Virus record (IMG/VR): IMGVR_UViG_3300048833_000118
Location: 1 to 41,606 of that record
DNA from: a virus
DNA: 41,606 bases
Strand: one strand, 5' to 3'
Shown: in pieces, positions 1-41,606 of the stretch
Layout of the letters: each line of letters begins with the position of its first letter
Numbering within the stretch: position 1 is the stretch's first letter
The notes under the pieces: model-generated
The model's input: the letters and a program-made list of their open reading frames with translations, nothing else
What the model was told of the DNA's origin: nothing
The model's database searches: none
Made by a program: the position numbers and the translations under genes

Positions 1-127
1 GGCGCGCGGCCACGATCTCGAGGGCCTCGAGCCGGCCCTGCAGCCGGCGCTTCTCCCAGCGGGTGACGGCGTTGGCGTGCTCGACGGTGGTGTCCTGGTG
101 CTCGGCCTCGACGTTGGTGAGCGCGTG
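1..127. repeat. 127-bp terminal duplication (left copy)
   Basis: Bases 1-127 are identical to 41480-41606. An exact 127-bp overlap is the usual product of a de Bruijn assembler (k=127) closing a circular or circularly permuted molecule. A true short direct terminal repeat would look the same. The gene reading through it stays in frame when the ends are joined, which supports circularity. Confidence 0.95.
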
Positions 128-307
128 CTCGATGGCGCCCTCGATGAGGGACAGGCCGGTGGCGCGTGCGGCGGCGAACCCGTCCTGGTAGCCGTAGCCG
201 TGCGCTGCCTTCGCGCGTGCCCGGGCGCTGGCGTCGGCGGCACGCCGGCCGTCGTCGATGGCGTCACGGATCTCGCGGTCGTACCGCTTGCGGGTGAGGA
301 TCTTCAC
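1..307 (-). CDS. Small charged helical protein, gene crosses the window end
   Basis: The gene starts at GTG 307-305, sharing GTGA with the stop of the helicase gene, with a GGAG six bases upstream. The frame runs open to base 1 and, on the joined circle, continues from 41479 to TGA at 41447-41445. The complete product is 113 residues. It begins MKILTRKRYDREIRDAIDDG and is rich in Ala, Arg, Glu and Gln, with a C-terminal half that looks like a coiled coil. I recognise no family. It sits between helicase and Holliday-junction resolvase in the replication operon, so an accessory role there is a guess from position only. Confidence 0.8.
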   Translation of the reverse strand, partial: MKILTRKRYDREIRDAIDDGRRAADASARARAKAAHGYGYQDGFAAARATGLSLIEGAIEHALTNVEAEHQDTTVEHANAVTRWEKRRLQGRLEALEIVAAR

Positions 308-1089
308 GCTGCACTCCTGTTCAGGGGGTAGAGCTTCATCCGGGCGCCGTCGAACCCGAGCCACACGCACGTCTTGCCCGTCTTGTCGAACGGGCCGTAG
401 CGGTTCTTCACGGGAGCGATGGCGAGGTACGTGCCGTACGAGGCGATCGTGAGGACGAGCGCCTGCAGCTTTGTGTCCTTGCCGAGCACCGCCGAGCGGG
501 GAGGCGCGCACGCCTCCGCCACGACAGCGGCCTCGGACGTGTGAGCGAGGACGACGACCGCGGACCCGGTGTCACGGGCCAGGAACTTGAGCTCCTTGAG
601 GGTGCGCCGCAGCGCGGCCCACTCCTCCTCGCCGTCCGACACGTCCACGAGGTTGTCGATCACGATGAGCGCCGGAGGGCGCCCGTGGATCTCCTCGTAC
701 ACCTGGACCTCGAGGTCGATGTCGTCCAGCGTCGGAGCGCCGTCGAAGCACCACCTGATGTTGCGGACTGCTCCGAGAACCTGCTTCCCCCAGGCCGGAT
801 CCGCTTTCAGGTGGGCCTCGACGACATCCTGCGTCTCGCCCGTGAGCATCGCCCCCAGGCGGACAGCCATCGTCCACGCCGCCGAGTCGGCGCAGATGTA
901 GAGCGTGTCGACGGCCAGGCGCAGCGCGAGGTCGAGCGCGAACGCGCTCTTGCCGGCGCCGGGCTCGCCGGCGATCATCGTCAGCTCGGCCGTACGGATG
1001 TCGCCACCGAGGGCTGCCAGCTCCGGCCACACGGACGGCAGAGGCTGCCCGCCCGTCTCGCCCTGCTGCAGCGCCTGAGTGATGAGCAC
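304..1089 (-). CDS. RecA-fold replicative helicase (DnaB/RepA-like ATPase)
   Basis: A 261-residue P-loop ATPase, probably the phage's replicative DNA helicase. The Walker A motif GEPGAGKS is at residues 41-48, a hydrophobic Walker B strand LIVIDNL at about 141-147, and a sensor-like VVVLAHTS at about 178-185. This order matches the DnaB/RepA/KaiC RecA-fold group. It is shorter than DnaB (about 450) because it lacks the N-terminal primase-binding domain, like other stand-alone phage helicases. The start is GTG 1089-1087, with GGAGAGG upstream overlapping the end of the preceding gene. It lies in an operon with split primase, resolvase and nucleases, and no DNA polymerase gene accompanies it. 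Confidence 0.85.
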   Translation of the reverse strand: MLITQALQQGETGGQPLPSVWPELAALGGDIRTAELTMIAGEPGAGKSAFALDLALRLAVDTLYICADSAAWTMAVRLGAMLTGETQDVVEAHLKADPAWGKQVLGAVRNIRWCFDGAPTLDDIDLEVQVYEEIHGRPPALIVIDNLVDVSDGEEEWAALRRTLKELKFLARDTGSAVVVLAHTSEAAVVAEACAPPRSAVLGKDTKLQALVLTIASYGTYLAIAPVKNRYGPFDKTGKTCVWLGFDGARMKLYPLNRSAA

Positions 1090-1093
1090 CCGT

Positions 1094-1279
1094 CTACCTC
1101 TCCGACTCGTCCTTGCTGCGGTCGAAGCGCGGCTTGCGCTTCGTGGCCGGCATCCCGGCGTAGTCGTTCTTGCCGATGCCCTCGCGGGACCGGAGCCCGG
1201 CCGAGCGGAGAGCGGACTTGCCGCTAACCACCCGGCCGGACGCGGTGCGCGCCCACGGCTTGCTGTTCGGCCCCGGCAT
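1094..1279 (-). CDS. Small basic protein of unknown function
   Basis: A 61-residue, strongly basic protein (many Lys and Arg, for example ATKRKPRFDR near the C-terminus) with no recognised domain. ATG at 1279-1277 overlaps the upstream stop as TGATG. Its TAG at 1096-1094 is four bases before the helicase start, so translation of the two is probably coupled. The charge suggests nucleic-acid binding, but nothing more specific can be read from the sequence. Confidence 0.75.
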   Translation of the reverse strand: MPGPNSKPWARTASGRVVSGKSALRSAGLRSREGIGKNDYAGMPATKRKPRFDRSKDESER

Positions 1280-1380
1280 CAGGCCGTCACCCGCTCACGG
1301 ATGAGCACCCAGCCGATGACCACGACGGCGACCATGCCGACCGTGAACAGCGTCGATGCGAGCTGGTCCTCGAACGTCAC
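1279..1380 (-). CDS. 33-residue single-pass membrane peptide
   Basis: A very small gene from GTG 1380-1378 to TGA 1281-1279. It overlaps the upstream gene by GTGA and the downstream ATG by TGATG. The product has a short acidic N-terminus (MTFEDQLAS), one hydrophobic segment of about 18 residues (LFTVGMVAVVVIGWVLI) and a charged tail RERVTA, so one membrane span is expected. Its overlap with both neighbours in a fully tiled operon is the main reason to accept so small a gene. Function unknown. Confidence 0.65.
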   Translation of the reverse strand: MTFEDQLASTLFTVGMVAVVVIGWVLIRERVTA

Positions 1381-1883
1381 CGGACGAACTCGGCTTCGCA
1401 CTGGCCGGGGGTGCCCTTCGGGGTCGGGCAGAACCACGCCGACCACGGCTTGCCGGTCTTGGACGAGACGCCCTGCTTGAACGTCATCGGCCCGTGCGCG
1501 CACACCTTGCCGCCGGCAGCGGCCGGCGCCGGGGCGGCGGCGGGAGCCTGCCCGGCCCATGCGGGCGGGGGACCCTGCTGCGCCTGCTGCGCCCACGCGT
1601 CGGGCGTCGGCTGCGCGGGAGCCTGCGGCTGCTGCCACTGGCCGAGCGCCTGCGCCGGCGCGCTGTGCGGGTTGGGCGCGTACTGCGACGGGGGAGCCGC
1701 CACGGGCGCCGCGGCCGACGCCGCGGACAGGATGCCCTCGACCGCCACGATCGTGCCGGCCAGCTTCTCGAGGACCGTCAGCTCCTCGACGAGCTGGTCC
1801 GGGTTGTCGGCGTACGCGTTGATGAGCGTGCCGCCGCTGGTCTTGAAGTTGACCTGCAGCTTCGTGCTCGAGGGTGCCGTCAT
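1377..1883 (-). CDS. Protein with Pro/Gln/Ala linker and C-terminal zinc ribbon
   Basis: 168 residues. An N-terminal globular part (about 1-55, beginning MTAPSSTKLQVNFKTSGG) is followed by a low-complexity Pro-Gln-Ala linker (about 58-125). The compact C-terminal ribbon has metal ligands C128, H130, C152 and C162 around a TGKPWSAWFCP core. The layout of a small domain, flexible linker and zinc tail recalls phage accessory DNA-binding proteins, and the position beside nuclease and helicase genes fits. I do not claim single-strand-binding activity. ATG 1883-1881 overlaps the nuclease stop (ATGA), with GGAG eight bases upstream. A copy of the dispersed 20-bp motif lies just upstream at 1904-1923. 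Confidence 0.8.
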   Translation of the reverse strand: MTAPSSTKLQVNFKTSGGTLINAYADNPDQLVEELTVLEKLAGTIVAVEGILSAASAAAPVAAPPSQYAPNPHSAPAQALGQWQQPQAPAQPTPDAWAQQAQQGPPPAWAGQAPAAAPAPAAAGGKVCAHGPMTFKQGVSSKTGKPWSAWFCPTPKGTPGQCEAEFVR

Positions 1884-2734
1884 GCGGGTGTCTCCGTCTC
1901 GTTGTGCTCGGTTGCATTCGGTGCGTAGAGAGAGGCGTCCTTGCCGCCCTTGGCCCAGCACGCGTACGCCACACCGCAGACACCACAGAGGGTGCCGGCC
2001 GGGTTGGCGACGAACGCGCCGGAGTCACGTGCTGTCTTGAACGGTGCCACGTACCGGTCCAGGTACTCCGGCGTGTAGTTGTCCAGGGGGATCGGGTCCG
2101 TCAGGACACCGGTGCGGCCCATGAAGTAGGCGCCGAGGTCCGGCCGCAGACCGTACGTCTCCTCGAGGAGCACGGCGTACGTGCCGAGCTGCAGCGTGTT
2201 CGACGGCTTGCGCTGGCTGGTCTTGAGGTCGACGACGACGATCTCGTTCGCCGGCGTCTCGAACACCCGGTCGACGTACCCCAACACGGGGAGGCCACCG
2301 AACTCGGCGAGCACCTTGAGCTCGATACCGGGGATCCAGTCCTCGGACCCGGGCTCGCGCGGCACTGTGACAAGTTGCCATCCCGACGTGCGACGCCACT
2401 CGATGTACCGCTCGACCATGAGAGGGATGTTCTCGAGCCACCAGGCTTCGCCCTGGCCCTTGCTCGAGCGGGGCTCGTAGCCCTCCGCAGCCTTCCGCTC
2501 CCGCTGCGCCTTCTCGAGCGCAGCCGCCGTCCGCTCCGGCGTGTTGTCGAACTCGTCCGCGAGGTCCATGTAGTCCAGGTAGTCCCACGCCTCGGTGATG
2601 GCGTGGAAGGCGGTGCCGCCCCACGACCACCAGGCCGGCACCTCGGGCACGTGCATGATCTTCTGCAGCCGGTACTGCTCCCCGCAGTTGAGGTACGAAC
2701 CGATGGCCGAGTAGCTCGTGTGCTTCTCAGCCAC
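1880..2734 (-). CDS. RecB/Cas4-like PD-(D/E)XK nuclease with iron-sulfur cysteines
   Basis: A 284-residue nuclease, likely a 5' or single-strand exonuclease for replication or recombination. PD-(D/E)XK residues are visible: H44, E138, D154 (GYVDRVF), D169-L-K171 and a QxxxY-type motif near Q182. Four cysteines, C17 at the N-terminus and C250, C253, C259 at the C-terminus, have the split spacing of the 4Fe-4S cluster in Cas4/AddB-type nucleases. The start is GTG 2734, overlapping the upstream gene by 8 bp. No CRISPR array or Cas1/Cas2 is present, so this is a phage recombination nuclease rather than an adaptation protein. Confidence 0.88.
   Translation of the reverse strand: MAEKHTSYSAIGSYLNCGEQYRLQKIMHVPEVPAWWSWGGTAFHAITEAWDYLDYMDLADEFDNTPERTAAALEKAQRERKAAEGYEPRSSKGQGEAWWLENIPLMVERYIEWRRTSGWQLVTVPREPGSEDWIPGIELKVLAEFGGLPVLGYVDRVFETPANEIVVVDLKTSQRKPSNTLQLGTYAVLLEETYGLRPDLGAYFMGRTGVLTDPIPLDNYTPEYLDRYVAPFKTARDSGAFVANPAGTLCGVCGVAYACWAKGGKDASLYAPNATEHNETETPA
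1904..1923 (-). promoter_or_regulatory. Dispersed 20-bp asymmetric motif, copy 1
   Basis: Reads CACCGAATGCAACCGAGCAC on the minus strand, matching the nine-copy consensus ACCTGAACGCAACCGNGCAC. It lies inside the 3' end of the nuclease gene, 21-40 bases before the next start, and points with transcription. Role unknown; stoperator-like or promoter-element use are alternatives. Confidence 0.6.
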
Positions 2735-3203
2735 CGACCATCACCACTTCCTGATCGAGCGCAGCGGCTGCTGCTGTTGTCGTGAACCCAACATGCCACA
2801 AGAGCGTGGTGGGGGTCACGCCGGGATTTGCAGCCGTCACCCGAAAGAGTGACCCGCGGGACGGACAGTGCTCCCACGACGTGAACGCCGGGATCCCCTG
2901 TGGCAGAGGCTTGACGCCGGCCATCTCGGGCCAGACGTACGACGTGCCCGCCATGCCGTCGCCCATCGCGCACTCGATCTCGTCGGCCGGGACCGCGATG
3001 TCGACGCCCATCCCGACGAGGATGGCGAGCGCGGCCCGCCACCCGGGGATCGGTCCACCGGGGGCGCCGCGGAGCTCGGCGCGGGACAGGTCCGGCATCC
3101 ACACGGTCACGCTGATGTGGCCGTGCAGGATCCAGCAATCGCCGACCCGCCGTACCAGCATCGTCGGCGTCTGTCCGTGGATCATCGCCGTCAACAGTCC
3201 CAC
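2727..3203 (-). CDS. Unknown protein, first gene of the leftward replication operon
   Basis: About 158 residues with no recognised family. The middle (WRAALAILVGMGVDIAVPADE) looks globular, and the last 20 or so residues are Ala/Thr rich with weaker GC-rich codon bias. Several starts are possible. I chose GTG 3203 because AGGGGGG lies just upstream, and ATG 3185 is the alternative. It overlaps the nuclease start by 8 bp. It follows a candidate leftward promoter at 3268-3298, so it is probably the first translated gene of the operon that runs through the join to 37228. Confidence 0.7.
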   Translation of the reverse strand: MGLLTAMIHGQTPTMLVRRVGDCWILHGHISVTVWMPDLSRAELRGAPGGPIPGWRAALAILVGMGVDIAVPADEIECAMGDGMAGTSYVWPEMAGVKPLPQGIPAFTSWEHCPSRGSLFRVTAANPGVTPTTLLWHVGFTTTAAAAALDQEVVMVGG

Positions 3204-3267
3204 CAGTGCCCCCCCCTGCAAGTGCTCGGTTTGTGTGGCGAAGGCAACAGCCTGACCACGTTTGAGG

Positions 3268-3298
3268 AACCTACTACACCGGAAGGACGTTCCTGCAA
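3268..3298 (-). promoter_or_regulatory. Candidate promoter for the leftward replication operon
   Basis: On the minus strand TTGCAG (3298-3293) and TAGGTT (3273-3268) are separated by 19 bp. The -10 fits the actinobacterial TAnnnT pattern and the -35 starts TTG. It lies about 60 bp upstream of the first gene (3203) and downstream of the hairpins that should end transcription from the regulator gene. Inferred from sequence only. Confidence 0.45.
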
Positions 3299-3344
3299 CT
3301 CGAGTCCGCCAAACGGAGTGTCTCCGGCCTCGCGCGTGCGTTAG

Positions 3345-3361
3345 GGCGAGCTCCGCTCGCC
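3345..3361. terminator. Hairpin GGCGAGC-TCC-GCTCGCC
   Basis: A perfect 7-bp stem with a TCC loop, followed on the plus strand by TTCATCGG. It is the first of a series of hairpins between the HTH regulator and the replication operon. It is linked by CATCGGCCTC...CTAGG to the next hairpin, the same layout seen at 28150-28321. Confidence 0.6.
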
Positions 3362-3380
3362 TTCATCGGCCTCCGACTAG

Positions 3381-3397
3381 GGGCGCCGCAGGCGCCC
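3381..3397 (+). terminator. Hairpin GGGCGCC-GCA-GGCGCCC followed by T-rich run
   Basis: A perfect 7-bp GC stem with a three-base loop, then TTCTTCTACT on the plus strand, as in an intrinsic terminator. It is immediately preceded by CGACTAG, a sequence also found before hairpins near 28150. Confidence 0.6.
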
Positions 3398-3420
3398 TTC
3401 TTCTACTGCTACAAGAGGGA

Positions 3421-3443
3421 AGGGACCCCCGGAGGGGGTCCCT
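3421..3443 (-). terminator. Strong terminator after the HTH regulator gene
   Basis: A perfect 10-bp stem AGGGACCCCC / GGGGGTCCCT with a three-base loop. On the minus strand it is followed by TCCCTCTTGT, giving an intrinsic terminator about 75 bp after the regulator stop codon. It should separate regulator transcripts from the replication operon. Confidence 0.75.
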
Positions 3444-3458
3444 CTACTACTCCACTGG

Positions 3459-3476
3459 TCGGTTCTGGCGAACCGA
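3459..3476. repeat. Inverted repeat TCGGTTC-TGGC-GAACCGA
   Basis: A perfect 7-bp inverted repeat with a four-base loop, between the terminator and the regulator stop. The following bases CAGGTTCGAGTC echo a tRNA T-loop but do not fold as one. It could be a hairpin, an operator, or part of an attachment site; the sequence does not decide. Confidence 0.5.
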
Positions 3477-3518
3477 CAGGTTCGAGTCTAACGACGCGCG
3501 CGAGGCTGTCACGTGGGG

Positions 3519-3983
3519 TCAGGCAACGACCTCGGAGAGCCGCAGCACCTGGACGCGGATCGGGATGTCGGGGTTGGGTCCGGCGCGCAGCGCCTCGTCC
3601 ACGTACAGGAACCCGTCCTCGTGCTCGGGGCAGTACGCGACGACGACCCGCTCGCGCTCGAGCATGGCTAGGAACGAGTCCAGGCGCTGCTCGCTGTCGA
3701 TGTCCAAGGGGATGCCGGCGCGGCGCCGGCCTAGCAGGCGAAGCATCCGAACGGCGTACTCCGACGCGTGCTCGGGCTGGACTCGCCACGGCACCGTCTC
3801 GTAGTACCGGTGCCCTTCCTTCTTCACCAACGCGGCCCGGGAGAGGGCAGCCGATACCGTGGAGCGCGCGACCTTGTGGCCCGTGATCCGCTCGCACTCG
3901 GCTGCGATCTCGGCGTGCGTCATGCCGGCTTCGACCATCTTCTGCAGGTCGGAGTCGGGCGGTAGGAGCTTGTGTGCTGGCAC
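3519..3983 (-). CDS. HTH regulator, candidate immunity repressor
   Basis: 154 residues with a helix-turn-helix at about 18-52 (VEAGMTHAEIAAECERITG then RSTVSAALSR). This arrangement is common in DNA-binding proteins of temperate actinophages. The C-terminal part (about 60-154) has no recognised domain and may dimerise. I chose GTG 3983 because GAGGGAC lies seven bases upstream; an in-frame ATG at 4043 has no ribosome site. It is transcribed divergently from the integrase across a 299-bp control region, is followed by terminators, and stands apart from the replication operon. This is the usual position of a repressor, but repression itself is inferred. Confidence 0.75.
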   Translation of the reverse strand: MPAHKLLPPDSDLQKMVEAGMTHAEIAAECERITGHKVARSTVSAALSRAALVKKEGHRYYETVPWRVQPEHASEYAVRMLRLLGRRRAGIPLDIDSEQRLDSFLAMLERERVVVAYCPEHEDGFLYVDEALRAGPNPDIPIRVQVLRLSEVVA

Positions 3984-4098
3984 CTTGTCCCTCGTCCCTG
4001 GATCCCCGTTGATCTTGCCCTGACAAGCACAAGGTAGGCGCATCCGGGTGAGAACTCAACAGGTACAAGGGATCTTGCGCGTCGCACGTGATAGTGCC

Positions 4099-4118
4099 GT
4101 GTCCGGTTGCGTTGTGCA
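4099..4118 (-). promoter_or_regulatory. Dispersed 20-bp asymmetric motif, copy 2
   Basis: Reads TGCACAACGCAACCGGACAC on the minus strand. It lies about 115 bp upstream of the HTH regulator start and points with its transcription. If the regulator binds the motif, this copy would allow autoregulation. Confidence 0.6.
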
Positions 4119-4209
4119 GGGCGCACACTCGCGTAGGCTGGATCGTCCGTACGACCCATGCATCGGAGCAGGTCAGACCCAATGGCTGAGTTCATCTACA
4201 CAGCACACG

Positions 4210-4239
4210 TTGCGTGTTAGGTCGATGTTGCATTACGCT
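4210..4239 (+). promoter_or_regulatory. Candidate integrase promoter
   Basis: TTGCGT (4210-4215), an 18-bp spacer and TACGCT (4234-4239, TAnnnT type), placing a transcript start near 4246. This is about 37 bp before the integrase ATG. The spacer contains a second TTGCAT word that may serve as an operator. Confidence 0.5.
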
Positions 4240-4282
4240 GCCTCTTGACCGGAAGCAGACGACTCAGCACTAGGAGATCCCG

Positions 4283-5305
4283 ATGCGACGCAAGGTGTTC
4301 CTGAACGACGCCGGCAACGAGTACCTCGCTCACCTCGAGGCCCGAGGCAAGGCGCCAGACACGGTGAGGAACCGGCGCATCACGCTCACGCAGTTGCGCG
4401 AGGTCGTCGGCAACATCCAGCTCGACTCGATCACCCCCCGGCACATCGACCGGTGGCGTGCCGCCCACGCATGGCAACCCCGCACAGCGAACCGGAAGGT
4501 CGCCGAGGTCCGCTCGTTCCTGGCATGGGCACGTGCCCGCGGCTACCTCAACCCGAACAGCGACCCCGTGTACGGGTACGCCGCCGAGAAGGCGCCGACC
4601 ACGGCCCGGCTCCGCATCCCGGTCGACGAGTGGGAGCGCATCCTTGACGCCGCCCCGCACCCGCTCGAGCGCGCGCTGATCGCCTGCGGGTTCTACCTCA
4701 TGGTCCGCGCCTCCGAGCTCAAGGGGATCCGTCTGCGGGATGTCGACCTCGCGGCCGGCGAGATCCTCGTCTGGCGCCCGAAGGTGAAGCGCCACGACAC
4801 CATGCCGATCTGCTCCGAGCTCGACGCCGAGCTCCGCCGGTGGCTCACGTGGTACACCGCCACAGCCAACCCCGGACCCGAGGCGTTCCTGCTGCCCAAC
4901 CGCTCCCGCTCGCAGACCGTGCGGGACCCCAAGACGGGGCGCCTGCTGCGCCTGGACAACGACGCACGCGTCAACCCGCTCGAGCCGATCGACCGCCCGC
5001 ACCGTCACGTGCAGATGGTGCTCAAGCCCCTCGGCTACGACATCGCACAGGAGGGTGGGCACACGCTCCGCCGGAGCGCCGCCCGGGCGTACTTCGACGA
5101 GCTCGCCGACACGGGGTACGACGGCGCCCTGCGGCGCGTCCAGTCGGTGCTCGACCACACCTCGAGCGTGACGACGGAGGGCTACCTCGGACTGTCGCTC
5201 GACAAGGAGACGCGGAACAAGGCGCTCAAGGGCAAGCCGATGTTTCGCCGGCACGCCGAGCCGGGCGCTAACGTGGTCAGTCTCGACTCGAGGAGGGAAG
5301 CCTGA
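4283..5305 (+). CDS. int: Tyrosine site-specific integrase
   Basis: A 340-residue phage integrase that would catalyse recombination between attP and a host attB. An N-terminal SAM-like core-binding domain (about 10-85) precedes the catalytic domain. Catalytic residues visible are R142 (MVRASELKGIR), H260-x-x-R263 (GHTLRRSAARAY), H292 (LDHTS) and the nucleophile Y301 (EGYLGLSLD). Length and residue order are normal for the family and nothing is broken. ATG 4283 has GGAG about seven bases upstream. It overlaps the next gene by TGATG. Its divergent orientation from the HTH regulator is typical of a lysogeny module. Confidence 0.95.
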   Translation: MRRKVFLNDAGNEYLAHLEARGKAPDTVRNRRITLTQLREVVGNIQLDSITPRHIDRWRAAHAWQPRTANRKVAEVRSFLAWARARGYLNPNSDPVYGYAAEKAPTTARLRIPVDEWERILDAAPHPLERALIACGFYLMVRASELKGIRLRDVDLAAGEILVWRPKVKRHDTMPICSELDAELRRWLTWYTATANPGPEAFLLPNRSRSQTVRDPKTGRLLRLDNDARVNPLEPIDRPHRHVQMVLKPLGYDIAQEGGHTLRRSAARAYFDELADTGYDGALRRVQSVLDHTSSVTTEGYLGLSLDKETRNKALKGKPMFRRHAEPGANVVSLDSRREA

Positions 5306-5544
5306 TGGCTGAGCGAATGACCCTGGTGTGCGACCGCAACGCACGCGGCGGGCACCCGTGCCCCAACGAGGGACAGCGGTACGTCGTCACGATGGCCGAC
5401 GGCACCACCTGGCAGACCGACCTGTGCGACGCCCACTCGGGACCCCTCGAGGAGGTCCGCTCGTACGGCACCCGGCAGCGCCGCTCGAGCACCACGAAGC
5501 GCAAGACGTTCAAGCGCACCGAGGTGAAGATCCCGACGCCCTAG
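5305..5544 (+). CDS. Small zinc-binding-like protein cotranscribed with integrase
   Basis: 79 residues. The N-terminal half has C9, C19 and C41 with H17 and H44 in a small beta-rich pattern (RYVVTMADGTTWQTDLCDAH), and the C-terminal half is a basic tail with many Arg, Lys, Ser and Thr. The start ATG overlaps the integrase stop (TGATG) and has GGAGG upstream. A DNA-binding recombination accessory such as an excisionase would fit the location, but no excisionase motif is recognisable, so function is unknown. Confidence 0.8.
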   Translation: MAERMTLVCDRNARGGHPCPNEGQRYVVTMADGTTWQTDLCDAHSGPLEEVRSYGTRQRRSSTTKRKTFKRTEVKIPTP

Positions 5545-5563
5545 AACGGCCTCAGACAGCACA

Positions 5564-5602
5564 GAACCCCCGCCCGTGTCAGTGGACGCGGAGCGGGGGT
5601 TC
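5564..5602. terminator. Bidirectional terminator between integrase operon and lysis genes
   Basis: GAACCCCCGC (5564-5573) pairs perfectly with GCGGGGGTTC (5593-5602). The inner bases CCGTGTC and GGACGCGG extend the stem with G-T pairs. It lies exactly between the convergent ends at 5544 and 5638, so it can stop transcription from both sides. Confidence 0.85.
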
Positions 5603-5637
5603 GTCTATGTCCGGCCGCAGGTGGGCCGGGAACTAGG

Positions 5638-5898
5638 TCAGCCTGCGGCGTGCTCGCCGATGTAGCCGTCCTCGTCCTCGTCCTCGAGGAGCTCGGGCGG
5701 GTACGTGTAGAGCGCCGCCTCCGTCTTGGCGGACTCGGTGCGCTGCACGACCTCGCCACCGAACAGCGCGAGCACGGCGATGACGAGCCCGGTCCAGGCG
5801 TCCGACGGCAGGTCGATGCCGTACGCGGCGAGCAGGGTGATGATGGCGACGACGACGGCGAACACGCGCGCCGGCTGAGTCTTGAGGAACGAGAGCAT
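5638..5898 (-). CDS. Putative holin with two membrane segments
   Basis: About 86 residues. Two hydrophobic segments are visible, VFAVVVAIITLLAAYGI and WTGLVIAVLALFGGEVV, joined by a short turn containing DLPSDA, followed by an acidic C-terminal tail (LLEDEDEDGY). This fits a class II holin that opens the membrane for the endolysin. ATG 5898 is preferred over GTG 5904 because GGAG is eight bases before the ATG but only two before the GTG. It is the last gene of the late operon and directly follows the endolysin gene. The function is inferred from topology and position. Confidence 0.75.
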   Translation of the reverse strand: MLSFLKTQPARVFAVVVAIITLLAAYGIDLPSDAWTGLVIAVLALFGGEVVQRTESAKTEAALYTYPPELLEDEDEDGYIGEHAAG

Positions 5899-5900
5899 GG

Positions 5901-6773
5901 TCACTTCTCCTTGAGTCCGAGCTTCTTGAGCAGAGCCGAGCCCGGGATGGTCAGGTCACCCCGGAGCCACACGTCGCCACCCTTGGCAGCGAGCGCCTTG
6001 TAGACCGCGCGCGTCAGCGCCGCCGTCTCCTTGCCGTAGAACCCGGTCGCCCCGTTCGGGTTGATCCGGGCCACGTTGATGCCCAGCCGGGCAGCGAACG
6101 GACGCAGGTGCCGCTGGTAGATCCGCACGTCCGAGCCGCGGACGCCCGTGTTGAGCGTCTTGATCCGCACCGTCTCCGCCTTCTCGACGACCGGCTTCTT
6201 GCCGGGAGCGTCGGGCTGAGGCTTCGGTGCCGGCGCCGGAGGGCGCACGACGGGGGGCAGCGGGACCCGCACGCCGTCCACGTCGAGCCGCATCTTCGAC
6301 ACCTGCGACAGGACACGCGCCTTGCTCACGCCGGGCGCGACCTCGAAGTGCATCTCGTCCTTGTTGTGCGCCTGCTGGAAGTCGCCACCCCACGCGATCA
6401 CACCGTCGAGCTCACGGAGGATGTCGCGCACCACGGCGCGCTGCGCCGCCGTCATGTTCGTGCGGCCCCGCGGGAACTCCGTGGCGTCCAGGTCGACCGC
6501 CGTGGCGGAACCGTGGTTGCTGCGCGGCGGGTCGCCGGCGTCCTGCGTGCGCGCCGGGCGCACGTGGTACGACCACTCGTCCATCACCCCGCCGGTGAGC
6601 TTGTCGACCTCGAGGTGGAAGCGGCGGATCAGGTACGCGAACAGCGGACGCGCAGCCTTGACCGTGGTGAACCGGCGATTGGGCACGCCCGACACCTCGA
6701 ACGTGACCGCCTGGATCTCGTCCCGATCCCTCGAGACAGGCCACCCGTTGAACGACTCGCAGATGATCGTCAC
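5901..6773 (-). CDS. Endolysin: M15-type peptidase plus peptidoglycan-binding domain
   Basis: About 290 residues. The N-terminal catalytic domain has the zinc ligands of M15 (VanY/L-alanyl-D-glutamate) peptidases: H87 and D94 in SNHGSATAVDLD, and E140/H142 in DEMHFEV. A Pro-rich linker (about 172-195) leads to a C-terminal region (about 205-265, with IYQRHLRPF and GATGFYGKETAALTRAVY) like a PG_binding_1 domain. The enzyme should cut cell-wall peptide bonds at lysis. GTG 6773 is the chosen start; GTG 6782 is possible. It has no signal peptide, so export depends on the flanking holin-like proteins. Confidence 0.88.
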   Translation of the reverse strand: MTIICESFNGWPVSRDRDEIQAVTFEVSGVPNRRFTTVKAARPLFAYLIRRFHLEVDKLTGGVMDEWSYHVRPARTQDAGDPPRSNHGSATAVDLDATEFPRGRTNMTAAQRAVVRDILRELDGVIAWGGDFQQAHNKDEMHFEVAPGVSKARVLSQVSKMRLDVDGVRVPLPPVVRPPAPAPKPQPDAPGKKPVVEKAETVRIKTLNTGVRGSDVRIYQRHLRPFAARLGINVARINPNGATGFYGKETAALTRAVYKALAAKGGDVWLRGDLTIPGSALLKKLGLKEK

Positions 6774-6774
6774 T

Positions 6775-7101
6775 TCACACACCCCGCAGCTTCTGTGCCT
6801 TGTTGCCATCAGCGCCGAGGAGGAACAGGATCGTGTCGAGCTGTCCCTCCATGCGCGCCACACGCTCGTTCGTGTCGCCGGCGAGCTTCACCGTCTCCTC
6901 GCGCACCGCCTCGACCTGCGCGGTCACGTTGACCTCGAGGTCGTCGATCCGCTTCGCCAGCTCACCCACCCGGTCCACCCCGTACCACTTCTTCATCCGG
7001 AGGTGGAGCCACCGGAGCACCACGCCAACCGCTACTAGGGCTGTGGCGAGCGCACCCGAACGCAGCACCCCGTCCTCGAACAGGGAAGTCTCCGCCGCCA
7101 T
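6775..7101 (-). CDS. Holin-like protein with membrane segment and coiled coil
   Basis: 108 residues. One membrane segment lies near the N-terminus (about residues 15-32, SGALATALVAVGVVLRWL). A long amphipathic, probably coiled-coil region follows (ELAKRIDDLEVNVTAQVEAVREE). Many actinophages carry such a protein beside the endolysin and a two-span holin, and it may be a second holin or an antiholin. ATG 7101 overlaps the nozzle gene stop as TGATG. Which of the two membrane proteins makes the hole cannot be told from sequence. Confidence 0.75.
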   Translation of the reverse strand: MAAETSLFEDGVLRSGALATALVAVGVVLRWLHLRMKKWYGVDRVGELAKRIDDLEVNVTAQVEAVREETVKLAGDTNERVARMEGQLDTILFLLGADGNKAQKLRGV

Positions 7102-8969
7102 CAGTCCACCGCCAGGAGCGTCACGAGCAGGACGCCGCCGGGCTCCGCCCGAGCCGGGCGCTGCTCGCCCGTCTGCTGCGACACGAACTGCGTCTTGTCG
7201 ATCCGCACGAGGCGCCGCTCACCGGTGCCGAAGTCCTGGAACACCACCACGGCGCCCTTCTCCTCGGCCTCCTCGATGGCCTCCACCCGGTCCCACACGC
7301 TCCGGTCCACGGTGCGCCGGCCTGCCGGCCCCTCCTTGGGGAAGCACAGGAGCGCCAGGCGGATCGCCCGCTGCCGCACCCCCGACGGCTGCCCGAGGAT
7401 CTGATAGCCCGTCAGCCGCGGCGACACCGTGGTCCCCGAGCGCGTGAGGGTGAACCGGAACGCGACGTGCGCGTGCGGTTCCCCGTCCGTCGCATCGACG
7501 TTGACCTGCTTGATCGTGTCGGTCGCCCACGTGTAGATGTCCGTCAGCACGGCGTCCTCGCCACGCCACGACGCCTTGAGCGTGCCAGCCCCGGGGAGGT
7601 CGTTGACCTTGAGGAACTGGAACACCTTGTCCTCCCACGTGTCGAACCGGACGCGGCCCGTCTCGAGCCACCCCGACGACACGAGCTCGGTCGCCTTCTC
7701 CACCGCCAGCGTGCCGGCGTACGTCGTGAACGCCATGCGCCCCGTCTGCCCCAACGGTGCGACACCGATCACGGAGCCACCGGTCGTGCACTCGAGGTCC
7801 CGCGCGTACGGGAACAGCAGCCCGTCGCCGTCGATCGGCGTCGACAGGTCCAGGCGGTACAGCCCGGTCGTCGAGCCCACGTAGTTGCCGCCCGTCCACA
7901 CGAACCGCTGCCGCACCGCGAGGCCGTACACCGGCCCCTCCGTCTCGATCGACAGCGGGCCGAGGATCAGGCCACCGCCCTCACGGATCAGGCACACGCG
8001 GACGCCGAGGCTCGTCCCGAGGACGAGGTACGTGCCCATGTAGGAGATCACCGACAGCGCCACCTCGCCCCGCGGGAGCTCGGCGATGACCGTCGGCACC
8101 GACAGCGTGGGAGGGCTACCGGCCGTGGTCGTCTCGAGCCACGTGGCGTAGATCGCCGACGTGTCGCCGACGTACCCCGCGAGGTAGATCGCGTCCGGGC
8201 CGGACGCCACACCGGTCCATGTCCACCCGGCCTCCGGGTGCTTGTAGAGCTCGGCCGGCATCGCCACCGGCGGCGACGACACCTCCGTCGGGCACTCGTA
8301 CACCTTCCGGTTCGCGCAGACGATGAGCCGCTCCTTCGCCCACCCGAAGCGGGCACGCGTCACCGAGGCGGGGAAGTCGTACAGCTTCGAGCCCGCGGAC
8401 CCCGGCAGGGCACCGGCGTACACGCCGGCGTCGCACGCCACGAAGTAGGTGCCGCCGTTCGTGCAGATGTCGTACACCGTGCTCGAGGAACCCCACGAGA
8501 TCGAGCTCGTGGCACCGGCCGACGTGTGCTTCTTGAGCGAGGCGCCGTCGTTGAAGATGACCCCCTCCTCGCCGCCGGCCGAGTAGCCGGCGATGCGGGA
8601 GTTGCCCGCCAGCGCGTCCGGCGTGGCGACGGAACGGAGGAGGGTGACCTGCCCGGGGGTCCACACGTTGCACCCCTGCGAGTCCGCGAACCGGTACTGC
8701 TGCGTCTTGGGCGACCCGTACGAGGTCGCCTCCGACTGCGGGTCGTAGAACGTCAGGCCCGCCCCGAGGTGGAACGACGACTGCGACCGCCGCCACCAGT
8801 CGTTCAGGCTCTGCTCGCCCGGCTCGGTGCTCGCGTCGAACTGCTCACGGCGCCAGTCTGAGGTGTCGCGCACGTACGGCGTGTCCGGCGACGCCGCGGA
8901 GAAGAACGGCACCCCGTTGAGGGCGTAGTCGTAGGCGGCGTGGTCGCCGCTGAACTCCGGGCGCGTCAC
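7101..8969 (-). CDS. Tail nozzle / tail tubular protein B-like
   Basis: 622 residues, rich in Gly, Ser, Thr and beta-strand patterns throughout, as in the beta-propeller nozzle proteins (T7 gp12 type) of podoviruses. It directly follows an adaptor-like gene and overlaps it by GTGA (GTG 8969), the same order as the T7 adaptor and nozzle genes. No enzymatic motif is seen. The call rests on size, composition and gene order, and the protein might instead be another tail hub component. Confidence 0.65.
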   Translation of the reverse strand: MTRPEFSGDHAAYDYALNGVPFFSAASPDTPYVRDTSDWRREQFDASTEPGEQSLNDWWRRSQSSFHLGAGLTFYDPQSEATSYGSPKTQQYRFADSQGCNVWTPGQVTLLRSVATPDALAGNSRIAGYSAGGEEGVIFNDGASLKKHTSAGATSSISWGSSSTVYDICTNGGTYFVACDAGVYAGALPGSAGSKLYDFPASVTRARFGWAKERLIVCANRKVYECPTEVSSPPVAMPAELYKHPEAGWTWTGVASGPDAIYLAGYVGDTSAIYATWLETTTAGSPPTLSVPTVIAELPRGEVALSVISYMGTYLVLGTSLGVRVCLIREGGGLILGPLSIETEGPVYGLAVRQRFVWTGGNYVGSTTGLYRLDLSTPIDGDGLLFPYARDLECTTGGSVIGVAPLGQTGRMAFTTYAGTLAVEKATELVSSGWLETGRVRFDTWEDKVFQFLKVNDLPGAGTLKASWRGEDAVLTDIYTWATDTIKQVNVDATDGEPHAHVAFRFTLTRSGTTVSPRLTGYQILGQPSGVRQRAIRLALLCFPKEGPAGRRTVDRSVWDRVEAIEEAEEKGAVVVFQDFGTGERRLVRIDKTQFVSQQTGEQRPARAEPGGVLLVTLLAVD

Positions 8970-9865
8970 GACGTGTACCGGATCCGCACGTCGTGCTCCT
9001 GCCGGAGCCGAGCCTCCGCCTGCTGCAGCCGCAGCTCGAACATCTGCGCGTACTGCTTCGCCACCTGCACGCCGCTGCCGAGCGGCGCCTGGCCGTTGAC
9101 GAGCCGCTGCTCCGCCGAGCGGGTGCCGACGTTGCCAGCGTCCAGGTTGGCGAGCAGACGCCAGCACGCGCCGAGCACCACGATCTCCTTGCACCACGAC
9201 GGCAGCCCCGTGACCGTGGTGAACACGTCGGCCAGGAGCGTCAACGTCGTCGGCTCCGCCTCGTACGTCACCTTCACGGTGCGGCCCGGCTGCGCGTCGT
9301 ACAGCTCGAGGGTGCGACCGGTCGCCGACGAGGATGCCGCGTCCCGGTCGAGCCGCCAGCGCCGCGCCTGCACCCACAGGCCCGAGGAGCCCGGCTCGAG
9401 CCACGACACGTCCGCGACCTCGCGGCAGTCCGCCGGCAGGTCGTACGTCAGGCGGGACCCCTGGTAGGTGAACTCCGTCGTCTTGACGACGAACACGCGC
9501 GGGTACAGCGACTCGATCGTGTCGTTGAGCGCACGCTTCACCGACATCCGAGGCAGCCGAGGGTTGTTCCGCACGAGGGTGCCCTCCGGCCACGCCACCG
9601 CCGTCGTGCCGCGCCACCCGCGCAGGCACCCCGAGAACACGCCCGTGTCCCGGTCGATGGCCTGGACGTAGACGAGCTCGTCGCCGATCTCGACGATGCC
9701 AGGGGAGAACCCCGACCCGTCGGGGAACGTCGCCCCGTCCACGGTGAACGACATCGCGCCCGTGGTGATGTCCGCGTGGAGCGTGCCGAACACGTCCTGG
9801 TCCTCGATGTACCCCTCGAGGTTCAGCAGCACCTCCTCGATGAGGTCGCCGAGTGCCGTTGCCAT
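8966..9865 (-). CDS. Head-tail adaptor / tail tubular protein A-like
   Basis: 299 residues beginning MATALGDLIEEVLLNLEGYI. The helical N-terminus, a beta-rich middle (VEIGDELVYVQAIDRDTG) and a helical C-terminus with many Gln and Arg (YAQMFELRLQQAEARLRQE) fit podovirus adaptor proteins that join the portal to the nozzle. ATG 9865 has GGGAG upstream. It precedes and overlaps the nozzle-like gene. The functional call is from arrangement and general fold pattern, not from a catalytic motif. Confidence 0.65.
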   Translation of the reverse strand: MATALGDLIEEVLLNLEGYIEDQDVFGTLHADITTGAMSFTVDGATFPDGSGFSPGIVEIGDELVYVQAIDRDTGVFSGCLRGWRGTTAVAWPEGTLVRNNPRLPRMSVKRALNDTIESLYPRVFVVKTTEFTYQGSRLTYDLPADCREVADVSWLEPGSSGLWVQARRWRLDRDAASSSATGRTLELYDAQPGRTVKVTYEAEPTTLTLLADVFTTVTGLPSWCKEIVVLGACWRLLANLDAGNVGTRSAEQRLVNGQAPLGSGVQVAKQYAQMFELRLQQAEARLRQEHDVRIRYTS

Positions 9866-9875
9866 CGTGTCTCCC

Positions 9876-10730
9876 TTACGTGTCCTGCAGGATGAGAGTC
9901 CACGCCGTTGCCGTGGCCTCGAAGAACTCGCACTCGAGGAACAGCCCCGAGTAGAGCGCGCCAGTACCGCCGTGCTGCAGACCGGTGGGCGCCGTGACGG
10001 TCCCGGTTCCGGGTCCCGTCGTGCGCGGCCCGCCCTGCGTGGCACTCAGGTACAGCCAGTACGTCGTGGCGGCCGAGACGGACACCGGCGACGCGAAGTC
10101 GAACGTCGCGTCACCGCCGGACGCCGACGCCACAGCGTTCGTCGTCGACCCGATCGCCGACCCGTTCCACGCGCCCGAGCGGATCTCACACGTGGACCCC
10201 GAAGCGATGACCTGTCCAGACTTGGCCCTGATGAGCACCCGCTTGATGCTCTTGGCGCTCGACGACTGGAACGGCTGCGCAATCGCGGCGCCGAACGTGG
10301 AGGTGGAACCCGTCCGTGCGATGGAACCGAACGACGCGATCGGCGCAGCCGCCGGGTCCGTGCCCGTGCTGCCCGCCGTGGCGATGTAGAGCCCGTCCTT
10401 GGAGCCGTTCGTGCGCCGCACCACCTGCCCGGTCGTGTACGCCGTGCCCACGTCCCACACGCCCTGGAAGTCGAACCCGCCGCCCGACGCCGGCGCGGCC
10501 GGCACCCACAGCGACCCGTTCCACTCGAGGTGATCCCCGACCGACGGCGACCCAGCCGACACGTCGCCGAGGTCGTCGAGGTCCAGCGACGGGACCGCCG
10601 GCACCGCCCACCCCGGGACGCTGCCACCGCCCAGCGTGAGCACCTCGCCCGGTGCGTGACCGGACACCGACGGGAGGGACGACCCCGCATGGGAGTGCCC
10701 CTCCTCGGCGTACCGGACCCTGCGAACCAT
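9876..10730 (-). CDS. Putative receptor-binding tail protein with carbohydrate-binding-like segment
   Basis: 284 residues. The N-terminal part (about 1-75) has turn-rich repeats. A segment near 85-125 (WDVGTAYTTGQVVRRTNGS, then YIAT) resembles a CBM5/12-type chitin-binding motif. The C-terminal region (about 135-284) is a Ser/Thr/Gly-rich beta domain like choice-of-anchor jelly rolls. These are common features of short-tail fibres or spikes that bind host surface sugars. It ends with TAA, unusual here, and its ATG overlaps the upstream stop (TGATG). Host specificity cannot be read. Confidence 0.65.
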   Translation of the reverse strand: MVRRVRYAEEGHSHAGSSLPSVSGHAPGEVLTLGGGSVPGWAVPAVPSLDLDDLGDVSAGSPSVGDHLEWNGSLWVPAAPASGGGFDFQGVWDVGTAYTTGQVVRRTNGSKDGLYIATAGSTGTDPAAAPIASFGSIARTGSTSTFGAAIAQPFQSSSAKSIKRVLIRAKSGQVIASGSTCEIRSGAWNGSAIGSTTNAVASASGGDATFDFASPVSVSAATTYWLYLSATQGGPRTTGPGTGTVTAPTGLQHGGTGALYSGLFLECEFFEATATAWTLILQDT

Positions 10731-11002
10731 CAGTCGACCTTCCCCACCGTCTCCGCGTTGAACGCGACGCCCGTGGCGTCGCTCAGCTCCCGTGCGAGCC
10801 GGATGTCGTGCGAGCGCGTGCTCGCCGGCTGGATGCCCTCCGCGCGCGCAGCGCGGTACGAGTCGAGCTCGGCATCCCACTTCCGCTGCTTCGTCGCGTC
10901 GCCGCCACCGACACCGCAGTACGCGATCTTGAGCTTCGCCGCCCGGGCGCACTCGCCCCACGAGCCGTGATCCTGTGTCGCGCAACCAGTCCTGCAGGCC
11001 AC
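10730..11002 (-). CDS. Small cysteine-containing protein in the tail gene cluster
   Basis: About 90 residues, beginning with MACRTGCATQDHGSWGECAR. C3, C7, C18 and a fourth Cys (AYCGVGG) with H12 suggest a small metal-binding knuckle. A GTG start at 11002 is preferred because GGGGGAGG lies eight bases upstream; GTG 11020 is also in frame. Similar short CRTGC-type proteins are familiar in tail regions of actinophages, but no function is known to me. Confidence 0.75.
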   Translation of the reverse strand: MACRTGCATQDHGSWGECARAAKLKIAYCGVGGGDATKQRKWDAELDSYRAARAEGIQPASTRSHDIRLARELSDATGVAFNAETVGKVD

Positions 11003-11023
11003 CGTGACCACCTCCCCCACCTA

Positions 11024-12598
11024 CTAGGGGGTCGGAGCCGACAGCTCCGTCAGGTACGCCAGGCCACCCGCTCGAGCCACCGCCGTCGCCACCGCAGCGT
11101 CGACCTCCCACGCGACACCGCCGCGGTAGATCACGACATCGGGGTCCGTCTCGTACTCCTGCGGGTAGCCCTCGGTGATCTCCGCCAGGCCCGTGCCCGG
11201 CCAGTACGCCACCGACAGCCCCTGCTCCCGGGACGCCCACGCGTAGAACAGGCGAGGCGCCAGCCCGAGCGGCTGCCGCTCACGGGCGAGCATCCGGTAG
11301 CGCCACCCGCCCAGCGGCGGGTACACGGCCACGTAGTCGTCGTCCGGCGTCACCGTGCCGGCCAGCGGGTCCCACACCCCCACGTACGAGCCCGACGTGG
11401 TGAGCGCCGAGTAGTCCTCCGGCGTGAGCTCGTACACGTAGATGACCTGGCCGTCGTAGACGACGACGAGCTTGCCGTCCACGATCCGCAGGATGATCGG
11501 CCCGTTTGGCGTGCCGTGCGGCAGCGGCACGAACACCGGCCCGTCCGGCGTCGTCACCTCCACACCGCCAGGCACCGGCGTCACGCCCACCGGGGGAACG
11601 CCGTCGCCGTCCGCGCCAGGGGAGTCACCCTCGACCTCGACACCGGACGCCGTGTCCAGCGCGATCGACACCCCGACCTCGAGGTTCTCCGACAGGATCG
11701 CCTCGTTGTACGGCGGGAACAGGTCGAGCACGTCCTGCTCGTGGAAGTACGTGCCGAGCGGGTCACCCGAGTAGCGGAAGCCCACCTTGCCCGGCCGCTG
11801 CGTCGCGTACGGGTGCCCCGGGCCGGACGCGTACAGGTCCGAGTCGCCGTCGCCCCACCCGGACGGGGTGGCGACACCACGAGCCGCCACGTTCGCGCGC
11901 TGCGTCGCCTCCGTCGGCACCTGCGGTGCCACCGTGGAGAACACCACCGGCAGGCTCGTCTCCTGCCCACCCACCACGCCGGGACGGTACGTCGCCCACG
12001 CGTTGCGCCACTGGCCGCGCGAGTCCTGGATGTCCATGACGACCGTGCGGTTCGAACCGATCGAGCCCGACACCAGCGTGTAGATCGGGAGCAGGTCGTA
12101 GCCATACGGGCCGTTGTAGGCGCCCTCGTACGTCTCCACGTTGTAGCCGATCACGCACGTCTCACCCGTGGGGGTGAACGTGCCGGACGCCACGATCGTC
12201 CCGACCGGGTGCGCCTGCGGCGCCCACAGCGTCACCGCCGGGATGATCGGCTCCGAGAAGTTGTTCGTGTACCCACCGGACTGCGAGCCCGCGAGCTGCA
12301 GCCGCACCTCCCACTGTTTCGTCACGTCGAGCTGGAACGGCGCCCCGAGCGTGAGCACCGTGTTCCACAGGCCACCCGGCAGCCCGCCGGGCGGCGACTC
12401 CGCCAGGATGTTGCCCGAGCCGACCACCTCGGCCTGCCCGTCCCGGTAGACGTAGGCGAGCGCCACGATCGACACGTTGACGCCGGACACGCCGATCTCG
12501 GCCGTGAGGATCTCGAACGTCACATCGTCGAACGTCAGCACGACCGACGCGTCCCCAGCGGGACACGACAGCAGCTGCGTGCGCGTCTGGACAGCCAT
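11024..12598 (-). CDS. Large beta-rich structural protein, possibly tail spike or fibre
   Basis: 524 residues with no recognised enzymatic domain. It is beta-rich through both halves (VSIVALAYVYRDGQAEVV; ILRIVDGKLVVVYDGQVIYV), with a central Gly/Asp/Pro-rich linker (GDSPGADGDGVPPVGVTPVP) that divides two domains. ATG 12598 has GAGG overlapping the upstream stop. It ends with tandem TAG TAG codons. Lying between the decoration-like protein and the probable receptor-binding protein, it is probably a tail or head-fibre component. Confidence 0.65.
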   Translation of the reverse strand: MAVQTRTQLLSCPAGDASVVLTFDDVTFEILTAEIGVSGVNVSIVALAYVYRDGQAEVVGSGNILAESPPGGLPGGLWNTVLTLGAPFQLDVTKQWEVRLQLAGSQSGGYTNNFSEPIIPAVTLWAPQAHPVGTIVASGTFTPTGETCVIGYNVETYEGAYNGPYGYDLLPIYTLVSGSIGSNRTVVMDIQDSRGQWRNAWATYRPGVVGGQETSLPVVFSTVAPQVPTEATQRANVAARGVATPSGWGDGDSDLYASGPGHPYATQRPGKVGFRYSGDPLGTYFHEQDVLDLFPPYNEAILSENLEVGVSIALDTASGVEVEGDSPGADGDGVPPVGVTPVPGGVEVTTPDGPVFVPLPHGTPNGPIILRIVDGKLVVVYDGQVIYVYELTPEDYSALTTSGSYVGVWDPLAGTVTPDDDYVAVYPPLGGWRYRMLARERQPLGLAPRLFYAWASREQGLSVAYWPGTGLAEITEGYPQEYETDPDVVIYRGGVAWEVDAAVATAVARAGGLAYLTELSAPTP

Positions 12599-12605
12599 CA
12601 GGACC

Positions 12606-13097
12606 TCAGATCGACGGGTGGGTGAACGACAGCGACCCGGCCGGGATGCGCGCCTGCTTGCCTGCCAGCACCAGGATCGGCGCCGTCAGCTCGAACACCG
12701 TCAGCACCACCGTGCCGGCGTTGTCGAGCAGCGCCACGTGCGTGACGGCCGGCCAGTCCGCACCCGCGAGCGGGAACAGCACCTGATCCACCGTGTCCGC
12801 GTGCACCGGGGCGGCGCCCGCCGGCGCCACGAACCCCGTCGCGCGAGGGACCGTGGCACGCGCGTACCCGGGCGCCAGCACGTCCGTCAGCTCGGCAGCC
12901 GACAGGTCCCACGTGCCGTCCGCGATGTTCACCGCCGGCGCGCTCGAGCACAGCGCCACCTTGAGGTTCGCGCCGATCCCCAGCACGTCCGTCGCCGTGC
13001 CCACCACGGCGTTCAGCACCGCACCCGCCGCAGCACGCGACAGCGTGGCATCGACCTGCGAGCTCGAGCTCGAGCCACCCTCAGTCGTAGGGAGCAT
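12606..13097 (-). CDS. Small structural protein downstream of the capsid gene
   Basis: 163 residues. A Ser-rich start (MLPTTEGGSSSSS) is followed by a domain with LKVALCSSAP, then GYARATVPRATGF and VTHVALLDNAGTVV. This pattern is common in phage head or tail accessory (decoration-type) proteins. ATG 13097 has AGGA six bases upstream. A hairpin at 13126-13151 separates it from the capsid gene and could lower its expression relative to capsid. The call of structural protein is from pattern and position. Confidence 0.7.
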   Translation of the reverse strand: MLPTTEGGSSSSSQVDATLSRAAAGAVLNAVVGTATDVLGIGANLKVALCSSAPAVNIADGTWDLSAAELTDVLAPGYARATVPRATGFVAPAGAAPVHADTVDQVLFPLAGADWPAVTHVALLDNAGTVVLTVFELTAPILVLAGKQARIPAGSLSFTHPSI

Positions 13098-13125
13098 CCT
13101 GGTTCCTCTCCATCAACGCCGAAGG

Positions 13126-13151
13126 CCCCCGCCCCCGGGTGGGGGACGGGG
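13126..13151 (-). terminator. GC hairpin after the capsid gene
   Basis: CCCCCG/CCCCC pairs with GGGGG-A-CGGGG (one bulged A) around GGGT. It lies 25 bp after the capsid stop in the direction of transcription. A short T-poor tail suggests partial termination or attenuation, rather than the end of the late operon. Confidence 0.55.
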
Positions 13152-13175
13152 ACCTCCGACTACGAGCTGCCTGGA

Positions 13176-14141
13176 TCAGGCGTTCGGGTGGATGCTCGAG
13201 GCACCCTGGATGACCCACAGGCTCTCCGGGCGGAACAGGTTCCAGCCGATGATGCCGTACCAGCCGGCAGCGACCTTGCGCTTGAGCGGGTCGACGACCA
13301 CGCCGTCCAGCACGAGGTGCGGCTCCTCGGCGACCGCCTCGGCGAGCGCCTCCTGGCCCAGCACGTAGGAGTTGAACACGCGGGTCTGCGTGCCACCGGC
13401 ACCGGAACCCGACTGCGCGTTCGTGGCGCGCGGCGTCTCCATGAAGATGCCGCCCTCCCAGGTGCCGATCTCGCCGGCCTTGAGAGCCTCGACGGCCTGG
13501 TACTCCTGCGGGGTACGCCACGCGGCGGCACCCGTCTCGGTACGCAGGTCGAGCGCGGCCTCGGGGTGGATGAACACCCCGTACTTGTCACCGCGCATGG
13601 GCAGCACGTTCGCGGCCCGGAGCTTGGTGATGGCGTAGCGGTAGTCGCGCGCCTTGTGCACGTCGGTCGGGGTGACGGTGGTGACCGCCGCCGTGGTGCT
13701 CAGCGCACCGGCCGACTCACGGATGACCTGGGTGCCCGCGTCCAGCTTCCCGCGGACCACAGCGTCGAGCGAGTCGACCATGTTGAACGCGAGGATGTTG
13801 GCGAGGTTGCCGTCGGTCTTGGGGTCGAGGGTGAACGCGCGCAGGCGACGCGTGGTCACCGAGTAGTTGCCGCGCTCCTCGAGGGTGACGCTGATGGGCG
13901 CCGGGTTGGCGACCGCCACGCTGTCGGGGTCGGTGATCTCGTCCAGGGTCGTGGTGACCGGAGCGAGGTCCGAGTAGATGTGGAACGCCACGCTGTCGCC
14001 GGGGTTCGTCTCGTTGGCCGGCTTCACGTCGGCGATCGAGCGGAACTGCGGCAGCGAGCGCAGGGCGAGGCGGAACTTGCGGTCGTACCCGGTCTTGACG
14101 AGGTTCGACAGCACGGAGGTGGACTGGTATGCGTTCGGCAC
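13176..14141 (-). CDS. Major capsid protein (N4-gp56-like family)
   Basis: 321 residues, beginning MPNAYQSTSVLSNLVKTGYD. The segments VTLEERGNYSVTTRRLRAF, GVFIHPEAALDLRTE and GEIGTWEGGIFMETPR are the pattern of the N4-gp56 group of HK97-fold capsid proteins. Length is normal. GTG 14141 has AAGG seven bases upstream. It follows a scaffold-like gene, and the gap contains a copy of the dispersed 20-bp motif (14178-14197), so capsid expression may be separately controlled. It forms the icosahedral shell. Confidence 0.88.
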   Translation of the reverse strand: MPNAYQSTSVLSNLVKTGYDRKFRLALRSLPQFRSIADVKPANETNPGDSVAFHIYSDLAPVTTTLDEITDPDSVAVANPAPISVTLEERGNYSVTTRRLRAFTLDPKTDGNLANILAFNMVDSLDAVVRGKLDAGTQVIRESAGALSTTAAVTTVTPTDVHKARDYRYAITKLRAANVLPMRGDKYGVFIHPEAALDLRTETGAAAWRTPQEYQAVEALKAGEIGTWEGGIFMETPRATNAQSGSGAGGTQTRVFNSYVLGQEALAEAVAEEPHLVLDGVVVDPLKRKVAAGWYGIIGWNLFRPESLWVIQGASSIHPNA

Positions 14142-14177
14142 GCTCGTGCCTTTCTGTGCGGGTCACGCGTCAGGGAC

Positions 14178-14197
14178 GTGCCCTGTTGCGTTGAGGT
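14178..14197 (-). promoter_or_regulatory. Dispersed 20-bp asymmetric motif, copy 3
   Basis: Reads ACCTCAACGCAACAGGGCAC on the minus strand, in the gap between scaffold and capsid genes, 37 bp before the capsid start and pointing with transcription. It is the only copy inside the structural operon. Confidence 0.65.
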
Positions 14198-14688
14198 CAG
14201 AGGACGTACTGCTGCGCCTCGGCCATGATCGCGTCGACCTCTTCGGGGGTCTGCGCCTTCTCCATGCGCGCCTCGAGGTCGGCCATCTTGGCCGGGGCGA
14301 TGCCACGTCCGGCAACCGCTGCTGCGCGGCGCCGAGCATCGGCATCGGGGTCGGGCTCCGCGTCCTGGTCGCCGGCACCGCCGTCGTCGCTGAGGGTGAT
14401 GCCGAGGTCGTCGGCGTTCTCCTCGAGCCACTTCACGATGTCGGCCTCGTCGGTCACGTCCTTGGGGACGAACCGTGCGATGCCAGGGCGCACACCCTTC
14501 GCGGTGAGCACGTCCTTGACGGAACGCTCCCGGGAGCCGGCCTCGAGCTTGGTCACCTTCTCGGTGAGCTCGACCGTCTCCTTCTTCGCTGCCCGGAGCT
14601 GCCTACGCAGGTCCTTCACCAGCGGCGTGTCGTTGTCCGACCCGCCGTCGTGTCCGTCGTTGTCGTCGTACTCGTCGCGCTCGGCCAC
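14197..14688 (-). CDS. Capsid scaffolding protein
   Basis: 163 residues, highly charged. It has an acidic N-terminus (AERDEYDDNDGHDGGSDND), a coiled-coil stretch (KDLRRQLRAAKKETVELTEK) and a helical C-terminus. This composition, and its position directly upstream of the capsid gene, are standard for phage scaffolds that assemble with the capsid protein and leave before packaging. GTG 14688 has GGAG nine bases upstream. No protease domain is visible, so self-cleavage is not suggested. Confidence 0.82.
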   Translation of the reverse strand: MAERDEYDDNDGHDGGSDNDTPLVKDLRRQLRAAKKETVELTEKVTKLEAGSRERSVKDVLTAKGVRPGIARFVPKDVTDEADIVKWLEENADDLGITLSDDGGAGDQDAEPDPDADARRRAAAVAGRGIAPAKMADLEARMEKAQTPEEVDAIMAEAQQYVL

Positions 14689-14899
14689 AGGGCCACACTC
14701 CGTTCACAGTAAGTCGCAGACCGCACATCCCCCACGGAGGGCAGGAGCGTGGCTTCCGCTACCGGCTTGTTCGCAACCTCGAGCGCCGGTTCTCTCGAGG
14801 CAGGTAGGTGGGGCTGGTGCGGGCGCTGCAGCGACGCGCGCCCCGCACTCAGCCATCCCCTACTAGACGGGCACCGTGCGACTACCGAACGCTGCCCCG
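14689..14899. other. 211-bp gap upstream of the scaffold gene
   Basis: No credible gene. It contains CTACTAG, two CTCGAG hexamers about 10 bp apart, and a TTGCGA word on the minus strand, but no convincing -35/-10 pair. A promoter for scaffold and capsid is likely here on general grounds, but I cannot place it. Confidence 0.5.
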
Positions 14900-15928
14900 T
14901 CAGAACGAGCCGGACGAGGAGCGCCCGAGCGCCGCGGTGCCGCCGCTCTTGCCACCGAACCGGCCGATCTCCCGCCGGGACGAGTCGCGGATCTTCTTCT
15001 CCGCCTTCGCGTCCAGGCCGAGGCGAGCGTCCACGATGTCGTCCGTCCGCAGACCCTTGCCGGCGCCGTCGATCGCAGCGAGCTTGGCGATGACGCCCTT
15101 GTCCTGCGCCGTCTGGCTGTAGGCGCCACGCGCCTGCTCCTTGCCGATCCCGGCAGCCTGCAGCTCCGCGGAGTGCGCCTCGCTGCTCTTGAGGCCAGCA
15201 CGGAGCGCCTCAGCGCCGAGCCCCGCGATCTCCGCCTGCTGCTGCAGCTTCGGCAGGGACCGGTTCTTGTCCAGGTAGTACGCCGCGAGGTCGCCCTTGC
15301 CGATGCCGTAGTAGTCCTGGAACGCCTTGAGCTCGTTCGGGTCCCGGCTGTTCACCAGGCCCATCGCGGTCTGCGCCCGCTCGCTGATCTCCGCCGGCGA
15401 CACGTCGCCGCCGATCCAGTTGGCGAAGTCCTGCGGCTGGTCGTAGAACCCCTTGGGGATCCCGGCCGCGCGCAGCGTCTGGCGGTACGACGACTCGAGG
15501 TTGAGGTACTCGCCCTCGCCCAGCACCGGGAGCCCCGCCTTGCGGCGAGCCTCGTTGCCGGCGAACCGGACCTTGTACGCCTCCGTCTCGCGGATCCGCG
15601 TGGTCGCCTCCTCCGGGGAGCGCGCGTCACGGATGGCGTCGAGCGCGTCCTTCCCGAGGTCGCCCATGCCGTAGCCCTTGAACGTGTCGAGGATCCAGTC
15701 GAACACCGACCCGCCGCCCTTCTGCGCGACGGTGGGGTCCGTGACCTTCCCCGGCCCCGTCACACCGGCGTACCCCGGCTTGGCCGCGGTCTGCTGCTGC
15801 GTCGACCCCAGCGGACCCCACGGGCTGCTCGAGGCGCCGTAGTAGGACGGCACCTGCGACTGGTAGGTGGAGCCCCCCGGGGCGTAGCTCGATCCCGCCT
15901 TGGCGTACTCGTAAGCGTCACTCGGCAC
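14900..15928 (-). CDS. Probable internal (ejection) virion protein
   Basis: 342 residues. A Ser/Gly/Tyr-rich N-terminus (about 1-70) is followed by a long mostly helical part with many Ala, Arg, Glu and Lys, and a Gly/Ser-rich basic tail (FGGKSGGTAALGRSSSGSF). It has no enzymatic motif. It is the last of three consecutive helical proteins after the portal, in the place where podoviruses encode core proteins released with the DNA. GTG 15928 is the start. The assignment is from order and composition. Confidence 0.65.
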   Translation of the reverse strand: MPSDAYEYAKAGSSYAPGGSTYQSQVPSYYGASSSPWGPLGSTQQQTAAKPGYAGVTGPGKVTDPTVAQKGGGSVFDWILDTFKGYGMGDLGKDALDAIRDARSPEEATTRIRETEAYKVRFAGNEARRKAGLPVLGEGEYLNLESSYRQTLRAAGIPKGFYDQPQDFANWIGGDVSPAEISERAQTAMGLVNSRDPNELKAFQDYYGIGKGDLAAYYLDKNRSLPKLQQQAEIAGLGAEALRAGLKSSEAHSAELQAAGIGKEQARGAYSQTAQDKGVIAKLAAIDGAGKGLRTDDIVDARLGLDAKAEKKIRDSSRREIGRFGGKSGGTAALGRSSSGSF

Positions 15929-15934
15929 CGTGCG

Positions 15935-17107
15935 TCACCCCTGCAATCCGAACATCTGCATGACCTTGTACGCCTGCTTGCCGTACTCGTTCCACGCGTT
16001 CTGCGTGAACTGGTAGCGGGAGTCCTTCTTGATCTCCTGCTCGAACTGCCACAGCGGCAGGTGCGCCGCCTGGCCCTTCTCGTCGACCGCCTGGATCGCG
16101 CGCGCGATGGACGGGTCGTTCACCTTCACGTCCGACTCGGGGATCTCGAGGAGCTTCGCCATCGTCGCCGTGTACGGCGCCGCCAGGTCCCGCACGCTCT
16201 TGCCCGCCCGGATGTCGTCGGCGAACCCCGGGTACGCCGGCGCCACGTACTTGTCGCGCAGCTCGCCGAGCACCTCGTCCGCCGACACCGTGCCCTCGGC
16301 GATGGCCTTGGCCTGCTTGCCGATGAAGTCCTCGGTGAGGTTGATGCCGTTGTCCTCCGCGAACCCGCGGAGCGCCGTCACGGTCTGATCGAACGCGCCC
16401 GACGCCTGCGCCGGGCCGGAGTCCTTGCCCGTGTACGCGCCGCCCTGCTGCTGCCCGAGCGCCACGCGCGGGGCGATGGCGTCCTGCCACGTCTTGCCGT
16501 TGAGGTTGCCGAGCTCCATCGCGGAGCGCAGCGCCGAGAGATCCTCGGGCGCCAGGTCACCGTTGAGCACCGGCTTCTGCCCGCCGTAGTACCCGGCGAA
16601 CCACAGCGCCTTCTTCCACTCGACGCGGGCTTCCTCGTTCTGATCCGCCCACTCGGTGTATTCGTTGCCCGCCGTGTAGCCGGGCGCCTTGCCCGCCGCG
16701 ACCCCGCCGTCCGTCGTGGTGAGCCACGGCGTGTACCCGGACGGGGCGCCCGTGAGCGCCGTGGTGCCGTCGAAGCCGATGAGGCCGTTCGCCCCGGTGG
16801 CCGGCATGGTGCCCGCTCGGGACATCGCCTCGTTCGCAGCGTTCGGCCCGCTCGAGGCGGGAGCGACGCCGGCTGCCGCCGGCTGCAGCGGAGCGTTGTC
16901 CGCCGGGCGCAGCGGGGAGGTGTCCGAGGGGGTGCCCCGGTCCTCCTGCGCGACGCGCCACGCCGCCCACTCCTCGTACGACATCAGCGGGGGACGTGCG
17001 GGAGCGGCCGGGCCGACGAGCGGCGACGCCGGCATCGGCATCGCCTTGTAGTCGGCGACGTACTCCTCGTACGCGACCCGGTTCTCCTCGTCACGATCGG
17101 TTGCCAT
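15935..17107 (-). CDS. Probable internal virion protein
   Basis: 390 residues beginning MATDRDEENRVAYEEYVADY. A Pro/Ala-rich N-terminal third is followed by a helical region with WQDAIAPRVALGQQQGG and a C-terminus rich in Gln, Lys and Tyr. ATG 17107 overlaps the stop of the giant protein gene as TGATG, with AAGG five bases upstream. Tight coupling to the giant protein suggests they act together, perhaps as parts of the ejection apparatus. No domain is recognised. Confidence 0.65.
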   Translation of the reverse strand: MATDRDEENRVAYEEYVADYKAMPMPASPLVGPAAPARPPLMSYEEWAAWRVAQEDRGTPSDTSPLRPADNAPLQPAAAGVAPASSGPNAANEAMSRAGTMPATGANGLIGFDGTTALTGAPSGYTPWLTTTDGGVAAGKAPGYTAGNEYTEWADQNEEARVEWKKALWFAGYYGGQKPVLNGDLAPEDLSALRSAMELGNLNGKTWQDAIAPRVALGQQQGGAYTGKDSGPAQASGAFDQTVTALRGFAEDNGINLTEDFIGKQAKAIAEGTVSADEVLGELRDKYVAPAYPGFADDIRAGKSVRDLAAPYTATMAKLLEIPESDVKVNDPSIARAIQAVDEKGQAAHLPLWQFEQEIKKDSRYQFTQNAWNEYGKQAYKVMQMFGLQG

Positions 17108-20100
17108 CAGTCCTTCACCTCTCCACGGAACACGCGGGTCCACATCACGAGGAACTCGGGGTACTGCAACGCGAGCTCCTCGCCCTGCTCACGGAGCCAC
17201 GCGCGCAGGGGCGCGTCACCCTCGCCACCGAGAGCGCCGCCGCCGGCCGCGGCGACCGCCTGGTCACGGAGCCGGAGGTACACGTCGGCCGCGTGCCCCG
17301 CCTCGGTCTTGCTCAGCTCGGGCGTCTCGAGCGCCGACCGGATCTCCGACACCGCGACGTTCCGCCCGTTCAGGGTGCGCTGCGACTGCGGCACATCGGA
17401 GTAGTCCTTGCGGAGCTGCTTTTCCGACACGTCGTACTGGTCCTGGGTGATCTCGCCGCGCACGAGCTTCCGCTCGAGCTGCCCCATCTGCGCCTCGAAC
17501 AGCAGGCCGTTGGAGTAGTCGACGATCTCGCCCGGGTCGAGCGCCGGGTTGCTGCCGCGCTTCCGCGCCCACCGGTCCATGTACGCCGAGTACCCGCCGC
17601 CCGGGAGGAACAGCGACAGCACGGAGCCGTGCTCGTCCGCCACGCCCGGGTTGTCCTTCACGAAATGGTACGCCTGGTCGGTCGGCTGGTAGCCGAACTC
17701 CCGATTGGGGAGCATGGTGAGCAGCGGCTCGACGCCGTACTTGTCGACGAGCTCGGCCATCGCCTCCTCGCGCGAACCGGTCGCCACCGCGAGGTCGTTG
17801 AACTCCCGCGTCAGGGTCGGCTGCGAGAGGTTGTTGCCGTTCCGGTCCTGCACGTACACCTGCGGCTGCAGCGAGCCGGCGCTCATGTTCTGCAGCAGAC
17901 CCTTGCCGAACGTGAGGCCGTGCGCGAGCGCGTTGGCGTCACGCAGCAGGCGAGCCTGCGAGTCCGAGTCCATGAAGCCCTGGTCGTTGAGGTAACGCTC
18001 GGGGTGCTTCGAGAACAGCGCCGCCATCGACGGCTTCACGTACTTGGTGACCCGCTCCTGGAACCCGGGGACGCCGGCACCCGCGAGCACGGTGCCGAAC
18101 CACCCGGGCACCATCGCCTCGAGCACGCCGGGGTCCCGGTCGGGGTCGACGTTCGTGTACGGGACGAGCACCCGCTTCATCCAGTCCGGCACCGCCGCCT
18201 GGTAGGTGTCGCTGCCGTCGAGCATCGTCGCCGGGATGCTGATGGCCGGGCCGACGCCCGGGAGCATCCCGTTCTGAAAGAGGAGGTTGAACGACGACAC
18301 GGGCGACGCGGCACCGGTGGCACCCGGGTCGATCGGTGCACCGCCGTGCGCCATCGACGCGAGCGAGCCGATCGCAGCGAGCACGCTGCCGACGACCGGG
18401 ATACCGACCATCTGCTGCCCGGTCGTGGGGTCGGTGTAGAACAGCGCGTCGTCCGGGTTGGACGGGTCGTCCGTCAGCCACGCCGTGCCCTCGCCCTGGC
18501 CGGCGCGGTACACGAGCCCGGCCTTGTAAACCTGCTTCGGCTTCTTGACCGCGAGCCGGCCCCACGTGCGGAGGCTGTTCGCCCACGCCTGCGCGAACGG
18601 CGACGCGAGGCGGAGAGCGTGCCCGAACGCGTTGCGCTTCTGCGCGTCGTAGAACAGGTCCCGCACCTGGCGGACGCCGTACTCGTCGGTGACGTTCTTG
18701 AGGTCGTCGATCGTGAACGCCCCGTCGCCGTCCGCGGCCTTCGCCGCACGGCGCACCTCGTTGAGGGTGCGCTTCGCCCACGAGCCGTAGAACCCGCCGC
18801 CGAGCGTCTCCTCCGCCGTGGCGAGCACCTTCTGCGCGTCCTCGGGGGAGAGCGCGCGCACGAGCTGTGCGGTGCGGTCCCACTTCGCGTAGCGGAACTC
18901 CGGCAGGTAGCCGAGGTCCTTCTCGATGACGCTGCTCATGTGGAAGAACGCGTCGGTCGCGCCCTCCACCCGCTGCGCGAACGCGTTGCCGGCGCTCCGG
19001 TCAGCCCACACGGGAGCGTTGACCTGCTGCACCGGGAACGCCGGGTCGCCGATCGAGTCCTTCGACACGGAGCGGAGCAGACGCGCCGTCTCGTCCCGCT
19101 TCTCGAGGAACGACGTGGCAGCCTTCACGCCCTGCCCGTCCGGCAGGTCGTCGGCGACCTTCCGGCCGATCACGTGCTCCACGATCGTCGGGTCCAGGTC
19201 CAGCGTCGTACGCCGCCAGCGGGACGCGAGGCTCACGGCCTCCCCGCCGAACAGGTACGCGCGCAGGTCGTCCTGGTTGACGATGCGCTCCGACAGGGTG
19301 GGGGAGAGGTCGCGGAGCCGGTCGAGCCGGGCCTTGCCCGGGCCGGACCACAGGTAGTCGACGAGGGCAGCCTCACGGTCGAGGATGCCGGTCGCCTTCA
19401 CGTGGTCGTCGAGCGCCTTGAGGCGCTGCCCGGTGAGCACCTTGAGCACGTCGGACGCCATCGGCGACGCCCACATCTTCCCGAGCTCGTTCGCCCAGCC
19501 GCGGAAGAACAGGGGGTGGTCGGTGCCGACCGGCACCTCGCCGAGACGCATCGCACGCCCGGGGGAGCCGGGGTCGAGCAGGCTCGTGTCGCGGGCGGCG
19601 ACACGGTTGAACCCGTCCCAGCCCTCCGCCATGAGTGCGTCCTCGCCGTCGAGCTTCTCGAACGGCCGGCCGTCCACGTCGTGATCGGCGCGCTCCGCCT
19701 TGTTGATGAGCCGGCCGATCGCGCTGTTCGGGTCGAGCCGGTGCGACAGCGCGAGCGCCGCCAGACCGTGCGGCGACGTGAACACCGACGGGTGCTGCGT
19801 GAGGTACATGCGCGCCTGGATGTCCGCCATGTTGCGGATCACGTAGCCGCCGCGGAACGCGAGCACGCTCGTGCGCCAGAACTTGTCGAACACGGCGTCC
19901 GACGCCTCCATCACAGCGCGCCGCGCCTCGGGGGTGCCGTTCGCTGCACGCTCGAGCGACTGCGCGCTCTTGAGCGCACGGCGCATTTCGCGCCAGTCCG
20001 GCGTCATCACGCGCGTCGACATCTCAGCCTCGAGCATCGCCACGTTCTTCGGCAGCGGCTGCCCGTTGAGGGTCAGCGGGGTGCCACCGTTCGCGGCACG

Positions 20101-23100
20101 AGCCTCGGCCGTGTACGACGTGAGGTTCCGCTGCCGCGCCATGCTCGCCTTGAGCGAGCCGACGAACTGCTCCGCGAGCTCGTCCGACAGCCCCTGCGCC
20201 TTCGCCGCGCGCAGCGCCGTGCCGTCGAGCATCTGATACCACACGGTGCGCCGGGCCTCGCTGGTCTGCGCCGCGAGCATCCGGTTGACCCACTCGTTGT
20301 GCCACTCCCGGCCCTCGGCGTTCCGGGTGGGGCGCCACAGGCGCTCCATGTAGTTGATCGTGTCGGAGACGAGGTTGACCATGCCCTCGTGGTCCTCGAT
20401 GTGGCGCGCGGACGCCCACGGCACGTTGCGCCGTGCAGCGGCGGTGCCCCACTCGGTGCCCTTGGCGAACACGCCGAACGCCTTGCCGTACGCCGTCAGC
20501 ATCTTCTCCGGGTCCTGCCCGTTCATCGCCGCGCGAGCGACGATGCGGAGGCCACGGAGCTTGCCGGTCGTCTCGTCGAGCATCCCGCGGCCGGCGTACC
20601 GGACGAACACGGCACGAGCGTCGTCGACCGTCTTGGCCGCGGCGAGCTCGTTCACCATCTGCACCGGGAGCTTGCCGCGCGTCAGCGTGTGCAGGGTCGC
20701 CGGGTTGTCGAGCGCCGTGATGGCCCGGTACAGCGGCTCCGCGTCGGTGCCGGTGAGGAACGCGATGCCCTTGTCCAGGTCGGCCACGTCGGTGCCGTCC
20801 GCGGTCTTGCGGAGCCCGGCGATGTCCTGCAGGAACTGCAGGTGAGCGTTCGCGTCCGCCGCCGGCGGCAGGGGAGCGCCGACGCCGGCACGGCGGGACG
20901 CCTCCTCGGTGATGAGGCGGACGACCGCGAGGGACTCGTCCCGGTCGGCGACGCGCACACCGACCTGATCGGTGGCCTCCTTGAGGCGACGCTGCAGCGA
21001 CGCGATGCGCGCGAGCTGCCGCTTCACAGCCTGCGCCTCGAGCCCCTCGACCCGGGTGGCGGACAGGTCCGCGCGCCGGCCGGCAGCGTTGATGGGGCGC
21101 TCGTCGGTGAGCTTCTTGTACGCCGCCTGCGCGGCGGCGAGCTCGGACTGCAGGGCAGCCGTCTCCTCGCCGTACAGGCCGGACGCGTACGCCAGCGTGT
21201 CGGCGTGGCTCTCGGCCTCGAAGTGCGCCTGCTGCACGCCCTTGCCGCGGCCGGCGGGGGCGAGCCCCTGCACTCCGTCGATGACGACGCCGTGCTCGAG
21301 CAGGTCGTCGTTCAGGCGCATCATCAGCCCGTCGATGCGGAGCTGCTCCACGCCGGCCGTCTCGAGCGCGTTGCCCAGGCGGAGGACAGCCTCCTTCGGG
21401 GTGCCGACGCCATCAAACACGCTGCCGGGGATGGGGACGCCGGCAGCCTCCTCGAGGCGGGGGAGCACCTCGTACAGCGCGCCGAGCGCCTTCTCGGTGG
21501 CGCCCGCGTCGTCGCCGTCGATGACGGACACGACCGGACCCTTCGGTGCCTCGTCGGCCGCGGCGATGGCCTCGCCGCGCGCGTCGTCGGCGTGCTTCTC
21601 GAGCGCGCTGGCGGTGTCGTCCTTGGTCTGCTTCCACGGGATGCGGACGTACCGGACGCCCTTCTCCTTGCCGGGCAGGAGCTGCGACGCGCGCTCGTAC
21701 TCGCCGATCAGCCACGACGACCCGCCGCGCGCGTGCGCCTCAGCCTGGTCGGTGATGCCGTGGCGCGTGAGAGCGAACACGTGCTCGGCCGGCGCGAGCC
21801 CACCGCCGGACGCCTGCTCGAGCTGGCGCTTGATGACGGACAGCGGGATGAGCCCGTGCTTCTCGTAGACGTTGCGCTGCGGGAGCGACAGCCACGACAG
21901 GATCTCGCCGTCGGCCTCGGCGTGCTGCGAGTCGTACGCCTCACGCTCGGTGGCGAGGCGCCGCTGCGCCTCCTCGGTGATGGAGTCCTCGTCGATGCCG
22001 CGGAGCGCGCGCTTCTGCTCGTACGCCGCGACCCACGCCTTGCCGTCCTCGGTGAGCAGGTTCGAGTGCTCCGGCCGGGTCATGCCCTTCGACGCCGAGT
22101 AGTCGGTCGCGTAGTCCATGATCGAGTCGGCGAAGCCCTGCCGGCGCAGCTCCGGGTTGACCTCGATCATGGCGATTTCGCCCGTCTCGGTGTCCCACAT
22201 GATCTGCGCGGCCGGCTGGTCGTCCTTGTAGAACGCGACCGTGTGCAGGTTCGAGCCGAGCTCAGCGTCGGTGGCCGTGGTGGTCTTGACCGTGACGCCG
22301 GCCGGCACCTGCGGCTCCGGCACGGGGAGGATGTGGCCCTCGCCGAGCATGGTGTCGCGCAGCGTGCGCGCAGCCTCGGCCCCCTCGACGGCAGCGGTCA
22401 TCGTCGTGCGAGCCTCGTGCTCGGTTGCCTTGAGGGCAGCCTCGACCTCGAGCGCGTGCGAACGCCACTCCTCGACGGGGCGCTCCGCGAGGAGTGCCAT
22501 GTTGTCCGCCACGAGCGCGTCGACACGCGCCTGGTCCGCCGCCGCGGCAGCGCGCGCCTCGGGGAGCTTCACGACGATGTTCTCGAGCTGCTGCTGCTGC
22601 GCGAGCTTCAGCTCGTCCTCGATCGTGGTGACGCGCTTCCCCGCCACGTCCGCGGCAGCGGCAGCGTCGTACGCCTTGCCGGCCTCGGCCCGGGCAGCCG
22701 CGAGCGCGTCGTCGGCAGCGGCAGCGGCGGAGCCGACGCGCACAGCCTGCGCGCCCTTCGCCGCATCGACGCCCTGGACCGCCTTGAGCGCGGCCTTCGC
22801 CTCGCCGGCGCCGACGTACATCGACGGGTCGAACACGCGCGACGCCGCATCGACCGTGCCGGAGAGGATCGAGTACGGGGCGGAGCCCTTCTCGAGCTGC
22901 AGCGAGTTGGTGAGGCGCTGCCCGAGCGACGCACCGGTGCCACCGGCGATGTCGTTGTCGAGCCCCTCCTTCATCTTCGCGGCCGGGCTGTTCGGGTCGG
23001 TGAACCACCCGTCGCCCTGGTCGCCGTACCCGCCGGGCTGCCCGCCGTCCTGGATGCCGTACACCTGCGAGCCGAGGTCGGTGTTCGTGAACACGTCGCC

Positions 23101-23598
23101 GATGCCCACGCCCTCGGGCTGCGTGCCGTTCGCCTTGCCGGCGGCGTACGCCGCGGCGTTCATGCCCATCTGGAACGGCGCCTCGATGGCGTTGAACACG
23201 GTGCGCGAGGTCGCGCGCAGCAGACCCTGCACGCCCTCGTTCTGCTCGGTCTTGCGGTCCCGGGCCGCAGCCTGGATGCCGGCCGCGATGGCAGCGGCAC
23301 GCTGCTCGGTCGTCATGGCCGCGATCTGCTGCACCGACGGGTCGGTGGGCGGGGCACCGGTGGCGAGCGCCGCCACGGCAGCGTCGGGGGAGAGCCCCGG
23401 GTTCGCGGCAGCGAGCGCCTCGAGCGCAGCGGCCGAACCGGCGGGGGCGCCCGGCGCCAGGACGCCAGCGCGCGCCGCGGCGAGGTACTCGTCGTACGTC
23501 GCCGGGTTCAGGAAGGCAGGGTCGACCGCCGCGGAGGGAGCACCCTCGGAGGTGGTGGGCTGGCCGGAGCCGGGACGGTAGCTGCGTGCGTCGGCCAC
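17107..23598 (-). CDS. Giant 2,163-residue internal virion protein with embedded GNAT-like domain
   Basis: At 6.5 kb this gene fills about 16% of the genome. The N-terminal 500 residues are Ala-rich with long coiled-coil stretches. A GNAT-like acetyltransferase motif sits at about 445-500 (HTVAFYKDDQPAAQIMWDTE, then IEVNPELRRQGFADSIMDYA, giving the R-x-x-G-x-A acetyl-CoA loop). The rest is helical and beta-mixed without known catalytic motifs; no lysozyme or transglycosylase motif was seen. By size and position between portal and scaffold it should be the main ejection/core protein of a short-tailed phage. GTG 23598 is the start. Confidence 0.75.
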   Translation of the reverse strand: MADARSYRPGSGQPTTSEGAPSAAVDPAFLNPATYDEYLAAARAGVLAPGAPAGSAAALEALAAANPGLSPDAAVAALATGAPPTDPSVQQIAAMTTEQRAAAIAAGIQAAARDRKTEQNEGVQGLLRATSRTVFNAIEAPFQMGMNAAAYAAGKANGTQPEGVGIGDVFTNTDLGSQVYGIQDGGQPGGYGDQGDGWFTDPNSPAAKMKEGLDNDIAGGTGASLGQRLTNSLQLEKGSAPYSILSGTVDAASRVFDPSMYVGAGEAKAALKAVQGVDAAKGAQAVRVGSAAAAADDALAAARAEAGKAYDAAAAADVAGKRVTTIEDELKLAQQQQLENIVVKLPEARAAAAADQARVDALVADNMALLAERPVEEWRSHALEVEAALKATEHEARTTMTAAVEGAEAARTLRDTMLGEGHILPVPEPQVPAGVTVKTTTATDAELGSNLHTVAFYKDDQPAAQIMWDTETGEIAMIEVNPELRRQGFADSIMDYATDYSASKGMTRPEHSNLLTEDGKAWVAAYEQKRALRGIDEDSITEEAQRRLATEREAYDSQHAEADGEILSWLSLPQRNVYEKHGLIPLSVIKRQLEQASGGGLAPAEHVFALTRHGITDQAEAHARGGSSWLIGEYERASQLLPGKEKGVRYVRIPWKQTKDDTASALEKHADDARGEAIAAADEAPKGPVVSVIDGDDAGATEKALGALYEVLPRLEEAAGVPIPGSVFDGVGTPKEAVLRLGNALETAGVEQLRIDGLMMRLNDDLLEHGVVIDGVQGLAPAGRGKGVQQAHFEAESHADTLAYASGLYGEETAALQSELAAAQAAYKKLTDERPINAAGRRADLSATRVEGLEAQAVKRQLARIASLQRRLKEATDQVGVRVADRDESLAVVRLITEEASRRAGVGAPLPPAADANAHLQFLQDIAGLRKTADGTDVADLDKGIAFLTGTDAEPLYRAITALDNPATLHTLTRGKLPVQMVNELAAAKTVDDARAVFVRYAGRGMLDETTGKLRGLRIVARAAMNGQDPEKMLTAYGKAFGVFAKGTEWGTAAARRNVPWASARHIEDHEGMVNLVSDTINYMERLWRPTRNAEGREWHNEWVNRMLAAQTSEARRTVWYQMLDGTALRAAKAQGLSDELAEQFVGSLKASMARQRNLTSYTAEARAANGGTPLTLNGQPLPKNVAMLEAEMSTRVMTPDWREMRRALKSAQSLERAANGTPEARRAVMEASDAVFDKFWRTSVLAFRGGYVIRNMADIQARMYLTQHPSVFTSPHGLAALALSHRLDPNSAIGRLINKAERADHDVDGRPFEKLDGEDALMAEGWDGFNRVAARDTSLLDPGSPGRAMRLGEVPVGTDHPLFFRGWANELGKMWASPMASDVLKVLTGQRLKALDDHVKATGILDREAALVDYLWSGPGKARLDRLRDLSPTLSERIVNQDDLRAYLFGGEAVSLASRWRRTTLDLDPTIVEHVIGRKVADDLPDGQGVKAATSFLEKRDETARLLRSVSKDSIGDPAFPVQQVNAPVWADRSAGNAFAQRVEGATDAFFHMSSVIEKDLGYLPEFRYAKWDRTAQLVRALSPEDAQKVLATAEETLGGGFYGSWAKRTLNEVRRAAKAADGDGAFTIDDLKNVTDEYGVRQVRDLFYDAQKRNAFGHALRLASPFAQAWANSLRTWGRLAVKKPKQVYKAGLVYRAGQGEGTAWLTDDPSNPDDALFYTDPTTGQQMVGIPVVGSVLAAIGSLASMAHGGAPIDPGATGAASPVSSFNLLFQNGMLPGVGPAISIPATMLDGSDTYQAAVPDWMKRVLVPYTNVDPDRDPGVLEAMVPGWFGTVLAGAGVPGFQERVTKYVKPSMAALFSKHPERYLNDQGFMDSDSQARLLRDANALAHGLTFGKGLLQNMSAGSLQPQVYVQDRNGNNLSQPTLTREFNDLAVATGSREEAMAELVDKYGVEPLLTMLPNREFGYQPTDQAYHFVKDNPGVADEHGSVLSLFLPGGGYSAYMDRWARKRGSNPALDPGEIVDYSNGLLFEAQMGQLERKLVRGEITQDQYDVSEKQLRKDYSDVPQSQRTLNGRNVAVSEIRSALETPELSKTEAGHAADVYLRLRDQAVAAAGGGALGGEGDAPLRAWLREQGEELALQYPEFLVMWTRVFRGEVKD

Positions 23599-23601
23599 GG
23601 G

Positions 23602-24015
23602 TCAGCGCCCTTCTGCGTCGAGCTGGCTCACGAGCCCGGCCAGGGCGGGGGAGGGGTTCTGCGCGTACGCCGCCCGGACGGCGGCAGCCACGTGGTCCTG
23701 CTCGGGTGCGCCGTACGCGAGCACCTCGGGTCCCGCACCGGGACCGAACGGGGCGCCGTGCGTGATCGGCTCGTCGGGGCGCGCGGTCGGGGCGCCGAAG
23801 TTGAGCGACGGCGCGGCAGGTCCGCCGGCCATCGGGGCGCCACCCTGGATCTCCATGAGCTCGGTCCCCTCGCCGTACTCGGCGCCGCCGGTCCACCGGG
23901 GCGCCTGATGCTTCGTGTCTGCGGGTCCGCCGTCGGTGCGGCGAGAGAACTTGCCCGGCCCGGACACGGGCGCAGGGTTCTCGGGGCGGCGGTAGCCGCC
24001 GTGGCCGTTCGCCAT
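23602..24015 (-). CDS. Small Gly/Pro-rich protein downstream of the portal
   Basis: 137 residues, low complexity in the first 100 (Gly, Pro, Ala), ending in a short helix (AAAVRAAYAQNPSPALAGLV). ATG 24015 overlaps the upstream stop (TGATG). It sits between the portal region and the giant internal protein. Probably a minor virion or assembly protein; no family recognised. Confidence 0.7.
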   Translation of the reverse strand: MANGHGGYRRPENPAPVSGPGKFSRRTDGGPADTKHQAPRWTGGAEYGEGTELMEIQGGAPMAGGPAAPSLNFGAPTARPDEPITHGAPFGPGAGPEVLAYGAPEQDHVAAAVRAAYAQNPSPALAGLVSQLDAEGR

Positions 24016-24341
24016 CAGTCCTCGTCCTCGTCCCACTCGTCGTCGTCGTCCTCGAGGTCGTCCTCGTTGGGCACGCGAACGGGTGCGAACAGGGGCACGA
24101 CGCCGCTGGCGAGGGACTCGATCTCGAGCGCGGCCTGACGCATGAACGTCTCCTGCTGCTCGGCATGGTTGGCAGCGGCGAAGAACTCGACGGCAACCGC
24201 CCTTGCCAGTCCGACTCCGGCCTCGAGGAGGTTCGCCACGAAGTGCGCTCCGAACCCGACGAACGGCTGCCATTGCAGCGCCACCGCCGGTGCCTCGTCG
24301 CCGTCCTGGTCCACGTACAACGCCACCACCCCTGTCCGCAC
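24015..24341 (-). CDS. Small protein with very acidic C-terminus after the portal
   Basis: About 108 residues. A globular part (VDQDGDEAPAVALQWQPFVG, then AVAVEFFAAANHAEQQ) is followed by an acidic tail (EDDLEDDDDEWDEDED). The start is uncertain: GTG 24341 gives the longest sensible product, and GTG 24329 or 24326 are possible because AGGGG is nearby. The acidic tail could mimic DNA or act in assembly, but that is speculation. Confidence 0.65.
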   Translation of the reverse strand: MRTGVVALYVDQDGDEAPAVALQWQPFVGFGAHFVANLLEAGVGLARAVAVEFFAAANHAEQQETFMRQAALEIESLASGVVPLFAPVRVPNEDDLEDDDDEWDEDED

Positions 24342-24385
24342 CCGTGACGTACTAGGCGCGAGCAGGGGCGGGGTCGAACGTCCGG

Positions 24386-26197
24386 TCAGAACGCGACGCG
24401 GCGGGACACGCCGGCGCTGATCTGCGCCTGGCCGCGGGAGTCGAGCCCGGCGAGCATCATCTGCAGGTCCGGGCGCCCACCGGGCGCCTGCCCGGCCTGG
24501 CCGGGGGCGACGCCCTTGAGCAGTCCGGTGGGTCCGAGCCCGTACGGCGGCTGCCCGCCCTCGCCGCCACCCTCGGCACCCTCGGGCACCTCGGGGATCT
24601 CCGGCTCCTCGGGCGCGAACGCGTCCTCGATCGTGTCCTCGATCATCTTCCCCGCGCGCCGGCCGTCGATGACGACCTTGAGCCCACGGAGGATCTCCCT
24701 CGGGTCCTGCCCCTGCTGCGCGAGCACGGGGATGGCCTGCGCGTACCCGGCCATCGCCTGCTTGAGCGCCTCGCGGTAGTCCTCGATGTCGACCTTCCGC
24801 TCCTCCTCGCCAGCGTCCAGGTCCGCGGGCATCTGCCGGCGGAGGTAGTCGCGGCTGATGAGCTTCTCCGCCCGGGCCTGCAGCCCGAACACGAGCCACC
24901 GGTTCGGGTCCAGCCCGGCCATGAGGCCGAACTGCACGTCCACCGTGGTGTCGCCGGCGATGTCGCGGGACGGCTTGTACCGGATCTCGAACGGGGTGCC
25001 GTTCACCCGGCCCTCGAGCGTCTTGGTGACGTTCGGCCACACCTTCTCGTCGACCTCGAGCGCGAGCGCGAGCAGGTCGGCGTAGAACCGGGCGAGCACC
25101 GCCTGCGCGGTACGGACCTGCGTGTCCATCGTGCCCATGAGCGCCTGGACGCCGCGGCCGGTGATGACGCCGGCGTCGGTGTTGCCGGTGCGGACCTCCG
25201 GGTAGCGGGTGCCGATGCGGAGCTCGGAGTCGAGCTGCGCCTGCTCGCCGAACGCCTCGCGGGGCACGTCGAGCTTGATGCGACCCACGCCGGCAGGGTT
25301 CGAGGTGCGGATCACGGCGTCGGGGCCGAGGGGGATGTTCGGCACGTCCGTCGGCACGACGATCGGCGCCTGCACGCTCTTGTGCGCGGCCTCCATCGCC
25401 AGGAGCGCGAAGCGTGCCTTGGCGAGCTGGACGAACAGCACGTCGTCGAACTGCCCACGCTTCGAGCGGCCGGGGCGCTGCGCGACCCGCCACAGGCAGC
25501 GGCCGGCACGGTTCGGCACGTCGAGCAGGGTGATGCACCCGGCGCCGGCCTGGTTCTCGATCGACGGGACGAGCATCACGTCGCGCTCGTCGTCCTGGTA
25601 CTCGAGCACCTCGACCATGCTCTCGTCGCGGAGCCGGAAGTGCTCGTCGATCGACGCCCGGTGCTCGGGGTACTGCGCGCGCAGCTCGTCGGGCTCGATG
25701 AGGAACCGGCGGTACATGGCGTGCACGCGGCCGAACCGGTCGATCTCCGGGTAGCAGCCCGTCGGGTCCACGAGGTCGATGATCGGCGTCTGTCGCTCGT
25801 CGTCGATGATGATGCGGCCGGGCAGGAACCCGGCCGTGATGTAGTCGTCGGCCCCCGTGTACGCCTGCACCTGCAGGTCCGAGGTGCTGATGTAGCCCTG
25901 CACGATCTGCGTGCGGAGGTCCGCCTTGCGCTGGTCGCCGTCCTTCACCATGTGCGGGGACCGGCAGTTGACCGACGGCAGCGGCGCGATCGTCTCGCTG
26001 ATGTCGCGCGCGGCCACGTCGATCATGTTCGCCGTGATGGGCGCCTGGAACGGGCCGGTGTCGGGGAACAGGTCCGGGGCGATCTCAGCCATGCGCCCGT
26101 CGCGGACGGCGTACACCTGCGCCATCTTCGCGTCTCGACGCGCGTACCGGCTCTTGAGCCGGGTGAACCGGCCCACGATCTCCGCGTTGCTGCTCAC
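24386..26197 (-). CDS. Portal protein
   Basis: About 603 residues. It lies directly downstream of the large terminase, and its size and long alpha-helical segments (QAVLARFYADLLALALEVDE, and REALKQAMAGYAQAIPV) fit a podovirus portal, the dodecameric ring at the DNA-entry vertex. The C-terminal 90 residues are Pro/Gly-rich. GTG 26197 is preferred because GAGGGG lies six bases upstream; ATG 26203 is in frame but its ribosome site would abut it. No sequence motif proves the function. Confidence 0.78.
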   Translation of the reverse strand: MSSNAEIVGRFTRLKSRYARRDAKMAQVYAVRDGRMAEIAPDLFPDTGPFQAPITANMIDVAARDISETIAPLPSVNCRSPHMVKDGDQRKADLRTQIVQGYISTSDLQVQAYTGADDYITAGFLPGRIIIDDERQTPIIDLVDPTGCYPEIDRFGRVHAMYRRFLIEPDELRAQYPEHRASIDEHFRLRDESMVEVLEYQDDERDVMLVPSIENQAGAGCITLLDVPNRAGRCLWRVAQRPGRSKRGQFDDVLFVQLAKARFALLAMEAAHKSVQAPIVVPTDVPNIPLGPDAVIRTSNPAGVGRIKLDVPREAFGEQAQLDSELRIGTRYPEVRTGNTDAGVITGRGVQALMGTMDTQVRTAQAVLARFYADLLALALEVDEKVWPNVTKTLEGRVNGTPFEIRYKPSRDIAGDTTVDVQFGLMAGLDPNRWLVFGLQARAEKLISRDYLRRQMPADLDAGEEERKVDIEDYREALKQAMAGYAQAIPVLAQQGQDPREILRGLKVVIDGRRAGKMIEDTIEDAFAPEEPEIPEVPEGAEGGGEGGQPPYGLGPTGLLKGVAPGQAGQAPGGRPDLQMMLAGLDSRGQAQISAGVSRRVAF

Positions 26198-26207
26198 AAG
26201 CATCCCC

Positions 26208-28067
26208 TCATCGCCACCACGACCCAGCGTTCGCCGCATCGAGCTCGTCGTACGACACGACGACCTGCCGTGCCCGGTCACCCCGGGTCTGGAAGATCGA
26301 CCGCTGGTGCATCCCGCCGGCGGCGGTCGCCACGAGCTCCTGGCAGCGGAGCTCCGCGAACCACAGCGCCATCACCGTGTCGGTCTTGGCGCCCTTCGGG
26401 AGCTTGGGCTGCCAGTTGATGAGCTGCGACACGAGTGCCTTCGCCGCCTCGTTCGAGGCGCGCGGCAGACGGATCTGTCCCATTTCGAATAGGTGGCTCA
26501 TGGCAGCGACACCGAACTCTGCGTCGTGCTTGTTCCCGCCCGTGTGGTGGTCGGTCAGCGTCACGCCGCGCTGCGCGAGGTACGTGCGGACCTCGGTGTC
26601 CTGCGTGAGGAACCCCTGAAACGCGTTCTTCTCGATGCGCCACTCGTGGATGCCGTAGCGATCGGTCCACTCCTTGATGAGCGCGCGGGTCTGATCGGGC
26701 TTCGTGCCGGCGCGGTTCGACACGTCGATGACCCACCGGACGCCGGTGAACCGGTCCAGCCCGACCACGACCGCGGCCTCGTACCCCGCGACGGCCGGGT
26801 CCAGGCCGGCGATGACCCGCAGCCCCGCCATGCCGCCGCGGCGCCCGACCCGCTCGTCCGGGTCGTCCGGCAGGGTGCCGGGGGCGTACATCTTGCACGC
26901 GCCAGTGACCCACTCGGGGTCGAACACGTTGTCCTCGGCGAGCTGGTCCTGCTGGTAGATGCGGGACCACTCCGACGGCGGCAGCCCGTCCCGCACGTCC
27001 GAGAGCGTCTCCCCGTCCCACCGCTGGTACAGGCCACCCTCGATCGGCTCCTCGTCGGGGTCCGCGGGGGAGTCGGCGTACGGCCACAGCGTGACCCAAT
27101 CCTTCGGGTCCTCCGCGTACTCGAGCACCGCCGGCTGCAGCAGGTACGTCCACGGGTTCTTCCCGCCGTAGTACCGCTCCGGGTTCCGCAGCTCCGAGTA
27201 GAGATCCTTCGACGCGATGCGCGTCCCGATCACGAGGAGCCGGCCCGTGCGGGGCGCCAGACGCGACCCGACGATGCCGAGGAGCCACTTGATCTGCGGC
27301 TCGTAGTCGTGCACGTTCGTGTTGTCGATCATGTCGTCGCCGATGATGAGGTCCGCGCGCGCGCCGTACACCTGGCCGCGGATACCGATGGCCTGGACCG
27401 TCGGGTCCTTCGCCTCGCCACCACGCACCTTGCTCGACACGTAGAAGCGCGACGCCGACCACCCGGCCGAGTCCGCCGCCCACCCGCCGGGCGGGGCGAA
27501 GTCGCGGTGCAGGTCCGCGTAGTCCTCGCCGGTGAGGCGCTCCTTGATCTGCAGGAGGAACTGCTCCGCCAGCTTCGCCGCCTTCGAGATGATGACGACC
27601 TTGATCGACGGGTTCTTGATGATCCGCCACACCACGTAGTTGACCGTCATGGTCGTGCTCTTGGCGTGACCGGGCGGCGTGTTCACGATGATGCGGGACT
27701 GCTTCCCCACCTCGTACGTCATCGCCGCGTGAAGCGCCCTCGGCTCCCGCCCCTCGAGCAGGTCGAACCACTGAAGCTGATGCGGGAACAGCCGCTGCCC
27801 GAAGTACCGCTCCGAGAACTCGGGGAAGTCCGGCACCACCCGCTCGTCCCGCGTCGCCTGGAAGCCGGCATCGACCTCGAGACGCACCCGGTCCACCGCG
27901 TGAGCGAACGCCTCATCGTCCCGCCGGTAGGACTCGTACGTCGTCCTCGACCGGCCCACCACCGCGAGCGCGTCCTTGACGGACTGCCCCTCACCGATCA
28001 GCCGGATCAGCTCCGCCTTGACCTTGGCAGTAGGCAGCCGGCTCCCGGCCTTCCCCTGCTGCCCCAT
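26208..28067 (-). CDS. terL: Large terminase with N-terminal HTH (TerS-like) segment
   Basis: A 619-residue DNA-packaging motor. Walker A TPPGHAKST is at about 130-138 and Walker B LIIGDDMID near 240-248. The RuvC-fold nuclease has aspartates in AGLDPAVAG and KTDTVMALWFAEL. The first 65 residues (QSVKDALAVVGRSRTTYESY, then DDEAFAHAVDRVR) form a helix-turn-helix resembling small-terminase DNA-binding domains, and no separate TerS gene is present. ATG 28067 has GGGG five bases upstream; GTG 28073 is the alternative. It is the first gene of the late operon. Confidence 0.93.
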   Translation of the reverse strand: MGQQGKAGSRLPTAKVKAELIRLIGEGQSVKDALAVVGRSRTTYESYRRDDEAFAHAVDRVRLEVDAGFQATRDERVVPDFPEFSERYFGQRLFPHQLQWFDLLEGREPRALHAAMTYEVGKQSRIIVNTPPGHAKSTTMTVNYVVWRIIKNPSIKVVIISKAAKLAEQFLLQIKERLTGEDYADLHRDFAPPGGWAADSAGWSASRFYVSSKVRGGEAKDPTVQAIGIRGQVYGARADLIIGDDMIDNTNVHDYEPQIKWLLGIVGSRLAPRTGRLLVIGTRIASKDLYSELRNPERYYGGKNPWTYLLQPAVLEYAEDPKDWVTLWPYADSPADPDEEPIEGGLYQRWDGETLSDVRDGLPPSEWSRIYQQDQLAEDNVFDPEWVTGACKMYAPGTLPDDPDERVGRRGGMAGLRVIAGLDPAVAGYEAAVVVGLDRFTGVRWVIDVSNRAGTKPDQTRALIKEWTDRYGIHEWRIEKNAFQGFLTQDTEVRTYLAQRGVTLTDHHTGGNKHDAEFGVAAMSHLFEMGQIRLPRASNEAAKALVSQLINWQPKLPKGAKTDTVMALWFAELRCQELVATAAGGMHQRSIFQTRGDRARQVVVSYDELDAANAGSWWR

Positions 28068-28189
28068 GAGCACCCCGCACCGGTCGAGATCCGCCGGCTC
28101 AACCTCCGGTATCCACCGGGGGAGCCTTGGGGACCCATCGGTCCCGCCTCGGACTAGGGCGCATCGGCCTCGAAATCCGTCACCTAGGA

Positions 28190-28208
28190 GCGAGCACTCC
28201 GTGCTCGC
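28190..28208. terminator. Hairpin GCGAGCAC-TCC-GTGCTCGC
   Basis: A perfect 8-bp stem with a TCC loop, the same loop as the hairpin at 3345-3361. No clear T-run follows on either strand, so termination efficiency is uncertain. Confidence 0.5.
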
Positions 28209-28265
28209 GCATCGGCCTCGAGCTTCCCCTAGCGAGGAGCGAGCGAAGCGAGCGACGAGCCCCTA

Positions 28266-28285
28266 GGAGCGCCCACAGGCGCTCC
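28266..28285. terminator. Hairpin GGAGCGCC-CACA-GGCGCTCC
   Basis: A perfect 8-bp stem with a four-base loop, followed by GAAACCGTCTCTCTC on the plus strand. Plausible intrinsic terminator, weak tail. Confidence 0.5.
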
Positions 28286-28302
28286 GAAACCGTCTCTCTC
28301 TA

Positions 28303-28321
28303 GAAGGCGCGAAGCGCCTTC
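28303..28321 (+). terminator. Hairpin GAAGGCGC-GAA-GCGCCTTC
   Basis: A perfect 8-bp stem with a GAA loop, then CTGTATAGAGG. Its A/T ends (GAAGG / CCTTC) resemble bidirectional terminators. Confidence 0.5.
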
Positions 28322-28756
28322 CTGTATAGAGGAGGAGGAGGAGGCGTCGTCACACCGTTCTAGTGCGACGGTTCGAGGTTAACGAACGTCAGTTGAGCCC
28401 TGACCTGCAGAAATAGCCCGATCTGACTACCGCCCGGCCCCCCTCAACCCGTCACACGTTGACGAGGGGAGACGTACATACATACCCGCGCGCGATCAAC
28501 AACCCCGGGGTCAAGCCGCACCGTGCCGGCCTCCGCTCGAGGGTCCCGATCCCGGCTCCGCCGGGCTGCCTCCCCTCCCCTGCCCTTGTGCTGAGTGTGC
28601 AGGGACCCTGCCACGCTGCGGGGAGTAGGTGCCCGGCCCGGCTGTCGCCGAGCCTCGAGGATTCCGCTACGCCGCGTGTCGGTTCTCCAGGTGCTGCGCG
28701 TCCCGACGCGCCCCCTCGCTCGTGCTCGACCACCGACGGCTCCCGCACGTTGCCGG

Positions 28757-28812
28757 CCACCCGTTTGGAGCAGCTCGGCCGAATGGGTGAATCAACGAGC
28801 TCACCCGTTCGG
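28757..28812. repeat. CACCCGTTYGG repeats, direct and inverted
   Basis: CCACCCGTTTGGAG (28757-28770), its inverted relative CCGAATGGGTGA (28779-28790) and TCACCCGTTCGG (28801-28812). The last two form an inverted repeat matching at 11 of 12 positions around a 10-bp spacer. A further direct copy, TCACCCGTTCGGAGTATTG, is at 29571-29589. The location before the first rightward genes suggests operators or a protein-binding origin element. Confidence 0.65.
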
Positions 28813-28847
28813 GCTATTGCATTGGGGGGCACAGGGGGCGATGGTTG

Positions 28848-28867
28848 GGGGGAAGGCAACCGGGCAC
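28848..28867 (+). promoter_or_regulatory. Dispersed 20-bp asymmetric motif, copy 4
   Basis: GGGGGAAGGCAACCGGGCAC, matching the consensus in its last 16 bases. It ends 25 bp before the first rightward gene and points with transcription. Confidence 0.55.
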
Positions 28868-28892
28868 TAACCGAGCACGAGGAGCGCACACG

Positions 28893-29315
28893 ATGAGCAA
28901 GCACGACGCGTACCGGGCGAGCACCTCCCGCATGGCGGAGGCGCTGCAGGGGATCGGATGGACGGCTCGTGAGGAGTACCTCGCGGGCGGTCTGTGGGGG
29001 ATCGTGGTGCAGCCGGGGGACGGGCCTGACCTCCTCGTGAGCATGGACCCTGACGAGAACGGGCGCCCGTGGATCGTCGGCGTCGACTGCCAGAATCACC
29101 CGGAGCACGGCACCGACGAGGGCACCCGGTTCGTTCCGTGGTCGTCGTGGACAACGCTCCCCGGCGCGGTGTCGGTCGCGCTGCACACCCTGCGCACGCT
29201 GCCTCAGTGCCCGTGCGGCGAGCACCTCGCGTGCATCAACTGTGACAGCCCGCTCCCGGTGGGCACGGACCCGGAGTACGCCGTCTGCGCGGCCTGCCAC
29301 GCTGCGGGGGTGTGA
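28893..29315 (+). CDS. Unknown protein with C-terminal zinc-binding cysteines
   Basis: 140 residues. The first 105 form an unrecognised globular domain with several Trp (WTAREEYLAGGLWGIVVQPG). The C-terminal 35 carry CPCGEHLACINC and CAACHAAG, a small zinc ribbon. ATG 28893 has GGAG eight bases upstream. It is the first gene of the rightward arm, downstream of the CACCCGTTYGG repeats, so it may be expressed early. Function unknown. Confidence 0.82.
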   Translation: MSKHDAYRASTSRMAEALQGIGWTAREEYLAGGLWGIVVQPGDGPDLLVSMDPDENGRPWIVGVDCQNHPEHGTDEGTRFVPWSSWTTLPGAVSVALHTLRTLPQCPCGEHLACINCDSPLPVGTDPEYAVCAACHAAGV

Positions 29316-29318
29316 GCG

Positions 29319-29564
29319 ATGACCGCGACCGTTGACCACCCGACGCACCCCGACTTCCGCATCCCGGAGGGGAGGGGCACGGAAAAGCTCGTGCTGTGCC
29401 TCCGGCCGGGCTGCACCTGGACGAGCCGAGGGCACGGCTACGCCGGAGCGCACGACGCCGGCACAGCGCACGTCGAGCGCGCGCACCCCGCCCCCTCGTG
29501 CTCATGCGCTGCCGAGGGTCGGACCCGCTGCGCTTACGTAGCGTGCGGGGGTCGCACCGCCTAG
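29319..29564 (+). CDS. Small protein with C2H2-like zinc motif
   Basis: 81 residues. LCLRPGCTWTSRGHGYAGAH, followed by HVERAHP, gives a C-x4-C ... H ... H arrangement like a single zinc finger, and the C-terminus has more Cys (CSCAAEGRTRCAYVACG). It starts at ATG 29319, three bases after the preceding stop. The fold suggests nucleic-acid or protein binding; nothing more can be said. Confidence 0.75.
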   Translation: MTATVDHPTHPDFRIPEGRGTEKLVLCLRPGCTWTSRGHGYAGAHDAGTAHVERAHPAPSCSCAAEGRTRCAYVACGGRTA

Positions 29565-29570
29565 CCGGCA

Positions 29571-29616
29571 TCACCCGTTCGGAGTATTGGCCGCTAGGCA
29601 TTGCAACCGATACCAT
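29571..29616 (+). promoter_or_regulatory. Promoter/operator region upstream of 29660 gene
   Basis: TTGGCC (29587-29592), an 18-bp spacer and TACCAT (29611-29616) form a plausible promoter, with a start near 29623. It overlaps TCACCCGTTCGGAGTATTG (29571-29589), shared with 28801, and CCGCTAGGCATTGCAACCG (29591-29609), shared with 30937. The overlap of shared elements with the promoter suggests regulation by a DNA-binding protein. Confidence 0.5.
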
Positions 29617-29659
29617 GATAGACACAAGCCGCACACACCTACCGATCGGAGCACAGACC

Positions 29660-30061
29660 ATGAACGTCAAGGACACCGCCGCACCCCGCAGCATCGGCAC
29701 GCTCGCCAACCTCGCCGGGTGCGCCTACCCCGACACCGAGCAGGGGCGCGCGTTCCTGACCGGGCTCGAGTCCGCCGCCCACGAGATCCTCGAGTACGCC
29801 GACGACGACACCCCGGCCGACCGACTCGACGACGAGGGCTACGTGCACGAGGCTGCCGACTCCGCGGTCCCGGTCTACACCGGCGCACGCTGGCAGGTGT
29901 TCGCCGACCTCGCCGCCTGGAACGAGGACACCGAGGAGCTCGGAGCGTCCGGCTCCGACCTCACGGGCGCCGCCGGCGTCGCCCTCTACATGATCGCCCG
30001 GCGTGGCCTGGACGCCATCCTCTCGGAGATCCTCGACGAGAACAGCGACGACGACGCCTAA
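29660..30061 (+). CDS. Acidic protein of unknown function
   Basis: 133 residues, acidic (many Asp and Glu) and mostly helical by pattern, with WQVFADLAAWNED and VALYMIARRGLDAILSEILD toward the C-terminus. ATG 29660 is preceded by CGATCGGAGCACAGACC, a leader also found before the 30144 gene. Helical pattern and size resemble phage accessory proteins of unknown role. It is followed by the motif at 30061 and a hairpin, so it is probably its own transcription unit. Confidence 0.8.
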   Translation: MNVKDTAAPRSIGTLANLAGCAYPDTEQGRAFLTGLESAAHEILEYADDDTPADRLDDEGYVHEAADSAVPVYTGARWQVFADLAAWNEDTEELGASGSDLTGAAGVALYMIARRGLDAILSEILDENSDDDA

Positions 30062-30080
30062 CCTGAACGCAACCGCACAC
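30061..30080 (+). promoter_or_regulatory. Dispersed 20-bp asymmetric motif, copy 5
   Basis: ACCTGAACGCAACCGCACAC begins at the last base of a TAA stop and lies 64 bp before the next gene. A hairpin (30083-30109) follows two bases later. It is closely similar, beyond the 20 bases, to the copy at 32153 inside the methyltransferase gene. Confidence 0.7.
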
Positions 30081-30082
30081 AC

Positions 30083-30109
30083 GGCGCCCGGCACAGATGA
30101 CCGGGCGCC
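30083..30109 (+). terminator. Hairpin GGCGCCCGG / CCGGGCGCC
   Basis: A perfect 9-bp stem with a 9-base loop between two rightward genes, directly after motif copy 5. No T-run follows, so it may pause or partly end transcription rather than stop it fully. Confidence 0.65.
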
Positions 30110-30143
30110 ACACCCCGCACGACCACCCGATCGGAGACACACC

Positions 30144-30653
30144 ATGTTCCTCGCCACTCTCGACACCGGTAACTACCGATTCACGGCGCTCGGCACGACG
30201 GAGCAGGAGGCGCGCGGCATCCTCGGCGCAGCGTGGCAGCACCACGCCGAGCAGATGGGCGCCATCCTCGACCTCGACGACATCGCCGACGACGTGACCG
30301 TGCAGGAGCTCCACCCCGGCACGGCCAACCGCGACGGCTCGCACCTCGTGACGGCTGACACGTGGTCGAGCGCCTCCCGGCAGACGTTCATCGACACCGG
30401 CGCCTACCTCCCGGCCTCGGAGCAGGACGACGACTACGACGACCCCGACGGCCCCGGCCTGGACGACGACGGCAGCCCGGAGCAGTGGAACACCTCGCCG
30501 GCTGAGCCGATCGACTACACCGCCGCGCTCGACCGCTCCGACCTCGCTGCCCTGCTCGACGGGCGCGACGTGCGCGCCGAGGTGTGGTCGGCGGAGGACC
30601 CGCACGGAATGCCGGCCCTGTCGGTGTACCTCACGTTCGACCCCGAGCGGTGA
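30144..30653 (+). CDS. Acidic protein of unknown function
   Basis: 169 residues. The N-terminal 80 (MFLATLDTGNYRFTALGTTE) look globular. The middle has a strongly acidic stretch (EQDDDYDDPDGPGLDDDG), and the C-terminus a second small domain (DLAALLDGRDVRAEVW). ATG 30144 follows the leader CGATCGGAGACACACC, almost the same as that of the 29660 gene. Acidic phage proteins can mimic DNA and block host enzymes, but nothing shows that here. Confidence 0.8.
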   Translation: MFLATLDTGNYRFTALGTTEQEARGILGAAWQHHAEQMGAILDLDDIADDVTVQELHPGTANRDGSHLVTADTWSSASRQTFIDTGAYLPASEQDDDYDDPDGPGLDDDGSPEQWNTSPAEPIDYTAALDRSDLAALLDGRDVRAEVWSAEDPHGMPALSVYLTFDPER

Positions 30654-30799
30654 CGGTCCCGCTGTTCGACCTCGAGCCGCACGGCACGCCGTGCCTCGTG
30701 TGCGACTCGGAGACGTGCACCTGCCGGGCTGCCGGCACCCTCGCCGGGGAGCTCCCGGCCCCCTTCATCCCGGGCGCGCAGCGCCAGAACGGAGCGTGA
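30650..30799 (+). CDS. 49-residue cysteine-containing protein
   Basis: GTG 30650 overlaps the previous stop (GTGA). The product has CLVCDSETCTC, a short zinc-knuckle-like cluster, then a Pro/Gly-rich tail. One of a run of tiny metal-binding proteins in this arm. Function unknown. Confidence 0.68.
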   Translation: MTVPLFDLEPHGTPCLVCDSETCTCRAAGTLAGELPAPFIPGAQRQNGA

Positions 30800-30802
30800 C
30801 CC

Positions 30803-30943
30803 ATGTTCACCGTGACGTGGACGGACGGCTACCGCATGGACATCGACGCCTGCGACGAGGCGCACGCGCTCGAGATTGCCGGCCACCTCCGCAAGGTGGC
30901 GAGGCACCAGCCCGAGAAGGCGGAGAAGATTCCTTCCCGCTAG
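30803..30943 (+). CDS. 46-residue small protein
   Basis: ATG 30803, three bases after the previous stop. The product begins MFTVTWTDGYRMDIDACDEA and ends in a basic helix (HLRKVARHQPEKAEKIPSR). It is probably a small alpha/beta domain with no known family. Its TAG lies inside the element CCGCTAGGTATTGCAACAG that precedes the next transcription unit. Confidence 0.65.
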   Translation: MFTVTWTDGYRMDIDACDEAHALEIAGHLRKVARHQPEKAEKIPSR

Positions 30944-30976
30944 GTATTGCAACAGAACACGTAGCCCTGCTAGCGT
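30937..30976 (+). promoter_or_regulatory. Candidate promoter with shared CCGCTAGGYATTGCAAC element
   Basis: TTGCAA (30947-30952), an 18-bp spacer and TAGCGT (30971-30976, TAnnnT type) predict a start near 30983, ahead of the gene at 31011. CCGCTAGGTATTGCAACAG (30937-30955) differs at only two positions from 29591-29609. There the element lies between -35 and -10, so it may be an operator rather than part of the promoter itself. Confidence 0.5.
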
Positions 30977-31010
30977 CCATCGCAACACCTCACAGACTCG
31001 GAGCAACACA

Positions 31011-31133
31011 GTGACCGGACCCCGCATCGTGCGCTGCCGCACCTGCCGTGACCACGGGTACATCGAGGTCGAGGTGGACGGGCACGAGATCGACAGGATC
31101 TGCCCGAGCTGCCTGGACGGCATGAACGACTGA
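31011..31133 (+). CDS. 40-residue zinc-ribbon protein
   Basis: GTG 31011 with GGAG eight bases upstream. Two CxxC knuckles (CRTC at about 9-12 and CPSC at about 31-34) frame a short beta hairpin, a complete minimal zinc ribbon. Such mini-ribbons can bind RNA polymerase, DNA or tRNA; which applies here is unknown. Confidence 0.75.
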   Translation: MTGPRIVRCRTCRDHGYIEVEVDGHEIDRICPSCLDGMND

Positions 31134-31152
31134 CCCGAACGCAACACCTACC
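31133..31152 (+). promoter_or_regulatory. Dispersed 20-bp asymmetric motif, copy 6 (weaker)
   Basis: ACCCGAACGCAACACCTACC, conserved in its first 14 bases only. It begins at the last base of the previous stop and ends 17 bp before the start of the 31170 gene. Confidence 0.5.
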
Positions 31153-31169
31153 GAAGGGAACACGTAGCG

Positions 31170-31292
31170 ATGCTCACCCGCCTCCGCTGGGCCGCATGGG
31201 GATGCCTCGAGCGTGCCCTCGAGCGTCTCCTCGGCCCCGACACCGACCCGTTCGGTGACTACCCCCACACCTGGAAGGACTCCAACGCGTGA
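31170..31292 (+). CDS. 40-residue small protein
   Basis: ATG 31170 with GAAGGGAA upstream. The sequence starts MLTRLRWAAWGCLERALERL, an amphipathic helix, and ends with a short acidic/aromatic tail (DPFGDYPHTWKDSNA). It overlaps the next gene by GTGA. The helix might associate with membranes. No known family. Confidence 0.65.
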   Translation: MLTRLRWAAWGCLERALERLLGPDTDPFGDYPHTWKDSNA

Positions 31293-31420
31293 CCCTCACG
31301 ACCCGTGGCCGGATCGCCCTGGCCCTCGGCATCCTCGCCCTCGTCATCCTGTTCACCGCCGGCACCCGTGACGTGTGCTGGAACGGCACCGCCTACGGCT
31401 CGTGCGAGGTCGGCCGGTGA
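31289..31420 (+). CDS. 43-residue membrane-anchored peptide
   Basis: GTG 31289. Basic N-terminus (MTLTTRGR), one strongly hydrophobic helix (IALALGILALVILFTAG), then a short extracytoplasmic-looking tail with two Cys (VCWNGTAYGSC) that could form a disulfide. It overlaps both neighbours by GTGA. It could be a superinfection-exclusion type peptide, but that is speculation from topology. Confidence 0.65.
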   Translation: MTLTTRGRIALALGILALVILFTAGTRDVCWNGTAYGSCEVGR

Positions 31421-32673
31421 CCCTCTCGACCTACACCGAGCCCATCGTCGACCTGTTCGCTGGCCCCGGAGGCTGGGACGAGGGCGCCACCATGATCGGC
31501 GCCACCAACACGTACGGCCTCGAGTTCGAGGCCAACGCGTGCCGCACCGCCGAAGCGGCCGGGCACGCCCGGTTCCTCGGCGACATCGCCGCGGTCGAGC
31601 CCACCGACTACCGCCCGTGCGTCGGGCTGATCGCCTCGCCGCCGTGCCAGGCGTGGAGCAAGGCAGGCAAGCAGCTCGGCCGGCTGGACAAGGACGCCGT
31701 GTTCCGCCTCGTCCAGGCGTACGCCGCCGGAGAGCCCGGCATCACGCACGAGTGGGCCGACCCCCGATCGCACCTCGTAGCGGAGCCGATGCGCTGGACC
31801 GTGGCGCTCGAGCCCGAGTGGATCGTGCTCGAGGAGGTGCCGTCGGTGCTCCCGCTGTGGGACCTGTACGCCGACCTGCTCGAGGAGCGCGGCTACTCGA
31901 CGTGGCACGGGGTGCTGAACGCTGCCGACTACGGCGTGCCACAGACCCGCAAGCGCGCCATCCTCATCGCCTCCCGCACCCGCAAGGTCGGGCGCCCGGC
32001 GCCCACGCACGGCAAGGATGCCGGGCTGTTCGCCCCCGTGCCGTGGCAGACGATGGCCGAGGCGCTCGGCTGGGATGGGGTCGTCGGCTTCCCCTGCCGG
32101 AGCGACGGAGCAGCCGAGGTCGTCATCGAGGGCACCGCCTACCGTGCCCGTGACCTGAATGCAACCGCGCACCCGGCGCAGGTCGTCACGGAGAAGGCGA
32201 GGTCGTGGCTCCGCATGGGCGCCAACGCCAACGCCACCGTGCGGTCGGTCGAGGAGCCCGCTCCGACCGTGTTCACCGGGCACCAGGCCGGCAACATCAC
32301 GTGGCACCACGACGACCCTCGTGCCACGCAGGAGGGCAGCGAGTGGACGCACGAGCGTCCCGCCACCACCGTCGTCGGCTCGTTCCGCCCCGACGTGATC
32401 GCCGCACCCGGGTGGCGCAAGCCCGGCGACGGACCCCGGCAGAACACCCCCGGCAGCGTCAAGGTCGAGGTGTGGGAGGCCGGCGTCCTGCAGTCCTTCC
32501 GCCCCGACTACCCCTGGCAGGGTGCCCGGACCCGCCAGTTCCAGCAGGTCGGCAACGCCGTACCGCCCCGCCTCGCAGCGCACGTCATCGCCGAGGCCAT
32601 CGGCATCGACCCCACCCCTGGCATCGCTGCCTACTACGCGAAGGCGAGGGCTGCGCTCGAGAGCACGGCCTGA
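31417..32673 (+). CDS. DNA (cytosine-5) methyltransferase
   Basis: A 418-residue C5-MTase that moves a methyl group from S-adenosylmethionine to cytosine. The motifs are complete: I VDLFAGPGGWDEG (about 11-23), IV with catalytic C77 in SPPCQAWSKAGK, VI LEEVPSV (a variant of the usual ENV), VIII YGVPQTRKRAILIASR and X QQVGNAVPPRLAAH. The region between VIII and X contains a target-recognition domain whose specificity cannot be read. No partner restriction endonuclease is adjacent, so it probably protects phage DNA. GTG 31417 overlaps the previous stop (GTGA). Confidence 0.93.
   Translation: MTLSTYTEPIVDLFAGPGGWDEGATMIGATNTYGLEFEANACRTAEAAGHARFLGDIAAVEPTDYRPCVGLIASPPCQAWSKAGKQLGRLDKDAVFRLVQAYAAGEPGITHEWADPRSHLVAEPMRWTVALEPEWIVLEEVPSVLPLWDLYADLLEERGYSTWHGVLNAADYGVPQTRKRAILIASRTRKVGRPAPTHGKDAGLFAPVPWQTMAEALGWDGVVGFPCRSDGAAEVVIEGTAYRARDLNATAHPAQVVTEKARSWLRMGANANATVRSVEEPAPTVFTGHQAGNITWHHDDPRATQEGSEWTHERPATTVVGSFRPDVIAAPGWRKPGDGPRQNTPGSVKVEVWEAGVLQSFRPDYPWQGARTRQFQQVGNAVPPRLAAHVIAEAIGIDPTPGIAAYYAKARAALESTA
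32153..32172 (+). promoter_or_regulatory. Dispersed 20-bp asymmetric motif, copy 7 (inside gene)
   Basis: ACCTGAATGCAACCGCGCAC lies within the methyltransferase coding sequence, in frame as DLNATAH. It shares further bases with the intergenic copy at 30061, so it is unlikely to be a chance codon run. No gene starts nearby. Confidence 0.5.
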
Positions 32674-32687
32674 ACGCAACAGCGCAC
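32668..32687 (+). promoter_or_regulatory. Dispersed 20-bp asymmetric motif, copy 8
   Basis: GCCTGAACGCAACAGCGCAC overlaps the methyltransferase stop codon and lies 54 bp before the next gene start, pointing with transcription. Confidence 0.65.
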
Positions 32688-32741
32688 GACCCATCCACAC
32701 GTAACGGCTTCCCCCAAAGCAGCAGAGGACACGACAGAGAC

Positions 32742-32984
32742 GTGAGCATCTTCCAGAACACCCCGACCGGGAACATCAGCTCCGACGGACTCACCGTCAC
32801 GATCGTCGCCACCGACGAGCGCAAGGTGTACGGGCGCCTCGAGTACCTCGTCACCCCCGTCGCAGGCGAAGGCACCAAGTGGGTGCACGGCACCCGCATC
32901 GAGTGGGTGCGCCCCCCGATCCGCCACCTCCGCCCCGTGCCGGCCCTCGCCGGGCGCCCGTCGATGGACGGGGTGCCGCTGTGA
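32742..32984 (+). CDS. Small beta-rich protein of unknown function
   Basis: 80 residues, beginning MSIFQNTPTGNISSDGLTVT. The first 55 alternate hydrophobic residues as in a beta barrel, and the C-terminus is Pro/Arg-rich. GTG 32742. It overlaps the WhiB-like gene by GTGA, so the two are probably cotranslated. No family recognised. Confidence 0.75.
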   Translation: MSIFQNTPTGNISSDGLTVTIVATDERKVYGRLEYLVTPVAGEGTKWVHGTRIEWVRPPIRHLRPVPALAGRPSMDGVPL

Positions 32985-33436
32985 CGTGGCGACTGCACGC
33001 CAACTGCTCGACCCTCCCGACCGAGACGTTCTTCATGCCCGACACCGAGGGCATGACCCGGGCCGAGCGCGCCGTCATCCAGGGCGCCTACCAGCGCACC
33101 GCACGGTGGCTGCGGGGCGTGTGCTCCGACTGCGCCGTCTGGCAGGAGTGCCGGCTCGCCTCCCTGCCCGAGCTCGGCGGACTGTGGGGCGGCGTCACGG
33201 AGACGAAGCGCCTCGCCGTGCGCCGGGCGTACACCGGCGCCGACGTGGACACCAACGTGGACGACCTCGCCGAGCAGGTCACCCGTGCACTCGAGGCCAT
33301 CGACGCCGGCACCCCGTGGCATGACGCGCTGCGCGCCGAGGCCATCGAGGACAACGACTACTTCCACGACTTCGACGCCTACGCGTCGAACGGCCGGCGT
33401 GCGAACCGCCCGTACCCGAGCGAGGACGCAGCATGA
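32981..33436 (+). CDS. WhiB-family iron-sulfur transcriptional regulator
   Basis: 151 residues. Four cluster-binding cysteines, C9, C48, C51 and C57 (CSDCAVWQEC), followed by the family's turn GLWGGVTE at 67-74 (usual G-[VI]-W-G-G) and then a basic patch (KRLAVRR), define a WhiB-like protein. These bind a 4Fe-4S cluster and modulate RNA polymerase sigma factor A in actinobacteria. The 75-residue C-terminal extension is longer than in most family members. A role in switching host or phage promoters is likely but inferred. GTG 32981. Confidence 0.85.
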   Translation: MTWRLHANCSTLPTETFFMPDTEGMTRAERAVIQGAYQRTARWLRGVCSDCAVWQECRLASLPELGGLWGGVTETKRLAVRRAYTGADVDTNVDDLAEQVTRALEAIDAGTPWHDALRAEAIEDNDYFHDFDAYASNGRRANRPYPSEDAA

Positions 33437-33588
33437 AGCCGAGCGCCGCCACGCTGCACGAGTACGCCGCCGCCATCGAATGGGTCGTGCACCTCGAGCG
33501 GCAGCGCATCCTCGACGGGGTGCTCGCCCTCATGCCCACGGTGGACAACGCCGTGGACCGGGACGCCGTGCTGCGGGTGATCGGATGA
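33433..33588 (+). CDS. 51-residue helical protein
   Basis: ATG 33433 overlaps the WhiB stop (ATGA), and its own stop overlaps the next ATG. The sequence is mostly helical (TLHEYAAAIEWVVHLERQRI). No family recognised. Its tiling between two accepted genes supports it. Confidence 0.68.
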   Translation: MKPSAATLHEYAAAIEWVVHLERQRILDGVLALMPTVDNAVDRDAVLRVIG

Positions 33589-33971
33589 GTCTCACGCCCC
33601 GCCCCGAGCACGTGCACCCCGACTGCCTGCCCGGCTCCGGCATCGCCGGCGTGTGCGACCGGTGCTGCGCCAGCCTCTCGCCGAAGGGCAAGAGGTGGTG
33701 CTCCGCCCACTGTGCCCACGCCTACTACGCCGACCACATCTGGAAGTACGCGCGCCGTGCCGTCATCCGACGGGACCGGCACACGTGCGCCTGGTGCGAC
33801 GTGAAGGGACCGGTCGAGGTCGACCACATCGACCCCGCCCTCGGCCACCACCACGTCCACTCGTGCCGGCACCACCGCTCGAACCTGCGCTGCCTGTGCC
33901 CGATGCACCACAAGATCCGCACCGCCATGCAGCGTGCCGAGAGGGACGCCGCACGGAGGGCAGCGTCGTGA
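33585..33971 (+). CDS. HNH endonuclease 1
   Basis: 128 residues. An N-terminal zinc knuckle pair (CDRCC and CSAHC) precedes the HNH core: CAWCDVKGPVEVDHIDP, then NLRCLCPMHHKIRT, giving the D-H, N and H residues of the beta-beta-alpha-metal nuclease. It cuts or nicks DNA. HNH proteins can be free-standing homing nucleases or act with terminase; here the gene is far from terL. ATG 33585; overlaps HNH 2 by GTGA. Confidence 0.88.
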   Translation: MSLTPRPEHVHPDCLPGSGIAGVCDRCCASLSPKGKRWCSAHCAHAYYADHIWKYARRAVIRRDRHTCAWCDVKGPVEVDHIDPALGHHHVHSCRHHRSNLRCLCPMHHKIRTAMQRAERDAARRAAS

Positions 33972-34498
33972 AGATCCCAACCCACTGCATCCACGGGCAC
34001 GAGCTCACCCCGGAGAACCTCTACGTCGGGCCGAAGCGTTGGGGCTGCCGCCCCTGCGGTCGCGCCTATCAGGCCCGCTACCTGGCGGGAGACACGCACA
34101 AGACGACGCGCACCCGGCGCCCGCTCGAGGAGCTCTACACCGTGGCGGAGTCCGGGTGCTGGGAGTGGAACGGGTACGTCAACCCCAACGGCTACGCGTC
34201 CATGAAGCGGCGCTCGTACGCCGGCCGGACCACGGCGCACCGAGTGTTCTACGAGGAGCTCGTCGGACCCATCCCCGAGGGGATGCACCTCGACCACCTG
34301 TGCATGAACACGATCTGCGTCCGCCCGGATCACTGCGAGCCCGTGACCTTTGAGGAAAACCAGCGCCGGGCAGCCGTGGCCCGCACGCACTGCCCGCAGG
34401 GCCACCCGTACGAGGAGTGGAACGTCTACCGCCCCCCGTCGCGGCCGAACGTGCGGCACTGCAAGACGTGCCTCGGGTGGAGGAACCATGCGGCATAG
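33968..34498 (+). CDS. HNH endonuclease 2 with flanking zinc ribbons
   Basis: 176 residues. Central HNH_3-type core HLDHLCMNTICVRPDHCEPV, followed by EENQRR, is bracketed by two zinc ribbons: CIHGHELTPENLYVGPKRWG with CRPC near the N-terminus, and HCPQGHPYEEW with CKTC near the C-terminus. The segment CWEWNGYVNPNGYASM is an AP2-like region often next to such nucleases. Its tandem, overlapping placement with HNH 1 suggests two mobile nucleases fixed in one operon. GTG 33968. Confidence 0.88.
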   Translation: MKIPTHCIHGHELTPENLYVGPKRWGCRPCGRAYQARYLAGDTHKTTRTRRPLEELYTVAESGCWEWNGYVNPNGYASMKRRSYAGRTTAHRVFYEELVGPIPEGMHLDHLCMNTICVRPDHCEPVTFEENQRRAAVARTHCPQGHPYEEWNVYRPPSRPNVRHCKTCLGWRNHAA

Positions 34499-34871
34499 GC
34501 CCTCCGAGGTGAAAGCCATCGTCGCCCTGCTCGAGGCCGAGCACGACGACGTGGAGGCGCTCGCTGTAGCTGTCCTCGACCTGCTCCTCGAGATCAAGTG
34601 GAACCGCGGAGCGTGGATCGCCCTGCAGCGGTACGCCGAGAGCGACCACTTCCAGGCGTGGGGTCCGTACGCCACCCGAGGGGAGGCGCAGCGGGACATC
34701 GGCCGTCGGATCCTCGGCAGCCGAGCCCACTCGAAGCTGTGCCACCAGCGCCCCGTGTGCCAGGGCTGCGCGGACGTGTTCGACCACGCCTACTTCGCCC
34801 TCGTCCTGGACAAGGACGCGACCGACGGACCTGACCCCGACGTGTACGACCCCCCAACCCTGTTCGACTGA
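34488..34871 (+). CDS. Unknown helical protein
   Basis: 127 residues. The first 80 are helical (AIVALLEAEHDDVEALAVAV), and a CHQRPVCQGC cluster near residues 85-95 may bind zinc. ATG 34488 overlaps HNH 2 by 11 bp, with GGAGG five bases upstream, a strong ribosome site. Function unknown. Confidence 0.8.
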   Translation: MRHRPSEVKAIVALLEAEHDDVEALAVAVLDLLLEIKWNRGAWIALQRYAESDHFQAWGPYATRGEAQRDIGRRILGSRAHSKLCHQRPVCQGCADVFDHAYFALVLDKDATDGPDPDVYDPPTLFD

Positions 34872-34887
34872 CCGGAAGGAACCACCC

Positions 34888-35313
34888 GTGTCCGACATCA
34901 AGCTCAAGCCCGAGATCAAGACCCGCTGGGTCGCCGCCCTGCGCTCCGGCGACTACACGCAGGGACAGAACGTCCTGCGGAAGCAGACCACGGCCGGCGT
35001 CCAGCATTGCTGCCTCGGCGTGCTCGTGGAGCTCGCCCTCGAGGACGGCATCGTCAAGCGCATCACCGACGACGCCGCCGCGGGCACCGCCATCTTCGTG
35101 GACAAGCACAGCAACCAGCTCATCGTCCTCCCGTCCTCGCCCGCCGTCGTCGAGTGGGCGCTCGAGAGCAACCCCACGGGCCACGAGGGCGCCGTGTCGA
35201 ACCTGTCCGTCACCACGACCGACGGCAACTGGGCGGACTACCTCACCGGCCTGAACGACAGCGGCCGGCACACGTTCGCCGACATCGCCGACCTCATCGA
35301 GGAGCAGCTCTGA
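34888..35313 (+). CDS. Conserved-looking unknown phage protein
   Basis: 141 residues beginning MSDIKLKPEIKTRWVAALRS. The pattern W..ALRSG-Y-QG...LR, then CCLGVL, is one I associate with small phage proteins of unknown role. It has two adjacent Cys (HCCLGVLVELAL) and a C-terminal acidic helix. GTG 34888 has AAGGA eight bases upstream. It overlaps the exonuclease gene by TGATG. Confidence 0.8.
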   Translation: MSDIKLKPEIKTRWVAALRSGDYTQGQNVLRKQTTAGVQHCCLGVLVELALEDGIVKRITDDAAAGTAIFVDKHSNQLIVLPSSPAVVEWALESNPTGHEGAVSNLSVTTTDGNWADYLTGLNDSGRHTFADIADLIEEQL

Positions 35314-35888
35314 TGCCCACCACCCGCCTCCTGTGGCTCGACCTCGAGACCACCGGCCTCAACCCGGCCGACGACGACATCCTCGAGATCGGCCTCGTCG
35401 TCACCGATGGACTGCGCGATGTGCTCGACGAGCGCAGCATCGTCATCAAGCCGTGGCTGTTCGAGCCCGCCGACCTCGAGCCCGACGTGTGCCGGATGCA
35501 CGAGCAGTCCGGGCTGCTCGACGCCATCGAGACGCACGGCGTGCCGCTCGACGCCGGCATCGCCCGGGCGCAGGCGTACCTCGACTGCTACTTCGGCATC
35601 GACTGGCGCCAGACCATCACGGTCGGCGGCTCCGGCATCGACCGGTTCGACATCCCGTTCCTCAACGTGCACGCACCCGACCTCGCCCGCCGGTTCTACT
35701 ACGGCACCCTCGACACGTCCGGCATCAAGCGGATCAGCCGGCTCGCCGGCCGGGAGCTCACCGGGGGAGCGAACGGTGCCGGCCACCGTGCCGTGGCCGA
35801 TGCGCTCGACTCGTTCCGCATGGCGCAGGCGTTCGCCAAGATGCTCGAGCCCGTCATCCTCACCGCCCCGTCGGGGGTGCTGGCGTGA
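35313..35888 (+). CDS. DnaQ/oligoribonuclease-like 3'-5' exonuclease
   Basis: 191 residues with DEDDh motifs: ExoI LWLDLETTGL (D10, E12), ExoII GSGIDRFDIPF and ExoIII GHRAVADALDSF with the catalytic His and final Asp. Family members act as polymerase proofreaders or degrade short RNA. The phage has no polymerase, so the protein may trim RNA or DNA ends or assist the host replisome. ATG 35313 overlaps both neighbours. Distinct from the leftward-operon exonuclease at 37991. Confidence 0.88.
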   Translation: MPTTRLLWLDLETTGLNPADDDILEIGLVVTDGLRDVLDERSIVIKPWLFEPADLEPDVCRMHEQSGLLDAIETHGVPLDAGIARAQAYLDCYFGIDWRQTITVGGSGIDRFDIPFLNVHAPDLARRFYYGTLDTSGIKRISRLAGRELTGGANGAGHRAVADALDSFRMAQAFAKMLEPVILTAPSGVLA

Positions 35889-36205
35889 GCCTCACCACCA
35901 TCCTCACCGAGGTCGTCGAGGAGATCGGCCGGGCGCGTGCCAAGCACGGCACGCAGACCGACATCCCCGACGGCAACCGCTTCGCCGGCCTCACCGCATG
36001 GGACGAGGCCGACGCCCGCCACGCTTGCCAGGAGGCGTTCGCCGAGGGGCGCGGCACCTGGGCGCACATCCTCGTCGAGGAGGTCGCCGAGGCGCTCGAG
36101 GAGGCCACCACCGGGCCGTCCTCCCGGCTGCGCGAGGAGCTCCTGCAGGTGGCGTGCGTCGCAGTCTCGTGGGTCGATGCCATCGACGAGAGGAGCACGA
36201 CGTGA
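35885..36205 (+). CDS. MazG-like nucleotide pyrophosphohydrolase
   Basis: 106 residues. The helical pattern with HILVEEVAEALEEATTG and LREELLQVACVAVSWVDAI contains the E-E-x-x-E and second acidic motif of all-alpha MazG-type NTP pyrophosphohydrolases, which bind magnesium. Such phage enzymes adjust nucleotide pools or lower ppGpp. GTG 35885. The exact substrate cannot be told; one motif carries Gln where Asp is common. Confidence 0.75.
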   Translation: MSLTTILTEVVEEIGRARAKHGTQTDIPDGNRFAGLTAWDEADARHACQEAFAEGRGTWAHILVEEVAEALEEATTGPSSRLREELLQVACVAVSWVDAIDERSTT

Positions 36206-36327
36206 CGGCGTACGACCTGCAGCCCCGGCCCGAGGGGGTCCGGTTCGCCCGCGGCTGCCTCGTCGCCCTCATCCTCACGATCCCCGTGTGGATGGGCGCC
36301 GCCGGCGTCTGGATGTGGGCACGATGA
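36202..36327 (+). CDS. 41-residue membrane peptide
   Basis: GTG 36202. A polar N-terminus (MTAYDLQPRPEGVRFARG) leads to one hydrophobic segment (CLVALILTIPVWMGAAGVWMW) ending in Ala-Arg. It overlaps both neighbours by four bases. A second tiny membrane protein in this arm after the one at 31289. Function unknown. Confidence 0.65.
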   Translation: MTAYDLQPRPEGVRFARGCLVALILTIPVWMGAAGVWMWAR

Positions 36328-36602
36328 TCGACACCACCGAGGCCGTGCGCCTCGCCGCTGAGGCCATGCGGGCGACCGTCTATCAGGACTGCCCGCACGA
36401 GGAGGCCGATCCTTACGACGCGTGCCTGGACTGCGGTGCCACCGCCGCCGTCACTGCTGCGCTCCCAGCCCTGGCCGAACAGTTCGCGGCACTGATCGAG
36501 GCGACCTGCCGGAGCGATCAGCACAGCCTGTTCGACGGGCTCTGCGGCGGGTGCGAGGACGCCGCCCAGATCGTCCGCGAGGCAGCCGAGGTGACGCTGT
36601 GA
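36324..36602 (+). CDS. Small protein with two cysteine pairs
   Basis: 92 residues. CPHEE, then CLDCGATAAV and later LCGGCEDA give possible zinc ligands joined by a hydrophobic helix. ATG 36324 overlaps the previous stop (ATGA). Repeated pattern of small metal-binding proteins in this arm; no known family. Confidence 0.75.
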   Translation: MIDTTEAVRLAAEAMRATVYQDCPHEEADPYDACLDCGATAAVTAALPALAEQFAALIEATCRSDQHSLFDGLCGGCEDAAQIVREAAEVTL

Positions 36603-36736
36603 GCGGCGTCATCCTGTGCGGGGCCAGCGAGTCCGGTGACATGGACGCCCGCTGCACCTGCGGGCACACCAAGCGGGAGCACCTGCGCGATGGGTGCCCG
36701 TGCTGGTACTTCGAGGCAGCCGAGGTGACGGGATGA
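36599..36736 (+). CDS. 45-residue Cys/His-rich protein
   Basis: GTG 36599. The sequence RCTCGHTKREHLRDGCPCWY has four Cys and two His that fit a tight zinc knuckle. Overlaps both neighbours by four bases. Unknown function, probably nucleic-acid or protein binding. Confidence 0.68.
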   Translation: MSGVILCGASESGDMDARCTCGHTKREHLRDGCPCWYFEAAEVTG

Positions 36737-36972
36737 CCGCCTGCGCTGCCCACGTCGCGGCAGTGGCCGAGGCGCTGGCCGGTTCGTGGCGGATCGCCGC
36801 CGACTCGACTAGCCGAGCCATCGCCCGCGAGGTCGCCTACGCGGAGGCCACCGTCGCCGTCGAGACGTTGACGCCGCTGATCCGCGCACAGATCGCCGCA
36901 GAGATCCGGGCGGTGACGGTACGCCACCTGAGCCGAGAGTTCGCCGCACGCATCGCTGAGGGGCAGTCGTGA
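36733..36972 (+). CDS. Alanine-rich helical protein
   Basis: 79 residues beginning MTACAAHVAAVAEALAGSWR. Almost entirely helical with alternating Ala and charged residues, possibly a coiled-coil dimer. ATG 36733 overlaps the previous stop, and its stop overlaps the HicA-like gene. No family recognised. Confidence 0.72.
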   Translation: MTACAAHVAAVAEALAGSWRIAADSTSRAIAREVAYAEATVAVETLTPLIRAQIAAEIRAVTVRHLSREFAARIAEGQS

Positions 36973-37175
36973 GGTCGCCCCGCACAGAGAAGGAGCTCCT
37001 CGAGCGCATCAGGGAAGCCGGCTACACCATCAGCCACCGCTCCCGGCACCGTCACGTACGCCGAGCCGACACCGGCGCCCTCGTGATGACGCTCTCCGTC
37101 TCCTCGAGCGACCACCGTGCCGTCCTCAACGCCTGGTCCCTGTTCCGCCGGATCACCGCCGCACCCGCACGATGA
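36969..37175 (+). CDS. HicA-like small RNA-binding-fold protein
   Basis: 68 residues. The pattern KELLERIREAGYTISHRSRH, then HVRRADTGALVMTLSVSSSD, resembles the dsRBD-like fold of HicA toxins with a His in the central strand. No HicB partner is adjacent, so it may be a phage-domesticated form without toxin role. GTG 36969. It is the last gene before the convergent terminator. Confidence 0.65.
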   Translation: MRSPRTEKELLERIREAGYTISHRSRHRHVRRADTGALVMTLSVSSSDHRAVLNAWSLFRRITAAPAR

Positions 37176-37183
37176 CACGCAGA

Positions 37184-37216
37184 AGCGCCCGGCCCCCTCA
37201 CACGGGACCGGGCGCT
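37184..37216. terminator. Bidirectional terminator between convergent operons
   Basis: AGCGCCCGG (37184-37192) pairs perfectly with CCGGGCGCT (37208-37216). It lies between the rightward arm end (37175) and the leftward operon end (37228) and can stop both. Confidence 0.8.
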
Positions 37217-37227
37217 CTGTCGTCCGC

Positions 37228-37365
37228 TCACTCGGCGGGGAGCCACCCCATCAGCCGACCTTCCTCGAGCCAACGCTCGTGTGCCTCCGCCTCGAGGCGC
37301 TCAAGCTCGGCCGCGGCGATCCGGGCACGCGTCTCGACCATGTTGATCGTGTCCGGCCCCTTCAC
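37228..37365 (-). CDS. 45-residue helical protein, last gene of the replication operon
   Basis: GTG 37365 overlaps the sigma-like gene stop (GTGA). The product is one charged amphipathic helix (VETRARIAAAELERLEAEAH) ending GRLMGWLPAE. It may bind the preceding sigma-like protein, but that is only a guess from adjacency. Confidence 0.65.
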   Translation of the reverse strand: MKGPDTINMVETRARIAAAELERLEAEAHERWLEEGRLMGWLPAE

Positions 37366-37994
37366 CGGTCCTGCCCCCGAGTCGCAGCCTGCGCCGACGC
37401 GTTCGACATCACGTGCCGGCGACCCGACCACCCGACACCCTCGCCCGACAGGCGCTGCGCCAGACGCTCGAGGGTGCGCTTCACCCGCATCCGGGCAGCG
37501 TCCTCCGTACACCCCAGCTCCGCACCGATGTCCGACAGCGTGCGATCCACCCCGTACCGGGCACGCAGCAACGCCACGTCCGCCGGCTGCATCCCGTGCA
37601 GCGCCGACGACACGTCCGCCAGCGACGCGAGGAGCTCCGAGCCGGCAGTCGCCCACTCGTCATCGGTGAACACGAACGTGAGCAGCACCTCGAGCTCGGC
37701 CTCCTCGTACGCCGAGCCCTCCTCCTCGGTGCGCCCACCCGTGACGATCTCGTGCTCCTTGCGGGCGTACTTCCGGGCGTGCCGGCCGAGGGACACACGC
37801 AGCTTGTTCGCCCCGTGCGCGCCCTCCTCCCGCCACCGCTCGAGGTGCCGCCCGTTGCGGCACAGCCACAGGTACAGCTCCGCCACGATGTCGTCGGTGT
37901 CGACGTTCGGCCAGGCCCGCCCGATGTAGCGGCCCATCTTGTCCGCCGCCTGGATCTCCTCGGCGTTCGGCTCCACAGTCATCTGCTCGCTCAC
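37362..37994 (-). CDS. Sigma-factor-like DNA-binding protein
   Basis: 210 residues. A C-terminal HTH at about 152-183 (LSDIGAELGCTEDAARMRVK) strongly resembles sigma-70 region 4. The N-terminal NVDTDDIVAELYLWLCRNGR recalls region 2 of extracytoplasmic-function (ECF) type factors but is not fully conserved. It may direct RNA polymerase to late promoters, or act as a RinA-like late activator. It comes near the end of the long replication operon, a good point for delayed expression. GTG 37994 overlaps the exonuclease stop. Confidence 0.7.
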   Translation of the reverse strand: MSEQMTVEPNAEEIQAADKMGRYIGRAWPNVDTDDIVAELYLWLCRNGRHLERWREEGAHGANKLRVSLGRHARKYARKEHEIVTGGRTEEEGSAYEEAELEVLLTFVFTDDEWATAGSELLASLADVSSALHGMQPADVALLRARYGVDRTLSDIGAELGCTEDAARMRVKRTLERLAQRLSGEGVGWSGRRHVMSNASAQAATRGQDR

Positions 37995-38746
37995 GTGGAC
38001 GGCACCCCCACGACCTTGACGCCCGCCTCGCGGATCGTCGAACGGGACCAGGCGCCGCACTTCGCGGCCTTGCACTGGTACTGCTGGAACTTCCCCTGCC
38101 GCGTGTACGCGTAGCCACGCTTCTCGAGACGGCCACCGCAGCGGGTGCACGCCGGCCGGGCGTCGACCACGCCGGCACGCAGCCCCGGCACCGGGTGCGC
38201 CACCACGTACGGGCGGAGGATGCGGTAGAGCTGCGACGTGAGGCGCACGTCGCCGCAGTTGTACGTCCGCATCTTGTTCCACGCGCGCTCGTCACCCTCG
38301 AGGCACTTCACCCACAGCGAGTGACCCTCGTGCGACACCTTCCGCTTGCCGAGGAGCTGGCTCGCCACGTAGTCGAGCTTGTTGCTCTGGAACGCGAACT
38401 CCTTGCGGACCACGGGGAGCAGGTCGATCTGCGCCGGCGGCTTGAGTGGCGGGAACCCGGCGAGCAGGAGCTCGCGCCGGATGTGCCGCATATCGAACTT
38501 GATGCCGTTCCACGTGACCACGGCGTCCGCTTCCGACAGGCGCCCGTGCAGCGCCTCGAGCATCGCGTCGGTGCCGTCGTGGAACTCCGAGAAGAACTCG
38601 ACCGTGCTCTCGCCCTCCCACTTCCAGGCGAACGAGAGGATGCGCGACGGCTCGAGGAGCTGCGCGAGGGACACGTTCGCACCCCACAGGGTCCACACGT
38701 GCGCCGTCGCCGGACTCGTCTCGATGTCGATGACCGCGACCTTCAT
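37991..38746 (-). CDS. DEDD exonuclease (RNase H-fold) with C-terminal zinc ribbon
   Basis: 251 residues. ExoI VIDIETS (D7, E9), ExoII VVTWNGIKFDMRHI (D85) and ExoIII TYNCGDVRLTSQLY (D166) match the 3'-5' exonuclease domain of family B DNA polymerases. The polymerase domain is absent. A zinc ribbon (CTRCGG, then CKAAKCGAW) closes the protein at about 200-235. It could proofread or trim ends with the host polymerase. ATG 38746 overlaps the upstream stop (TGATG). Confidence 0.85.
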   Translation of the reverse strand: MKVAVIDIETSPATAHVWTLWGANVSLAQLLEPSRILSFAWKWEGESTVEFFSEFHDGTDAMLEALHGRLSEADAVVTWNGIKFDMRHIRRELLLAGFPPLKPPAQIDLLPVVRKEFAFQSNKLDYVASQLLGKRKVSHEGHSLWVKCLEGDERAWNKMRTYNCGDVRLTSQLYRILRPYVVAHPVPGLRAGVVDARPACTRCGGRLEKRGYAYTRQGKFQQYQCKAAKCGAWSRSTIREAGVKVVGVPST

Positions 38747-38889
38747 CAGCGGATCAGCCCCTTCGCCGTGGCACGGTTCACGTTCTTGCGGAGCCGGCGC
38801 ATCATGCGCGGCGTGAGCCACACCCGGCCGGAGCCGAGGAGCTGCTTCGACGCCATGACGGCGGGGTCCTTCTGCGTTGCCGTGCTCAC
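38746..38889 (-). CDS. 47-residue basic protein
   Basis: GTG 38889 overlaps the upstream stop (GTGA). The product is basic (VWLTPRMMRRLRKNVNRATA), mostly helical, and may bind nucleic acid. It tiles perfectly between two larger genes. No family recognised. Confidence 0.68.
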   Translation of the reverse strand: MSTATQKDPAVMASKQLLGSGRVWLTPRMMRRLRKNVNRATAKGLIR

Positions 38890-39947
38890 AGGCCAGCCCC
38901 CTTCGGGCGGTCGTCGAACTCCGGCCGGTTGGCGGAGAACCAGTGGAGGCAGCACGCGTGCCACGCCACAGCGATCAGGTGGTTCGAGCCCGTCTCGGCG
39001 TCGATGTCCTCACCGGCGATCCAGGCGAACAGGTGCCGCTGCAGGGCGCCGTACGACTTGGACCACTCGTAGCCGCGCTGCCAGTTGTTGTCGTCGTACT
39101 TGCGTGCGCCGACACCGAAGTGCTCGGCGAGCGCCCACAGGAACCCGGGCGGGATGAGGTCGAACCGTGCCGGCTTGACGCCCTTCTCCCCGCCGGTGGC
39201 GGACACGGTGCGGACCTCGCCCGACGCCGGCGACCCCCCGACCAGGCCACCGCCCGGCAGGATGATGCGGGAGGGGAACGCTGCGGCCTCGAGCACCTTC
39301 TGTTCGAGCACCTTCTCGGCCGGGGTCACGAGCTCGAACCGGCGCGGGTTCCAGTCTCCCGACCGGCTCCCGTCGAGCCCGAGGTGCACCGTGCCAGCGA
39401 CCTCCTCGAGCGCCGTCACCTCGAACTCACCAGCCGAGAGCATCGAGTGCTCCTGCCCGGCCCGGACGCGCACCCGGTCGCCGACCTGGAACGGGCGAGG
39501 CTCCTCCTCGAACGCGAGCACCTCCTCGTCGGGCACCACGTCGTCCCCGGCCTCGGGCTGCATGACGTACGTGAGCACGTGCTCGAGCCGCTCCCGGTCC
39601 CGCTCGAACACCGGCAGCGCCGGCTTGAGCGTGAACCCGCCCGCCTCCTCGGCGATGGCGAGCACCTCGAGCCCGAGCGCCACGGCGACCGACACCTCGA
39701 GCACGGCACCGGGCGACTCGCGCCACTCCGGGCCGACGATCACGGTGTCGACGTGGAGCAGCTCGGCCACGTCGTTCCGCATGTACGTGGAGAACGGCAG
39801 GTCGGTCGCGCCAGCGAACGCCTCGGCCGGGTTGACGACCCGCCAGTGGTGCTTGCGGAGCAGCGCGGCGATCCGGTCGAACCACGCGTAGTTGTAGTCG
39901 ACGTGCCCCGTCATCTTGTTCGACAGGTACGCCCTGCTCGGCTTCAT
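38886..39947 (-). CDS. Fusion: DUF4406-like + SH3-like + dATP/dGTP diphosphohydrolase-like
   Basis: A 353-residue three-domain protein. Residues about 1-100 (RAYLSNKMTGHVDYNYAWFD, then FSTYMRNDVAELLHVDTVIV) match the DUF4406/nucleoside deoxyribosyltransferase-like fold. A small beta domain lies at about 150-208 (FQVGDRVRVRAGQEHSM). Residues about 250-347 (GARKYDDNNWQRGYEWSKSY, then EDIDAETGSNHLIAVAWH) fit the all-alpha DUF5664 dATP/dGTP diphosphohydrolase group that includes MazZ. It probably edits nucleotide pools. No PurZ is present. ATG 39947 overlaps the TOPRIM stop. Confidence 0.82.
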   Translation of the reverse strand: MKPSRAYLSNKMTGHVDYNYAWFDRIAALLRKHHWRVVNPAEAFAGATDLPFSTYMRNDVAELLHVDTVIVGPEWRESPGAVLEVSVAVALGLEVLAIAEEAGGFTLKPALPVFERDRERLEHVLTYVMQPEAGDDVVPDEEVLAFEEEPRPFQVGDRVRVRAGQEHSMLSAGEFEVTALEEVAGTVHLGLDGSRSGDWNPRRFELVTPAEKVLEQKVLEAAAFPSRIILPGGGLVGGSPASGEVRTVSATGGEKGVKPARFDLIPPGFLWALAEHFGVGARKYDDNNWQRGYEWSKSYGALQRHLFAWIAGEDIDAETGSNHLIAVAWHACCLHWFSANRPEFDDRPKGAGL

Positions 39948-40624
39948 GTGAGTCCCGCTCTCGCTCGCAGTCCCTCGGCTCCTTCGAGGAGGAACGTGTC
40001 GGTGGCGTCCATGCCCTGCTCGAGCCGGACGATCTGCACGGTCGTGGTGTCGTTCAGGTCCTTGGCGATCTGCTTCCCGAGGTCCCTGCCGGCGTCGTCG
40101 CCGTCGGCGAACACGAGGACGCGGGAGAACGGGCGGAACATGCGGGGGTAGTGCTTCTGCCCGTTCCACACCTGAGCGCCGGGGATGCCCACGGCGGGCA
40201 CCTGGACGTGGTGGTGGACGATGAGCGCGTCGAGCTCGCCCTCGCACACCGCGACCGTCGCCACGTCGGACATCAGCGCCTGCGCGTTGAACATCCGAGG
40301 CGACTTGCCCGGGAGGTTGAGGTACTTGCTGTGCCCGGCGTCCTTGCACGACCGCTCGGCGCCGAGGTCGTCGGTGCCGTGGTTCGTGATGCAGCGGAAC
40401 CGGATGTCGACCGGGCCGGCGGGGGTGAGGAACGGGATGGCGAGCCGACCGAGGTAGTCCTCGTGCCCGGGCATCGGGTCACGGACGACACCGAGCCGGG
40501 CGTGGCCGGCGATCGGCCCGTCGATGCCACGGTTCTCGAGGTACTCGCGCGCCTCGAGCACGTGCCCCTGGTAGGTGCGGACGGCCCGCTCGAGGTCGTC
40601 GCGCTGCGTCTGGCTCAGCGCCAC
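39944..40624 (-). CDS. TOPRIM primase (catalytic half)
   Basis: 226 residues. TOPRIM motifs VAVCEGELDAL (E128, E130) and VLVFADGDDAGR (D174, D176) bind magnesium. The upstream region ARLGVVRDP and the NRGIDGPIAGHA start fit DnaG-type phage primase cores. The zinc domain is encoded separately (40755-41105), with a 47-residue Cys-rich gene between the two. It makes RNA primers, probably with the helicase encoded at 304-1089. GTG 40624 overlaps the preceding gene by 10 bp. Confidence 0.88.
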   Translation of the reverse strand: MALSQTQRDDLERAVRTYQGHVLEAREYLENRGIDGPIAGHARLGVVRDPMPGHEDYLGRLAIPFLTPAGPVDIRFRCITNHGTDDLGAERSCKDAGHSKYLNLPGKSPRMFNAQALMSDVATVAVCEGELDALIVHHHVQVPAVGIPGAQVWNGQKHYPRMFRPFSRVLVFADGDDAGRDLGKQIAKDLNDTTTVQIVRLEQGMDATDTFLLEGAEGLRARAGLT

Positions 40625-40758
40625 GGGTACACCGCCTTGCGCGTGTGCCCACACTCGATGTCGGGGCACGTCTCCCACGGGCACGTGCGCGAGTCACAGT
40701 GGGAACGGAACGTCACCGTGACGCCGCACCCGGGGCACAGCTCCTGGTCGAGAGTCAC
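40615..40758 (-). CDS. 47-residue cysteine-rich zinc protein
   Basis: GTG 40758 overlaps the zinc-half primase stop (GTGA). The sequence has CPGCG, then CDSRTCPWETCPDIECGH, seven Cys and two His in 47 residues, enough for two zinc sites. Lying between the two halves of a split primase, it may join or modulate them. That role is inferred from position only. Confidence 0.72.
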   Translation of the reverse strand: MTLDQELCPGCGVTVTFRSHCDSRTCPWETCPDIECGHTRKAVYPWR

Positions 40759-41105
40759 CTGCGTCCCCTCCTGCCCGGCGGCTTGTAGCCGCGCTTCGCC
40801 CCGGCCGACCGGCCGCTGCTGATGTGCGATGTTGCGTTCGGGTCAGCCTCGAGCCGATCCCCGATGAGCAGGGCCTCGACGAACGAGACGCCCTCCCGGT
40901 GCTGGATCAGGGAGTAGACATCGCCCTTGACCCCGCAGGCGTGGCACTTGAACACGCCCTCGTTGGTGTTGACCGCGGCCGACGCCGTGGAGTCGTCGTG
41001 GTACGGGCACTTCGTCGCCCGCCACCCGGTGCGATCGTGGATGGGCGGGGACCCGTGGGCCTCGAGCACCGCAGCGATCGACGGGCGGGTGTGCTGCTCA
41101 CGCAC
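40755..41105 (-). CDS. CHC2 zinc-finger primase half
   Basis: About 116 residues. The core CPYHDDSTASAAVNTNEGVF, followed by KCHACG, is a CHC2 zinc-binding domain of DnaG primases, which recognises template DNA. The helix after it (DVYSLIQHREGVSFVEALLI) is also typical. A basic C-terminus (GAKRGYKPPGRRGRR) may bind DNA. GTG 41105 is used; GTG 41114 is possible. Its 3' part holds a copy of the dispersed motif (40824-40843). Confidence 0.85.
   Translation of the reverse strand: MREQHTRPSIAAVLEAHGSPPIHDRTGWRATKCPYHDDSTASAAVNTNEGVFKCHACGVKGDVYSLIQHREGVSFVEALLIGDRLEADPNATSHISSGRSAGAKRGYKPPGRRGRR
40824..40843 (-). promoter_or_regulatory. Dispersed 20-bp asymmetric motif, copy 9 (inside gene)
   Basis: Reads ACCCGAACGCAACATCGCAC on the minus strand, inside the zinc-primase gene, where it encodes DPNATSH. 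It ends 66 bp before the start of the next gene and points with transcription. Confidence 0.55.
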
Positions 41106-41448
41106 GAGGGTCACCGTGCCCGGCGTCCCGCAGGAGCTCGACGAACTGCCCGAGCGTGATGACGACCGGCCACTCGGCGATCGACGCCGGCCCCTGCCCG
41201 TCCTGGCGGAGGACAGCCCACGAGAGGACGCCCTCCGCCGCACGCTCTGCCTGCTGCCGCATGGCAGCCATGACGTTGAACCCGCGCCGCGCCTTGACCT
41301 CGATGTCGTGACCGATCACTCCGGTCACGTCGGTGCCGGTGCGGCCGGCACCCGTGGACATCGCGTACGGGAACCCGTGCTTGGCGAGGTACTCCGCCAC
41401 GATGTCCTGCGACTTGTAGCCGCGGTGCTTGCGGGACTGCGAGGTCAC
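41098..41448 (-). CDS. Holliday-junction-resolvase-like PD-(D/E)XK nuclease
   Basis: 116 residues. D40, E50 and K52 (TGTDVTGVIGHDIEVKARRG) form the core of the archaeal-type resolvase fold, and a helix with KSQDIVAEYLAKHGFPYAM precedes it. It should resolve branched DNA during replication, recombination or packaging. GTG 41448 overlaps the stop of the gene crossing the join (GTGA). Confidence 0.85.
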   Translation of the reverse strand: MTSQSRKHRGYKSQDIVAEYLAKHGFPYAMSTGAGRTGTDVTGVIGHDIEVKARRGFNVMAAMRQQAERAAEGVLSWAVLRQDGQGPASIAEWPVVITLGQFVELLRDAGHGDPRA

Positions 41449-41606
41449 GACTCGCGGATCTCCTCGAGCTGCGCCGTGAGGCGCGCGGCCACGATCTCGA
41501 GGGCCTCGAGCCGGCCCTGCAGCCGGCGCTTCTCCCAGCGGGTGACGGCGTTGGCGTGCTCGACGGTGGTGTCCTGGTGCTCGGCCTCGACGTTGGTGAG
41601 CGCGTG
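41445..41606 (-). CDS. Right-end part of the gene crossing the join
   Basis: This is the 3' part of the gene that starts at 307. Bases 41480-41606 repeat 1-127; new sequence is 41445-41479, coding LTAQLEEIRES and then TGA. The frame matches exactly at the join. It is partial here only because the circle was cut. Confidence 0.8.
   Translation of the reverse strand, partial: HALTNVEAEHQDTTVEHANAVTRWEKRRLQGRLEALEIVAARLTAQLEEIRES
41480..41606. repeat. 127-bp terminal duplication (right copy)
   Basis: Identical to 1-127; see the left copy. One copy should be removed when the molecule is treated as a circle. Confidence 0.95.

Follow-up and report, generated by a model that had tools for sequence, protein, structure and literature searches.

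We found that a 41,606-nt viral sequence (IMG/VR record IMGVR_UViG_3300048833_000118, positions 1–41,606; hereafter the window, meaning the whole stretch analysed) very likely, with a probability of about 0.88, carries a replication operon belonging to a small podovirus-like phage of actinobacteria, probably temperate and akin to the Streptomyces Beephvirinae. This phage would bring its own helicase, nucleases, enzymes for the nucleotide pool and a DnaG-type primase in two polypeptides, and would rely on the host replicase to make its DNA. The ends of the window record repeat each other exactly over 127 bp, so that it is probably a complete circle, and the phage is probably temperate because it carries an integrase. 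The operon lies on the minus strand in the order RecB/Cas4-like nuclease, DnaB, RusA-like resolvase, CHC2 half-primase, 47-aa Cys-rich ORF, TOPRIM half-primase, DUF4406/dNTPase fusion, DEDD exonuclease and sigma-like protein. Pfam and PHROGs scans recovered every operon part named in the original prediction, which had put the operon at 37228–41606; this holds for most parts, but the DnaB-like helicase and the RecB/Cas4-like nuclease lie past the circle junction. The features are as follows.

1880..2734, minus strand: RecB/Cas4-like PD-(D/E)XK exonuclease, the operon's first large nuclease gene (PDDEXK_1 2.8e-17, phrog_1870 5e-43; homologue in Manuel and Dennebes)
304..1089, minus strand: DnaB-like replicative helicase, RecA-type core only (phrog_243 1.9e-58, DnaB_C 3.3e-8; 33% to Manuel DnaB)
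41445..41606, minus strand: 113-aa ORF with no function given, spanning the circle junction to about 307 (gene call on the circle)
41098..41448, minus strand: RusA-like Holliday junction resolvase, a phage label (phrog_244 4.5e-11; 45% to the protein annotated as a resolvase in Manuel/Dennebes)
40755..41114, minus strand: CHC2 half of the DnaG-type primase, bearing the zinc finger, with C-terminal tail RGYKPPGRRGRR (Pfam Zn_ribbon_DnaG 3.5e-13, phrog_360 2.4e-26)
40615..40758, minus strand: Cys-rich ORF of 47 aa that separates the two primase halves (SD-like sequence and a coding signal; no Pfam or PHROGs match)
39944..40624, minus strand: TOPRIM half, by its predicted fold a complete DnaG-type RNA polymerase domain (phrog_849 7.6e-49, Toprim_2 3.2e-6)
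38886..39947, minus strand: DUF4406 (deoxyribosyltransferase-like) fused to a dATP/dGTP diphosphohydrolase domain (DUF4406 5.1e-15, dGTP_diPhyd_N 4.2e-33)
37991..38746, minus strand: stand-alone DEDD exonuclease with a C-terminal four-Cys zinc ribbon (phrog_403 1.4e-77, RNase_H_2 3.5e-12)
37362..37994, minus strand: sigma-70 region 4-like protein (Sigma70_r4 7.5e-8; 31% to the exonuclease neighbour in L077)
4295..5305, plus strand: integrase (phrog_1 4.5e-31)

Six-frame profile searches of the window for DNA polymerases of families A, B, C and Y (PF00476, PF00136, PF07733 and PF00817) gave no match while the positive controls matched, so that the original claim of a circle without a polymerase domain was borne out. 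Prim-Pol (PF09250) likewise went unmatched with matching controls, and a search for protein-primed family B (PF03175) gave no match in the window or in its control genomes. Among 25 split-primase records, the window counted, 22 had no PolA and three had one; profile searches found PolB, PolC and PolY in none. The phage thus very probably borrows a host DNA polymerase. The original prediction proposed dependence on host polymerase III; reliance on a host replicative polymerase does explain the data best, yet this is the normal state of the group (22/25 without PolA, 25/25 without PolB, PolC and PolY). Neither the missing polymerase nor the split primase should be taken for a new replication mode, both being usual in such phages. 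In the mechanism that we propose, the CHC2 half would read the template and the TOPRIM half would make the RNA. Translated separately, the two would have to come together in trans, probably with the DnaB-like helicase as their platform; their primers would be extended by host polymerase III, and the RecB-like nuclease, the resolvase and the DEDD exonuclease would process ends and recombination intermediates.

The nearest isolates were Streptomyces Beephvirinae. Manuel and Dennebes share the order RecB/Cas4-like nuclease, DnaB, resolvase, CHC2, TOPRIM, and Immanuel3 does so from DnaB on; no polymerase was found in the three, and none is annotated in Manuel or Dennebes. We do not class the phage as a member of the subfamily, the likeness being at the protein level only (identities to Manuel/Dennebes of 48% for capsid, 40% for portal, 44% for terminase, 33% for DnaB and 41–44% for TOPRIM), and 17 of the 55 called window genes matched Manuel/Dennebes at ≤1e-2. 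Manuel and Dennebes carry tRNA clusters and a deaminase, whereas the window lacks tRNA genes and carries an integrase; the primase genes of Manuel, Dennebes and Immanuel3 overlap by 149 nt, unlike those of the window, and the phrog_403 exonuclease was not found in these three genomes. A further match in gene order came from IMGVR_UViG_3300027708_000122 (L077/L095, 44.4 kb), which has DnaB, a PD-(D/E)XK-like gene, CHC2, TOPRIM, the DUF4406 fusion, the DEDD exonuclease (52%) and the sigma-like protein (31%) in the window's order; the arrangement TOPRIM–(ORF)–DUF4406–exonuclease–sigma was repeated in L077/G015. Profile searches found no PolA, PolB, PolC or PolY in this record. It differs from the window in that its primase genes overlap by 173 nt with no 47-aa ORF, its gene at the resolvase position has no BLASTP match to the window's, and its fused domain is DUF1599-like instead of dGTP_diPhyd_N. 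A scan of genome contigs for the host returned three loci, the best on a Nocardioides MAG contig (37%), and we infer that the host belongs to the Actinomycetota.

The DEDD exonuclease matched 1,515 phage records. An alignment of 29 sequences gave its residues as D7/E9/D85/Y162-x3-D166, followed by C200/C203/C225/C230, that is, the DEDD residues and four-Cys ribbon of the phrog_403 exonucleases. The original prediction took it for the proofreading domain of a family B polymerase left alone with a zinc ribbon. The likeness in fold stood, as Foldseek placed the protein closest to the exonuclease domains of family B polymerases (E 5e-8, query TM ~0.5–0.57); no family B palm/fingers/thumb domain was found in the window (PF00136; control matched). 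"Left alone" did not stand as something specific to this phage, because the family is a known stand-alone one that occurs with or without a phage polymerase: PolA accompanied it in 7 of 17 long contigs and was missing from the other 10, and only 2 of 25 split-primase records carried the exonuclease. A role as a proofreading subunit acting in trans on the host polymerase would agree with the fold and with the PHROGs label of the family, "DNA polymerase exonuclease subunit". We regard this role as unlikely, since the mixed occurrence ties the exonuclease to no particular polymerase and the nearest solved protein by sequence is the repair exonuclease MrfB (8un9, 1.6e-4). MrfB/YprB and the family B polymerase exonuclease domains share the DEDD exonuclease fold with the window protein; the latter stands alone, has a C-terminal four-Cys ribbon and shows the Y-x3-D form of motif III, whereas MrfB is described as DEDDh (PMC11194089).

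The TOPRIM half matched 1,489 phage records, and an alignment of 36 sequences showed E128, G129, E130 and D176 to be invariant and D174 to be kept in at least 90%. Its AlphaFold2 model (pLDDT 96) is folded from residue 5 and is predicted to span the whole DnaG RNA polymerase domain, aligning with Aquifex DnaG 2au3 over 208 residues (VIA-align Z 20.9, rmsd 3.0). The window therefore has a two-gene DnaG-type primase, with a separate CHC2 zinc-finger ORF and an adjacent TOPRIM ORF bearing the E-G-E / D-G-D residues. The split is real, as originally noted, but family-wide. Cluster A mycobacteriophages and phages of Propionibacterium acnes, Rhodococcus and Gordonia likewise carry CHC2 and TOPRIM as distinct genes side by side, each annotated as a DNA primase, and two primase genes are tabulated for P. 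acnes phages in PMC3094311. The usefulness of the case is comparative: many actinobacterial phages encode their DnaG-type primase as two proteins.

The unusual feature of this phage is that its primase genes lie apart. The CHC2 and TOPRIM genes overlapped in 155 of 166 pairs, the window counted, by 101–218 nt; the window was among the 11 uncoupled pairs. Eight isolates with a two-gene primase had overlaps of 149–185 nt, whereas in the window the 47-aa ORF lies between the genes. The parting of the halves by a 47-residue gene was thus correctly described, and is genuinely uncommon. The ORF has six Cys, and its ends overlap both neighbours. It begins with GTG, preceded by an SD-like aggagggg, and is probably coding, judged from its being the best of six frames (log-odds +1.5 vs −11 to −46) with a third-position GC of 0.90. 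It scored too low for the gene caller. The protein might be a third primase subunit, a zinc adaptor bridging halves whose genes no longer overlap: it is Cys-rich like the CHC2 half, and its gene, preceded by an SD-like motif, is tightly coupled to the gene of each half on either side. This appears rather improbable, as the ORF had no credible relative among 50,697 phage records (best E ~2) and none in the other primase loci compared, and as other uncoupled gaps held unrelated ORFs or nothing. A homing-endonuclease-like ORF was found in the gap of L179 and, by eye or weakly, in those of L045, L054, L056 and L182; L229 had an unrelated 103-aa ORF, and the gaps of L009, L065, L175 and L183 had no ORF. 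Such a gap therefore acts as an insertion site, related primases manage with no such 47-aa ORF, and the small Cys-rich ORF in the window's gap is most likely cargo.

A divergent DNA polymerase concealed in an unassigned window protein is very improbable. Two large proteins had no useful matches and are where an overly diverged polymerase, if any, may chiefly be expected: one of 2163 aa (17107–23598), which weakly matched Dennebes (1e-4) and GNAT, and one of 524 aa (11024–12598), with no match. Pfam and PHROGs scans found no trace of a polymerase in the large unassigned proteins. Both sit in the late/structural block, syntenic with Beephvirinae structural genes, the replication operon has no polymerase-sized unassigned protein, and lack of a polymerase is the norm among relatives.

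We then considered what the overlap encodes. The TOPRIM frame was +1 relative to CHC2 in all 155 overlapping pairs. The window departs from this form (overlap of at least 100 nt, TOPRIM in +1), since 133 nt separate its CHC2 stop from the first aligned TOPRIM codon that follows. The motif Y-x-P-P, found in the CHC2 tails of uncoupled loci, recurred in the overlaps at 15/51 vs 0.14 in synonymous shuffles after clustering at 75%, at 8/29 vs 0.05 after clustering at 60% and at 5/19 vs 0.04 at 50%; this stricter form was chosen once both tail sets had been viewed. A looser first motif, picked after viewing the overlapped tails, gave 20/51 vs 0.70 and was absent from 104 of the 155 overlapped loci. 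Enrichment this far above the shuffles suggests dual coding, with overlap DNA specifying both the CHC2 tail and the TOPRIM start. Open-frame length against synonymous shuffles gave p < 0.05 in 18/83 loci (median p 0.155) and, after 75% clustering, p < 0.5 in 47/51 and p < 0.05 in 7/51; these loci are related, hence the p values are not independent. Fourfold sites shared their third base at 0.43 in the overlap vs 0.40 elsewhere (overlap higher in 967/1866 pairs), and so weak a signal of synonymous-site conservation does not by itself support dual coding. The open-access PMC literature searched yielded no account of overlapping primase genes or of dual coding in a primase tail; in the PMC3094311 table the coordinates of the two P. 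acnes phage primase genes overlap, with no accompanying comment. Programmed +1 frameshifting that fuses the split genes into one protein would fit the constant +1 frame, but is almost certainly not the cause of the split: it is rejected for the window, where CHC2 reading ends at 40755, ~60 nt ahead of the point at which the TOPRIM frame becomes open, so that the frames share no open stretch for a single shift to join, and disfavoured family-wide by the 11/166 non-overlapping pairs, the coinciding TOPRIM starts (9/9 aligned), an SD-like motif (loosely defined) ahead of the nearest TOPRIM start in 83/89, and the enriched motif in the CHC2 tail past the TOPRIM start, which a frameshift product would lose.

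Most sampled primase pairs have a conserved out-of-frame overlap that seemingly codes for both proteins. The separated genes of the window show that a split primase can do without this overlap, and they draw attention to a short CHC2 C-terminal motif as a candidate site at which the halves touch each other or the helicase. On balance we lean towards a reading in which the CHC2 half of split-primase phages ends in a basic Y-x-P-P docking motif, written in many of them in the alternative frame of the first 100–200 nt of TOPRIM, and in which the window belongs to a minority where the overlap was lost through its own duplication, in many cases alongside a homing endonuclease, the gap then collecting small genes such as the 47-aa ORF. 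If this is true, the uncoupled phages are natural controls for what each half needs. The relic of a TOPRIM start that might be expected across uncoupled loci was not borne out beyond one of them. A fixed-register test for such an out-of-frame relic in the CHC2 tail gave p 0.07 to 0.90 over the full stretch in six uncoupled loci; p was 0.01 for the upstream part of the window's stretch taken by itself, as one of 18 tests. A profile scan of 11 uncoupled loci found no relic in 10, the window included. The CHC2 tail of the remaining locus, L179, keeps a TOPRIM-start relic (E 9e-17); duplication of the overlap is thus shown for this locus only, which apparently preserves the uncoupling step.

The observation behind the original prediction, a replication operon with a split primase and no DNA polymerase, was confirmed, and all operon components that it had named were found in the window by gene calls and Pfam/PHROGs matches. 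The IMG/VR record of 41,606 bases carries an exact terminal repeat of 127 bp (1-127 = 41480-41606), and the window is therefore a circle of 41,479 bases. A word length of 127 is common in assemblers, and the repeat may be a mark of circular assembly rather than a true biological terminal repeat. Codon-score gene calling placed 55 genes on the circle; the 47-aa ORF scored under the threshold and comes from the list of ORFs. The operon lies on the minus strand and spans the circle junction, in this order of transcription:

2734-1880, minus: RecB/Cas4-like nuclease, first in the operon
1883-1377, minus: L5 gp49-like protein
between the L5 gp49-like protein and the helicase, minus: two small ORFs
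1089-304, minus: DnaB-like helicase
across the circle junction, between helicase and resolvase, minus: 113-aa ORF
41448-41098, minus: RusA-like resolvase
41114-40755, minus: CHC2 half-primase
40758-40615, minus: 47-aa ORF
40624-39944, minus: TOPRIM half-primase
39947-38886, minus: fusion of DUF4406 and a dATP/dGTP diphosphohydrolase domain, next gene after the primase
38889-38746, minus: small ORF between the DUF4406 fusion and the exonuclease
38746-37991, minus: DEDD exonuclease
37994-37362, minus: sigma-like protein, last in the operon

Profile searches for polymerase families A, B, C and Y detected none in the window: PF00476, PF00136, PF07733 and PF00817, run in six frames, and PF09250 gave no match there and did match in the control genomes, and PF03175 had zero matches in the window and zero in the controls too. 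Pfam and PHROGs scans revealed no polymerase among the large window proteins, the two least understood of which lie in a late block syntenic with structural genes of the Streptomyces phages Manuel and Dennebes:

17107-23598: 2163-aa protein in the structural/late block, matching no PHROGs family; residues 456-508 are weakly GNAT-like
11024-12598: 524-aa protein in the late block

We surveyed the four polymerase families in 25 split-primase records, comprising the window, 8 isolates and 16 IMG/VR contigs of at least 35 kb that are possibly fragments. PolA was present in three (Rhodococcus Bradshaw, Mycobacterium AFIS and Gordonia Remus), and PolB, PolC and PolY in 0/25. The usual state in this group would therefore be an operon with helicase and primase that leaves polymerisation to the host enzyme. 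Many other temperate phages are usually built this way as well. The proposed reliance on host polymerase is likely, but ordinary for the group (22/25 records without PolA).

Elsewhere on the circle, the following genes were found:

3519-3983, minus-strand arm: repressor-like protein (phrog_3929), upstream, beside the integrase of the opposite strand
4295-5305, plus: integrase (phrog_1, 4.5e-31)
31417-32673: C-5 cytosine DNA methyltransferase (PF00145, 6.7e-33)
32981-33436, plus-strand arm: WhiB-like regulator
33968-34498, plus-strand arm: HNH endonuclease

The repressor-like protein and integrase suggest by homology a temperate life style, whereas Abafar, a Beephvirinae isolate, is virulent.

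The operon exonuclease carries DEDD residues of the Y-x3-D type and a ribbon with four cysteines. In an alignment of 29 sequences, one of them (L124) N-truncated, E9, D85, Y162, D166 and all four cysteines were invariant, and D7 was kept in at least 90%. Its nearest folds are the exonuclease domains of family B polymerases (Foldseek E 5e-8, query TM about 0.5-0.57), which fits the original idea of a likeness to the family B proofreading domain, but the protein belongs by its matches to a known stand-alone family with 1,515 phage records, and its nearest solved protein by sequence is the repair exonuclease MrfB (8un9, 1.6e-4). PolA was present in 7 and absent in 10 of the 17 exonuclease-carrying IMG/VR contigs of at least 32 kb. 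Among the 25 split-primase records the exonuclease occurs in two, the window and contig G015 (IMGVR_UViG_3300027708_000122); G015 showed no PolA/B/C/Y in profile searches, and the exonuclease is thus a member of at least two polymerase-free operons. The gene order of G015 is that of the window (DnaB, X, PD-(D/E)XK-like gene, CHC2, TOPRIM, X, DUF4406 fusion, exonuclease, sigma-like protein), with 52% identity in the exonuclease and 31% in the sigma-like protein. Its DUF4406 protein has a DUF1599-like part, and the proteins at the resolvase position of the two genomes gave no BLASTP match to each other. The window also encodes a second DEDD-type exonuclease (35313-35888, plus strand; RNase_T 6e-9, phrog_192).

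The split primase is present in the window as predicted but, judged by homology, is a family-wide trait: the TOPRIM half matched 1,489 and the CHC2 half 1,072 of 50,697 phage records. Most of the matches listed for the halves carry a DNA primase annotation, frequently on two genes. The CHC2 profile matched the zinc-binding domain of DnaG (1d0q and 2au3, about 1e-15). The TOPRIM-half model, built from 36 sequences (mean pLDDT 96, folded from residue 5 on), resembled Aquifex 2au3 (Z 20.9, rmsd 3.0, 208 aligned; Foldseek E 5e-11) and T7 gp4 1nui (Z 16.6), and as modelled it spans the whole RNA polymerase domain of DnaG. Together the two polypeptides thus account for both domains of a DnaG-type primase, zinc-binding and catalytic, and they presumably assemble in trans.

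We compared 166 CHC2/TOPRIM pairs, from the window, 8 isolates, 156 IMG/VR loci and one Nocardioides MAG contig (89 plus 77). In 155 pairs the two genes share 101-218 nt, and every one of these 155 has TOPRIM in the +1 frame with respect to CHC2. Across 9 aligned sequences the position of the TOPRIM start is conserved, and an SD-like motif (loose pattern) precedes it in 83/89, so TOPRIM likely initiates separately from CHC2. The overlap is not described in the available text of PMC11536984, PMC3094311, PMC13313380, PMC4626039, PMC7302621 or PMC11194089.

Eleven pairs are uncoupled: the window, L009, L045, L054, L056, L065, L175, L179, L182, L183 and L229. At L179 the CHC2 gene, which keeps its tail (QYVPPRLRRNVE), overlaps a relic of the TOPRIM start, which shares 64% identity over 42 residues with the true start downstream (profile E 9e-17). 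The relic continues into a homing-endonuclease-like stretch (together 1026-1625; zf-His_Me_endon 1.1e-4 and HNH_3 1.4e-4, both below curated cut-offs), and a complete TOPRIM gene lies beyond it. It appears, then, that the overlap was duplicated on either side of the insert, and L179 looks like an intermediate in uncoupling. The inserts of L045, L054, L056 and L182 are alike by eye, with a profile match of only 0.047 for L056, and have no relic; L183 has a TOPRIM start very similar to theirs, yet no insert. The gap of L229 holds an unrelated ORF, and L009, L065 and L175 have no gap ORF, so the gap seems to gain and lose small genes. A fixed-register test and a profile scan found no relic start in the window. 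Its 47-aa ORF is probably a genuine gene, with no relatives found among phage records or the gap loci compared, and is more likely to be cargo than to be needed for priming. Among the sampled loci, uncoupled primase genes with such an insert are an uncommon variant.

The CHC2 tail of uncoupled loci frequently closes with Y-x-P-P-x-x-R (SYKPPRLRR; GYKPPGRRGRR in the window; SYVPPRLRRRQA), and overlapped loci would need to encode such a tail within the TOPRIM gene. Y.PP was present in the CHC2 frame of 15/51 overlapped representatives (75% clusters) versus 0.14 expected from synonymous shuffles of TOPRIM codons, and of 5/19 at 50% clustering versus 0.04. A looser motif, picked post hoc, occurred in 20/51 versus 0.70 expected, and in 8 of the 11 uncoupled loci. 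The CHC2 open frame was longer than most shuffles in 47 of the 51 representatives, individually significant in 7. Two results count against dual coding: the looser motif is missing from 104 of the 155 overlapped loci, and fourfold-site conservation in the overlap is raised only weakly. We hold with moderate confidence that the CHC2 tail is under selection, that is, dual coding, in part of the split-primase family. The window lacks this overlap, which has the appearance of a dual-coding gene pair and merits experimental study.

Follow-up and report, generated by a model that had tools for sequence, protein, structure and literature searches.

The locus raises the question of what a protein that joins a deoxyribosyltransferase-like domain to a dNTP pyrophosphohydrolase-type domain does in a phage without the known pathway to 2-aminoadenine (Z) DNA. 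The window, i.e., the whole stretch of viral DNA analysed here (41,606 nucleotides, IMG/VR record IMGVR_UViG_3300048833_000118), contains at 38,886–39,947 on the minus strand an open reading frame with an ATG start that encodes 353 amino acids (P0001) and is a real gene, with both end domains matching their Pfam families far above chance. The N-terminal domain is DUF4406 (PF14359; residues 5–96, 39,660–39,935, minus strand; E-value 5e-15, 56.1 bits versus a cut-off of 22), the C-terminal domain is DUF5664 (PF18909, dGTP_diPhyd_N; residues 250–347, 38,907–39,200, minus strand; E-value 4e-33, 113.7 bits versus a cut-off of 27), and the protein terminates six residues past the latter. The fusion claimed in the preliminary description, a deoxyribosyltransferase-like and a dATP/dGTP pyrophosphohydrolase-type domain in one protein, was supported by Pfam, by the predicted fold, and by identity to gp51 of Arthrobacter phage Wayne, and the claimed nucleotide-pool function is supported as a predicted role.

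Between the two domains, residues of about 100–240 yielded no Pfam match, and the SH3-like identity described for this region is plausible as a putative barrel of residues about 151–207 (39,327–39,497, minus strand). Strands at residues 158–191 were present in two predicted models at modest confidence (pLDDT about 55–79), Foldseek returned weak matches to chromodomain and ribosomal KOW-type proteins, and a module similar to the middle region, F(Q/K)VGDRVR(V/I), was located at the N-terminus of a related fusion (L036); the best relative among 50,697 phage records did not fall below an E-value of 0.08. For the protein as a whole, no near relative was found in phages or IMG/VR, none of the named phage records had a place covering at least 80% of the query, and PDB sequence searches with P0001 or a DUF5664-rich profile gave chance matches only.

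The first and last 127 bases of the window are identical (exact terminal direct repeat, 1–127 as the left copy on the plus strand and 41,480–41,606), which marks a circular assembly, and hence the phage genome is probably complete. It encodes an integrase, a repressor, a DnaB-like helicase, an exonuclease, a portal, and a major head protein, and the nearest relatives of its terminase belong to Streptomyces phages (44% identity); because of the integrase and repressor, and of the terminase, the phage is temperate and its host probably an actinobacterium. The fusion gene overlaps both neighbours by 4 bp and was therefore placed in a replication operon: ATGA is shared with the upstream gene for the Toprim half of a split DNA primase (39,944–40,684, minus strand), and GTGA, at the stop of the fusion, with a small downstream gene (38,746–38,889, minus strand). 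The leftward replication block around it comprises the DnaG-type CHC2 zinc-ribbon half of the primase (40,755–41,096, minus strand), a RusA-like protein, a PolB-like 3'–5' exonuclease subunit (37,991–38,821, minus strand), and a sigma-like protein.

The DUF5664 half is a predicted dATP/dGTP(/dUTP) pyrophosphohydrolase. Among phage proteins, those of Arthrobacter Korravirus are closest to it (62–64% identity); their genes are flanked by purZ on one side and by a gene for an NDT-dUTPase fusion on the other, and one of these proteins, Wayne gp51 (ALY10775.1; 61% identity over 105 aa), is the closest assayed relative. This protein has been measured as a pyrophosphohydrolase converting dATP, dUTP, and dGTP to the monophosphates, with a kcat about ten times faster for dATP than for dGTP (PMC12884076); unlike the window protein, it is a stand-alone DUF5664 with a short N-terminal extension, encoded beside purZ. 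All DUF5664 columns with at least 85% conservation are present in the window protein except for W310I. When 72 DUF5664 domains were placed on a tree, those from the four PurZ0 phage sequences formed a fully supported clade with the window outside of it. The full-length model returned no PDB match for the DUF5664 fold with Foldseek; its helices and a Glu313-x-x-Asp316 motif call to mind a putative likeness to the all-alpha NTP pyrophosphatases.

The term MazZ-type, by which this domain had been described, holds in a loose sense. The window protein matches the DUF5664 half of MazZ from Acinetobacter phage SH-Ab 15497 (about 32% identity), which is the N-terminal half of a DUF5664-DUF550 protein (PMC12884076), but the DUF550/MazG half that bears the MazZ name is missing, with no Pfam match to a DUF550/MazG-HisE type domain in the window protein, and a strict MazZ label was hence ruled out. 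DUF5664 appears able to work alone, because 43 of 72 representatives of the family (see below) had no DUF4406 within 2 kb. Several side observations concern this family: tandem DUF5664 copies occur in mycobacterial phages (L075:9689-10330, L081:9686-10327, L083:7231-8358), where the first copy seems degenerate, as it no longer has the conserved GxxKY..NW region; PHROG 2252 matches DUF5664 yet is labelled "endolysin; inhibits RNA polymerase"; on a Nocardia contig (L125:4878-5561), a dUTPase-like open reading frame overlaps the start of the DUF5664 frame, representing another pyrophosphohydrolase pairing; and a DUF5664-type protein is listed outside phages in a woodlouse iridescent virus (UniProt A0A068QKJ3).

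For the DUF4406 half, residues 1–235 were modelled from 24 sequences, and residues 1–110 mostly reached a pLDDT of 84–96. The best PDB matches of this model in Foldseek were the nucleotide N-glycosidase MilB, NDTs, DNPH1, and BcmB, with a probability of about 1.00, a TM-score to the target of about 0.5, and a best E-value of 1.9e-3, none reaching 0.001. Across 44 sequences, Tyr7 was found in 42 of 43 letters and Pro40, Asp59, Ser78, Gly80, and Glu84 in 44 of 44 each. Tyr7, Asp59, and Glu84 match the DNPH1 triad (Y24, D80, E104) by motif and spacing, without superposition. In DNPH1 the phosphate serine is S98, kept as S97 in MilB (PMC10603095), and DUF4406 has a serine at the same distance of six residues before the glutamate (Ser78/Glu84, as S98/E104 in DNPH1 and S97/E103 in MilB). 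Both known enzymes differ from the window protein in being unfused to a pyrophosphohydrolase, and DUF4406 differs from them in a transferase-like proline, with Pro40 aligning with the proline of a solved N-deoxyribosyltransferase; DmtZ of Z-phages has the triad Tyr6, Asn77, and Glu103 and carries the proline typical of transferases. Searching PDB sequences gave marginal NDT matches for the DUF4406 profile and nothing useful for the DmtZ profile, and the comparison of the two profiles was weak (E-value 0.038, probability 1.4%). The window protein stayed below the cut-off for PF05014 (17.6 versus 28.8 bits), which speaks against membership in PF05014 but not in the wider superfamily, because DUF4406 is a separate Pfam family. 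Based on the fold matches, the kept triad, the phosphate serine, and Pro40, DUF4406 is likely an NDT-superfamily enzyme of the 5'-monophosphate type, i.e., a predicted dNMP glycosidase or deoxyribose-5-phosphate transferase; the literature searched gave no activity assay of a DUF4406 protein.

The window protein departs from a near-invariant YxxGPM motif by reading YLSNKM, with Asn10-Lys11 in place of Gly-Pro and both Tyr and Met kept; the motif is a feature observed in this analysis and no published criterion, and DUF4406 membership rests on the Pfam score. Among the 44 sequences, Lys11 recurs in one other fusion (L126), and the replacement could alter or weaken the predicted activity. Phage genes for DUF4406 (among them LittleE gp170, BaboJay gp111, and TBrady12 gp115) carry conflicting annotations, namely MazG-like pyrophosphatase, deoxycytidylate deaminase, glycosyltransferase, hydrolase, and nucleoside deoxyribosyltransferase.

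The absence of PurZ and DatZ claimed in the preliminary description was reproduced, as queries for both were negative in the window while positive controls were found. PF00709 and three PurZ queries detected no PurZ in the window, and PF00476 together with DpoZ queries detected neither a family A DNA polymerase nor a DpoZ-type DNA polymerase I, with working controls; no purZ-datZ cluster surrounds the fusion gene. Since the genome is probably complete, these absences are meaningful. Furthermore, PurZ was detected in none of 20 records with DUF4406-DUF5664 or related arrangements (0/20) but in the control DrRobert. The window hence does not encode the known Z pathway, and a reading of the fusion as part of that pathway was rejected. 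The suggestion of modified DNA, which had been drawn from two other genes on the plus strand, neither of them shown to belong with the fusion, found no support. A C5-cytosine DNA methyltransferase is indeed encoded at 31,417–32,670 (PF00145, E-value 7e-33), and needs only ordinary 5-methylcytosine as its product; the MazG-like protein at 35,885–36,205 is borderline, with an E-value of 0.057 to PF03819 below the cut-off and a match to a PHROG of unknown function at 5e-17. By eye, the E-x-x-D metal motif typical of MazG proteins has Gln in place of Asp in the latter (REELLQVA), which makes its MazG-like activity doubtful. A base-making or base-specific polymerase gene was not found in the window, and its gene content indicates no modified base beyond plain C5-methylation.

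The same domain order was sought in other phages and found as fusions in six further loci from IMG/VR and GTDB contigs, so that a unique architecture of the window protein was ruled out. These are L036, with its SH3-like module at the N-terminus, L073, and loci from Arthrobacter (L121), Pseudarthrobacter (L122), Arthrobacter liuii (L123), and Subtercola (L126, about 220 aa and almost linker-free); in addition, a Mycolicibacterium prophage (L083/L127) carries a fusion in reversed order with two DUF5664 copies. Primase genes of the window type (DnaG zinc ribbon and Toprim) are located nearby in L036 and L083/L127 as well. In many mycobacteriophages, DUF4406 and DUF5664 are encoded by neighbouring genes. 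Aminay gp56-57 (adjacent, 4-bp overlap) and gp170 and gp173 of the Omegavirus LittleE have the two domains of the window in the same order and on the same strand, yet as separate genes, in LittleE with a PRA-PH/MazG-like gene in between.

A census of DUF5664 comprised 72 representatives under 90% identity, 7 of which were fused, 17 had a same-strand DUF4406 within 2 kb, 5 were near PurZ, without DUF4406 in any of them, and 43 had neither; the share of adjacent genes is inflated because some loci (L091, L102, L104, and L108-L110) had entered the census via DUF4406 itself, and among rows found via DUF5664 about 17 of 64 were fused or adjacent. A DUF4406 gene that was nearby yet non-adjacent occurred in L018 only. 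A mixed alignment of 52 rows was left out, as MAFFT had placed DUF4406 rows on DUF5664. Mapping the fusion state on the DUF5664 tree required six changes, at least five of which were forced by well-supported branches; on this tree, the DUF4406-DUF5664 fusion is placed as having arisen independently at least five times, and therefore both domains most likely act in sequence. Many phages and prophages of actinobacteria that lack PurZ have the pair, either fused or adjacent.

DUF4406 has other fusion partners, too. It is fused to a PRA-PH/MazG-like domain in L107 and, by similarity, in L078, L108, L109, and L111, and to a deoxynucleotide monophosphate (dNMP) kinase (PF21448) in L094, L095, L103, and L105 and, by similarity, in L096, L098, and L106. 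Among 27 loci fetched via DUF4406, 15 had DUF5664 within 2 kb and 7 were kinase-type fusions (near copies included). ThyX (L094, L095, L103), dUTPase (L095), and Mom (L105) are encoded in the neighbourhood of the kinase fusions. By their family assignments, the partners of DUF4406 are all predicted to make (DUF5664, MazG-like) or use (dNMP kinase) dNMPs. As individual observations, the kinase fusions at L094:4343-5305, L095:9995-10888, and L103:9989-10885 lie shortly downstream of ThyX in a thymidylate-synthesis setting, and in L105 (L105:9097-10020 and L105:6657-7286) a Mom-family gene for DNA modification is followed, about 1.8 kb downstream, by the kinase fusion, which makes L105 a candidate locus for base exchange or for the chemistry of modified DNA. 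Within the Omegavirus-like group (L102, L108, L109, L111), DUF4406 and the MazG-like domain are either separate or fused, beside DUF5664.

The best reading of the window fusion by analogy is that of a counterpart of the DmtZ-DutZ fusion of Wayne, without PurZ and without Z-DNA. The Wayne protein turns dATP mainly into adenine (PMC12884076) and is thus a direct precedent. Both proteins would combine an N-terminal NDT-superfamily dNMP enzyme with a C-terminal dNTP pyrophosphohydrolase in one chain, with the same predicted net chemistry (dATP to adenine). They differ in that the pyrophosphohydrolase is of the dUTPase type in Wayne versus DUF5664 in the window, DmtZ is barely alignable with DUF4406, and Wayne has PurZ and Z-DNA genes, whereas the window has none.

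With slightly better than even confidence, we regard the fusion as a bifunctional deoxynucleotide-catabolising enzyme acting from dNTP via dNMP to base and deoxyribose-5-phosphate; the two activities, the substrate, their coupling, and the purpose of the fusion are what we infer. DUF5664 would cleave a purine dNTP, most likely dATP, followed by dUTP and dGTP, into dNMP and pyrophosphate, and the dNMP would be handed to DUF4406 within the same chain. There, Glu84, with the help of Tyr7 and Asp59, would bind deoxyribose-5-phosphate covalently as an intermediate, while Ser78 and Gly80 would hold the phosphate and the free base would be released. The net conversion of dNTP to base, deoxyribose-5-phosphate, and pyrophosphate may, while the genome replicates, irreversibly drain one dNTP or sanitise the pool of it, from which the phage might gain a lower dATP level, removal of dUTP, or recycling of base and sugar phosphate.

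The invariant Pro40, aligned with the proline of a solved N-deoxyribosyltransferase, fits exchange as well as hydrolysis, and DUF4406 could instead be mainly an exchange enzyme that takes the deoxyribose-5-phosphate of the dNMP produced by DUF5664 and attaches it to another base, so that a dNMP of a different kind, salvaged or unusual, becomes available for phage DNA. That DmtZ, in the same combination, transfers to the Z base and that dNMP kinase fusions, one of them near Mom (L105), would carry a new dNMP onward speak for such an exchange; it is the leading alternative, yet rather unlikely for the window protein, as no gene for making a base or for a base-specific polymerase was found in the window, a pyrophosphohydrolase as fusion partner fits degradation, and mutation of the proline in DmtZ abolished neither activity. 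It is improbable, in our estimation, that DUF4406 proteins in general are widespread, as yet undescribed phage deoxyribose-5-phosphate transferases that swap the bases of dNMPs, which fused pyrophosphohydrolases would supply or fused dNMP kinases would take over, and that provide a PurZ-less route to unusual DNA nucleotides. The Asn-Lys in place of the near-invariant Gly-Pro after the catalytic Tyr, along with the many phages that have DUF5664 without DUF4406, would be compatible with activity of DUF5664 alone, as a plain dNTP-pool or dUTP sanitiser, with DUF4406 diverged into an inactive or regulatory nucleotide-binding domain. This is unlikely, given that the catalytic residues and the phosphate serine are all kept and that Lys11 is also present in the fusion of L126.

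Phages often interfere with nucleotide-based immunity, and weak Foldseek matches place the NDT fold near the nucleotide-binding folds of TIR, SAVED, and Cam1-like proteins, so the fusion could also act in counter-defence or signalling by destroying a nucleotide that host immunity makes or depletes. PADLOC gave no match, the gene lies in a replication operon beside the primase, and the partners of DUF4406 are dNTP and dNMP enzymes, all of which makes a role of this kind very unlikely. Least of all is the fusion expected to be a remnant of the Z-DNA pathway, or a piece of such a pathway that escaped detection: the closest assayed DUF5664 does belong to Arthrobacter Z-phages, but the PurZ0-phage domains form a clade of their own that excludes the window, PurZ, DatZ, and DpoZ are missing from a probably complete genome, and PurZ is missing from the related DUF4406 records.

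Both kinds of enzyme are already known, and a 2026 publication describes the activity of DUF5664; the literature searched, which is itself incomplete, appears to contain no description of the pairing of DUF4406 with DUF5664, of the recurrent fusion of the two, or of the pattern of dNMP-related partners, and DUF4406 is not named in the Z-phage paper (PMC12884076). For DUF4406, a domain common in phages, the fusions to makers and users of dNMPs together with a monophosphate-type active site provide a specific, testable function. If the fusion is the predicted dNTP-catabolising enzyme, the two-step chemistry from dATP to adenine would not be special to Z-DNA but may belong to a wider draining or reshaping of the dNTP pool by phages, a chemistry that different phages may have reached through different combinations of proteins.
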